Below are positions 1-45,233 of a stretch of 45,233 nucleotides of DNA, piece after piece. Numbering within the stretch: position 1 is the first letter of the stretch; every line of letters begins with the position of its first letter. The translations under genes and the position numbers were made by a program. The notes beneath the pieces are model-generated. The model was not told where the DNA came from and did no database searches. It worked only from the letters and a program-made list of their open reading frames with translations. The DNA is from Rhodoplanes sp. (lineage in GTDB: Bacteria > Pseudomonadota > Alphaproteobacteria > Rhizobiales > Xanthobacteraceae): positions 1 to 45,233 of the forward strand of contig NZ_JACAAX010000055.1 in assembly GCF_013377085.1 (NCBI RefSeq), in the 5' to 3' direction.

Positions 1-20
1 GGCGGCGGCCCGTGATGACG

Positions 21-51
21 CTTATATGCCCCCCGCAAACTCCGATGTCAA
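21..51 (-). promoter_or_regulatory. Predicted sigma70 promoter reading out of the window
   Basis: On the minus strand a perfect TTGACA (-35, positions 46-51) is followed after 17-18 nt by CATATAA (-10, about 22-28). It would drive a gene to the left of the window. Only motif and spacing support it. Confidence 0.35.
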
Positions 52-251
52 CTGCGATTTCACGGAATTTTCGTCATCCGATTTTCCGCTGTGCTAACAA
101 TCTGTTGGGAGTCGGACAGCAAGGCTGACCGATAGCGGGGCCGCAACCCTTTGGGACGACCTAAATGGACTGGCGGCGCCCTCTGAGGAGGCCCCTGAAC
201 GGGCCGGACGATTTGGCGCCGCCACCGCGCCGGGCGCCGGCTGTGCCGGAC

Positions 252-298
252 GGCGGGCCCCGGCCGCGCGCCGGGGCCCGCCCTTCGCAGTTGCGAAG
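252..298. repeat. Two tandem perfect hairpins
   Basis: Arms at 252-264 and 270-282 pair over 13 G/C bases with a 5-nt loop. Immediately next to them, CTTCGCA (283-289) pairs with TGCGAAG (292-298) around a 2-nt loop. No T-run follows on either strand, so a classical intrinsic terminator is not indicated. It could be a transcript-end structure for a gene outside the window, or part of the leader of the M23 gene. Confidence 0.55.
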
Positions 299-899
299 TT
301 CGTCGAGCGGGTGCGGCCACCCCCGACGATGGCGCCGTATTGCTCCCGGCCGTCGTTTCGGCCCGGAACGCCGCGTCCCGCCGCGATCCGTTCGACGCCC
401 TGCCGGCACGAGTCCGGCCGCCGGGCCTAGCCGGATGATCTCGTCGGCTTGGCGCCCCGACAGGTGTCCAGACAAGTCCGGCCTGCGGGACCGCCGATGC
501 CCCTCCGATGCCGATTGCGACATCGCCGGCGGCCCGGGGGGCCATGTCGCCTGACGCGACCTCGCGGGGAGAGCACCGCTCCGGCACCGTCAGTCCGGCG
601 ATCGGACCGTCCGAAGCGAGGCGGCAGCCCAAAACTGTGTCGCCGGCGCACCACCGGCGCGGGTCTTTACCGAGGGCACGGGCGAAGCCCCAATGCGGCC
701 ACAAACGTCTGGCGATTGTGGCGGTTACGGGTAAAGGGTTCCATTCCGGGATCCGACGGCGTGAGACGACGCGCCGCCAGACGTCCGGGTCCGGGCCGCA
801 CGAGGCGGCGACGGCCGGGCGCGCACCGCCGGGGGGCGGTGCCGGATCGGGGATGGAGGACGGCTCGCCAGGGCCGTTCGACGAGGGGGAACCGGGGCA

Positions 900-2858
900 G
901 TGGATCAAGGCAGGCCGCGCGGATCGTATCGGCCGGGACCGGGTTCCGTGGCCATCGATCTCGGCAACGAGCCGCCGCTGTCGGTCGACGGCGAGGTCGG
1001 CGAGCTCGACCGCCGCCGCATCTCGGTCCAGTGGTTCAGCGCCACCATTTTGACGGGTCTTTGCGGGGCTGCCCTGATGGGTGGCGCCGTGTTCGCGGCG
1101 CTCGACGGCGAGGCCAACTTCGCGGCCAGCCCGGAGCGCTTCGAGGCGGGCCTGCGCGGCACCCTCGGCAGCCAGGGCGAACGCACCGGCATGCGCAAGG
1201 GCGACCGTCTGCCGGCCGTCACCGAGTCGGTCGCGGCCCGCCAGGTCATCCGGGTCTCCACCACGGCCCGCATCGGTGACCGCGAGATGGTGCGAGTCCG
1301 GCCTTATGTGCGGGTCGGCGCCAACCTGTCGCTGTCGCTGAGCGAAGCCTCCGCCAGCATCCCGCCCTTCAACCCGCAGAAGCTGATCGCCGAGCCCGGC
1401 GCCAACGCATCGGCCAGCGAAGACTTGGCGAGCGCCGCCCCCGACGCCGAGGTCACCTATGTGACCCGCGACCTCGGCAGCGTCCTGCCGCGCGCCAAGA
1501 TCGCCGTCTCGGTGCCGCTCGAGGACATTCTCGGCCGCGTGCGCGAGGCCGCCAACTGGACCGGCGCCGGCCAGACCCGCTACGCCTCGGCCGATCTCAC
1601 CGGCGCCACCCGGCTCGCCTATGCGGTCGAAGGCGATATCGATCCCTATGCGGGCTTCGAGGCCCGCATCGTTCCCGAGAACATCACGCTGCTGCCGAAG
1701 ACGGCCGCCCAGGCGACCGGCGGCGCGGCGGCGAACGAGCGCGTGCTGCCCGTCAAGAAGGGTGACACGGTCGGCTCGATCCTGCGCGAGCTCGGCGCCA
1801 CGCCCGAAGAGATCAAGGCGATCGCCGCCCTGCTCGGGCCGCGCGGCCGCGACAGCGCCCTCAAGGAAGGCCAGAAGCTGCGGGTGCTGCTGTCGCCCGG
1901 AGCAGGCGGCCGTGCTCAACCGGCGCGAGTCGTTCTGATCGGCGAAACGGCCACCGAGGCCGTCGTCGCTCTTTCGGACCTTGGAAAATACGTATCCGTC
2001 GACGTCCAGAGCGCGATGACCCAGCAGGTCACCGAGGTCGAGGAGGACGACGACGGCACCGGCGTGCGCCTCTATCAGAGCCTCTACGAGACCTCGCTGC
2101 GCAACAACATCCCGCGCCCGGTCATCGAGGACCTGGTCCGCATCTACTCCTATGACGTCGATTTCCAGCGCAAGGCGCAGGCCGGCGACTCGTTCGAGGT
2201 GGTCTATGCCGGCGAGGACGATCCCGGCGGCAAGACCGAGGTTCTCTATGCCGGCCTGGTGGTCGGCGGCGAGGCGAAGAAGTTCTACCGCTACCAGGCC
2301 CCCGACGACGGCGTCGTCGACTATTACGACGAGACCGGCAAGAGCGCGAAGAAGTTCCTGGTTCGCAAGCCGGTCCCCAACGGCATCATGCGCTCGGGCT
2401 TCGGCTCGCGGCACCATCCGATCCTCGGCTACACCAAGATGCACACCGGCGTGGACTGGGCGGCCCCGATGGGCACGCCGATCTTCGCCTCCGGCAACGG
2501 CACGCTCGAGAAGGTCGGCTGGGAGTCGGGCTACGGCAAGTACATCCGCATCCGCCACGCCAACGGCTACGAGACCGCCTACGGACACATGACCGCCTAT
2601 GCGCGCGGCATGGACATCGGCACCAAGGTCCGCCAGGGTCAGGTGATCGGCTTCGTCGGCTCGACCGGCCTGTCGACCGGTGCGCATCTCCACTACGAGA
2701 TCCTGGTCAATGGCCGCCTGGTCGACCCGATGCGGGTGCGGCTGCCGCGCGGCCGCGTGCTCGACGGCCCGGCGCTGGCGAGCTTCGAGCGCGAGCGCGA
2801 CCGGATCAACGGCATGATGGGCCAGAGCCCCGCCCGCGTCGCGCAGAGCAGCCGGTAA
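900..2858 (+). CDS. M23 family metallopeptidase (murein endopeptidase-like)
   Basis: A 652-residue, inner-membrane-anchored peptidase expected to cut peptidoglycan cross-links in the periplasm. One N-terminal membrane segment (about residues 45-68) follows a short cytoplasmic tail. A LysM/OapA-like region lies at about 280-335. The C-terminal lasso peptidase domain starts near 500 and carries the zinc motifs HTGVD (His515, Asp519) and HLH (His596, His598). The start is GTG at 900, with GAGGGGG about 9 nt upstream. The next candidate, GTG at 948, has a poorer ribosome site. The gene stands alone; an unrelated permease gene follows after 180 bp. All catalytic residues I can place are present. 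It could be an enzyme or an activator of amidases, but the intact zinc site favours an enzyme. Confidence 0.9.
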   Translation: MDQGRPRGSYRPGPGSVAIDLGNEPPLSVDGEVGELDRRRISVQWFSATILTGLCGAALMGGAVFAALDGEANFAASPERFEAGLRGTLGSQGERTGMRKGDRLPAVTESVAARQVIRVSTTARIGDREMVRVRPYVRVGANLSLSLSEASASIPPFNPQKLIAEPGANASASEDLASAAPDAEVTYVTRDLGSVLPRAKIAVSVPLEDILGRVREAANWTGAGQTRYASADLTGATRLAYAVEGDIDPYAGFEARIVPENITLLPKTAAQATGGAAANERVLPVKKGDTVGSILRELGATPEEIKAIAALLGPRGRDSALKEGQKLRVLLSPGAGGRAQPARVVLIGETATEAVVALSDLGKYVSVDVQSAMTQQVTEVEEDDDGTGVRLYQSLYETSLRNNIPRPVIEDLVRIYSYDVDFQRKAQAGDSFEVVYAGEDDPGGKTEVLYAGLVVGGEAKKFYRYQAPDDGVVDYYDETGKSAKKFLVRKPVPNGIMRSGFGSRHHPILGYTKMHTGVDWAAPMGTPIFASGNGTLEKVGWESGYGKYIRIRHANGYETAYGHMTAYARGMDIGTKVRQGQVIGFVGSTGLSTGAHLHYEILVNGRLVDPMRVRLPRGRVLDGPALASFERERDRINGMMGQSPARVAQSSR

Positions 2859-3041
2859 GGCCCTCTCCGTAAATTCTCGGACGCATCTGCTCCCAAAACA
2901 TGATCATGCTCGCCCGCTCTGCCGCATCCTGCGGCGGACTGCTTAGCGCATGCGAACAGCGGCGCAGATTCTGCGCGACCGCGATCTGGCACATGCCGTG
3001 CCTGTCGCTTCGTCCGATGCCTTCAACGTGAGGGGGAGACC

Positions 3042-4439
3042 TTGCAGCGCGCCATCGATCCCGTCGAAGAAATGTTGCCCATTCCGCGGCTGCTCACGCT
3101 CGGGCTGCAGCACGTCCTGGTGATGTATGCGGGCGCCGTGGCGGTGCCGCTGATCATCGGCCGCGCCCTGAAGCTGCCCCCCGAGGATGTCGCGTTCCTG
3201 ATCAGCGCCGACCTGTTCGCATGCGGCCTCGCCACGCTGGTGCAGTGCGTCGGCTTCCCCGGCGTCGGCATCCGACTGCCCGTCATGATGGGCGTCACCT
3301 TCGCCTCGGTCGGCCCCATGCTGGCGATGGCGGCCTCGCCCGACATCGGGCTCTTGGGCATCTACGGCTCGGTGATCGCGGCCGGCCTGTTCGGCATCCT
3401 GGTGGCGCCGTTCATCAGCCGGCTGCTGCCGCTGTTCCCGCCGGTCGTCACCGGCACCATCATCATGGTGATCGGCATTTCGCTGATGCGGGTCGGCATC
3501 AACTGGGCGGGCGGCGGCCTGCCCACCCTCACCCGCGTGGTCGACGGCGTGCCGGGCGCGTTCCCCAATCCAGGATACGGCCAGCTTCCGGGGCTCGGCA
3601 TCGCGCTGTTCGTCATGCTGGTGATCCTGGCCCTGATCAAATGGGGCAAGGGCTTCCTGGCCAACATCGCCGTGCTGCTCGGCATCATCGCGGGGGCGGT
3701 CCTGGCGACCGCGCTCGGCGTGATGCATTTCGAGAAGGTGGTCTCGGCCGCCTGGGTGGACGTGGTGGTGCCGTTCCGATACGGCATGCCGCAGTTCCAC
3801 CTCGTCCCCATCGTCACGATGTGCATCGTGATGATCGTCGTGATGATCGAGTCGCTCGGCATGTTCCTGGCGCTCGGCGAGATGACGGGCCGCACGATCG
3901 ACCAGAAGGCGCTCTCCCGCGGCCTGCGCGCCGACGGCGTCGGCACGCTCCTGGGCGGCATCTTCAACACGTTCCCCTACACCTCGTTCTCGCAGAATGT
4001 CGGCCTGGTCGGGGTCACCGGCATTCGGTCGCGCTGGGTGACGGCGGCGGGCGGCGTCATCATGCTGCTGCTCGGCTTGCTGCCCAAGATGTCGGCGCTG
4101 GTCGAGGCGGTGCCGCAGGTCGTGCTCGGCGGCGCCGGCCTCGTCATGTTCGGCATGGTGGCGGCGACCGGCGCCCGCATCCTCACCGCGGTCGACTTCA
4201 AGGGCAACCGCTTCAACCTGTTCGTCGTCGCCTTGTCGGTCGGCTTCGGCATGATCCCGCTGGTGTCGCCGAACTTCTTCAAAGCGCTGCCGCACAGCCT
4301 GCACCCGCTGCTCGAGTCCGGCATCCTGCTCGCCGCCATCGTCTCGGTAGCGCTCAACGCCTTCTTCAACGGGATGGGCACCGCCGAGAAAGCCAAGACC
4401 GAGGCCGCCGGCGTGGCGGGAGCGGCCGAGCACGTGTGA
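3042..4439 (+). CDS. NCS2 family nucleobase:cation symporter (uracil/xanthine permease)
   Basis: A 465-residue polytopic inner-membrane protein importing a purine or pyrimidine base with a cation. The whole chain is hydrophobic helices. The nucleobase-ascorbate transporter signature QNVGLVGVTG (Q-N-x-G-x4-T-G) is present in the second half, as in the uric acid/xanthine branch of the family. The start is TTG at 3042, with AGGGGGAG 6 nt upstream; no ATG with comparable spacing exists. The gene is monocistronic and closed by a strong terminator at 4469. Substrate cannot be fixed from sequence: xanthine or urate is favoured over uracil by the signature, but this is inference. Confidence 0.9.
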   Translation: MQRAIDPVEEMLPIPRLLTLGLQHVLVMYAGAVAVPLIIGRALKLPPEDVAFLISADLFACGLATLVQCVGFPGVGIRLPVMMGVTFASVGPMLAMAASPDIGLLGIYGSVIAAGLFGILVAPFISRLLPLFPPVVTGTIIMVIGISLMRVGINWAGGGLPTLTRVVDGVPGAFPNPGYGQLPGLGIALFVMLVILALIKWGKGFLANIAVLLGIIAGAVLATALGVMHFEKVVSAAWVDVVVPFRYGMPQFHLVPIVTMCIVMIVVMIESLGMFLALGEMTGRTIDQKALSRGLRADGVGTLLGGIFNTFPYTSFSQNVGLVGVTGIRSRWVTAAGGVIMLLLGLLPKMSALVEAVPQVVLGGAGLVMFGMVAATGARILTAVDFKGNRFNLFVVALSVGFGMIPLVSPNFFKALPHSLHPLLESGILLAAIVSVALNAFFNGMGTAEKAKTEAAGVAGAAEHV

Positions 4440-4468
4440 AGGCACCGTCGAGGTTCGTCGACATCCAC

Positions 4469-4498
4469 GGCGCCCCGCTTCGGCGGGGCGCCTTTTTT
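4469..4498 (+). terminator. Rho-independent terminator of the NCS2 permease gene
   Basis: A perfect 10-bp G/C stem (4469-4478 with 4483-4492) closed by a TTCG tetraloop is followed by six T. It lies 30 bp after the permease stop codon. Confidence 0.95.
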
Positions 4499-4800
4499 AT
4501 TCACGCCTGCCGCATCGCGCGCACTTCGTCCAACGCTCCGAAGCTCTCGACGCCGTGGTCGTCGAGGGACCTGAACTGCGGAAACACGCGGCAAAGAACC
4601 CATCACGTCTCCGCCACGAAGGCCTGCCATACGAGCGTATCGGCGCCGAAGCGAGCCGATCCCTTCGATCCACATGCGAGTCCTGCGGACCGATACCGTG
4701 GCGCACGGCCCCGGTCGAACCGGCCGCGGCGCGAGGCTCGATCTCGCGCTTCCTCGGCTCGTTCGACTGCACCAGCAACATCTCGCGAAAGTGCGACAGC
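4499..4800. other. Intergenic region before lpxD
   Basis: About 300 bp between the permease terminator and the lpxD start. The lpxD frame stays open back to 4555, but that extension is Arg/Ser-rich and does not resemble the N-terminus of the family. I see no clear promoter, RNA or second gene. Confidence 0.5.
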
Positions 4801-5817
4801 ATGATCGATTCCGTCACCGGCGATCCCCGGTTCTTCGCAAGTAACGGACCGCATTCGCTGGCCGAGGTGGTGAAGGCAGCCGGCGGTGTCGCGCCGGAGC
4901 GCGACCTCCTGCTCGACGGGGTCGCACCCCTGCAGACGGCAGGTCCGACCGATGTGAGCTTTCTCACCAGCCGCCGCTATTTGTCCGAGCTCGAACTGAC
5001 CAGTGCCGGCGCCGTGATCGTGCACTCCGACATGCACGAGCTCGTCCCGCGGTCTGCGGTTCCGATCCGGAGCGCCGATCCCTACGCGAGCTGGGCACGG
5101 GTCGCGGCCCTCTTCCATCCGTCGTCCCCGGTGTCTCCCGGCATCCATCCGAGCTCTGTCGTCGCCGAGAGCGCTGTCGTCGATCCGTCCGCCGAGATCG
5201 GGCCGCTCTGTGTCATCGAGAGCGGAGCGATCATCGGACCTTGCTGTCGGATCGGCCCATGCACGGTCATCGGCAGCGGCGTGGTCGTCGGCCGGGACAG
5301 CCGCATCGGGGCCAATGCCACGGTGAGCCACGCGCTGCTGGGCGAGCGCGTGTACGTCTATCCGGGAGCCAGGATCGGGCAGGAAGGCTTTGGATTTGCC
5401 ATGGCGAAAGACGGCTTCCTGACCGTTCCCCAGCTCGGACGTGTCGTCATTCAGGACGACGTCGAGATCGGCGCCAACACGACGATCGACCGGGGATCCG
5501 CGCGAGACACCGTGATCGGAGCGGGATCGCGCCTCGATAACCTCGTGCAGATCGGCCACAACGTCACCCTCGGTCGATGTTGCGTGATCGTCGCTCAGGT
5601 GGGCATCTCGGGCTCGACGACCCTGGAGGATTTCGTGCAGGTCGGTGGCCAGGCGGCGTTCGCAGGGCACCTGCATGTCGGAACGAGCGCGCGAATCGGG
5701 GCCCAGGCCGGCGTCATCTCGAACGTTCCCGCGAATGCGAGCCTGCTGGGGAGCCCCGCCCAGCCGAAATGGGACTTCTTCCGCCAGATCGCCAACCTGA
5801 GGCGGACGACACGCTGA
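4801..5817 (+). CDS. lpxD: UDP-3-O-acylglucosamine N-acyltransferase (LpxD)
   Basis: Cytoplasmic third-step enzyme of lipid A synthesis, which transfers a hydroxyacyl chain from acyl carrier protein to the 2-amino group of UDP-3-O-acylglucosamine. The product is 338 residues, the usual length. The N-terminal uridine-binding domain (about 1-105) is followed by a left-handed beta-helix of hexapeptide repeats (about 110-310). The catalytic His lies in IGHNV (His253, equivalent to E. coli His239), and AGH follows in the next coils. ATG 4801 puts the conserved FF a few residues in, as in relatives; the ribosome site is weak. It stands alone rather than in the usual bamA-lpxD-fabZ-lpxA-lpxB operon. 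It may be a second, specialised copy. Confidence 0.85.
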   Translation: MIDSVTGDPRFFASNGPHSLAEVVKAAGGVAPERDLLLDGVAPLQTAGPTDVSFLTSRRYLSELELTSAGAVIVHSDMHELVPRSAVPIRSADPYASWARVAALFHPSSPVSPGIHPSSVVAESAVVDPSAEIGPLCVIESGAIIGPCCRIGPCTVIGSGVVVGRDSRIGANATVSHALLGERVYVYPGARIGQEGFGFAMAKDGFLTVPQLGRVVIQDDVEIGANTTIDRGSARDTVIGAGSRLDNLVQIGHNVTLGRCCVIVAQVGISGSTTLEDFVQVGGQAAFAGHLHVGTSARIGAQAGVISNVPANASLLGSPAQPKWDFFRQIANLRRTTR

Positions 5818-6235
5818 CCACGTCGATCGTGAACAGGACCGCCGGACGGCACCGGATCGAGTCGGCGATAACAGATCGTAGATGGTCGCGCATGTCGGAG
5901 CATGGTCCTGCAACGCTCGCACCGCCGCGCGCCTCCACGACCTCCGCTCCGGTCGAGGCGTCGGCCCAGGACGCTGACGTGATCGTGCATAGTCGATCCA
6001 CCCGGCCATGGCCGCGAAGCACAGCCGCGGCGTCCTGCCGATGGCATATTTCTGTCGGAGCTCGGCCTCCGATCTCGGCACGCTGAGCGAGGCGGATCAC
6101 CGCAACGCGGCCGCGAAGGATGACTTCGAGCGAGCCGCCCGGATCGCCAGCGACCTTGCGGTTTTTCGCCTGCCCGTGAAGTCGCTGTCAGAACGACGGC
6201 GGCGTGAATGTCCCCCGACGAGTGCCCTGCCGCGC
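5818..6235. other. Intergenic region between lpxD and clpB
   Basis: About 420 bp between convergent genes. Several frames on both strands stay open for 60-130 codons (for example minus-strand GTG at 6081 and plus-strand 6008-6460). None has a ribosome site, a recognisable domain or a composition different from shadow frames. It may hold a decayed gene; I cannot identify it. Confidence 0.4.
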
Positions 6236-6271
6236 AATAAAAAGCGGCCGGGACACCGGGGCCCGACCGCT
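6236..6271 (-). terminator. Rho-independent terminator of clpB
   Basis: On the minus strand a 10-bp stem (6262-6271 with 6243-6252, one G-U pair) and a 9-nt loop precede a TTTTTATT run. It begins about 27 bp after the clpB stop codon. Confidence 0.85.
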
Positions 6272-6297
6272 CTCCCATCGCAACAACTGCGACGACG

Positions 6298-8895
<2,598 letters not shown>

Positions 8896-9182
8896 GAACT
8901 TCTCCCTCGGCCTGGCCCGCCCGCCCCGAAGGCGCGAGGGGACCATCGTCACAGGGCGCGCAAGCGCGCCAATGTACCAAACGGCACGGCCCCGGAAGGC
9001 GCCGCACCTCTCGCAAGGAATGTGGGAACGGTCGGCCGGCGACGGTAGGGGGCTGCGAACAATCTCGCCGGCTCCCGCCGGCCCGAGACGCGTGGACGCC
9101 GGCGACGATTGCGGCCGCCCGGCCGGGATGTTAGCGGACGGGCCGGCCGCCACCCGCCGAAGGGTGCGGCGGGGAGGACCGC

Positions 9183-10283
9183 ATGCAGGTTCTGGTGGTC
9201 GGCGCCGGGGTGATCGGGCTCGCGGTGGCGCGGGCGGCGGCGCTCGCCGGGCACGATGTGGTCGTCGCGGAAGCGGCCGGAGCCATCGGCACCGGCACGT
9301 CGTCGCGCAACAGCGAGGTGATCCACGCCGGCATCTACTACCCGCCCGGCTCGGTGCGGGCGTTCCACTGCGTGCGCGGCCGGCGGCTGCTCTACGCCTA
9401 TGCGGACGCCCACGGCATCCCCCACCGCAAGTGCGGCAAGCTCCTGGTCGCCACCCGCGAGGCGGAGCTCGGGAAAATCGACATGCTGTGCGCCCAGGCC
9501 GCCAAGAACGGCGTCGAGGGTATGACCCTGCTGACCGCTGCCGAGGCCAAGCGGCTGGAGCCGGCGCTCGCCTGCGTCGCCGCCGCGCTGTCGCCGGAAA
9601 CCGGCATCGTCGACAGCCACCGGCTCATGCTGGCGTTCCAGGGCGACCTCGAGGACGCCGGCGGCGCGGTCGCGTTCCGCACGCCGGTCGAGCGCATGTC
9701 GCACGGCGCGGCGGGGTGGGAGGTACGCTTCGGCGGTGCCGAGCCCGGCACCCTGACGGTCGACGCGGTCGTCAACGCCGCCGGCCTCGGCGCCCAGCGG
9801 CTGGCGCTGGCGACCGAGGGCTATCCGACCGAGCGCCTACCGCGGCTGGTGCTCTCCAAGGGAAACTACTTCCAATACACGGGCCGACCGGTGTTCTCCC
9901 GACTGATCTATCCGACCCCGGTCGAGGGCGGGCTCGGCACCCATGTCACGCTCGACCTCGCCGGCCGCATGCGGTTCGGGCCCGACGTCGAATGGATCGA
10001 GACCGAGAGCTACGACGTCGACCCGCGCCGGGCCGACGCTTTCTACGCCAGCATCCGCACCTATTTCCCGGCCCTGCCCGACGGCACGCTCACGCCCGAC
10101 TATTGCGGCATCCGTCCCAAGCTGACCGGTCCGGGCGAGCCCGCCGCCGACTTCCTGATCGAGGGCCCGGCCGAGCACGGCCTGCCCGGCCTGGTCAACC
10201 TGTTCGGGATCGAGTCGCCCGGCCTCACCAGCGCGCTGTCGCTCGCCGACGACGTGGTGGGGCGGCTGGCGGACGCCCGCTGA
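9183..10283 (+). CDS. FAD-dependent oxidoreductase, L-2-hydroxyglutarate oxidase-like
   Basis: A 366-residue DAO-family flavoenzyme. The N-terminal dinucleotide fold GAGVIGL (residues 7-13) is followed by [14 protein letters not shown], a stretch typical of the L-2-hydroxyglutarate dehydrogenase/LhgO branch. VNAAG near 200 and [11 protein letters not shown] near the C-terminus complete the FAD site. It probably oxidises an L-2-hydroxy acid to the 2-keto acid and passes electrons to quinone or oxygen. ATG 9183 has GGGGAGG upstream. It is divergent from clpB and convergent with the SDR gene (9 bp apart), so a metabolic link to that operon is possible but not shown by transcription direction. 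Substrate is inferred from family only. Confidence 0.82.
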
Positions 10284-10292
10284 ACCGCGGCC

Positions 10293-11051
10293 TCAGACGA
10301 CCGTCAGGCCGCCATCGATCACCAGGGTCTGGCCCGTGATCGACGCGGCGGCCGCACCCGCCAGGAAAACGACCGCGGCGGCGACCTCCTCGGCGGTGGC
10401 GAGGCGATGCAGGGGAATGCGCGTCAGCATCGCCGCCATATAGGCCGGATCCGTCCCGGTACCGGCCCGCGACGGCGACGGCGTATCGAGCCGGCCCGGC
10501 GCGATCGCATTGACCGTGATGCCGTGGTCGGCCCATTCGACCGCCAGCATCCGGGTCATCTGCAGCAGCCCCGCCTTGCTGATCCCGTAGACGGACCGCT
10601 CGCCGGCGCCGACCAGCCCGTGAACCGACGCGATGGTGACGATCCGGCCTCCGCTGGCCTGGGCGATCAGGTGTCGGCCGACCTGCTGGGTCAGGAAGAA
10701 GGTTCCCGTCAGATTGGCGCCGATCAGGTCGTCCCAATCCCGGCGGGTGACGTCGACCGCCTTCCGGCGGAGGTTCCGGCCCGCATTGTTGACCAGGAGG
10801 TCGATCCGGCCGAACTGCGCCAGGGCCGCCGGCACCACCGTGTCGATGCTGGCCTGCGACGCGAGGTCGAGCCCGACCGCGGCGACGGGTGCCATGTCCG
10901 CGAGCGACGCGACGGTCTCCCCAAGGTTCTCGGCACGCGTCGCGGTCAGCACCAGGGCGAAGCCGGCTTCTGCCAAGGCGCGCGCCGTGGCCGCTCCGAC
11001 GCCGTAGGACGCGCCGGTGACGATCGCGACCGGCTTCTTCTGATCGTTCAC
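10293..11051 (-). CDS. SDR family oxidoreductase (FabG-like)
   Basis: A 252-residue classical short-chain dehydrogenase. The cofactor motif TGASYGVG (13-20), NNAG (near 90), catalytic Ser near 142 and YGISK (Tyr/Lys near 156/160) are all present, and the C-terminus has the usual IDGG. The start is GTG at 11051 with GGAGG 7 nt upstream. It is the last gene of a minus-strand operon after a Bug receptor and two DapA-family lyases (32 bp after the second lyase), so it probably oxidises or reduces a hydroxy/keto acid of that pathway. It is not in a fatty-acid synthesis context, so fabG itself is unlikely. Confidence 0.85.
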   Translation of the reverse strand: MNDQKKPVAIVTGASYGVGAATARALAEAGFALVLTATRAENLGETVASLADMAPVAAVGLDLASQASIDTVVPAALAQFGRIDLLVNNAGRNLRRKAVDVTRRDWDDLIGANLTGTFFLTQQVGRHLIAQASGGRIVTIASVHGLVGAGERSVYGISKAGLLQMTRMLAVEWADHGITVNAIAPGRLDTPSPSRAGTGTDPAYMAAMLTRIPLHRLATAEEVAAAVVFLAGAAAASITGQTLVIDGGLTVV

Positions 11052-11082
11052 CGCGCATCCTCCGTCGGGTCGGGCCGTCGGG

Positions 11083-12000
11083 TCAGAGCCAGTCTCGCGG
11101 CTCCGCGTCCAGGCTCTTGACGGCCGACAGGCTGGTCATCAACGACCGCGTCTGGGCCTCGTCGAGCGCCGGGAGCGGCGGGCGCGGTCGTCCGCAGTCC
11201 CGCCCCCTGCCCCGGGCCGCCGCCTTCACCCCGGCCGGCCCGAGGTCGCGAAGCGCCCTGAACAGGATCGCGGCATCTTCCTGCGCCGGCCGCGCCTCAC
11301 GGAATTTTTCGGCCCGGCAGAGATCGTAGAGAGTGCGAACGAGCCGGGGTGCCACGCCGGAGAGCGAGGACAGCAGCCCGGTCGCGCCGATCGCACCGGC
11401 CGAGATCATGTATTCGGTGCCGGACACGAACTGGAAGTCCGGCCTGACCGCCCGCGCCACCGTCACCACCTCGATCATGTATTGCCAGTCGAGGCTCGAA
11501 TCGATCAGCCCGGCGAAGGTCGGCAGCCGCTGGAGCAGGTCGACGACGGACTTGGGGGAGAACGTCACGTCGGCCATCTCGGTCGGTGCATTGTAGACCA
11601 GGAAGGGCAGCCCTGCCGCGGCGCCGATCGCCGCAAAGTGCTCGACCAGCATGGATTGCGGCGGCGTCCAGTAATACGGGACCGAGGCGATCACGGCCGC
11701 AGCGCCCGCCTCGCGGGCATGTGCGGCGAGCGACGCCGCGATGGCGGTGCCGGCCTCGCTGACATTGACGATCACGGGCACGCGGCCGCGCACCTGCGCG
11801 AGGGCGAACGCCAGCAGCGCCTTGCGCTCCTCGACCGAGAGACTGACCGACTCGCCGACATGCATCGGCAGCGCCAGGCCTTCGGCCCCGTGATGGAGAT
11901 GGAAATCGATCAGCCGGGCATAACACGCGTAATCGATCGCGCGATCGCCCGTGAACGGAGTGAGTGGGGCATGAACCAGACCGAACCGGATTGCAGTCAT
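11083..12000 (-). CDS. DapA-family protein lacking the Schiff-base lysine
   Basis: A 305-residue (beta/alpha)8-barrel of the dihydrodipicolinate synthase/N-acetylneuraminate lyase family. The family tyrosine is kept in YNAP. The Schiff-base lysine, found in G-x-K-D, is replaced: the sequence reads GLIDSS with Ile at residue 166 (codon ATC at 11503-11505), whereas the adjacent paralogue has Lys166 at the aligned place. The phosphate/carboxylate loop GTTGE is also altered to MHVGES. ATG 12000 is preceded by AGAGGA. It lies 13 bp after the paralogue, so the pair is cotranscribed and may form a hetero-oligomer. It may be a pseudoenzyme, a regulatory subunit or a lyase with another mechanism. Confidence 0.85.
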   Translation of the reverse strand: MTAIRFGLVHAPLTPFTGDRAIDYACYARLIDFHLHHGAEGLALPMHVGESVSLSVEERKALLAFALAQVRGRVPVIVNVSEAGTAIAASLAAHAREAGAAAVIASVPYYWTPPQSMLVEHFAAIGAAAGLPFLVYNAPTEMADVTFSPKSVVDLLQRLPTFAGLIDSSLDWQYMIEVVTVARAVRPDFQFVSGTEYMISAGAIGATGLLSSLSGVAPRLVRTLYDLCRAEKFREARPAQEDAAILFRALRDLGPAGVKAAARGRGRDCGRPRPPLPALDEAQTRSLMTSLSAVKSLDAEPRDWL

Positions 12001-12013
12001 GATCTGTCCTCTC

Positions 12014-12928
12014 TCACCAGCCGTGCGGCTCGGTCTCGACGATGCCGAGCTCGACGAGACGCTTCTCGATGAAGGCGATGCGCTCCGCCGAGGCGGTGGG
12101 CAGAGGCGGGCGGGTCGGACCGACCGAGCGTCCCATGATCACCATGCCGCCCTTGAGCGACGACGGATACTGATCGCGGAACAACTGCCAGAGCTGTGAC
12201 AGCTTGTACTGGAGCTCGCGGGCGTGCGGCCAGTCGCCGGCCGCACAGGCCTCGTAGAGGGCGACGCAGAGATTGGGGCAGATGGCGCCGGCGGACGAAT
12301 AGGAGCCGGCGCCCCCGAGCGCGACCGACGGCAGCAGATACTCGACCCCGGCGATCATGGCGAAGTCCGGCCGCAACGGCAGCGCCGCCCGCAAAATCTC
12401 GAAGAACTTCTCGCTGTCGAAGCTCGCGTCCTTCATGCCGATGAAGTTCGGCAGCCGCTCGATCAGGCGTGCGGTCAGCTCCCCGGTGAACTCGATCCCG
12501 TCGAGATAGCTCGGCGAGTTGTAGGCGATGAGCGGCAGGTCGATGGTGGTGCCGAGACGCACGAAATGCTCGTAGATGACCTCCGGCGGATACTTCCAGA
12601 AGTAGGGGGTGATCGCGATGATCGCATCGGCACCCGACTGCTGCGCGTGCCGGGCGAGGTCGAACGTGTCCTCGACCGCCAGCGCGCTGACATGGATGGA
12701 GACCGGGACCCGTCCGGCGACCGCCTTGATCGCCACCTCGGCCAGCGCCTTGCGCTCGGCGATGGTGAGATTGTGCGATTCGGCCTTGTGATGCGGCCAG
12801 GAGATCGCGGTGGCGCCGGTCCGAACGTGGAAGTCGACCAGGCGCTCGAACGTCTCGTAGTCGGGGCTGAAGTCGTCCTTCAGCGGCGTCACCGGGCTCT
12901 GCATCACGCCTCTGAGGACGAGCGTCAT
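12014..12928 (-). CDS. DapA-family aldolase/lyase
   Basis: A 304-residue (beta/alpha)8-barrel lyase expected to cleave or condense a 2-keto acid through a Schiff base. The lysine is present in GMKDAS (Lys166) and the tyrosine in YNSP. The usual GTTGE loop reads PHHKAES, so it is not a standard dihydrodipicolinate synthase. ATG 12928 has AGGAGAAG directly upstream. The frame stays open further upstream (to 13228), but that part overlaps the receptor gene and has no family similarity. It lies between the Bug receptor (74 bp gap) and the lysine-less paralogue. Substrate unknown; a sugar acid or hydroxy-keto acid taken up via the receptor is inference. Confidence 0.88.
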   Translation of the reverse strand: MTLVLRGVMQSPVTPLKDDFSPDYETFERLVDFHVRTGATAISWPHHKAESHNLTIAERKALAEVAIKAVAGRVPVSIHVSALAVEDTFDLARHAQQSGADAIIAITPYFWKYPPEVIYEHFVRLGTTIDLPLIAYNSPSYLDGIEFTGELTARLIERLPNFIGMKDASFDSEKFFEILRAALPLRPDFAMIAGVEYLLPSVALGGAGSYSSAGAICPNLCVALYEACAAGDWPHARELQYKLSQLWQLFRDQYPSSLKGGMVIMGRSVGPTRPPLPTASAERIAFIEKRLVELGIVETEPHGW

Positions 12929-13002
12929 CTCTTCTCCTGTCTGTCTTGCGATCCGCGGCGATCGTTCGGCTCTCGGTTTCCGAGCCGCCGGCCGAACGGC
13001 CG

Positions 13003-14007
13003 TTACTCGGGCGCTATCCGTGCATCCTCGACCACCTTCCGCCAGCGCACGCCCTCCTCGCGGACGAACCGGGCATAGTCCTCCGGCGAGGGGCTGGGGT
13101 CTGGGGTCATGGCGAGGTCGGTGTACTGGGTTTTGACTTTCGGATCCTGCAAGGCGCGAACCACGGCGGCGTGGAGGGTCCGCACCGCCGCCGCCGGCGT
13201 TCCGGCCGGTGCCGCCAGTCCGAACCACTGAACCGCGTCGAAGCCCGGCAGCCCCGCTTCCGCCAGCGTGGGGATCTCCGGAGCCGCCGGCGACCGGGTC
13301 GCGCTGGTGACCCCGAACGCACGCAGGCGACCGGCCCGGATCTGCTCGAGCGCGATCGTCAGGTCCGGCACCATGAGGGAGGTCTGCCCCGAGATCACGT
13401 CGGTCAGGGCCGGCTGCGTGCCGCGATAGGGGACGTGCAGCAGCGACACCCCGGTGTCCTGCTGGAACAGCTCGACGATCAGATGCGACAGGCTGCCGGT
13501 GCCGCCCGACCCGAACGCGACCTTGCCGGGGCTCGCCTTGAGATAGGCGAGCAGCTCGCGCAGATCCTTCGCCGGCAGGGACGGATTGCCGACCAGGACC
13601 CCGGGCGCCGTCACGGTTCGGGAGATCATCGCGAAGTCGCGGTCGATGTCGTAAGGCACGGCCTTGAGCACGTAGGGATTGATGACGTGCGACGAGATCA
13701 TGGCCAGCAGCGTGTAGCCGTCCGGCGGGGCCTTCGAAACAGCCTGCGCGCCGATATTGCCGCTCGCTCCCGGACGATTGTCGATCACGATGGCCTGCCC
13801 GAGAATCTCGCTCAGCTTGGGCGCCAGGATGCGCGCCTGCGTGTCGGTGCCGCCGCCGGGCGGCGACGGGACGATCAGCGTGACGATGCGGGTCGGATAG
13901 TCCGCCGCCTTGGCCGGCCGCCCGGCCAGGGCGGCAATGGTCGCCGCGAGTCCGGTCAGGACGCTCCTGCGCGTGCCCCTGCCTTCGAGCCTGAATGTCG
14001 ATCGCAT
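13003..14007 (-). CDS. Bug family tripartite tricarboxylate transporter substrate receptor
   Basis: A 334-residue periplasmic binding protein of the TctC/Bug family, which delivers carboxylates to a TctA/TctB membrane complex. The signal peptide has twin arginines (GTRRSVL, residues 11-17), a hydrophobic core and an AKAA cleavage region near 35-40. Typical Bug landmarks follow: a PPGGGTD-like ligand loop near 50, IDNRPGASGNIG near 75 and the VPYRG segment near 190. ATG 14007 is preceded by GGAG. It is the first gene of the minus-strand operon with two DapA-family genes and an SDR, divergent from a LysR gene. No tctA or tctB is in the window, so it must use a membrane complex encoded elsewhere or serve another role. 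Confidence 0.92.
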   Translation of the reverse strand: MRSTFRLEGRGTRRSVLTGLAATIAALAGRPAKAADYPTRIVTLIVPSPPGGGTDTQARILAPKLSEILGQAIVIDNRPGASGNIGAQAVSKAPPDGYTLLAMISSHVINPYVLKAVPYDIDRDFAMISRTVTAPGVLVGNPSLPAKDLRELLAYLKASPGKVAFGSGGTGSLSHLIVELFQQDTGVSLLHVPYRGTQPALTDVISGQTSLMVPDLTIALEQIRAGRLRAFGVTSATRSPAAPEIPTLAEAGLPGFDAVQWFGLAAPAGTPAAAVRTLHAAVVRALQDPKVKTQYTDLAMTPDPSPSPEDYARFVREEGVRWRKVVEDARIAPE

Positions 14008-14133
14008 CTGCTTCCGCTCCCGGTTAGCGGCCCAGATCACGGATACGGCCGACGGGCGGGCCGTCCGGAGCCGAGTGATTGCGTACGGGACCAGACTAAT
14101 GGATCCTGGCGACTTCGGATGCTTCACTGAGTT

Positions 14134-14149
14134 TCAACTGCAGCATTGA
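14134..14149. promoter_or_regulatory. Possible LysR operator (T-N11-A type)
   Basis: TCAA-N8-TTGA, a short dyad fitting the LysR T-N11-A rule, lies in the 157-bp gap between the divergent LysR gene and the Bug operon, 15 bp before the LysR start. The arms are only 4 bp, so this is a weak call. Confidence 0.3.
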
Positions 14150-14164
14150 CAATGAGGTCCTGCC

Positions 14165-15070
14165 ATCGACCGCCTGCACGGCATCCTGGTGTTCCTGAGC
14201 GTGGTCGAGACCCGCAGCTTCAGCGAGACCGCTCGCGCCCTCGGCGTGACCACGTCCGCCGTGAGCGCGGCCGTGCTGCGGCTCGAGCAGAAGCTCGCCG
14301 TCCGGCTGCTGGAGCGCACCACAAGGCGCGTCGATCCGACCGCGGAAGGCCGTGAATTCTATCAGCGGTGCAAGCGGATCATCGCCGACCTGGAGCAGGC
14401 CGAGATCAGCGTCGCCGGAGCGGCACGCCTGCCGAGCGGTCGGCTGCGCATCGGCATGCCGGCGGCGCTCGCTCGTGTGTGCGTGATCCCGCATTTGCCG
14501 GACTTCACCCGCGCCTATCCGACCGTGTCGATCGAGATCGTGGTCGGGGACTTCCTTCCTGCCCTCAGTCGCGCCGGACTCGACGCGATCATCCATATCG
14601 GCGAGCTGCCGTCATCGAGCATGATCGTGCGAAAGCTCGCCTCGGTTGACTATGTGGTCTGCGCCTCGCCGCAATACCTGGCCGAGCACGGCGCGCCGCA
14701 GACTCCGGCCGATCTCGCGCGGCATGCGTGCCTGCGCTATCGCCGGCCGCGCAATGGACAGATTCGGACGTGGCTGTTCCGGAGCGGGGCGCCTCCCGAT
14801 CTGCCGCTCGCAGCCAAGAGTCTCGTCATGAACAGCGGCGATGCGCTGGTCGCGGCCGCCAAGGCGGGGCTCGGCCTCGCCCAGGTCGCCGAGTACTACG
14901 CCAGAGCGGACTTCCGGAACGGCAGCCTGGTCGAGGTCATGGCGGATCAAAGGGCGCACGCCCACCACGTGTCGGTGGTGTTTCAGCAACGCAAGCGCAT
15001 CGCGCCGCGGCTGCGCGTGTTCATCGACTTTCTGGTCGAGATATTCGAGTCTCCGGCCTGGCGCTGTTGA
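14165..15070 (+). CDS. LysR family transcriptional regulator
   Basis: A 301-residue DNA-binding regulator with an N-terminal winged helix-turn-helix (about 1-60: SFSETARALGVTTSAVS) and a periplasmic-binding-like effector domain (about 90-295). It probably controls the divergent Bug/DapA/SDR operon, the usual arrangement for the family. The start is odd. Family alignment places it at DRLHGILVF, where the codon is ATC (14165), with GAGG 7 nt upstream and an in-frame TGA at 14153-14155. The first canonical start is GTG 14189, which has no ribosome site and removes eight residues of the first helix. I give the ATC start on the strength of the Shine-Dalgarno spacing. Confidence 0.88.
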   Translation: MDRLHGILVFLSVVETRSFSETARALGVTTSAVSAAVLRLEQKLAVRLLERTTRRVDPTAEGREFYQRCKRIIADLEQAEISVAGAARLPSGRLRIGMPAALARVCVIPHLPDFTRAYPTVSIEIVVGDFLPALSRAGLDAIIHIGELPSSSMIVRKLASVDYVVCASPQYLAEHGAPQTPADLARHACLRYRRPRNGQIRTWLFRSGAPPDLPLAAKSLVMNSGDALVAAAKAGLGLAQVAEYYARADFRNGSLVEVMADQRAHAHHVSVVFQQRKRIAPRLRVFIDFLVEIFESPAWRC

Positions 15071-15110
15071 GCACCGGGCTGATGCGGTCGGGGACCGGCG
15101 GGGTCGCAGC

Positions 15111-16448
15111 TCAGAAATACCGCAGCCAGACGTAGACGTGGGCGATGGCGATCGACACCAGCATCATCGGGAAGGCGTAGAGCGTGTAGGTGACGAAGCG
15201 GAACGGCACGCCGTTGCGGTCGGCGATGCCGGCGACCGTCAGGTTGGCGGAGGCGCCGATCAGGGTGCCGTTGCCGCCGAGGCAAGCGCCGAGCGACAGG
15301 CACCACCACAGCGGCAGGATCGCATCGGGGCCGCCATAGGCCGGCGCCATGCTCTTGATCAGCGGAATCATGGTGGCGACGAACGGGATGTTGTCGACGA
15401 TCGCCGAGAGGACCGCCGAGGCCCACAGGATGGCATAGCCGGCCGTCGCCATGTCGCCGCCGGTCGCCGCGACGAGCTTGTTGGCGAGCAGCGCCAGCAG
15501 GCCGCCGACCTCGACGCCGTGCACCACGATGAACAGGCCGACGAAAAAGAAGATGGTGATCCACTCGACGTCGCCGAAGGTCTTGTGGACGTTCTCGGAC
15601 TGCCTCTCGGCGTGGTGCTGCCAGTTGTCGAGCAGCATCAGCACGGCGGCGCCGCCCATCGCGATGGTGGCCGGCTCGAGATGCAGCGGCCGGGCCAGCA
15701 CGAAGCCGACGATGACGATCCCGAGCACCGCGAGCGACTGCTCGAGCAGGACCGGATCCTCGATCGCCGACCGCTCGTCCATGCCCATCACCAGTGCCTG
15801 CCGGGCCGGCGTCGATTTCAGCTCGCGTCCCCACAGCAGATGGATCATGACGAGCTGCGCGGCCATCACGACCACGATGACGGGCGCGAGATGGACCACG
15901 AAGGCGTTGAAGTCGAGGCCGGCGAGCGAACCGATCAGGATGTTGGGGGGATCGCCGATCAGGGTCGCGGTGCCGCCGATGTTGGAGGCGAACACCTCGG
16001 CGAACAGATACGGATAGGCCGGCACGTCGAGTTCGCGCACGATCGCGATGGTCACCGGCACGACGAGCAGCACCGTGGTGACGTTGTCAAGAAAGGCCGA
16101 GAGCACCGCCGTGGTGATCTGCAGCAGGATCAGGATCCCACCCGGATGCGCCTTGGCCTTCTTGGCGGCCCAGATGGCGAGATACTGGAACATGCCGGAG
16201 CGGCGGGAGATCGACACCAGGATCATCATCCCGGTCAGCAGCCCGATGGTGTTCCAGTCGACGCCCTTCAGGGCCTCGTGCTGGTCGAGCGCGCCCACCA
16301 GGATCATGACGGCGGCGCCGAGCAGGGCGACGATCGCCCGGTTCAGCTTGTCCCAGATGACGACCGCATAGGTCATCACCAGCACGGCGGTCGACACCAC
16401 CATCGGGTCTAGTCCGAACCAGACGTTCGGAACGAAGCCGTGGTCCAT
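15111..16448 (-). CDS. ArsB/NhaD superfamily ion transporter
   Basis: A 445-residue polytopic inner-membrane protein of the ion-transporter superfamily. The two halves carry related re-entrant motifs: SAFLDNVTTV with GGTATLIGDPPN in the first half, and SAIVDNIPFV with GNGTLIGASAN in the second. These are characteristic of the NhaD/ArsB/SLC13-like families, so sodium/proton antiport or anion export is likely. ATG 16448 has GGGGGA upstream. It is convergent with the LysR gene and has no partner genes such as arsR or arsC nearby, so arsenite export is not supported. The substrate cannot be set from sequence. Confidence 0.87.
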   Translation of the reverse strand: MDHGFVPNVWFGLDPMVVSTAVLVMTYAVVIWDKLNRAIVALLGAAVMILVGALDQHEALKGVDWNTIGLLTGMMILVSISRRSGMFQYLAIWAAKKAKAHPGGILILLQITTAVLSAFLDNVTTVLLVVPVTIAIVRELDVPAYPYLFAEVFASNIGGTATLIGDPPNILIGSLAGLDFNAFVVHLAPVIVVVMAAQLVMIHLLWGRELKSTPARQALVMGMDERSAIEDPVLLEQSLAVLGIVIVGFVLARPLHLEPATIAMGGAAVLMLLDNWQHHAERQSENVHKTFGDVEWITIFFFVGLFIVVHGVEVGGLLALLANKLVAATGGDMATAGYAILWASAVLSAIVDNIPFVATMIPLIKSMAPAYGGPDAILPLWWCLSLGACLGGNGTLIGASANLTVAGIADRNGVPFRFVTYTLYAFPMMLVSIAIAHVYVWLRYF

Positions 16449-16809
16449 GATTCCCCCAACCCGCTCACGAGTCGGCCTCGGCCATCGGCGCCGGCCCTAA
16501 GCCGCTCTGGACGCTCTTGAAAGGACGGATGCAAGTCAAGCGAACAACGTCGGCGCTCCCCGCGGCACAAGCCTTGCGACCATGCAGCCAGCGCACGGCA
16601 CGGCCCGTGCGCCGACGTCCGTCGGACGGTGGTTGGCCCCTTTGGGGCAACCGTGACGCGCTCCGTCCCCGGTCCGCTCGCGGGGGTACCGCCCGGCCAT
16701 GCCGACGCCGGTCGGGCTCGGTAAAGCCCTCGTAACCTCGATGGTGCCATATTGCATCGGTTTGTACGGACGTGGGCGCGCCGAGACCGCGGCCGGGAGA
16801 GTTGTTCCG
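16449..16809. other. Intergenic region between divergent transporter and patatin genes
   Basis: About 360 bp that should carry two divergent promoters. The only structure I see is a hairpin at 16631-16652 (GGTTG/CAACC outer and CCCC/GGGG inner arms with one bulged G). No gene is supported. Confidence 0.45.
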
Positions 16810-18273
16810 ATGAGTCCTCGTCGCGTCGCCGCGCTGGCCGTGCTGTGCGCCGCCCTGGTCGGGTGCGCCCACATCCAGAATCTGCCGGCCAACGTCCCGA
16901 CCGCGACGCCGCTCCTCGGCGACGCCGGCCCGACCGAGTTTCCGTCCGACGACGACGTGATGATCGGCCTCGCATTTTCCGGCGGCGGCACGCGCGCCGC
17001 GGCGTTCTCGTTCGGCGTCCTCAAGGAGCTCGCCCGCACCGAGATGCCGTCCTCGGGTCACGCACGAACGCTGCTCGAGCGGGTCGACATCGTCACCGGG
17101 GTGTCCGGCGGCTCGGTCACGGCCGCCTATTTCGGCCTGCGGCGCCGCGCCGCGCTCGACGACTTCCGCGAACGGTTCCTGATCCAGGACGCCGAGGCGG
17201 CGCTCAACACCGCGGTCAGCTTCGGCAACATCGCCCGCGCCTTCGGCGGCGGCATCAACGGCGACATGCCGTTCCGCCGCTGGCTCGACGCCAACCTGTT
17301 CGGCGGCGCCACCTTCGGGGCCATGCTGGCGAACCGCCGCCCGCAGGTGGTGATCAATGCGAGCGACATCTACAACCGCACGCCCTTCGTGTTCAGCCCG
17401 ACCACCTTCGCGGCGCTGTGCAGCGACATTTCGAGCTACCCGATCTCGGCCGCGGTCGCCGCCTCCGCGGCGGTGCCGCTCGCCTTCGCGCCGGTGGTGC
17501 TGGAGACCTTCCCGGACAAGTGCGACGCGCCGCTGCCGGCCTGGATGGCGCGCGCCCGCGACGACCCGACCGCGAGCCCGATGATGAAGGCGGTGGCGAA
17601 CGGGATGACCCGCTATCGCGACGGCTCGATGCGCTACGTCAAGCTGGTCGACGGCGGCGTGGTCGACAATTTCGGCTTGTCGAGCTTCACGGTGGCCCGC
17701 GAGGCGGCGCAGACGCCCTACGGCCCGCTGACCGCAGCGCATGCCATCAAGATGCGCCGCATCCTGTTCATCGTCGTCGATTCCGAGCAGGCGACCGAAG
17801 GGACCTGGGCGCAGACGCTCGACGGCCCCACCGGCGTCGAGCTGATCGCGGCCTCCACCAACGCCGCCCTCGCCTCGAGCGTGTGGTCGGGCTACAGCGC
17901 CTTCCAGCTCAGCCTGCAGCAGTGGCGCGACAAGCTGATCCGCTGGCGCTGCGGCCTGTCGGCCGGCGAGGTGCAGCGGCTGCGCGGCACGACGGCCGGC
18001 TGGAACTGCCGCGACCTCGACGGCTTCATCGGCCGGGTCGCCTTCAACCAGCTCGATCCCGCCCGCGCCGCAGCCCTCAATGCGGTGCCGACCCGCTTCC
18101 GCCTGCCGGTCGAGCAGGTCGACGCCCTGATCAGCGCCGGCGGCGACGCGCTGGCCCAGCACCCGACCTACCGGGCCTTCCTCAAAAGCCTCGGCCGCCC
18201 CCCGCGCACCGTCGCGGCGACGGAGTCGATCGTCACCGCAGCAGAGCCGATCGTGCCGGCGGAGGCGCGGTAG
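16810..18273 (+). CDS. Patatin-like phospholipase lipoprotein
   Basis: A 487-residue predicted lipoprotein acyl hydrolase. A signal peptide ends in the lipobox LVGC (Cys19), suggesting attachment to the outer membrane or periplasmic leaflet. The patatin oxyanion loop is SGGGTRAA (near 59-66), the nucleophile elbow GVSGGS (Ser near 99) and the dyad Asp in DGGVVDN (near 282). The likely substrate is phospholipid or another acyl ester. ATG 16810 follows GGAGAG by about 9 nt; upstream Met codons do not give a signal peptide. It is convergent with the M20 gene (23 bp apart), with no clear terminator between. Confidence 0.88.
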   Translation: MSPRRVAALAVLCAALVGCAHIQNLPANVPTATPLLGDAGPTEFPSDDDVMIGLAFSGGGTRAAAFSFGVLKELARTEMPSSGHARTLLERVDIVTGVSGGSVTAAYFGLRRRAALDDFRERFLIQDAEAALNTAVSFGNIARAFGGGINGDMPFRRWLDANLFGGATFGAMLANRRPQVVINASDIYNRTPFVFSPTTFAALCSDISSYPISAAVAASAAVPLAFAPVVLETFPDKCDAPLPAWMARARDDPTASPMMKAVANGMTRYRDGSMRYVKLVDGGVVDNFGLSSFTVAREAAQTPYGPLTAAHAIKMRRILFIVVDSEQATEGTWAQTLDGPTGVELIAASTNAALASSVWSGYSAFQLSLQQWRDKLIRWRCGLSAGEVQRLRGTTAGWNCRDLDGFIGRVAFNQLDPARAAALNAVPTRFRLPVEQVDALISAGGDALAQHPTYRAFLKSLGRPPRTVAATESIVTAAEPIVPAEAR

Positions 18274-18296
18274 ACCCGGACCGAGCGGCCCCTCCC

Positions 18297-19877
18297 CTAA
18301 GACGGCCGGTAAAGCTGGTCGACGACCTCGCCGGTCCCGTCCCGCAGCAGCAGGTGTGCCGGAATGCCGTCGGGGCGGAGCCGTTCCTTGGGGATCGGCG
18401 AGACATAAGTGCGGCCGTCGACGCGATGGTCGAAATCCGCCCGCACGGCCTTGCGCAGGGCCGCATCCGTCATCAGGTCGAAGCCGACGCCGGCCATGAC
18501 GCGCGCCGAGTCGAGCGACCCCTTGTCGCCGATCGACATGCCGCCGCAGGCCGTGACCGGCCAGGTGTGGAGCCCGACGCCCAGCGGCATCGTCGCCCAG
18601 CCGAACAGGCCGGTCGGCGTGTTGTAGCTGACGTCGCCCACGTCGGTGCCACCGCCGGTCGTCTTCTCCGGCAGCAGCGGCAGGATCGACGTCGCCATGC
18701 CGGCTTCGGGCAGTCCCATTTCCTTCTGGCAGGCGCGGGCGAAGCTCTGCTCCTGATCCGTCCAGGTCATGCCCACCGCTGTGAGATGGCGATGGATGTG
18801 CGAGGCCAGCGGCGCGTTGGGCAGCAGATCGTGGATCCCGAAGGTCAGATCGAACTCGGCCTTTGTCTCGGTCATCAGAGCCGCCCCCTCGGCGATCCGG
18901 CGGACCCAGGCGGTCATCGCCACGACCCGCTGGCGGTCGCTGTCGCGGATCGTCATCCACACCTCGGCATGGTCCGGCACCACGTTGGGGGCGACGCCCG
19001 CGGCCGTGAAGACGTAATGCAGCCGCGCCGTCGGCTGGATGTGCTCGCGCATGAAATTCACGCCGATGGCGAACAGCTCGGCGCCCTTCAGCGCGCTGCG
19101 TCCCTCCCACGGGGCGACGCCCGCATGGGCCGAGCGCCCGGTGAACCGGACGCGGAACATGTCGGCCGCCGCCGTGCGCAGCAGGCCCGTGCCGGTGACG
19201 GGCGTCGGATGCCAGGCGAGGCAGGCGTCGAGATCGCCAAACAGGCCGTCCCGCGCCATGTAGACCTTGACGCCCTCGGTCTCCTCGGCCGCGCAGCCGT
19301 AAACCCGGATGGTGCCCGGCGTCCCGGCGTCCGTCATCATCGTCTTCAGCGCGAAGGCCGCGCCCGTGCAGCCCGCGCCGAGCAGATTGTGGCCGCAGCC
19401 GTGGCCGACCGCGGCGCCGGTCGGCCCGGGGATTTGGCGCGGCTCCGCGGCATTGCCGAGACCGGGGAGCGCGTCGTATTCCGGCAAAAAGCCGATCTTG
19501 GCGCCGCCCGTCCCCTGCGCCCATTCGGCCACGAAAGCCGTGGGGGTTCCCGACGTGCCCGTGCTGACAATCCTGAAGCCCGCGGCGCGCAGCTCGCGCA
19601 GATGAATCTCCGAGGACTTCTCCTCCTTCAGCGACAACTCCGGCGTCGCCCACACCTCGCGCGAGATGCGCAGGACGGCGTCCTTCACCGACTCCACCGC
19701 TTTTCGCGCAGCGGCCGCGGACGGGGGCGGCGGAGCGGGCGGCTCCGCCGCGACGGCGGCCTGCGCCACGGCCGGGCCGGACGCGACCGACACCAGCGCC
19801 GGCGCGCTGCTCATCGCCAGGGACGCGGCCAGGAAATCACGACGCGCGAAACCGGAGGCAGTCTCATCGCCAGCCAA
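18297..19877 (-). CDS. M20 family amidohydrolase with Tat signal (AbgB-like)
   Basis: A 526-residue zinc-type amidohydrolase of the M20D branch, related to aminobenzoyl-glutamate hydrolase subunit B. A Tat-type signal (ARRDFLAAS, residues 11-19) followed by a hydrophobic stretch and AVAQA suggests export; a Pro-rich linker follows. Metal ligands are visible in VGHGCGHN (near 160), EE (near 195) and AWHP (near 222). It would release an amino acid or amine from an N-acyl or peptide-like conjugate in the periplasm. It lies 164 bp downstream of the IclR gene on the same strand and may be cotranscribed with it. Export is unusual for the AbgB group, which is mostly cytoplasmic. Confidence 0.87.
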   Translation of the reverse strand: MAGDETASGFARRDFLAASLAMSSAPALVSVASGPAVAQAAVAAEPPAPPPPSAAAARKAVESVKDAVLRISREVWATPELSLKEEKSSEIHLRELRAAGFRIVSTGTSGTPTAFVAEWAQGTGGAKIGFLPEYDALPGLGNAAEPRQIPGPTGAAVGHGCGHNLLGAGCTGAAFALKTMMTDAGTPGTIRVYGCAAEETEGVKVYMARDGLFGDLDACLAWHPTPVTGTGLLRTAAADMFRVRFTGRSAHAGVAPWEGRSALKGAELFAIGVNFMREHIQPTARLHYVFTAAGVAPNVVPDHAEVWMTIRDSDRQRVVAMTAWVRRIAEGAALMTETKAEFDLTFGIHDLLPNAPLASHIHRHLTAVGMTWTDQEQSFARACQKEMGLPEAGMATSILPLLPEKTTGGGTDVGDVSYNTPTGLFGWATMPLGVGLHTWPVTACGGMSIGDKGSLDSARVMAGVGFDLMTDAALRKAVRADFDHRVDGRTYVSPIPKERLRPDGIPAHLLLRDGTGEVVDQLYRPS

Positions 19878-20041
19878 GATGCCACTCCTTCAGGACCAAT
19901 GCCGATCGTTCTCCTGGCGCGGCATTGCGGCACCACCGCGACGATTCGCGCAACGATCCCCATAGCGACGGCCTTGTCGCCCTCGGTGTGCATCGCCGCC
20001 GGCCCTTGCTGGCTGGCGGATCGGCCGACGGTACGCCGGGC

Positions 20042-20884
20042 CTATGTCCCGCGGCGGCGGAGCGTAACCGCCGATGGCCGCGGCCCTGTGCGGGTTTGCT
20101 TTCGGTTTGCAACGGCGCGGCCCTTCGACGGGCTGCCGACCGTGTCGGCGGCGGTCAACTTTGCGGAAATGTCGGCCGCAACCCGCTTCACCACGGCCGA
20201 CAGGCGTTCGATGTCCGCGCGCGCGCCGGGCTCGACGACCAGGCTCAGGCTCGCGAGGATCTGGTCTCCGCGCAGGATCGGAGCCGCAATGCCCACGCGG
20301 CTCTTGCCGATCTCCGATTTGGTGACGACAAAGCCGTCCTTGCGGATGTCCTGCAGCACGTCGCGGAACTGCTGCCACGACTCGATGCCCGAGGCGCGGA
20401 TGGCGTGCTCGTTGCGCAAATAGATGCCACGCAGCACGCGATCCTGAAGGAAGGACAGCATGATCTTGGCCGGGGCGCCGCGAAACGGCGACATTCCGAC
20501 ACCGCGCTCGTAACTCGCCATGGGGCGTGAGGGCTCGCTCTCGAGGCTGTGAACGCACATGACGCAGTCGCGGAAGCGACGACACAGCAGCACTGCCGCT
20601 CTCCGACCGTAAGCGGCGAGCAGCTCCGCCATGCCGGGTGACGCGAAGCGAATCAACGGATCGCTCTGGCGGATGATCCGGTCGAACCGGATGAATGCGG
20701 GGCCGAGCACGTAGCCTTCCCCTGATCCGGGATCCAGAAAGCCGTTCTGCGTCAGCTCGGCGACCGTCCGATACGCGGTGCGGACCGACACGCCGAGCCT
20801 TTGCGCGATCTCTTCGACTGTCCAGACGGCATCGCCGGCCTCGAACAACTGAAGGACGGACAATACCTGACTCGGTCTGCGCAT
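20042..20884 (-). CDS. IclR family transcriptional regulator
   Basis: A 280-residue regulator with an N-terminal winged helix-turn-helix (about 5-65, VEEIAQRLGVSVRTAYR) and a C-terminal IclR effector-binding domain (about 80-250). A basic tail of about 30 residues follows. It faces the plus-strand MmgE/PrpD operon across a 625-bp gap and lies just upstream of the M20 amidohydrolase gene, so it probably controls one or both in response to a pathway acid. The start codon at 20884 has only a weak ribosome site. Confidence 0.9.
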   Translation of the reverse strand: MRRPSQVLSVLQLFEAGDAVWTVEEIAQRLGVSVRTAYRTVAELTQNGFLDPGSGEGYVLGPAFIRFDRIIRQSDPLIRFASPGMAELLAAYGRRAAVLLCRRFRDCVMCVHSLESEPSRPMASYERGVGMSPFRGAPAKIMLSFLQDRVLRGIYLRNEHAIRASGIESWQQFRDVLQDIRKDGFVVTKSEIGKSRVGIAAPILRGDQILASLSLVVEPGARADIERLSAVVKRVAADISAKLTAADTVGSPSKGRAVANRKQTRTGPRPSAVTLRRRGT

Positions 20885-21509
20885 AGGTTTGGCCCATCGA
20901 GGGATTGCCGCCGTGATTAAAGAACACGACCGGGCCCGTCAAACGCCGTGATCATCGGGCCGCGCGGCGTGTCTCGTCTCCCGTCATCGATGGCCCGACG
21001 AGCCGCCGTGCGCGGAGAGCGTCCCACCCCGACAGCTCCACTCCGGCACACGCGGCGCCGCGGCGTGTTCCTTTGCTCGCCGGCAGGAGCGATTCTGATC
21101 CGTCTGCTGTCGCGGTCTGCTGTCGCGACTCGCGCAGGCGTGCCACGGCGCAAACGGCTTCGGCGAGTGTCCTGACAATGCCCGCTCCGTCACGGGCCGG
21201 CAGAGTCGACATCGTTGGATTCGAGGAGTCCTCGCGGCTTCGCCCGGAAGTGACCGTCGCCCTGATCGGTCGACACTATCTGTCAATTTCTTGTTTTGCC
21301 AGATAGTGTCAATTTTGTTGACGCAGCGCCGCGGTCGTGCGATCGATCGACGCCTCGTGGACGAGAACTTTCGGCCCACTCCCGGCCGCCGGGCCGGCGC
21401 GTTCGGCGGGGCGACTTGGAATTTTCGACTAGGCGACCCGTGCGTCACGCATTGGCGGTCGCCTGTCTCGGGCTGCGGCCTGGGGCGCAAACGAACAGGA
21501 CCGCTGCCG
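20885..21509. other. Long regulatory gap between IclR gene and the MmgE/PrpD operon
   Basis: 625 bp without a supported gene. The frames open on both strands lack starts with ribosome sites and any recognisable domain. The notable part is an A+T-rich segment at about 21270-21325 with strong dyads, entered separately. Confidence 0.5.
21272..21322. promoter_or_regulatory. Candidate operator: 11-bp inverted repeat plus overlapping dyad
   Basis: GACACTATCTG (21272-21282) is repeated inverted without mismatch at 21300-21310, separated by 17 bp. GTCAA-N5-TTGAC (21308-21322) overlaps its right end, and TGTCAATTT occurs twice in the same orientation (from 21281 and from 21307). On the minus strand this gives two TTGACA -35-like hexamers. 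The site lies 188 bp before the MmgE/PrpD start codon. It probably binds the IclR regulator or another repressor; this is inference. Confidence 0.55.
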
Positions 21510-22931
21510 ATGACCCGGGCCTCCGCCGACACGACGGTCGCGCAGACGCTGGGGGCTTTCGTGGCCGACACCGGGCACGATGACGTTCCGCCGTCCGCCC
21601 GCGCGGCCGCCCGCCGCGCGATCGTCGACGGCATCGGCGTCGGCTTCGCAGGCGCGAATATGCCGTTCGCCCGCATGACGCGCGATCAGGCCCTCGCCGA
21701 ATGGCGGGCGGGCCGGTCGAGCCTGATCGGCGTGTCCGGCGTCGCGCTCGTCGCGCCCGGCGCAGCCCACGTCAACGCCGTTGCGGCGCACGTTCTGGAC
21801 TTCGACGCCAATTTCAATGTCGGCATGGTGTTCGCGCCGGCCGTCCTTCTTCCCGCCATCCTGGCGGCCGCCGAGGAGGAGGATGCGCCCGGGGCCGATG
21901 TCGTCACGGCTTTCGCGATCGGGACCGAGGTGGTCCGTGTCCTCGCCGAAGCGCTGTCGGAATCGCCTTACCGCAAGGACAAGGACAGCCTCTTCTATCG
22001 CGGCTGGTTCAACAGCGCGGTTCTCGGCCCGATCGGCGCGGCCGCCGCTTGTGCGCGCATTCTCCGCCTCGATTCGATCCGCGCCAGCCAGGCGATCGCG
22101 ATCGCTGCGATACAGGCCGGCGGTCTGCGCATCGCGGTGGGATCCGACATGAAGCCTGGCCTGGTCGGCCGTGCCGCGGAGACCGGTGTCCGGGCAGCCG
22201 TTCTGGCGAAGGCCGGGGCGCAGGCTCCAGCGGATGCCGTCGAAGGCTTTCGTGGCCTCGTGCAGGTGGTCAACGGCGGACAATGGAATGCGGCCGCCTT
22301 CGCGACGCTCGGACACTTCGCCGACGTCGGCACCTCCTTCAAGGAGTACCCGGCCTGCTCGTCGATTCAGGCGGCGGCGGAAGCGCTCGAACACCTGATC
22401 GACCGTCACGCGATCGATCGCGCCGACATCGTCGAGGTGCGCTGCGACGTCACGAGCCACATCGCCAGCAACCTGACCTTTCCTCGTCCGGATTCGGTGA
22501 CCCAGGCCCAGTTCTCGATGCCGTTCGCCATCGCGTGCATCCTCCTCCACGGCCACTTCACCGCCGACCTGCTGACGGAGGAGACCGTCCGCGATGACGC
22601 GATCCGATCCGTGATGGGCCGGGTGACGATGCACAAGGCCGCGCTGTTCGACGACGACGAGGTCAGCAGGCTGGCGACGGAGGCCACGCGGGTGACCTTG
22701 ACGTTGAGGGACGGCCGCAGCATCTCGCATCTTCAGGCGGCGGCGACCGGAAAACCGACGAATCCGATCTCGGACGAACGGCTGGACCGGAAGTTCCTTC
22801 GCAACGTCGGTCCGCTCCTGGGAGACGGCGGCGGCCGTGCTCTGCTCGCACGACTGCGCGGACTCGACAGCGCGATCCGGGTCCGCGAGCTCTTCGCGGA
22901 AGCGCCCATGCACGAAAGGCTCGAGCCATGA
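21510..22931 (+). CDS. MmgE/PrpD family protein
   Basis: A 473-residue member of the MmgE/PrpD family, which includes 2-methylcitrate dehydratase and cis-aconitate decarboxylase. The all-helical N-terminal domain (about 1-265) includes HVLDFDAN near 90. The C-terminal lid domain contains SFKEYPACSSIQ near 275, a family hallmark including the substrate-binding KxYPxC. ATG 21510 has AGGA upstream; the frame is open to 21291 but the extension is not family-like. It overlaps the next gene by 4 bp (ATGA). It is not accompanied by prpB or prpC, so a methylcitrate-cycle role is unlikely. Confidence 0.9.
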   Translation: MTRASADTTVAQTLGAFVADTGHDDVPPSARAAARRAIVDGIGVGFAGANMPFARMTRDQALAEWRAGRSSLIGVSGVALVAPGAAHVNAVAAHVLDFDANFNVGMVFAPAVLLPAILAAAEEEDAPGADVVTAFAIGTEVVRVLAEALSESPYRKDKDSLFYRGWFNSAVLGPIGAAAACARILRLDSIRASQAIAIAAIQAGGLRIAVGSDMKPGLVGRAAETGVRAAVLAKAGAQAPADAVEGFRGLVQVVNGGQWNAAAFATLGHFADVGTSFKEYPACSSIQAAAEALEHLIDRHAIDRADIVEVRCDVTSHIASNLTFPRPDSVTQAQFSMPFAIACILLHGHFTADLLTEETVRDDAIRSVMGRVTMHKAALFDDDEVSRLATEATRVTLTLRDGRSISHLQAAATGKPTNPISDERLDRKFLRNVGPLLGDGGGRALLARLRGLDSAIRVRELFAEAPMHERLEP

Positions 22932-24058
22932 CCGCCGTGCGAGGAGACAAGGTCGCGATCCTCGGAGCCGGCGCGATCGGCCTGGCGACGGCGGCCGTCC
23001 TGGCCGATCGGGGACATCGGCCCGCCGTCTGGTCGCCCCGAGGGCGAAGCCTCGTGGGCATGCCGCCGACATCGCCGCTCGCGGCGACAGGGGCCCTCGA
23101 CGGGTCTTGGGAGATCACATGCGCCGCCGATCTCCCGACCGCGCTGTCGAGCGCCGACACCATCATTCTGGCACTGGACGCCAACGGGCATGCCGACGTG
23201 ATGGACGCCGTTGCTCCGCTTCTGCAGCCCGGCACCACCGTCATCATCGAGGCGGCGCACTCGCTCGGCGCAGTCTATCTCTCACGTCTTCTCCACGATC
23301 GCGGCATCCGCCTTCCGGTCGTCTCCTGGAGCACGGCGATCGCCACGGCGCACCGCACCGGACCGCTCACCGTCGATATCCGCACGATCCGGCCACGCAT
23401 CGACGCGGCGGTCATGCCGGGCGACATGCGCGACGCCGGGATCGCCACCTGCCGAACGCTGTTCGGTGACCGGTTCGCGACGAGAACCGATGCGCTCGCC
23501 ATCGCGCTTCTCTCGAACTGCAACCCGATCTTCCACGTCCCGGTCTGTCTCCTGAACGTCTCGCGCGTCGAGCACGGCGAAACATGGGCGCCTTACGGCC
23601 ACACGACACCGTCGGTCGGCCGGTTGATGGAAGCCCTGGACCGGGAACGGATCGCGATCGGCGCCGCCTTCGGGCACGAGATCCACAGCGTGAACGAGCA
23701 CTTTCATCGATCCTTCCGCATTCCGCTGGGGTCGATGGCCGAGATGAACGCCACGCTCTTCGCCGCCGGGCGCGGCCCGCGCGGCCCACGCGACATCGCG
23801 CATCGCTATTTCGCGCAGGACATCTCGTACGGACTGGTGTTCGCCGCCGCGATGGCGCGCTCGGCGGGCATCGCGGCTCCCCTCCACGAGGCGACGATCG
23901 ACCTGGCGTCGGCGGCATTGGGCCGGGACTTCACCGCCGACAACACGCTCATCCCGTTGCTCGGACTGCAGGGACTCGATCGTGACGACGTTCTGAAGCG
24001 TGCCTCGGAAGGATACTTTCCCACGACCTCCCAGGGCAACGAGCGGCCCTTGCCATGA
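22928..24058 (+). CDS. Octopine/nopaline dehydrogenase family protein
   Basis: A 376-residue NAD(P)-dependent enzyme. The N-terminal Rossmann fold has GAGAIGLA (13-20). The C-terminal helical domain resembles the opine dehydrogenase family, with a conserved His/Asn region (NPIFHVP near 200) and a long HEIHSVNEHFH segment. Family members reduce the imine formed between an amino acid and a keto acid, or run the reverse reaction during opine breakdown. It is translationally coupled to MmgE/PrpD (ATGA overlap). Clustering with an exported amidohydrolase and a carboxylate receptor suggests catabolism of an N-substituted amino acid; this is inference. Other enzymes of this superfold, such as ketopantoate reductase, are less likely given length. 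Confidence 0.83.
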   Translation: MTAVRGDKVAILGAGAIGLATAAVLADRGHRPAVWSPRGRSLVGMPPTSPLAATGALDGSWEITCAADLPTALSSADTIILALDANGHADVMDAVAPLLQPGTTVIIEAAHSLGAVYLSRLLHDRGIRLPVVSWSTAIATAHRTGPLTVDIRTIRPRIDAAVMPGDMRDAGIATCRTLFGDRFATRTDALAIALLSNCNPIFHVPVCLLNVSRVEHGETWAPYGHTTPSVGRLMEALDRERIAIGAAFGHEIHSVNEHFHRSFRIPLGSMAEMNATLFAAGRGPRGPRDIAHRYFAQDISYGLVFAAAMARSAGIAAPLHEATIDLASAALGRDFTADNTLIPLLGLQGLDRDDVLKRASEGYFPTTSQGNERPLP

Positions 24059-24194
24059 CGTTCCGGCAAACCGTCTGCGCCGTTCTCGCAGGACCACCAC
24101 GAGGCACGCCGCACAGGCACCTCTCTTCGACTGTCAGGTCGTCCGGGACATGCAGTGCGCCCGCGCTGCGCACCATCGCAAAAGGAGAACGACG

Positions 24195-25175
24195 ATGCGA
24201 CGACGCAGCTTCCTGATCGGCGGCGGCATGACCCTGGCGAGCGCGCTCGCCAGACCGGCCGTGCATGCGCAATCGGCTTGGCCGCACGGCCAACCGATCC
24301 GCATGGTCGTGCCGTTCCCGGCCGGTGCGGGCGTCGACGGCATGGCACGACTCGCCGCCGAGCGCCTGCAGGACAAGCTCGGCGCCACTATAATCGTCGA
24401 GAACCGCCCGGGCGGCGCAGGCGTGGTCGGCACGACCGCGGTGATGCAGGCGAAACCCGACGGGTATACGCTGCTCGGCTCTGCCATCAATCACGTCGTG
24501 TTGAACTTGGTTCTGCGCGGCGCCACCTTCGATCCGCAGAAGGATTTCGAATGCGTGGCGCGAACCGCCAGCGCCCCGCTGGTGATGGTCATAGCGCCGC
24601 AGCGACCCGAGCGGACGCTTACCGAGATCCTCGAGTCAGCCAAGCGCGCTCCCAAGGAGTGGACCTTTGCGGTCCCCTCGCTCACAGCGCCCGCCCATCT
24701 GGCGGCCATCGATTTCATGCGCCGGACGGGCGTGAAATTCACCCTTGCGTACTATCGCGGCGCCGCTCCGGCCCTGACCGACGTGCTCGGCGGGCACGTC
24801 CAGTTGATGGTCGATTCCGCGTTCACGATGGTGCCGGCGGCGCTCGACGGCAGGCTCCGCGCGATCGGCGTCACCTCACGCCAGCGCTCACCCTTGGCGC
24901 CGCAAATCCCGACCATGATCGAGGCCGGTGTGCCCGATTTCGTCGCGGATTCCTGGTACGGCATCTGGGCGCCCAAGGGCACGCCGGTGGACATCCGCCA
25001 GCGCATCAACGACGTCATGCGCGAAGCGATGGCCGATCCCGAAATCGTCAAGAAGCTGCAGGGCTGGTTTCTCGAACCGGTGGCGGAATCGATCGACCAG
25101 ACGGAGACCTTCATCGCCGGTGAGGTGCCGCGTGTGGTCGCGCTGCTCAAAAGCGTCGATTTCCAGCCTCAATAG
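24195..25175 (+). CDS. Bug family tripartite tricarboxylate transporter substrate receptor
   Basis: A 326-residue periplasmic binding protein of the TctC/Bug family. The signal peptide starts MRRRSFLIGG (Tat-like) with cleavage likely after HAQ near 26. The ligand loop PFPAGAGVD near 40, VENRPGGAGVVG near 70 and the YYRGAAPALTD segment near 190 match the family. ATG 24195 is preceded by an excellent AAAGGAGAA. It lies 136 bp after the opine-dehydrogenase-like gene in the same direction and probably belongs to the operon. No tctA/tctB accompany it. It is only distantly similar to the receptor at 13003-14007, so the two clusters import different acids. Confidence 0.92.
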   Translation: MRRRSFLIGGGMTLASALARPAVHAQSAWPHGQPIRMVVPFPAGAGVDGMARLAAERLQDKLGATIIVENRPGGAGVVGTTAVMQAKPDGYTLLGSAINHVVLNLVLRGATFDPQKDFECVARTASAPLVMVIAPQRPERTLTEILESAKRAPKEWTFAVPSLTAPAHLAAIDFMRRTGVKFTLAYYRGAAPALTDVLGGHVQLMVDSAFTMVPAALDGRLRAIGVTSRQRSPLAPQIPTMIEAGVPDFVADSWYGIWAPKGTPVDIRQRINDVMREAMADPEIVKKLQGWFLEPVAESIDQTETFIAGEVPRVVALLKSVDFQPQ

Positions 25176-25508
25176 CGCCGCGACAGCGACGCGGTGACTC
25201 TGATCACCGAGCGGACCCATCGGTTGGCGATCAATGCGGACGACTCGGGGCCGCGACTGCCCTCCGGCACCATCCGGACGACGGTCGAGGTCCGTGTCGC
25301 GGCGGCTGACGGGGGCGTAGCCGACCTTCGCCTGAAGCCGCGAGCTTCGGCGTCTTATGCGAACGCGGACTGATGCAGCGAAGCCATCCACCGGATGATC
25401 GGCAGGCGTTGGTCTCCAGCGCTTCCGTTATTGTGAAATACGGAAGTCGACGATCGATCGAGTGTCGGTAATTCAATCGGCTATCAAGCCAACATCGACC
25501 ATCGGTTG
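25176..25508. other. Intergenic region between convergent receptor gene and polA
   Basis: About 330 bp without a supported gene. The 3' half is less GC-rich than its surroundings and contains a dyad (CTTCCGT at 25422-25428, ACGGAAG at 25440-25446, 11-bp spacer) that looks like an operator. No adjacent start codon explains it. It may be left over from a removed gene. Confidence 0.45.
25422..25446. promoter_or_regulatory. Orphan operator-like dyad
   Basis: Seven-base perfect arms CTTCCGT/ACGGAAG around 11 bp. Dyads of this TTCCG-N-CGGAA kind are used by many regulators, IclR types among them. It sits between two convergent genes, where a promoter is not expected, so function is uncertain. Confidence 0.3.
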
Positions 25509-25545
25509 AAAATCAGCTTCCAGCCGCTGCGCGACCGAAGCTGAT
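25509..25545 (-). terminator. Probable terminator of polA
   Basis: On the minus strand ATCAGCTTC (25545-25537) pairs perfectly with GAAGCTGAT (25520-25512) around a 16-nt loop, and the stem is followed by TTTTC. It begins 17 bp after the polA stop. Confidence 0.55.
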
Positions 25546-25562
25546 CCAGCGCTCCGGGTGCA

Positions 25563-28500
25563 TCAATGCGCCTCGTCCCAATTGTCGGCGGCGCGGGCAT
25601 CGACATGCAGGGGCACCGAGAGCGCGACGGCCGGCATGGCGGCCTGTTCCATCACGCGCGTCACCACCGGCAGGGTCTTCTCCACCTCGCCGTCCGGCAC
25701 CTCGAAGACCAGCTCGTCGTGCACCTGCAGGAGCATGCGGGCCGTGAGCTTCGCCGCGGCGAGCGCGCCCTCCATCCGCACCATGGCGCGGCGGATGATG
25801 TCGGCCGCCGTGCCCTGCAGGCGCGCATTGATGGCGGCGCGCTCGTTGAAGGCGCGCAGCGACGGGTTCGACGCGCCGATGTCCGGGTAGTGGCACTTCC
25901 GGCCGAACAGGGTCGCCACGTAGCCATGCGTGCGGCAAAACAGCTTGGTCGCTTCCATGTAGTCGCGGATGCCGGGAAATCGCTCGAAATAGCGCTTGAT
26001 GTAGGCGCCCGCCTCCTCGCGCGGAATGCCGAGCTGATTGGCCAGGCCGAAGGCCGAGATGCCGTAGATGATGCCGAAATTGATCGCCTTGGCGCGGCGG
26101 CGCACCTCGGCCGGCATGCCCGCGACCGGCACCCCGAACATCTCGGACGCGGTCAGGGCGTGGATATCGATGCCCTCGCTGAACGCGGTCTTGAGCGCCG
26201 GGATGTCGGCGATCTCGGCCAAGAGCCTCAGCTCGATCTGCGAATAGTCCGCAGACACGAGCTTGGTGCCGGGCCGCGCGACAAACGCGCGGCGGATCTT
26301 TCGGCCCTCCTCGGTGCGGACCGGGATGTTCTGCAGATTGGGATCGGCCGACGACAGCCGCCCCGTGGTGGTGGCGGCGAGCGCGAAGGTGGTGTGCACC
26401 CGGCGCGTCTGCGGATTGACGAAGGTCGGCAGCAGATCCGTGTAAGTCGATTTCAGCTTCGTCAGTTGCCGCCATTCCAAAAGCTTGACCGGGAGAACGT
26501 GGCCCTGCTCGGCGAGCTCGTCGAGCACGTTGGCCGAGGTCGACCATGCACCCGTCTTGGTCTTCTTGCCGCCGGACAGGCCGAACTTCCCGAACAGGAT
26601 GTCGCCGAGCTGCTTCGGGCTGCCCAGATTGAACGGCTCGCCGGCGAGCTTTTGAACCTCGTCCTCCAGCGCGGCCGCCTTCTGGGCGAGCTCGCCCGAA
26701 AGGCGCGACAGGATCTCGCGGTCGATCGCGATGCCGCGCCGCTCCATGCGCATCAGCACCGGCACCAAAGGCCTTTCCAGCGTCTCGTAGACCGTGGTCA
26801 TGTGCTCGGCGACGAGGCGGGCGCGGAACAGCCGCCACAGCCGCAACGCCATGTCGGCCTGCTCGGCGCAATAGGGGCAGGCGCGCGAGATCTCCACCTG
26901 CTCGAACGGCACCTGGGCCTTGCCCTTGCCGGCGATGTCGGCGAGCGCCAGCGCCTCGTGGCCGAAATGCCGGTGGGCGAGATCGGCGAGCCCGTGCGGG
27001 GCGATGCCGGCGTCGAGCACATAGGACATGAGCTGTACGTCGTCGATCGCCACCGCCTCGATGCCGTGACGCATCAGCGCGTGCAGGTCGGCCTTGAGAT
27101 CGTGGCCGATCTTGAGGACGCCCGGGCTCTCCAGCATGGGCTCGAGCCGCGCCAGCGCCTCGCCGAGATCGACCTGGCCCGGAAACAGACCGCCGCCTTC
27201 AAGAAGATCGTCGCCGCGGCGATGGCCGAGCGGCACATAGGCGGCGCGCCCCGGCGCCAGCGCCAGCGCGAGACCGACCAGATCGGCGCGCATCGGATCC
27301 GACGAGGTGGTGACGATGTCGAGCGCGACGAAGCCCTGGTCGGTCGCCGCGGCGATCCATTTTTCCAGCGTCGCGACATCCCCGATCGGCGCGTAGCCGG
27401 TGCGGTCGAGCTTTTGCTTCGAAAGCTCGTCCTTGCGGCTCGCCGCCAGCGCCTCCGGCGTGACGACGATCGCGCCGCCGCCGTTCGGTCGCGCCGCCGG
27501 CGGCGGACGGGTGTCGCCGAGGTCGAAGCCGAGCTGGCCCGAGGCGCCGGCGCGGCGCGGCGCCGGAGCTGATTCGCCGACCGGCTCGCCGGCGGCAGCG
27601 GGCGCCCCTGCGGATGCGTCAACCGATGCATTGGCGCGCAAAACCGGATCGGCCTCGATGTCGTTCGGATCGATCGCCAGGGCCTCGGCGACACGCCGGG
27701 TCAGCGTGGAAAACTCCATCGCCTTGAGGAAGGCGATCAGCTTCGTCGCGTCACGGCCGTCGAGCAGCAGATCGTCGAGCGGACAGGCGACGTCGACATG
27801 GTCGTCGAGCAGCACGAGCCGCCGCGACATCAGCGCCGTGTCGGCATTGTCGAGCAGCGTCTGGCGGCGCTTCTCCTGCTTGATCTCGCCGGCGCGCGCC
27901 AAAAGCGCGTCGAGGTCGCCGTACTCGCCGATGAGCTGCGCCGCGGTCTTCACGCCGATGCCGGGCACGCCCGGCACGTTGTCGGTCGGATCGCCGATCA
28001 GCGCCTGCACGTCCGGCACCTTTTCGGGCGGCACGCCGAACTTCTCGATCACCTGGTCGCGGCCGATGCGGCGCTCGTTGCCGGGCATCGGGTCGTACAT
28101 CAGGACGCCGTCGCGCACGAGCTGCATCAAATCCTTGTCGCCGGCCACGATGGTGACGTCGGCCCCCGCCTCGCGGGCGACACGCGCATAGGTGGCGATC
28201 AGGTCGTCGGCCTCGAAGCCCTCCTGCTCGATCGGGATGAGGCCGAAGGCCCGCACCGCGTCGCGCATCAGCGGGAACTGCGGGATCAGCTCGTCGGGCG
28301 GCTCGGGGCGGTGGCCCTTGTAGTCGGAAAAGATGTCGTTGCGGAAGGTCTTGCCCGAGTAGTCGAACACCACCGCCATGTGGGTCGGGTTGACGCCGTC
28401 GAGCCCCTCGCGCAACAGCTTCCACATCATGTTGCAGAACGCCATCACGCCGCCGACCGGCAGCCCGTCGGAGCGGGTGAACGCGCGGCCCCGGCTCTGC

Positions 28501-28607
28501 GCCGCCTTGAACATGGCGAAATAGGCGCGGAACACGAAGGACGACCCGTCGATCAGGAAGACGTGGTCGCCCTTGCGGAGCGGGCGGGCGAGCGGTTCGG
28601 CGGACAT
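25563..28607 (-). CDS. polA: DNA polymerase I
   Basis: A 1014-residue family A polymerase for Okazaki-fragment processing and gap repair. The 5'-3' nuclease domain (about 1-310, LIDGSSFVFRAYF) is followed by a Pro/Ala-rich linker, the 3'-5' exonuclease-like domain (about 410-600) and the polymerase domain. Motif A DYSQIELR, motif B (RRRAKAINFGIIYG) and motif C VHDE are intact. The proofreading site is degenerate. ExoI reads DIV (430-432) where the family has DTE, ExoII has GHDLKAD where Asn is expected, and ExoIII reads YCAEQ, so the last Asp ligand is Gln583. Polymerase and 5' nuclease activity should remain; proofreading is probably lost. Single gene with its own terminator. Confidence 0.97.
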   Translation of the reverse strand: MSAEPLARPLRKGDHVFLIDGSSFVFRAYFAMFKAAQSRGRAFTRSDGLPVGGVMAFCNMMWKLLREGLDGVNPTHMAVVFDYSGKTFRNDIFSDYKGHRPEPPDELIPQFPLMRDAVRAFGLIPIEQEGFEADDLIATYARVAREAGADVTIVAGDKDLMQLVRDGVLMYDPMPGNERRIGRDQVIEKFGVPPEKVPDVQALIGDPTDNVPGVPGIGVKTAAQLIGEYGDLDALLARAGEIKQEKRRQTLLDNADTALMSRRLVLLDDHVDVACPLDDLLLDGRDATKLIAFLKAMEFSTLTRRVAEALAIDPNDIEADPVLRANASVDASAGAPAAAGEPVGESAPAPRRAGASGQLGFDLGDTRPPPAARPNGGGAIVVTPEALAASRKDELSKQKLDRTGYAPIGDVATLEKWIAAATDQGFVALDIVTTSSDPMRADLVGLALALAPGRAAYVPLGHRRGDDLLEGGGLFPGQVDLGEALARLEPMLESPGVLKIGHDLKADLHALMRHGIEAVAIDDVQLMSYVLDAGIAPHGLADLAHRHFGHEALALADIAGKGKAQVPFEQVEISRACPYCAEQADMALRLWRLFRARLVAEHMTTVYETLERPLVPVLMRMERRGIAIDREILSRLSGELAQKAAALEDEVQKLAGEPFNLGSPKQLGDILFGKFGLSGGKKTKTGAWSTSANVLDELAEQGHVLPVKLLEWRQLTKLKSTYTDLLPTFVNPQTRRVHTTFALAATTTGRLSSADPNLQNIPVRTEEGRKIRRAFVARPGTKLVSADYSQIELRLLAEIADIPALKTAFSEGIDIHALTASEMFGVPVAGMPAEVRRRAKAINFGIIYGISAFGLANQLGIPREEAGAYIKRYFERFPGIRDYMEATKLFCRTHGYVATLFGRKCHYPDIGASNPSLRAFNERAAINARLQGTAADIIRRAMVRMEGALAAAKLTARMLLQVHDELVFEVPDGEVEKTLPVVTRVMEQAAMPAVALSVPLHVDARAADNWDEAH

Positions 28608-28794
28608 GCAGGACTCGGGGCTACGGAATCGGGCCCCGAACTATACACTCTCGGCCGGCTGCGCCAGTCCACTGCACCAAGGGGCCGGCGTCTTTGGGAC
28701 GACAATGCCGAAGCCGGCGTCGTCTCGCCCGTATCTCGTCCGTCTTCGCGAGCCGGCGCTCGCCTCGATCGGGAAGGCGCCGAGACGAGGGGCG

Positions 28795-29076
28795 CTATCG
28801 GCCGGGCTGTGCCTTCCAGAAGCCTTCCGCGTATCGCAGGGCGACCAGCAGGATGCCCGAACCGGCCGCGGCCGTGATGGCCGGCCCGATCAGCTTCACC
28901 GGAATCTGCACGCCGTAGCGACGGGCAAGCCAGGTGCCGGCCAGAGCGCCGACGATGCCGACAAAGACATCGCCGATCAGATCGAAGCCGAGGCCGCGTC
29001 CGATGCTGTTGGCCCACCAGCCGACCAAAACGCCGACGAGCAGAATGACGACGGTACTCTCACCAGAAATAACCAC
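28795..29076 (-). CDS. GlsB/YeaQ/YmgE family small membrane protein
   Basis: A 93-residue protein with three hydrophobic segments (about 8-27, 32-50, 60-82) and the glycine-rich pattern of the transglycosylase-associated family (GLGFDLIGDVFVGIVGA). Family members are stress-linked inner-membrane proteins of unknown mechanism. The start is GTG at 29076, preceded by GGAGG at 6 nt; the open frame continues upstream to 29184, but without a ribosome site. It lies upstream of polA on the same strand (187 bp). Confidence 0.8.
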   Translation of the reverse strand: MVISGESTVVILLVGVLVGWWANSIGRGLGFDLIGDVFVGIVGALAGTWLARRYGVQIPVKLIGPAITAAAGSGILLVALRYAEGFWKAQPGR

Positions 29077-29356
29077 GTAAGCCTCCGTTGCCTTTTCGAG
29101 TCGCGAGAAACGTCCAGCAGACATGAGGACGTCCGGCGGCGGCCTGGGTCCTGGTTCTATACTCTGCGGTGCAGGGCAATCCACGATACCCGATGGAGAA
29201 CCGCGTGACGCCTTACCCGCAAGGCCAATGGACCGGCCACGCCATGCAGGGGGCGAAATTCCCCCTGCGCCTGCGCGAACGGTCCATCAGCAACCGTATT
29301 GCATCGTCGTCGAAGTCAGCGTCCCGGCTGCAATGGCCGGCCGAGGTTTCGACGAC
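29077..29356. other. Gap between GlsB-type gene and pucA
   Basis: The region holds a TATACT -10-like box on the plus strand (29158-29163) and a perfect 8-bp hairpin (GCAGGGGG 29246-29253, CCCCCTGC 29261-29268). A 59-codon plus-strand frame (29193-29372) is open, but it lacks a ribosome site and any known domain, so I do not call it as a gene. Confidence 0.4.
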
Positions 29357-29386
29357 GACGCCGGGCCAGTGACCGACCCCGGCGTC
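29357..29386 (-). terminator. 3' hairpin of the pucBA transcript
   Basis: A perfect 9-bp stem (GACGCCGGG/CCCGGCGTC) with a 12-nt loop begins 4 bp after the pucA stop codon. There is no T-run after it, so it may be a 3' stabilising hairpin or a weak terminator. Confidence 0.5.
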
Positions 29387-29390
29387 GATG

Positions 29391-29570
29391 CTACTTCTTC
29401 ACGACCTTCTCGGCGGCCGTCTTATCGTTGATGAAATTGTAGCGCGGATTGTTGAGGACGAAGGAATGCACGGCGATCGCGACGAGCAACGCCACGATCC
29501 AGATGACCGGAAGCCACGTCGACGGGTTGATGACCTGCCAAATCTTGTAGTCGTCTGCCGGGTTAGCCAT
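29391..29570 (-). CDS. pucA: Light-harvesting complex 2 alpha subunit
   Basis: A 59-residue single-span antenna apoprotein that binds bacteriochlorophyll in the intracytoplasmic membrane. It closely resembles the alpha chain of Phaeospirillum molischianum LH2 (NPx[24 protein letters not shown]). Without the initiator Met, Asp6 matches the B800 magnesium ligand of that complex and His34 the B850 ligand. Residue 45 is Phe where molischianum has Trp45, the hydrogen-bond donor to a B850 acetyl group. AGAGGA lies about 9 nt before ATG 29570. The gene starts 17 bp after pucB. No pucC, puf or bch gene is near. Confidence 0.93.
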
Positions 29571-29587
29571 AATCTATTTCCTCTCGC

Positions 29588-29728
29588 TCAGAACCAAGGC
29601 TTCCAGGCCCACACCAGCACGTGTGCGAGCACGGCGATGACGACGAATGCACTGAACGTCGTCTTGAATTGATTGTGGAACTCGATCGCTTCCGCTTCCG
29701 TCAGGCCGGACAGGCTTCTCTCTGACAT
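29588..29728 (-). CDS. pucB: Light-harvesting complex 2 beta subunit
   Basis: A 46-residue single-span antenna apoprotein, partner of the alpha chain in the B800-850 ring. It matches the molischianum-type beta chain: ERSLSGLTE, HNQFKTTFSAF, AHVLVWAWKPWF. Without Met, His17 and the B850 ligand His35 are kept, as is Trp44, the second acetyl hydrogen-bond donor. The WxWKPWF end resembles LH1 beta, a known trait of this LH2 type. GAGGG lies about 7 nt before ATG 29728. It is first in the pucBA operon, the standard order. The gene is easily missed because it is short. Confidence 0.94.
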   Translation of the reverse strand: MSERSLSGLTEAEAIEFHNQFKTTFSAFVVIAVLAHVLVWAWKPWF

Positions 29729-29783
29729 CGGGATACCCTCTATGGTTTGCCGTAAACAATCCTTCGCAATGTCTTCGCTGCGG

Positions 29784-29852
29784 TCATGTCGTGACGACTC
29801 CGTCGCGACATCTTTTTCGACCGGAAAGGCCGCGATGCAATTCGACGCTCAT
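29784..29852 (-). CDS. Putative 22-codon leader ORF of pucBA
   Basis: ATG 29852 has GAGGT 6 nt upstream. The frame runs 22 codons to TGA at 29784, 55 nt before the pucB start. Its last eight sense codons coincide with the hairpin at 29787-29810, so translation would open that structure. No similarity is recognised. The support is ribosome site plus position only. Confidence 0.35.
   Translation of the reverse strand: MSVELHRGLSGRKRCRDGVVTT
29787..29810 (-). promoter_or_regulatory. Hairpin in the pucBA leader
   Basis: Ten-base arms (29787-29796, 29801-29810) pair with one mismatch around a 4-nt loop. On the plus strand it is followed by TCTTTTTC, so it could also terminate plus-strand transcription, but no plus-strand gene ends here. 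On the minus strand it lies about 58 nt before pucB. Confidence 0.5.
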
Positions 29853-29978
29853 ACCGCTACCTCGACGGCGAACCAGCCAGGGAGATACGTCGATGATCGT
29901 CCGTCGAAAATACCGAATTAGTCGCTTCGACAATGCTTGGACCGGCAAGAGTTGCATCGCACCGCCGCGAATATCCGA

Positions 29979-30022
29979 TGTATAGCGATCCTGACAGGCC
30001 CGACTGTCAACAACGATGAAAA
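29979..30022 (-). promoter_or_regulatory. pucBA promoter with PpsR/CrtJ-type sites
   Basis: A perfect TGT-N12-ACA palindrome (29979-29996), the known target of the photosynthesis repressor PpsR/CrtJ, is followed after 8 bp by a second copy with one mismatch in its ACA half (30005-30022, TGT-N12-AAA). On the minus strand they overlap TTGACA (30010-30005, -35) and TATACA (29984-29979, -10). The 20-bp spacer is longer than ideal. A start near 29972 would give a leader of about 240 nt before pucB. Confidence 0.6.
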
Positions 30023-30099
30023 CGTAACTCCGCGGGCCTATTTGCCGTCGTTCCGGGGCATTACAGGACCGTCCGGGCGACGATGGCGCCGCCGGGCGC

Positions 30100-30486
30100 T
30101 CACTCGATCCAGGCGCCGCACGCGACGAGCAGCTCGCGCAGCACGCCGCGATGGCAGTGCGCCTCGTCCCCGCAATAGCAGCCGATCGAGACATTCGCGC
30201 CGTGCGACAGGGTGGCGAGCAGATCGAGGAGGTGTTTCGGCGTCGGCGCCGCCATCTCGGCCCGGAAGGCGCGCGTGAAGGCCTTCCATTCGGCGGTCGT
30301 CGCCGCCGCATGCGCCTTCGCCATCAACGGCAGGCTCGGCGCGAGCTCGGGAAGCCAGACGTCGAACCAGTTCTCCGCCGCGTAATCCTCTTTCCGCACG
30401 CCGCGCGGCGGCCGGCGCACCGTCCCGATCCGGGTCCCTTCCTGCGCGAGGCGCGGCGTCCCGAGGCGGACGACTCGAAGGGCCAT
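30100..30486 (-). CDS. DUF488 family protein
   Basis: A 128-residue cytoplasmic protein with the DUF488 features: an N-terminal RLGTPR strand-turn and the C-terminal cysteine/histidine cluster GCYCGDEAHCHR (near 102-113), which could bind a metal. Function is unknown for the family. The gene lies 36 bp downstream of the acyltransferase gene on the same strand, so the two may be cotranscribed. Confidence 0.83.
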   Translation of the reverse strand: MALRVVRLGTPRLAQEGTRIGTVRRPPRGVRKEDYAAENWFDVWLPELAPSLPLMAKAHAAATTAEWKAFTRAFRAEMAAPTPKHLLDLLATLSHGANVSIGCYCGDEAHCHRGVLRELLVACGAWIE

Positions 30487-30522
30487 CGGAGGTTCCTCTG
30501 CCCGGGGTCGACGCGTCGGCGC

Positions 30523-31575
30523 CTACTCGGCCGGCTGCAGGCGGCCGCCGGCGGGCGCGCGGCGGAGCACGAGATGCGCCCAGTCGGGCCGCGTGAACAG
30601 GAAGGCGAAGCGGGTGTTGCGGACCACCCACCACATCGCCATCGCCCCGGCGATGGCGGCCGCCGTGACGATCAGCGACACCGCCCCGACGCTGTCGATC
30701 ACGCCGGTGTGGAGCAGCACGGCGCGGGTCGCCGCCATCGGCAGGAAGAAGGCGAGATAGACCACGATCGAGTGCTCGCCGCAGAACCGGATCGGCGCGA
30801 ACACCCAGGCCTTGGCGAGGAGCACCGACAGCACGATCACGGCACAGGCGCCGGCAAAGCCGAGCGCGAGCGAGACCAGCGGCAGGTCGGAGTAGCCGCC
30901 GAACACCAGCGCACCGTTGACCAGCGCCCACACAGTGAGGCCCGCGAACGCCGCCAGCGGGCGCGCCGACGCCGCCTCGGCCATGGCGAACACGCGGGGC
31001 GCGAGCAGGAAGCCGGTGTAGAAGTAGACGAAACGGGCAGCGAACTCATCCGGCACGGTCCAGCCGGTGTGGATCGGCGCGATCTCCAGCGCAGCCGCCA
31101 CCAGCCACAGGGCGAGCGGCGGGATGCGGAGCTGGCGGGCCGCCTTGGTCACCACGAAGAAGATCGGCAGCATATAGATGAACCACAGCGTCCCGAACGG
31201 CTCGATGAAGGCGAGCGCATACTGGCCCGGCACGCCGGCCCAGCCGTGCTCGGAGGCGAGCCCCGGCGCCTTCACGACGAGCTGGATGGTCATCCACAGC
31301 AGATAGAAATAGGCGAAGTGGATCACCTTGCGATCCGTGTAGGTGCGCCAGTCGCGGTCGATCACGCGCGCCAGGAACAGGCCGGAGATCAGGAAGAAGT
31401 CCGGCATGCGGAACGGTTTCGCGAACGCCACGAAAGCGTGCATGAAGCCTTCGCCGCCGACCGCCAGCTCGACCCCGAAGGTCGAGTGCAGCATGACGAC
31501 CATGATGATGCAGACGCCCTTGGCGGTGTCGACCCAGTCGATCCGGGCGGCGTCGGTGGGCACGGGGGTTGCCAT
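30523..31575 (-). CDS. Acyltransferase 3 family membrane protein
   Basis: A 350-residue inner-membrane protein with about ten helices, of the family that O-acetylates or O-succinylates surface glycans. The N-terminal signature WVDTAKGVCIIMVVMLH includes the conserved His near 30, and the MPDFFLISGLF segment near 58 is typical of the fucose 4-O-acetylase/OpgC-like group. The substrate is not indicated by neighbours: a DUF488 gene follows and hrpB is divergent. Confidence 0.87.
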   Translation of the reverse strand: MATPVPTDAARIDWVDTAKGVCIIMVVMLHSTFGVELAVGGEGFMHAFVAFAKPFRMPDFFLISGLFLARVIDRDWRTYTDRKVIHFAYFYLLWMTIQLVVKAPGLASEHGWAGVPGQYALAFIEPFGTLWFIYMLPIFFVVTKAARQLRIPPLALWLVAAALEIAPIHTGWTVPDEFAARFVYFYTGFLLAPRVFAMAEAASARPLAAFAGLTVWALVNGALVFGGYSDLPLVSLALGFAGACAVIVLSVLLAKAWVFAPIRFCGEHSIVVYLAFFLPMAATRAVLLHTGVIDSVGAVSLIVTAAAIAGAMAMWWVVRNTRFAFLFTRPDWAHLVLRRAPAGGRLQPAE

Positions 31576-31874
31576 CGTCCGTCCTAGCCTGCTTGTGGCG
31601 TCTGCCCTGTCCCGAACCGAGTCCCGATTCCGGACAGAATTAGGTTACGCCCCCGTTAAGAGGGCAAGAATCGGGCCTGCCCGCAAGGGGGGTCTGGAAT
31701 TGCGGTTAATCCAGGGGGTGTAGGTCCACCCGTCCATCGCCTGGTCCGCACCGGCACGGGGCGCCGGCGGGCAGAAAAGCCGTGCGGAGCCGGCGCTGTC
31801 CAGACACAAGGACGTGGGCAGCCGGCGCCCCGCGCGGATCATGGCGGCGGGGTCGAGGTGTTATTGGAACGCGC

Positions 31875-34412
31875 ATGACTGATTTTCACCGTTTCGACGT
31901 GCCGTTGCCGATCGACGAGGCCCTGCCGGCGCTGGTCGCCGCCCTCGCGGCGCGCGACGCCGCCGTGCTGGTGGCGCCGCCCGGCGCCGGCAAGACCACC
32001 CGGGTGCCGCTGGTGCTGGCCGAAGAGCCCTGGGCGAAGGGGAAAAAGATCCTGGTGCTGGAGCCGCGCCGGCTCGCGGCCCGCGCCGCCGCCGCCCGCA
32101 TGGCCGCCACCTTGGGCGAGGCCGTCGGCGAGACGGTCGGCTACCGGGTGCGGTTCGGCTCGAAGATTTCCGGCCGGACCCGCATCGAGGTGGTCACCGA
32201 GGGCGTCTTCACCCGCATGATCCTGGACGACCCGATCCTGGAAGGCGTCGCGGCCGTGCTGTTCGACGAGTTCCACGAGCGCTCGCTCGACGCCGATCTC
32301 GGCCTCGCGCTCGCCCGCGACGCCCAGCAGGGTCTTCGCGAGGATTTGAAGCTCCTGGTCATGTCCGCCACCATCGATGGGGCGCGCATCGCCAAGAGCC
32401 TCGGCGACGCGGTGCGGGGCGACGCCCCCGTGATCGCCAGCGAAGGCCGCGCCTTCCCGGTCGAGACCCGGCATCTTCCGCGCGATCCCGGCAAGCACCT
32501 GGAGCCACAGGTCGCCGAGGCGGTGCTGCGGGCTCTGCGCGCCGAGACCGGCTCGATCCTGGTGTTCTTGCCCGGCGCCGCCGAGATCCGCCGCACCGAG
32601 ACCCTGCTGGGCGAAAAGATCGCCGACCCGGCCGTCGACGTGGTGCCGCTCTACGGCGCGCTCGACGCCGACGTGCAGGACCGCGCCGTGTCGCCGGCCC
32701 CGCCGGGCCGTAGAAAAGTGGTGCTGGCGACCTCGATCGCCGAGACCTCGCTGACCATCGAGGGCGTCCGGGTGGTGGTCGATTCCGGCCTCGCGCGGGT
32801 GCCGCGCTACGAGCCGGATCTGGCGCTGACCCGGCTGGAAACCGTCCGGGTGTCTCGTGCCGCGGCGGATCAACGACGCGGCCGCGCCGGCCGCACCGAG
32901 CCCGGGGTCTGCTGGCGCCTGTGGGACGAGCGCGAGACGGCCTCGCTCGAACCCTTCGTCCAGCCCGAGATTCTCGCCGCCGACCTGACCGGCTTCGTTC
33001 TCGACCTCGCCCATTGGGGCGTCACGGATCCGGCCAAGCTCTTGTTTCTCGACCCGCCCCCCGCCCCCGCACTGGCGGAGGCCGGCGCGCTCTTACGGGC
33101 GCTCGGCGCCCTCGATGCCGACGGGCGGATCACCGATCTGGGCCAGCGCCTGCGCGCCTTGCCGCTGCCGCCGCGGCTGTCCCGCATGGTGCTGGCGGCG
33201 GCCGGGCTCGGCGCCGCCCCGCTCGCCGCCGACATCGCCGTGGTGGTGACCGAGCGCGGGCTCGGCGGTACCGACCCGGACATCCGCCACCGCGTCGACG
33301 GGCTGCGGCGCGACCGCTCCCGCCGGGCCGAGGACGCACGCCGGATGGCGGCGCGCTGGGCCGAGATCGCCACGGCCGGGCGCCGCATCGCCGGCAGCGT
33401 CGGCCTCCCGGACGGCGTTCGCCTGTCCGGCAGCGCCGAGAAAACGGCCGGCGCCCTGCTGGCGCTCGCCTATCCAGATCGGGTCGCCAGGAATCGGGGC
33501 GGCGGAACCGGTGCCGTGCTGCTGGCGAGCGGCCGCGGCGCCACCGTCGACCCCGCCTCCGCGCTCGCCCGGGAGTCGTTCCTCACCGTGGCCGAGCTCG
33601 CCGGCAGCGCCGGCAACAGCCGGGTGCTGCTCGCCGCGCCCGTCGCCATCGAGGACATCGAGGCGCTGTTCGCCGACCGCATCGTCGAGACCGACGAGGT
33701 GACGTTCGATCCCGCCTCTGCCAGTCTTCGCGCCCGCTGGGCCCGGCGCCTCGGCGCCGTCGCGCTCGCCGAGCGCCCCGTCAAGGTCGTGCCCAACGAC
33801 GAGACCGCCCGCCGCCTCGCGGAAAACATCGGCAGCCTCGGCCTCGCCCGCCTGCCGTGGTCGACAGGTCTGACGCAATGGCGCGACCGGGTGAACTTCT
33901 TGCACCGGCACGAGGGCGAGGAGTGGCCCGACCTGTCGGACGACACCCTGCTCGCCACCATCGTGGACTGGCTGGCGCCTGCCCTCTCCGACAAGACCAC
34001 ACTCGCCGAGTTGGGTGCCGACGATCTCTCCAACGCGCTGCACGCTCTGCTGCCGTGGAACCTGCGCAAAAAGCTCGACCACGAGGCGCCGACCCATTTC
34101 GAGGCGCCGTCCGGCTCGCGCGTGCCGATCGACTACGAGAGCGCGGAGGGACCCAAGCTCGCCATAAGAGTGCAGGAGCTGTTCGGCCTCGACCGCCACC
34201 CCACCGTCGCGGGCGGCCGCGTGCCGCTGGTGGTCGAGCTTCTGTCGCCGGCGCACCGGCCCGTGCAGATCACCCGCGACCTGCCGACATTTTGGCGCGG
34301 CTCCTACGCCGACGTGCGCACCGATCTACGCGGGCGCTACCCCAAGCACCCGTGGCCCGAGGACCCGCTGACGGCCCCGGCGACCCACCGCGCCAAGCCG
34401 CGGGGGACGTGA
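31875..34412 (+). CDS. hrpB: ATP-dependent helicase HrpB
   Basis: An 845-residue DEAH/RHA-type helicase. Motif I APPGAGKTT (near 36), motif II DEFH (near 134), motif III SAT (near 166), motif VI QRRGRAGR (near 330), then winged-helix, ratchet and C-terminal HrpB domains. RNA is the likely substrate; the cell role of HrpB is poorly defined. ATG 31875 was chosen because family members begin shortly before LPIDEALPAL. No strong ribosome site is visible. It is divergent from the acyltransferase gene. Confidence 0.95.
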   Translation: MTDFHRFDVPLPIDEALPALVAALAARDAAVLVAPPGAGKTTRVPLVLAEEPWAKGKKILVLEPRRLAARAAAARMAATLGEAVGETVGYRVRFGSKISGRTRIEVVTEGVFTRMILDDPILEGVAAVLFDEFHERSLDADLGLALARDAQQGLREDLKLLVMSATIDGARIAKSLGDAVRGDAPVIASEGRAFPVETRHLPRDPGKHLEPQVAEAVLRALRAETGSILVFLPGAAEIRRTETLLGEKIADPAVDVVPLYGALDADVQDRAVSPAPPGRRKVVLATSIAETSLTIEGVRVVVDSGLARVPRYEPDLALTRLETVRVSRAAADQRRGRAGRTEPGVCWRLWDERETASLEPFVQPEILAADLTGFVLDLAHWGVTDPAKLLFLDPPPAPALAEAGALLRALGALDADGRITDLGQRLRALPLPPRLSRMVLAAAGLGAAPLAADIAVVVTERGLGGTDPDIRHRVDGLRRDRSRRAEDARRMAARWAEIATAGRRIAGSVGLPDGVRLSGSAEKTAGALLALAYPDRVARNRGGGTGAVLLASGRGATVDPASALARESFLTVAELAGSAGNSRVLLAAPVAIEDIEALFADRIVETDEVTFDPASASLRARWARRLGAVALAERPVKVVPNDETARRLAENIGSLGLARLPWSTGLTQWRDRVNFLHRHEGEEWPDLSDDTLLATIVDWLAPALSDKTTLAELGADDLSNALHALLPWNLRKKLDHEAPTHFEAPSGSRVPIDYESAEGPKLAIRVQELFGLDRHPTVAGGRVPLVVELLSPAHRPVQITRDLPTFWRGSYADVRTDLRGRYPKHPWPEDPLTAPATHRAKPRGT

Positions 34413-34415
34413 GGC

Positions 34416-34650
34416 CCTCTCCCCGCGTGCGTTTCAGGATGCACACATCTCGTATTGTCGAGGCAGTTCGCGGTTTGGCAGGGAGCGACCTCACCCATCG
34501 GCGTCATCGCCGGGCTTGACCCGGCGATCCATCGTTCTGCTAAACAAGTCTTCTTGCGAAGCAGGATGGATGCGCGGGTCGAGCCCGCGCATGACGATCT
34601 CATGCATGGCAAGCGATGTGTGCATCCCGTAGAGCGCACGCGGGGAGAGG
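34416..34650. repeat. Nested palindromic element (235 bp)
   Basis: Outer 16-bp perfect inverted repeats (34416-34431, 34635-34650), then inner 13-bp perfect inverted repeats (34437-34449, 34615-34627), enclose about 165 bp that contain a complete copy of the 90-bp composite palindrome (34503-34595). It begins just after the hrpB stop codon. No transposase. It looks like one intergenic repeat inserted within another. Confidence 0.75.
34503..34595. repeat. Composite palindromic repeat, copy A
   Basis: GTCAT and ATGAC bound the copy. Inside are hairpin 1 (CGCCGGG/CCCGGCG), a middle stem ATCCATC/GATGGAT and hairpin 2 (GCGCGGG/CCCGCGC). It shares its plan with copies at 35310, 38991 and 40343. 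Confidence 0.8.
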
Positions 34651-34790
34651 TAAGAACGCCGAACCTCGAGCACTTATAGTGATCCGGCCGACACTCTCTT
34701 CACCATCGTCCCAAAGTCCGGCGCCGCCGTTAGCCTCCCGCTCAGCGCCGGCGTGCTGCAATGCCGCCTCGTCTGTTCGAGGGATTCGCG

Positions 34791-35285
34791 ATGCGCAGCA
34801 TCCTCGTCTTCGCGCTCCTGGCGCTCGCCATCGGCGCGTTTGCGCCGAAACTCTATCTTGACGCCACCGCCCGCACGGCGCCGGTCGCCGCGCCGGTCAC
34901 GCCCGCCTCCTCCGGCTATCGCAGCCTGACGCTGCGGCCCGACGACCGCGGCCATTTCCAGACCGACGGCACCCTCGACGGCCGCCGCATGTCGTTCCTG
35001 GTCGACACCGGCGCCTCGGTGATCGCACTCAAGGCGAGCGACGCCGCGCGCCTCGGCGTCCGCCCGGCGGCACGCGACTTCACGGCGCGGGTCTCGACCG
35101 CCAACGGCACCGTGATGGCGGCGCCGACCGAGATCACCCGGGTCGATGTCGGCGGCCTCGTCGTCTACAACGTCGCCGCCCTGGTGCTGCCCGACGAGGT
35201 TTTGACCCAGAACCTGCTCGGCATGTCGTTCCTGTCGCGCGTGCGCTTCGAGCACCGCAACGGCCGGCTCGTGCTGGAGCAGTGA
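34791..35285 (+). CDS. Retropepsin-like aspartic protease, TIGR02281 type
   Basis: A 164-residue periplasmic-facing clan AA aspartic protease. An N-terminal membrane anchor (about 4-22) is followed by a single retropepsin-like domain with active-site DTGAS near 75 and a C-terminal LLGMSFL turn. Such short forms act as homodimers. ATG 34791 has GAGGGA upstream and directly begins the hydrophobic anchor; ATG 34761 would add ten residues before it. Its targets are unknown. It lies between the nested repeat and repeat copy B. Confidence 0.85.
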   Translation: MRSILVFALLALAIGAFAPKLYLDATARTAPVAAPVTPASSGYRSLTLRPDDRGHFQTDGTLDGRRMSFLVDTGASVIALKASDAARLGVRPAARDFTARVSTANGTVMAAPTEITRVDVGGLVVYNVAALVLPDEVLTQNLLGMSFLSRVRFEHRNGRLVLEQ

Positions 35286-35309
35286 CGCCGGCGCCCACCC
35301 TCCTCCACA

Positions 35310-35397
35310 GTCATGGCCGGGCTCCGTCCCGGCCATCCACGTCCTTGTCGCGACGCCGTTTTTAGACCTGGACGCGGGCGACGAGCGCGGGCATGAC
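35310..35397. repeat. Composite palindromic repeat, copy B (degenerate right half)
   Basis: GTCAT start, intact hairpin 1 (GGCCGGG/CCCGGCC) and ATCCACGTCC. The right half keeps GGACG and the ATGAC end, but hairpin 2 is no longer self-complementary. Confidence 0.65.
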
Positions 35398-35552
35398 GGG
35401 TCGGGAGTCCTGGCTCTCCGTGCCCCGGCACGACGTATCGCAGCGCCAAAACCCCGCGTGCCAAACCGGGACGGGGACGGTAGATTGGCCGGCGTTTTCC
35501 GCCGGACCCGGTCAGACCCGGCCAGGTCCCGACCCGACCCAGGGACAGAGCG

Positions 35553-37214
35553 ATGACGATTTCTCCCCTCGCCGGCAAGCATCCGCCCGCTGAGCTGCTG
35601 GTCGATCTCGGCCGCCTCGATCGCGCCTATTACGAGCGCACCCCCGACATGGACGACGCCACCCAGCGGGTCGCCTTCGGCACCTCGGGCCACCGCGGCA
35701 CCTCGCTCGCCGGCTCGTTCAACGAGGCGCATATCCTGGCGATCTCGCAGGCGATCTGCGAGTACCGGGCCGGCCAGGGCATCGACGGACCGCTCTATCT
35801 CGGCAAGGACACCCATGCGCTGTCGCGCCCGGCCGAGCGCAGCGCCCTGGAGGTGCTCGCCGCCAACGGCGTCACGGCCGTGGTCCAGCGCGACGACGGC
35901 TACACCCCGACCCCGGTGATCTCGCGCGCCATCCTGGTCCACAACCGCGGCCGCAAGCAGCATCTCGCCGACGGCATCGTCATCACGCCGTCGCACAATC
36001 CGCCCGAGGACGGCGGCTTCAAGTACAATCCGCCGCATGGCGGACCGGCCGACACCGACGCCACCAAATGGATCGAGAACCGCGCCAACGCGCTGCTGCG
36101 CGACGGCAACCGCGGCGTCAAGCGCATCCCGCTCGAGCGCGCGCTCGCCGCCGAGACGACGCATCGCGAGGACTTCGTCCAGCCCTATGTGGACGACCTG
36201 GACAACGTCGTCGACATGGCGGCCATCAAGGCGGCGGGGCTGAAGCTCGCGGTCGACCCGCTCGGCGGCGCCGGCCTGCCCTACTGGGCGCCGATCAATG
36301 CGCGCTGGGGGCTCGACATCGACATCGTCAACAAGGACATCGACTTCCAGTTCGCCTTCATGACGGTCGACCACGACGGCAAGATCCGCATGGACTGCTC
36401 GAGCCCGTATGCGATGGCGAGCCTGGTGACGCTGAAAGACCGTTATCAGGTCGCCTTCGGCAACGACACCGATGCGGACCGGCACGGCATCGTCACGCCC
36501 TCGGCCGGGCTCTTGAACCCGAACCATTATCTCGCGGTCGCGATCCGCTACCTGCTCACCCACCGCAAGGACTGGCCGACCGACTCGGCCGTCGGCAAGA
36601 CGCTGGTGTCGTCGAGCATGATCGACCGCGTGGTGAAGAAGCTCGGGCGGCGCCTCTCCGAGGTGCCGGTCGGCTTCAAATGGTTCGTCCCGGGCCTGGT
36701 CGACGGCTCCATCTGCTTCGGCGGCGAGGAGAGCGCCGGCGCGAGTTTTCTCCGTCGCAACGGGACGACGTGGACGACCGACAAGGACGGCCTGATCATG
36801 GATCTCCTGGCCGCCGAGATCACGGCCGTCACCGGAAAAGACCCGGGCGAGCATTACCAGGAGCTGACGCGGGAGTTCGGCGCGCCGTTCTACACCCGCA
36901 TCGACGCGGCCGCGACGCCGGACGAGAAGGCGCGGCTCGGCAAGCTGTCGCCCGCCGCCGTGACGGCCAAGGAGCTGGCCGGCGACGCCATCACGGCGAA
37001 GCTCACCAACGCGCCGGGCAACGGCGCGGCGATCGGCGGCCTGAAGGTGACGACCGAGGCCGGCTGGTTCGCGGCGCGCCCGTCCGGCACCGAGAACATC
37101 TACAAGATCTACGCCGAGAGCTTCCGCAACGCCGTCCATCTGCAGGCGATCGTCTCTGAGGCGAAGGCGATCGTCGGCGCGGCACTGGCCGGCGAAGGCA
37201 CGGCGGCGGCGTGA
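35553..37214 (+). CDS. pgm: Alpha-D-glucose phosphate-specific phosphoglucomutase
   Basis: A 553-residue cytoplasmic enzyme interconverting glucose 1-phosphate and glucose 6-phosphate for glycogen and surface-glycan precursors. The length and N-terminus fit the E. coli Pgm type. The phosphoserine loop is TPSHNPP (near 148), the magnesium loop NDTDADR (near 309), the sugar loop GGEES (near 390) and the phosphate loop RPSGTE (near 510). ATG 35553 follows GGGACAGAGCG. A second phosphohexomutase follows 255 bp downstream, separated by a palindromic element. Confidence 0.96.
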
Positions 37215-37266
37215 CACGCGATCACACCGACTCTGATGGCTGGAGCAGAGCGCTGCCCCGGCCTGC

Positions 37267-37368
37267 TCCCTCCCCCCTTGTGGGGGAGGGCTGGGGAGGG
37301 GGGTAACCCCACTCTCCGGCGCAAGCGTCCACCCCCCTCCCTGTCCCTCCCCCACAAGGGGGGAGGGA
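37267..37368. repeat. Palindromic element between the two mutase genes
   Basis: Perfect 24-bp inverted repeats (37267-37290, 37345-37368), each itself a hairpin (CCCTCCCCC/GGGGGAGGG), enclose inner 11-bp inverted repeats (37294-37304, 37331-37341). The strands are strongly C- or G-biased. The total is 102 bp, with no coding capacity. It resembles intergenic repeats common in Hyphomicrobiales genomes. Confidence 0.8.
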
Positions 37369-37469
37369 ACGCAAGAGGACGGTCACGTCATCACGAGAAG
37401 CCCGGGGTCGTGTGGATCATCGATCTGCCGAAATTCGAGATCGGGTGCTCGTCTGAGAAGAAGGTCCCC

Positions 37470-38969
37470 ATGTACCCCCTGCCCCGTGCCGCCCTCTCGC
37501 CCAACACCTACGCGTTCGAGTCGCAGCCGCTGGTGAAGCCGACCGGCTTTCGCGAGTACGACGCGCGCTGGCTGTTCGAGAAAGAGATCAACCTGATGGG
37601 CGTGCAGGCGCTCGGCATGGGGCTCGGCACGCTGATCCGCCGTGCCGGGGTAAAACCCGAGATCGTCACCGGACACGACTTCCGCAGCTACTCGGCATCG
37701 ATCAAATACGCGCTGGTCTCCGGCCTGCTCGCCGCCGGCTGCACCGTGCACGACATCGGGCTGGCGATCACGCCGATGGCCTATTTCGGGCAGTTCGCGC
37801 TGGACGTGCCCTGCGTCGCCATGGTGACGGCGTCGCACAACGACAACGGCTGGACCGGCGTGAAGATGGGCATGGCGCGGCCGCTCACCTTCGGGCCCGA
37901 CGAGATGACGCGCCTGAAGGAGATCGTGCTGGCCGCCGACTTCGATCTTTTGGGGGGCGGCGCCTACCGGTTCGTCGAGAATTTCCCGGAACGCTACATC
38001 GCCGACCTGACGAACCGGGCGCCGTTGAAGCGCAAGCTGAAGGTGGTCTGCGCCTGCGGCAACGGCACGGCGGGCGCCTTCGCGCCGGCGATTCTTGAAA
38101 AGATCGGCTGCGAGGTGGTGCCGCTCGACGTCGAGCTCGACTTCACCTTCCCGCGCTATAATCCGAACCCAGAAGATCTGGAAATGCTCCACGCCATCCG
38201 GGATGCGGTGCTGGAGAACGGCGCCGACGCGGGCCTCGGCTTCGACGGCGACGGCGACCGCTGTGGCGTCGTCGACGACAAGGGCGACGAGATTTTTGCC
38301 GACAAGATCGGCGTGATGCTCGCACGCGACATTTCGGCGCTCTATCCGAACGCGCAGTTCGTCGTCGACGTTAAGTCGACCGGCCTGTTCTCGACCGACC
38401 CGGTGCTGATCGCGAACGGCGCCAGGACCGAGTACTGGAAAACCGGCCACTCCTACATGAAGCGTCGCACCCACGAGCTGGGCGCGCTGGTCGGCTTCGA
38501 GAAGTCGGGGCACTTCTTTTTCAATACGCCGTTCGGCCGTGGCTACGACGACGGCTTCGTCTCGGCGCTGGCGGTCTGCGACATGCTGGACCGCAACCCC
38601 GGCAAGACGCTGTCTGAGCTGAAAGACGCACTGCCGAAGACGTGGTCGTCCCCGACCATGTCGCCGCATTGCGACGACGAGACCAAGTACGGCGTGGTCG
38701 ACGCCGTGGTGAAGCATTTTACCGAAGCGCAGGCGAAGGGCGCGCTCGTCGCCGGGCAAAAGATCCGCGACCTCGTGACGGTCAACGGCATCCGCGTCAC
38801 CGTCGAGGACGGCACCTGGGGGCTTGTGCGTGCCTCCTCCAACAAGCCGGAGCTGGTCGTCGTGGTCGAGAGCCCGGTGTCGGAGGCCCGCATGCGCGAC
38901 ATCTTCGCCGCCGTCGACGGCGTCCTGCGCACGCATCCGGAGGTCGGCGCCTACAACCAGACGATCTGA
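37470..38969 (+). CDS. Phosphomannomutase/phosphoglucomutase
   Basis: A 499-residue cytoplasmic alpha-D-phosphohexomutase of the ManB/AlgC type, supplying mannose 1-phosphate or glucose 1-phosphate for surface glycans. The phosphoserine loop is TASHNDNG (near 118), the magnesium loop DGDGDR (near 260), the sugar loop EKSGH (near 345) and the phosphate loop RASSNKPE (near 455). ATG 37470 has GAGAAGAAGG upstream and places the family N-terminus correctly; the open frame upstream runs through the palindromic element and is not coding. Confidence 0.93.
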   Translation: MYPLPRAALSPNTYAFESQPLVKPTGFREYDARWLFEKEINLMGVQALGMGLGTLIRRAGVKPEIVTGHDFRSYSASIKYALVSGLLAAGCTVHDIGLAITPMAYFGQFALDVPCVAMVTASHNDNGWTGVKMGMARPLTFGPDEMTRLKEIVLAADFDLLGGGAYRFVENFPERYIADLTNRAPLKRKLKVVCACGNGTAGAFAPAILEKIGCEVVPLDVELDFTFPRYNPNPEDLEMLHAIRDAVLENGADAGLGFDGDGDRCGVVDDKGDEIFADKIGVMLARDISALYPNAQFVVDVKSTGLFSTDPVLIANGARTEYWKTGHSYMKRRTHELGALVGFEKSGHFFFNTPFGRGYDDGFVSALAVCDMLDRNPGKTLSELKDALPKTWSSPTMSPHCDDETKYGVVDAVVKHFTEAQAKGALVAGQKIRDLVTVNGIRVTVEDGTWGLVRASSNKPELVVVVESPVSEARMRDIFAAVDGVLRTHPEVGAYNQTI

Positions 38970-38990
38970 GACTGTCAAGACCTCCGACTC

Positions 38991-39079
38991 GTCATGCCCG
39001 GCCTTGTGCCGGGCATCCACGTCTTTTCTGAATTTCAACGAACAAGAACGTGGATGGCCGGGACAAGCCCGGCCATGAC
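38991..39079. repeat. Composite palindromic repeat, copy C
   Basis: GTCAT/ATGAC ends, hairpin 1 GCCCGGC/GCCGGGC, middle stem ATCCACGT/ACGTGGAT and hairpin 2 GGCCGGG/CCCGGCC. All stems pair perfectly. Confidence 0.85.
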
Positions 39080-39441
39080 ACGTGATGAGGGCGTTGCGGA
39101 CGTCGCCGGAGCCACTCCCGCCCAGATCGCCACGAAAAGCCCATGGCGGTCGCGCGGCAGCGGATCGGAGAATGGCCGAGCGAGCCCGTCGCGCCGGCGA
39201 ACGGGAGCCCTCCGGCGGCACGAAGGCGGCGAACCAACCGCCGGGGCACCCGTTCACCCCCGCCATCGATTCATGATCCATAAATGTTCCTGAGGGTGGG
39301 CACCCCGCCCCGGACCCCACCTTGCCGGCGCGGCTTTTCCCGGAAAAGCCGGTTCCCTCCCCGGCGGTAAATGCTCTAGGGTCGCTTCGCCGCTCAGCCC
39401 GCGAGAAGCCGGGCGGGCCAACGCCTTTCCGGAGATAGACG
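39080..39441. other. Intergenic region before the CoA-ester lyase gene
   Basis: About 360 bp. The left part contains a possible gene remnant on the minus strand (39130-39281). The right part should hold the promoter of the lyase gene; an indistinct GCTCTA/GGTAAAT stretch near 39365-39378 is the only candidate. Confidence 0.4.
39130..39281 (-). pseudogene. Possible remnant of a DUF429-like gene
   Basis: From ATG 39281 the translation contains MAGVNGCPGGWFAAF, which resembles the N-terminal GVDGCxxGW motif of DUF429 proteins, with Asn for Asp. After about 20 residues the resemblance stops and the frame becomes Arg/Ser/Ala-rich. A repeat copy (38991-39079) lies beyond. It may be a truncated gene; the match is short and could be chance. 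Confidence 0.2.
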
Positions 39442-40317
39442 ATGAGCATCCGTCCGCGCCGCAGCGTGCTGTACATGCCGGGCTCGAACACCCGCGCCAT
39501 GGAGAAGGCCAAGACCCTGCCGATCGACGCCGTCATCCTCGACCTCGAGGATTCGGTCGCGCCGGACGCCAAGGCCGAGGCGCGCAAGCTGGTCGCGGCC
39601 ACCGTCAAGGGCGGTGGGTTCGGCCGCCGCGAGGTGTTCGTACGGGTGAACGCCGTCGAGACGCCGTGGTTCAGCGACGACATCGACGCCGCGGTGCCGG
39701 CCCGGCCGGACGTCATCCTGGTCCCCAAGGTGTCGTCTCCCAAGACGCTGGAGATGATCGGCCAGCGCCTGCTCGACATGCATGCCGATCCGCGCGTCCG
39801 CATCTGGGCCATGATCGAGACGCCGCTCGCCATCTTCGACATCCGCGAGCTCGCCGCCGCCTCCTCCGACAGCGAGACGCGGCTCGGCGGCTTCGTGATG
39901 GGCACCAACGACCTCGCCAAGGAGACCCGCGTCCGCCTTGTGCCGGGCCGCGCGCCGATGACCGGCTGGCTCGCCAATTGCGTGCTCGCCGCCCACGCCT
40001 ATGGGCTCGACATCATCGACGGCGTCTACAACAACCTGTCCGACCTCGACGGCTTCAAGCACGAATGCGCCGAGGGCCGCGACCTCGGCTTCGACGGCAA
40101 GACGCTGATCCATCCCAACCAAGTGGAGCCGTGCAACGAGGTGTTCTCGCCGAGCGTCGACGAGGTCGCGCTGGCCAAGAAGATGATCGCCGTGTTCGAC
40201 CAGCCGGAGAACCGCGGCAAGGGCGTGGTGCAGATCGACGGCCGCATGGTCGAGCGGCTGCATGCCGAGATGGCGCGCCGCACCGTCGCCATCGCCGAGG
40301 CGATCGGCATGGCGTGA
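39442..40317 (+). CDS. HpcH/HpaI aldolase family CoA-ester lyase (CitE-like)
   Basis: A 291-residue TIM-barrel enzyme of the CitE/malyl-CoA lyase group, which cleaves or hydrolyses acyl-CoA esters such as malyl-CoA. Seen: RRSVLYMPGSN at the N-terminus, LDLEDSV (magnesium-binding region near 37), the acid-rich IETPLA (near 132), GTNDLAKE (near 154) and the KTLIHPNQV end motif near 215. ATG 39442 follows GGAGA by 7 nt. Candidates are malyl-CoA/citramalyl-CoA lyase or (3S)-malyl-CoA thioesterase; the sequence alone does not separate them. No citD/citF partners, so citrate lyase is excluded. Confidence 0.88.
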   Translation: MSIRPRRSVLYMPGSNTRAMEKAKTLPIDAVILDLEDSVAPDAKAEARKLVAATVKGGGFGRREVFVRVNAVETPWFSDDIDAAVPARPDVILVPKVSSPKTLEMIGQRLLDMHADPRVRIWAMIETPLAIFDIRELAAASSDSETRLGGFVMGTNDLAKETRVRLVPGRAPMTGWLANCVLAAHAYGLDIIDGVYNNLSDLDGFKHECAEGRDLGFDGKTLIHPNQVEPCNEVFSPSVDEVALAKKMIAVFDQPENRGKGVVQIDGRMVERLHAEMARRTVAIAEAIGMA

Positions 40318-40342
40318 TCCCAGTCTTCACAAACTCCGACTC

Positions 40343-40431
40343 GTCATTCGCGGGCTCGACCCGCGAATCCATCGCTTGAAAAGAGATTCTTTCGAAGATC
40401 GATGGATTGCCGGGTCAAGCCCGGCAATGAC
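40343..40431. repeat. Composite palindromic repeat, copy D
   Basis: GTCAT/ATGAC ends, hairpin 1 TCGCGGG/CCCGCGA, middle stem ATCCATCG/CGATGGAT and hairpin 2 TGCCGGG/CCCGGCA. All stems pair perfectly. It lies 25 bp after the lyase stop codon. Confidence 0.85.
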
Positions 40432-40507
40432 GATGAAGGTCGATGACAACGAAGACTGGCGTGAGGCATCGCGGCGGCAGCCCTGCTGTGCGGTACCCCG
40501 CCCCCCG

Positions 40508-42271
40508 TCAGGCCGCCGCGTCGGTCGGGTGTGGGGATGTCACCGATTCGCCGGCCAGCACCCGGCGGATGCGGTCGTGCAATACGGCCTTGCGCAGCGG
40601 CTTGGCGATGAAGTCGTTCATGCCGGCGTCGAAGCAGGCCCGCACGTCCTCGGCGAAGGCATTGGCGGTCAGCGCCACGATCGGGATGCTGGTCCAGGCA
40701 CCGCCGAGCGCCCGGATGGCGCGGGTCGCCTCGAGCCCGTCCATCTCCGGCATCCGCATGTCCATGAACACGACGTCGAAGGTGCGCCCGCGCGCCTGCT
40801 CCAGCGCCTCGCGGCCGTTCGCCGCGATCGTGAGCGTCGATGGCACGCTCTCCAGAAGCTTGGAGAAGACGAGCTGGTTGGTGGGGTCGTCCTCGGCGAG
40901 CAGCACCGCGAGGGAACGGCCGGGGCCCTTCGGCGGCAGCGGCTCGGACGGTTTCTCCACCGGCGCGGCCGCGGCCTGCATGCGCGCCTCGCCGATCGGC
41001 AGGGTCACCGTGACCGTGAAGGTCGTGCCGACACCCGGCGTCGAGTCGACCCGGATGGTGCCGTGCATCTGCTCGACGATCCGCTTCGAGATGGCGAGGC
41101 CGAGACCCGTGCCGCCGAACTTCCGGTTGATCGAGGTGTCGGCCTGGGCGAACTCACCGAACAGCCGGCCGATCTGCTCGGGCGCGATGCCGATGCCGGT
41201 GTCGCGCACGGCGCATTCGAGGGTTGCGGTCGTCGCCGTCCGGCCAGTGCAGCGCAGCGCGACCTCGACGCTGCCGGCCGCCGTGAACTTGACGGCATTG
41301 TCGACCAGATTGAGCAGCACCTGCTGCAGGCGGGCGCGATCGCCGATCAGCAGCGCGGGCACGTCACGATCGAGGGCGACCCGCAGGGGCAGGCCTTTCT
41401 CGGTGGCGCGCGCCTCGATGATCCTGACGGTCTGCTCGACCACGGCAACCACCGAGAAAGGCAGCGCCTCGAGCTGGACCTTCCCGGCGTCGAGCTTGGA
41501 ATAATCGAGAATGTCGTTGAGCAGCCGCAGCAGGTCGCCGCCCGAGCGGACGATGGTGTCGGCGAGATGGCGCTGCTCGGGATCGAGCCTGGTGTCGAGC
41601 AGCGCCGACGACAGGCCGATCACGGCGTTCATAGGCGTGCGGATCTCGTGGCTCATCATGGCCAGGAAGCTCGCCTTGGCGGCGGTCGCCTCCCTGGCGA
41701 GCTGCAGCGCGGCCCGAGTCTGCTCGATCTGGCCGCGCAGATTGCCTTGGACCTCCTCGTGCTCGGCGACCGCGCGACGCAGCGAGCGCAGCGGCACCAG
41801 ATAGGCCGACACGAAGATGGCGACGCCGATGCAGAGGCCGAACAGTCCGACCACGCCGATCCGCACCAGCAGCGGCATCAGGCTGATCTCCGCGTGGACG
41901 ATACCGACCGTCGTGCCGTGGGCGACGATCGGCTTGTCAACCCGCAGCGCCGGGCCTTCGATCGGAGCGCCGACCTCCGCCACCAGCCCTCCCCCGGGCT
42001 CGGTGACGCTCTGGTGCTCGTCGATCCGGTAAAAGCCGATGAAGTCGGCGACGCGGTGCGACGCGAACCGCCAGATGTCGCCCTGGACATAGGCGTATTC
42101 GGCCACCCGGCGGGCCGCCAGCTCGGTCCGGTAGGCGAGCCGCGATTCCGCGGTCGTGTAGACGGTGACGCCGAACATCACCGGGCCGCCGATGCCGGCC
42201 AGCGCACCGACCAGGCCGGCGATGATCAGCACGGCACGGTTCAGATGGGCGAAGGAACGGGTGACGGTCAT
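40508..42271 (-). CDS. Hybrid sensor histidine kinase/response regulator
   Basis: A 587-residue inner-membrane sensor. Membrane segments at about 13-35 and 133-158 bracket an extracytoplasmic domain of about 100 residues. A coiled coil (165-200) leads to the HisKA domain with SHEIRTP (His208), and the ATPase has the N box (Asn325), DTGIGI (near 357) and GTGLGL (near 387). A C-terminal receiver domain carries the phospho-acceptor in [11 protein letters not shown] (Asp504). No Hpt domain is present, so output probably goes through a separate phosphotransferase or regulator. It lies 4 bp after a periplasmic binding protein gene, so the two probably form a ligand-sensing pair. Confidence 0.92.
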
Positions 42272-42275
42272 GGCG

Positions 42276-43106
42276 CTACTCGAACGGCGTCGCGCCGAGC
42301 GAGGCGATCAGCGCGCGTCCCGCCTCGGACCGGAGATGGGCCACGAACGCTGTCGCGGCCGGCTTCGGCGCCGCCGGCAGCACCAGGCAGATGCTCGCCG
42401 ACATCGGATAGGTCTTGTCCGCCACGGCCGCGACCGCGGGCGTTATACCGTCCACCGTGACGAGCCGCAGGTCGAGCCGCTCGGCGCGGACCTGCAGCAA
42501 CGACATCATGGCGAACGAGCCGGCCGTGCGCACGGCGATCTCGGCGTTCTCCTGGTCGGTGGTGGCGATCGGCACGCCGGACCGCTTGTAGGCATGCTCC
42601 AGCGCCGGAGCCATCGCCGGCCCCAGGGCGACCAGGTAGCCGTTTTCGGATCCGGCGCGCGACCGCAGAATGATCTTCAGGGGAGTGCTGTCCGGCCAAG
42701 CCGGGCCCGGATTCGCATACAGGGTCGGCAGATCCGCGAGGCGAATCCCGGCCGGCGCCGGATGCGACGAGGCGAACAGGAGCGGTGTGGTCGCGCAGCC
42801 AGCCTCGACCAGACCGGTCGCCTGCTCCTCGGCCGTGAGGTTGCGTCCGGCGACGGCGATGTCGATGGCCCGGGCCGCGAGGGCGCGCAGCCCGCCGGGC
42901 GTGCCGAGGCTCGGCATCACCTCGACCCGGATGTCCGGTGCCGCAGTCCGCAGGCTGTCGCCGATCTGCCGCATGGCGGCGAGCGCCATTCCGGTGCCGC
43001 CGATCCGCAGCGGCGCGTCACCGGCCGCGACCCCCACGGGCGCGACACAGACGGCCAGCCCCAGAGCCATGAGGCGCCACACCCGGACGACCAACCGAAC
43101 CGCCAT
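42276..43106 (-). CDS. Periplasmic substrate-binding protein (PstS-like fold)
   Basis: A 276-residue exported binding protein. The signal peptide (residues 1-26) ends with VGVAAG. The mature part starts [13 protein letters not shown], a phosphate/anion-binding-like loop of the PBP type-2 superfamily, and has further landmarks [11 protein letters not shown] and SENGYL. ATG 43106 has AGAGGA directly upstream. The frame is open to 43574, but the extension carries no signal peptide. No permease or ATPase gene is adjacent; the next gene, 4 bp away, is the hybrid kinase. It is thus more likely a sensor accessory than a transporter part. Confidence 0.85.
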
Positions 43107-43528
43107 CCTGTCCTCTGCAGCTACGAAGCGAGGAGCCTCGAGGGACCGCCGAGAATCCAGTGAAACACATGGCAGTAAATCGATGCTTATGCGCGAGCCG
43201 CATCTGGCCACTTGGTAGATGTGGAGACGGTCGGCATCGTAAAACTTTACGGATTTCGTTTCGATGTGGGACACGGAAACGCCGGCACCCCCTTCGCAGA
43301 GGTTCATGCGTTCTGCTGGCAAGCGCCCTGGCCGACGCCCGCCGGGGCCGCAAGCCCGACGCTCTCCAGACCGGGAAAACCTCGTATCTCGAAGCACTTC
43401 GTCGGGACGCAGGGCAGCCCTCGGACGGACGTTCACGGCGCCGTCACGACGGATTGCATCGGCGCGCGCATGACGGCACGGCCGGCGCGCATGTTGATGA
43501 CCGCGGGCCCCGCCGCTAGCGTCGGCCC
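43107..43528. other. Divergent promoter region of the binding-protein/kinase operon and MFS gene
   Basis: About 420 bp without a supported gene. A perfect 14-bp palindrome CGTAAA-AC-TTTACG lies at 43238-43251, 132 bp before the binding-protein start, and may be an operator. The surrounding 80 bp are A+T-richer than the genes. Confidence 0.45.
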
Positions 43529-45181
43529 ATGACATCCCCCGCCCCCGCCGCGCCGGTGCCCGGTTCCGCCACACCCGGCGCGTTCGCGCCGTTCCGCCAC
43601 AAGACCTTCACGGTGCTGTGGAGCGCCACCGTGATCAGCAATGTCGGCGCCTGGATGTACAACGCCGCCGCCGGCTGGCTGATCGCCGTGCTCGACCCGA
43701 ACCCGCTCACCGTGTCGCTGGTGCAGGTGGCGACTATGCTGCCGATGGCGCTCTTCGCGCTGCCGGCCGGCGCGCTCGCCGACATCGTCGACCGCCGCCG
43801 CCTGCTGATCGCCGTGCAGGCCGCGACGCTCATGGCCTCGGCGCTGCTCGGGCTGATCGTGCTCGTCGGCGGCGCGACGCCGACGCTGGTGCTCGGCTTC
43901 ACGTTCGCGGCCGGCGTCGGCGCCGCCATGGTGGCGCCGGCCTGGCAGGCCGTGGTGCCGCAGCTCGTGCCAAAAGCCGAGCTGCCGAGCGCCGTCGCGC
44001 TCAACAGCGTCGGCATCAATATCAGCCGGGCGATCGGCCCGGCGCTCGCCGGCCTCGCCATTGCCGGATTCGGGCTCGCCGCGCCGTTCCTGCTCAATGC
44101 GCTCGGCTTCGTGCTGGTGATCGCGGCGCTCGCCTGGTGGCAGACCAAGGGCGCGCGCCTGAGCCAGCTCCCGGCCGAGCGCTTCGGCAACGCCGTGCGG
44201 ATCGGCCTGCGGCATGCGCGGAGGAATCCGCATCTGCGCGCGACGCTCGCCCGCAGCGTCGGCTTCTTCTTGTTCGCCAGCGCCTACTGGGCGCTGCTGC
44301 CGCTGATCGCCCGCGACCGGGTCGAGGGCGGCCCGCAGCTCTACGGCGTGATGCTGGGCGCCATCGGCGTCGGCGCACTGCTCGGCGCGATCGCGCTGCC
44401 GCGCCTGAAGGCGAGGCTCGGCGCCGACCGGCTGGTCGCCGCCGGCACGATCGGCACGGCCGTGGCGCTGGTGCTGTTCGCGCTCGCCCGCCATCCCGCG
44501 CCGGCACTGGCCGCCAGCCTGATCGCCGGCGCGGCGTGGATCCAGGTGCTGTCGAGCCTCAACGTCTCGGCCCAGGTGGCGCTGCCCGACTGGGTGCGCG
44601 GACGCGGGCTCGCCGTCTTCGTCACCGTGATGTCGGCCGCGATGACGCTCGGCAGCCTCGTGTGGGGCAAGCTCGCCGGACAGATCGGGCTGCCATGGAC
44701 GCTGCTGATCGCCGCCGCCGGCCTTTTGGCCGCCATTCCGCTGACCAAGGGGGCAAAACTGCAGACCGGGCTCGGCGTGGATCTGTCGCCGTCGATGCAC
44801 TGGCCGCAGCCGGTGCTGTCGCAGGACGTGGCGCCCGACCGCGGCCCCGTGATGGTGAGCATCGAGTACCGCATCGATCCGAAGGACCGCGACACGTTCC
44901 TGGACAAGCTCGCCGTGATGGAGCACGAGCGCCGCCGCGACGGCGCCTATGCGTGGGCCGTCTTCGACGACGCGGCGGCCGAGGGCCGCTTCGTCGAGAC
45001 CTTCATGGTCGAGTCGTGGCTCGAGCATTTGCGCCAACACGAGCGCATCACCCGCGCGGCCCGCGTGCTGCAGGACGAGATCCGCGCCCTCAACGCGCCG
45101 GGCTTTCCGGCCGTGACGCATCTGATCGCAACGGACATGCCCCGCGGGGTGGCGCCAGCGGAGGAGGAGGAGGAGGCTTAG
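43529..45181 (+). CDS. MFS transporter (EntS-like) with a C-terminal extra domain
   Basis: A 550-residue protein. Residues about 20-410 form a 12-helix major facilitator of the EntS/TMS3 group, with the loop motif GALADIVDRRRL near 80. After it comes a soluble C-terminal domain of about 130 residues (415-545), with IEYRIDPKDRDTFLDKL and AWAVFDDAAAEGRFVETFMVESW; it resembles an antibiotic-monooxygenase-like ferredoxin fold. The tail ends in five Glu. It probably exports a small molecule. The ribosome site before ATG 43529 is weak. No substrate gene lies nearby within the window. Confidence 0.88.
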   Translation: MTSPAPAAPVPGSATPGAFAPFRHKTFTVLWSATVISNVGAWMYNAAAGWLIAVLDPNPLTVSLVQVATMLPMALFALPAGALADIVDRRRLLIAVQAATLMASALLGLIVLVGGATPTLVLGFTFAAGVGAAMVAPAWQAVVPQLVPKAELPSAVALNSVGINISRAIGPALAGLAIAGFGLAAPFLLNALGFVLVIAALAWWQTKGARLSQLPAERFGNAVRIGLRHARRNPHLRATLARSVGFFLFASAYWALLPLIARDRVEGGPQLYGVMLGAIGVGALLGAIALPRLKARLGADRLVAAGTIGTAVALVLFALARHPAPALAASLIAGAAWIQVLSSLNVSAQVALPDWVRGRGLAVFVTVMSAAMTLGSLVWGKLAGQIGLPWTLLIAAAGLLAAIPLTKGAKLQTGLGVDLSPSMHWPQPVLSQDVAPDRGPVMVSIEYRIDPKDRDTFLDKLAVMEHERRRDGAYAWAVFDDAAAEGRFVETFMVESWLEHLRQHERITRAARVLQDEIRALNAPGFPAVTHLIATDMPRGVAPAEEEEEA

Positions 45182-45233
45182 GGTCCGTACTCAATTTGCT
45201 TGCAGGGCGGATCGTCGGCTGATTCAAGGGCTC

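Follow-up and report, generated by a model that had tools for sequence, protein, structure and literature searches.

The window, by which we mean the whole 45,233-nucleotide stretch analysed here, i.e. the entire contig C51 of a Rhodoplanes species, contains a real and intact LH2 operon encoded by two adjacent genes. We consider it likely that this pucBA pair is a working extra operon of the species, which was duplicated or relocated together with its promoter and leader, is controlled by PpsR and encodes an 820-type ring. The two genes, identified from their ORFs and from Pfam and PDB matches, are:

29588-29728, minus strand: pucB, LH2 beta chain of 46 aa, ATG start
29391-29570, minus strand: pucA, LH2 alpha chain of 59 aa, ATG start, Phe at alpha-45

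Identity of the pair

The genes were read in the order beta then alpha, separated by 17 bases, with both frames intact and a ribosome-binding-like sequence 5' of each start. A preceding sequence-only reading had reported complete beta (46 aa) and alpha (59 aa) genes at 29391..29728; its coordinates were exact and both genes were found intact. The four pigment ligands that it listed, Asp6 and His34 of alpha and His17 and His35 of beta, numbered with Met removed, were all present on direct reading of the translations. Alpha Asp6 is presumably the B800 bacteriochlorophyll ligand, and alpha His34 and beta His35 those of the inner-ring pair. Both chains matched the Pfam family LHC (PF00556) above its cut-off of 23 bits, with 31.4 bits for pucA and 40.7 bits for pucB. 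Searches against the PDB returned as top matches the LH2 chains 7tuw_A for pucA (E 1.3e-23), which is named B800-820 alpha, and 7tuw_N for pucB (E 1.7e-21), values that exclude chance; chains of 8fb9 and 1lgh followed little behind. We take 7tuw to be from Phaeospirillum (Phs.) molischianum as well. Entry 1LGH is the LH2 of that organism, as given in the available part of PMC9618040.

A protein tree was computed from 61 rows of joined beta and alpha chains with 106 usable columns, after removal of 10 duplicate rows. The 18 LH2 pairs of five Rhodoplanes genomes formed one clade (support 96/93), next to which stood six Magnetospirillum (Phaeospirillum) molischianum/fulvum rows (90/94, joining branch not starred), and LH1 chains formed a separate group of 18 rows (97/67). 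A third group contained seven LH2 pairs from six genomes of Rhodoplanes' own family, presumably of the Rhodopseudomonas (palustris) type, and covers a selection of the family's LHC matches. The deeper order of the tree is unsure owing to the 106 columns and the long branches that meet at its root. The best PDB matches and the tree position bear out the earlier assignment to molischianum-type LH2, as opposed to the Rhodopseudomonas type. Judged from the sequences, the name is correct, yet the pair is typical of its genus: the sequence-only reading had named a grouping with the ordinary LH2 of close relatives as evidence against itself, and such a grouping is seen inside Rhodoplanes but not with the LH2 pairs fetched from the family's other genera. 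A contig search found relatives of the alpha chain at 13 loci; R. serenus, R. elegans and R. tepidamans each contributed two of the six closest. At 1e-5, the alpha chain had no match in 396 other genomes of the order, a sample that evidently did not include the other Rhodoplanes.

The NCBIfam models pufA_517_ASD and pufB_517_ASD both scored above cut-off for the pair, which, following their name, would be a misplaced LH1 operon (pufBA). We regard this reading as barely credible and rejected it on three grounds. Both models also claim an alpha and a beta chain of Magnetospirillum molischianum that fall in the LH2 clade, plus chains of the host C47 and C28 pairs, and are therefore non-discriminating; the tree places the pair apart from LH1; and pufBA, together with pufLM, sits on contig C35. 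As a separate observation, NF040861 and NF040862, described as LH1 alpha and beta, claim LH2-clade chains of both Rhodoplanes and Magnetospirillum molischianum, so that names assigned automatically in these genera may be wrong. The present analysis thereby flags the naming of Rhodoplanes LH2 chains as LH1 by NCBIfam.

Genomic setting and route of arrival

The host genome (6.48 Mb, 89 contigs, 99.6% complete) yielded 12 LHC matches arranged as six pairs, on C35, C47, C51 (the window), C28, C26 and C34. The C35 pair is pufBA beside the reaction-centre genes, and the remaining five are LH2 pairs on five contigs. C35 carries two reaction-centre genes (pufLM), two PUCC-family genes and two ppsR genes above cut-off, and PUCC and reaction-centre matches were confined to it, the other LHC matches being located on other contigs. 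A PUCC match is unspecific by itself, with 8 of 14 control genomes exceeding the cut-off, whereas the ppsR cut-off was exceeded in none of 14 control genomes. Within the window, 29 coding-like ORFs of at least 70 aa were picked by codon-position G+C, a procedure that short or oddly composed genes might escape; no photosynthesis family was found among them in Pfam, one ORF having no family at all. Linkage to pufLM was likewise not found, these genes being on C35 and none occurring among the scanned window ORFs.

The statement that no pucC, puf, bch or crt gene lies within the 45 kb agrees with these 29 ORFs, and the pair indeed sits outside the photosynthesis cluster, given that the reaction-centre genes, PUCC genes and pufBA are all on another contig. 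A check that had been proposed, whether the genome has photosynthesis genes and other puc pairs, was answered positively on both counts (C35, and four more pairs on four contigs). The suggestion of a transferred or dispersed operon survived in its second half, with five LH2 pairs on five contigs, and lost ground in its first, as the pair falls inside the genus-wide Rhodoplanes LH2 clade. The term "orphan" is weakened for the same reason, and both terms also because the alpha chain shares Ser35 solely with the two other Phe-45 pairs of the host genome.

Flank comparison revealed three LH2 loci that share their flanks across genomes: locus 1 (host C47, elegans C184, tepidamans C32 and genome G009), locus 2 (host C26, tepidamans C7, serenus C48, elegans C280 and G009) and locus 3 (host C34, tepidamans C4 and elegans C305). 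The window pair and the host C28 pair lie outside all three. A neighbourhood common to these two and the other Rhodoplanes LH2 loci was rejected, as neither gave a flank match; cross-locus matches outside the window pair were limited to short repeats (46-101 bases) and, at distances above 4 kb, two weak matches of 67-70% over 216 and 387 bases. Stretches of 46-101 bases at 34498-34596, 37261-37377 and 38983-39079 of the window recur on other contigs of the host and in related genomes and are likely dispersed repeats; the comparison covered only light-harvesting and photosynthesis loci, so their nearness to LH2 loci is meaningless so far. The C28 pair (L015:9664-10009) is a second extra LH2 pair, with Tyr at alpha-45 and a poor match to the common promoter described below. 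In R. tepidamans, relative to which it is therefore extra, 95 bases separate the flanks; about 1.7 kb lie there in R. serenus and R. elegans and about 5.4 kb in G009.

The window pair is located between polA and a DUF488 gene, in a region with the following features:

28668-30098, no strand: stretch with the pair, 1431-1483 bases, narrow in three relatives (flank comparison)
28795-29121, minus strand: ORF inside the stretch, weakly like transglycosylase-associated (PF04226) proteins (20.7 bits, cut-off 25.3)

The polA-DUF488 gap measures 84-140 bases in the three readable relatives, R. serenus, R. tepidamans and R. elegans, versus 1431-1483 in the window, the ends of the stretch differing by no more than 50 bases among the three comparisons. 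Mapping of this empty site in three relatives is new. Genome G009 is unreadable here, since its polA match stops at a contig edge, and genome G119 (58% complete) gave no match at the polA site. In a polA+hrpB tree, the host is nested within the group of the three empty-site relatives, which makes one gain simpler than two losses.

Divergence was calculated over 105 codons, which makes the dN/dS figures rough. Against its nearest paralogue, host C47, the window pair showed dN 0.07 and dS 0.74, whereas the host copies of loci 1-3 differ from their counterparts in other species by dS 0.16-0.64; comparisons with serenus C11a, which is not a positional counterpart, gave higher values (0.65-0.94). 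The third-position G+C of the window pair is the lowest among the 18 pairs (0.83 vs 0.88-0.95). By these estimates, the window copy is not very recent, and recent duplication is disfavoured because it predicts neither the dS of 0.74 nor the lowest third-position G+C. The dN/dS of about 0.1 against the nearest paralogue indicates purifying selection on the pair. This value, the intact frames, the kept ligands, the ribosome-binding-like sequences and the kept operator argue against a decaying, unexpressed copy, for which a weaker promoter match and the lower third-position G+C could be adduced and which we deem very improbable. High dS would also fit the old age of a pair that was ancestral at the polA site. 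That history requires at least two losses, one by R. serenus and one by the tepidamans/elegans line, versus one gain on the polA+hrpB tree, with G009 and G119 unreadable at the site, and we judge it quite improbable.

As to the source of the gain, the window pair joined host C47 in the joint DNA tree (89/91, not starred). Alpha Ser35 is confined to the host genome's three Phe-45 pairs, the other 15 Rhodoplanes pairs lacking it, a restriction that favours descent, exchange or duplication within the host lineage. A literature search for gene conversion of pucBA found no paper. In a tree of the beta gene (144 columns), the window beta fell outside the other 17 Rhodoplanes betas (93/87), in disagreement with the alpha tree, and owing to its 144 columns this tree was not built upon.

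Transfer of the pair and its companion PF04226-like ORF from an unsampled Rhodoplanes-like donor would be compatible with the beta-only placement, with the absence of the stretch from three relatives, and with the high dS and lowest third-position G+C. It would also fit the dip in G+C, which is 0.55-0.62 over 29150-30199 and mostly 0.65-0.74 around it, with 0.69 at 28700-29000, and the companion ORF, whose DNA has merely short weak matches elsewhere in five Rhodoplanes genomes (51-98 bases, 69-80%). Against a donor stand the proximity to host C47 in the joint tree, the confinement of Ser35 to the host's own Phe-45 pairs and the lack of alpha-chain matches in the sampled order. No mobile-element gene was found among the three ORFs scanned in the stretch, nor a common word of 7-14 bases between the junctions at 28591-28720 and 30031-30130. 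We therefore consider transfer unlikely. Under the preferred reading, a duplication or relocation in the lineage of this species would have brought the operon to the polA site together with its promoter and leader.

Two further blocks of the window vary among relatives. One, at 10270-15109, with SDR, two DHDPS-family, TctC and LysR genes, is absent from the two relatives whose compared stretch extended that far. The other, at 18274-25561, with peptidase-like, IclR, MmgE/PrpD, octopine-dehydrogenase-like and TctC genes, is absent from four of four relatives.

Promoter, operator and transcript structures

Three features flank the coding sequences:

29975-30027, minus strand: LH2-type promoter with tandem PpsR-like operator (matrix from ten other Rhodoplanes sites)
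29788-29809, minus strand: leader hairpin with an 8 bp stem, 5' of pucB (leader alignment)
29356-29387, minus strand: strong stem-loop right after pucA, without a T run (folding of 29300-29400)

A promoter matrix of 53 columns was derived from ten other Rhodoplanes LH2 promoters, the window site not being included. The window promoter, 299-247 bases upstream of pucB, scored 39.3 bits and ranked first of 90,362 positions, the next reaching -1.7. The promoter was present at 16 of the 18 Rhodoplanes LH2 pairs, and this common promoter, defined by sequence, is a new finding; it was lacking at host C28 (2.3 bits, rank 1 in its locus), at elegans C47 (-19.8) and at host pufBA. The window score is below that of 14 of the 15 other sites, and its -10 region departs from TAGCAT, which is found in 10 of 16.

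The window operator reads TTT-N12-ACA, 8 bp, TGT-N12-ACA and overlaps TTGACA, its second site being exact and its first not. All 16 sites fit T[AT][TG]-N12-ACA, 8 bp, [TC]GT-N12-AC[AG]; exact TGT-N12-ACA occurs in 8 of the 16 second half-palindromes, and an exact TGT in none of the 16 first ones. Across the genome, this pattern had five exact matches, of which four belong to LH2 pairs and the fifth lies beside a gene for 5-aminolevulinate synthase, and the reversed control had none. Because the four host sites were known when the pattern was written, its informative aspect is limited to its rarity elsewhere. According to the accessible portion of PMC4452267, the PpsR consensus is TGT-N12-ACA, with natural variants containing CGT or ACG, and tandem PpsR sites of Rubrivivax (Rvi.) gelatinosus are 8 or 9 bp apart, binding at pucB extending over -35 and -10. 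By comparison of these motifs, the window pair is probably a PpsR-regulated operon. The genus-wide LH2 promoter, some 0.3 kb upstream, would drive transcription, with PpsR, for which C35 carries two genes, as the repressor. An FNR-type pattern, TTGA[TC]-N4-[AG]TCAA, was absent from 19 leaders of 400 bases.

Two observations concern other contigs. The operator pattern at L127:1501-1531 (host C15) lies about 40 bases upstream of the gene scored as 5-aminolevulinate synthase, on the opposite strand. Just beyond the locus 1 pucBA of host C47, at L014:10850-12540, there are two tandem LuxR-type regulator genes, the first preceded by a promoter-like site with one mismatch and the second with a PAS domain above cut-off.

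The leader hairpin was observed in an alignment of 17 of 19 leaders, in which 98.4% of 127 cells were paired and 6 cells were changed on both sides, a count that is conditional because the eleg_C47 and sere_C11a leaders were excluded by eye for want of a clear hairpin. It is also found 5' of host pufBA. In controls, further pair types were no better than shuffles (212 of 500 reached the same number), and a slide of -3 gave a covariation score of 0.183 versus 0.199. The window leader by itself is no stabler than shuffles (z -0.22). The evidence for the hairpin is thus modest, given related rows, two excluded leaders and a window leader that is not unusually stable. Downstream, the region 29300-29400 folds with -52.8 kcal/mol (z -4.17), and an Rfam search of 28600-30600 found nothing at E up to 1.

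At locus 2 of all five genomes, a reading frame that stays open into pucB begins 222-225 bases ahead of it and encodes a conserved peptide of some 44 residues (MKDFKFNEDVVGWARP...). It was placed at L016:8218-8442 (host C26), with matching places in L068, L065, L071 and L072. Over 44 codons, dN was lower than dS in 10 of 10 comparisons; no Pfam match was found at 0.01, and a single PDB match reached only E 0.37. A leader peptide is one possible interpretation, an extended beta chain another.

Predicted spectral class and known systems

Of the 18 Rhodoplanes pairs, 10 have Phe at alpha-45, 5 have His and 3 have Tyr, and each of the five genomes combines Phe-45 with either Tyr-45 or His-45. The beta C-terminus follows the same division, with Trp-Phe in all ten Phe-45 pairs and Trp-Tyr in the eight others. 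Among the PDB chains, that with Phe at 45 is named B800-820 and that with Trp B-800/850. In B846 of Phs. molischianum, alpha-Trp45 and a beta-Trp bond are described, and the loss of hydrogen bonds at alpha 44/45 is tied to blue shifts, as far as the accessible part of PMC9618040 goes. Phe at alpha-45 thus implies one missing hydrogen bond to the inner-ring pigments, which predicts a blue-shifted LH2; by analogy, the window pair is predicted to be an 820-type LH2. A review ascribes an 800-820 nm complex to Rhodoplanes tepidamans in its available text (PMC12654162), and of the pairs in the genome of this species, two are Phe-45 and one is His-45.

In the mechanism that we propose, PucB and PucA would be single-span membrane proteins that associate in pairs and build a ring antenna like that of Phs. 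molischianum. The B800 bacteriochlorophyll would be bound by alpha Asp6, and the inner-ring pair by alpha His34 with beta His35. Phe-45 would cost one hydrogen bond, the beta Trp44 bond being able to remain, such that the inner ring would absorb near 820 nm and not 850 nm, which would be useful in dim or filtered light. More tentatively, and in our judgement less likely than not, promoter, leader and pucBA may form a compact mobile cassette, with three loci kept and lineages adding copies at fresh sites (C51, C28). Switches at alpha-45 among Phe, Tyr and His would then produce a species-specific LH2 palette, and the molischianum-type ring would have been gained separately from the family.

Phs. 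molischianum belongs to another order than Rhodoplanes. Its LH2 (Phaeospirillum, or Magnetospirillum, molischianum) resembles the window pair in chain lengths, ligand residues, PDB matches and neighbouring clade; the window pair has Phe at alpha-45, like the chain named B800-820 and unlike that named B-800/850, and differs in its C-terminal tail. The Rhodoplanes chains also fall in another LH2 clade than the pairs fetched from their own family. Rhodopseudomonas palustris pucBA (LH2, LH3 and LH4) is alike in that several operons occur per genome, spectra are tuned by residues and pucBA content varies between close strains, in the portions available of PMC5069747 and PMC9618040. Several pucBA operons being known from Rhodopseudomonas (PMC5069747, available part), the kind is already known. 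The Rvi. gelatinosus pucB promoter, as presented in the accessible text of PMC4452267, similarly has tandem TGT-N12-ACA-like sites over the core promoter, at a spacing of 9 bp versus 8 bp for the putative window operator. The available text of PMC10569730 covers the Rhodoplanes photosynthesis cluster and does so without "puc" or "LH2", and within the partially accessible literature on Rhodoplanes LH2, puc or antenna, no description of these operons was found.

What is new is that the molischianum type occurs across five Rhodoplanes genomes, that the empty site has been mapped and that most of the pairs have a common promoter. These details widen the range of molischianum-type LH2 to a genus of another order, with five genomes, and offer a clean example of an antenna operon, probably regulated, at a site mapped as empty in three relatives. 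Copy by copy, the Phe/Tyr/His split at alpha-45 predicts the absorption of each LH2 within one cell.
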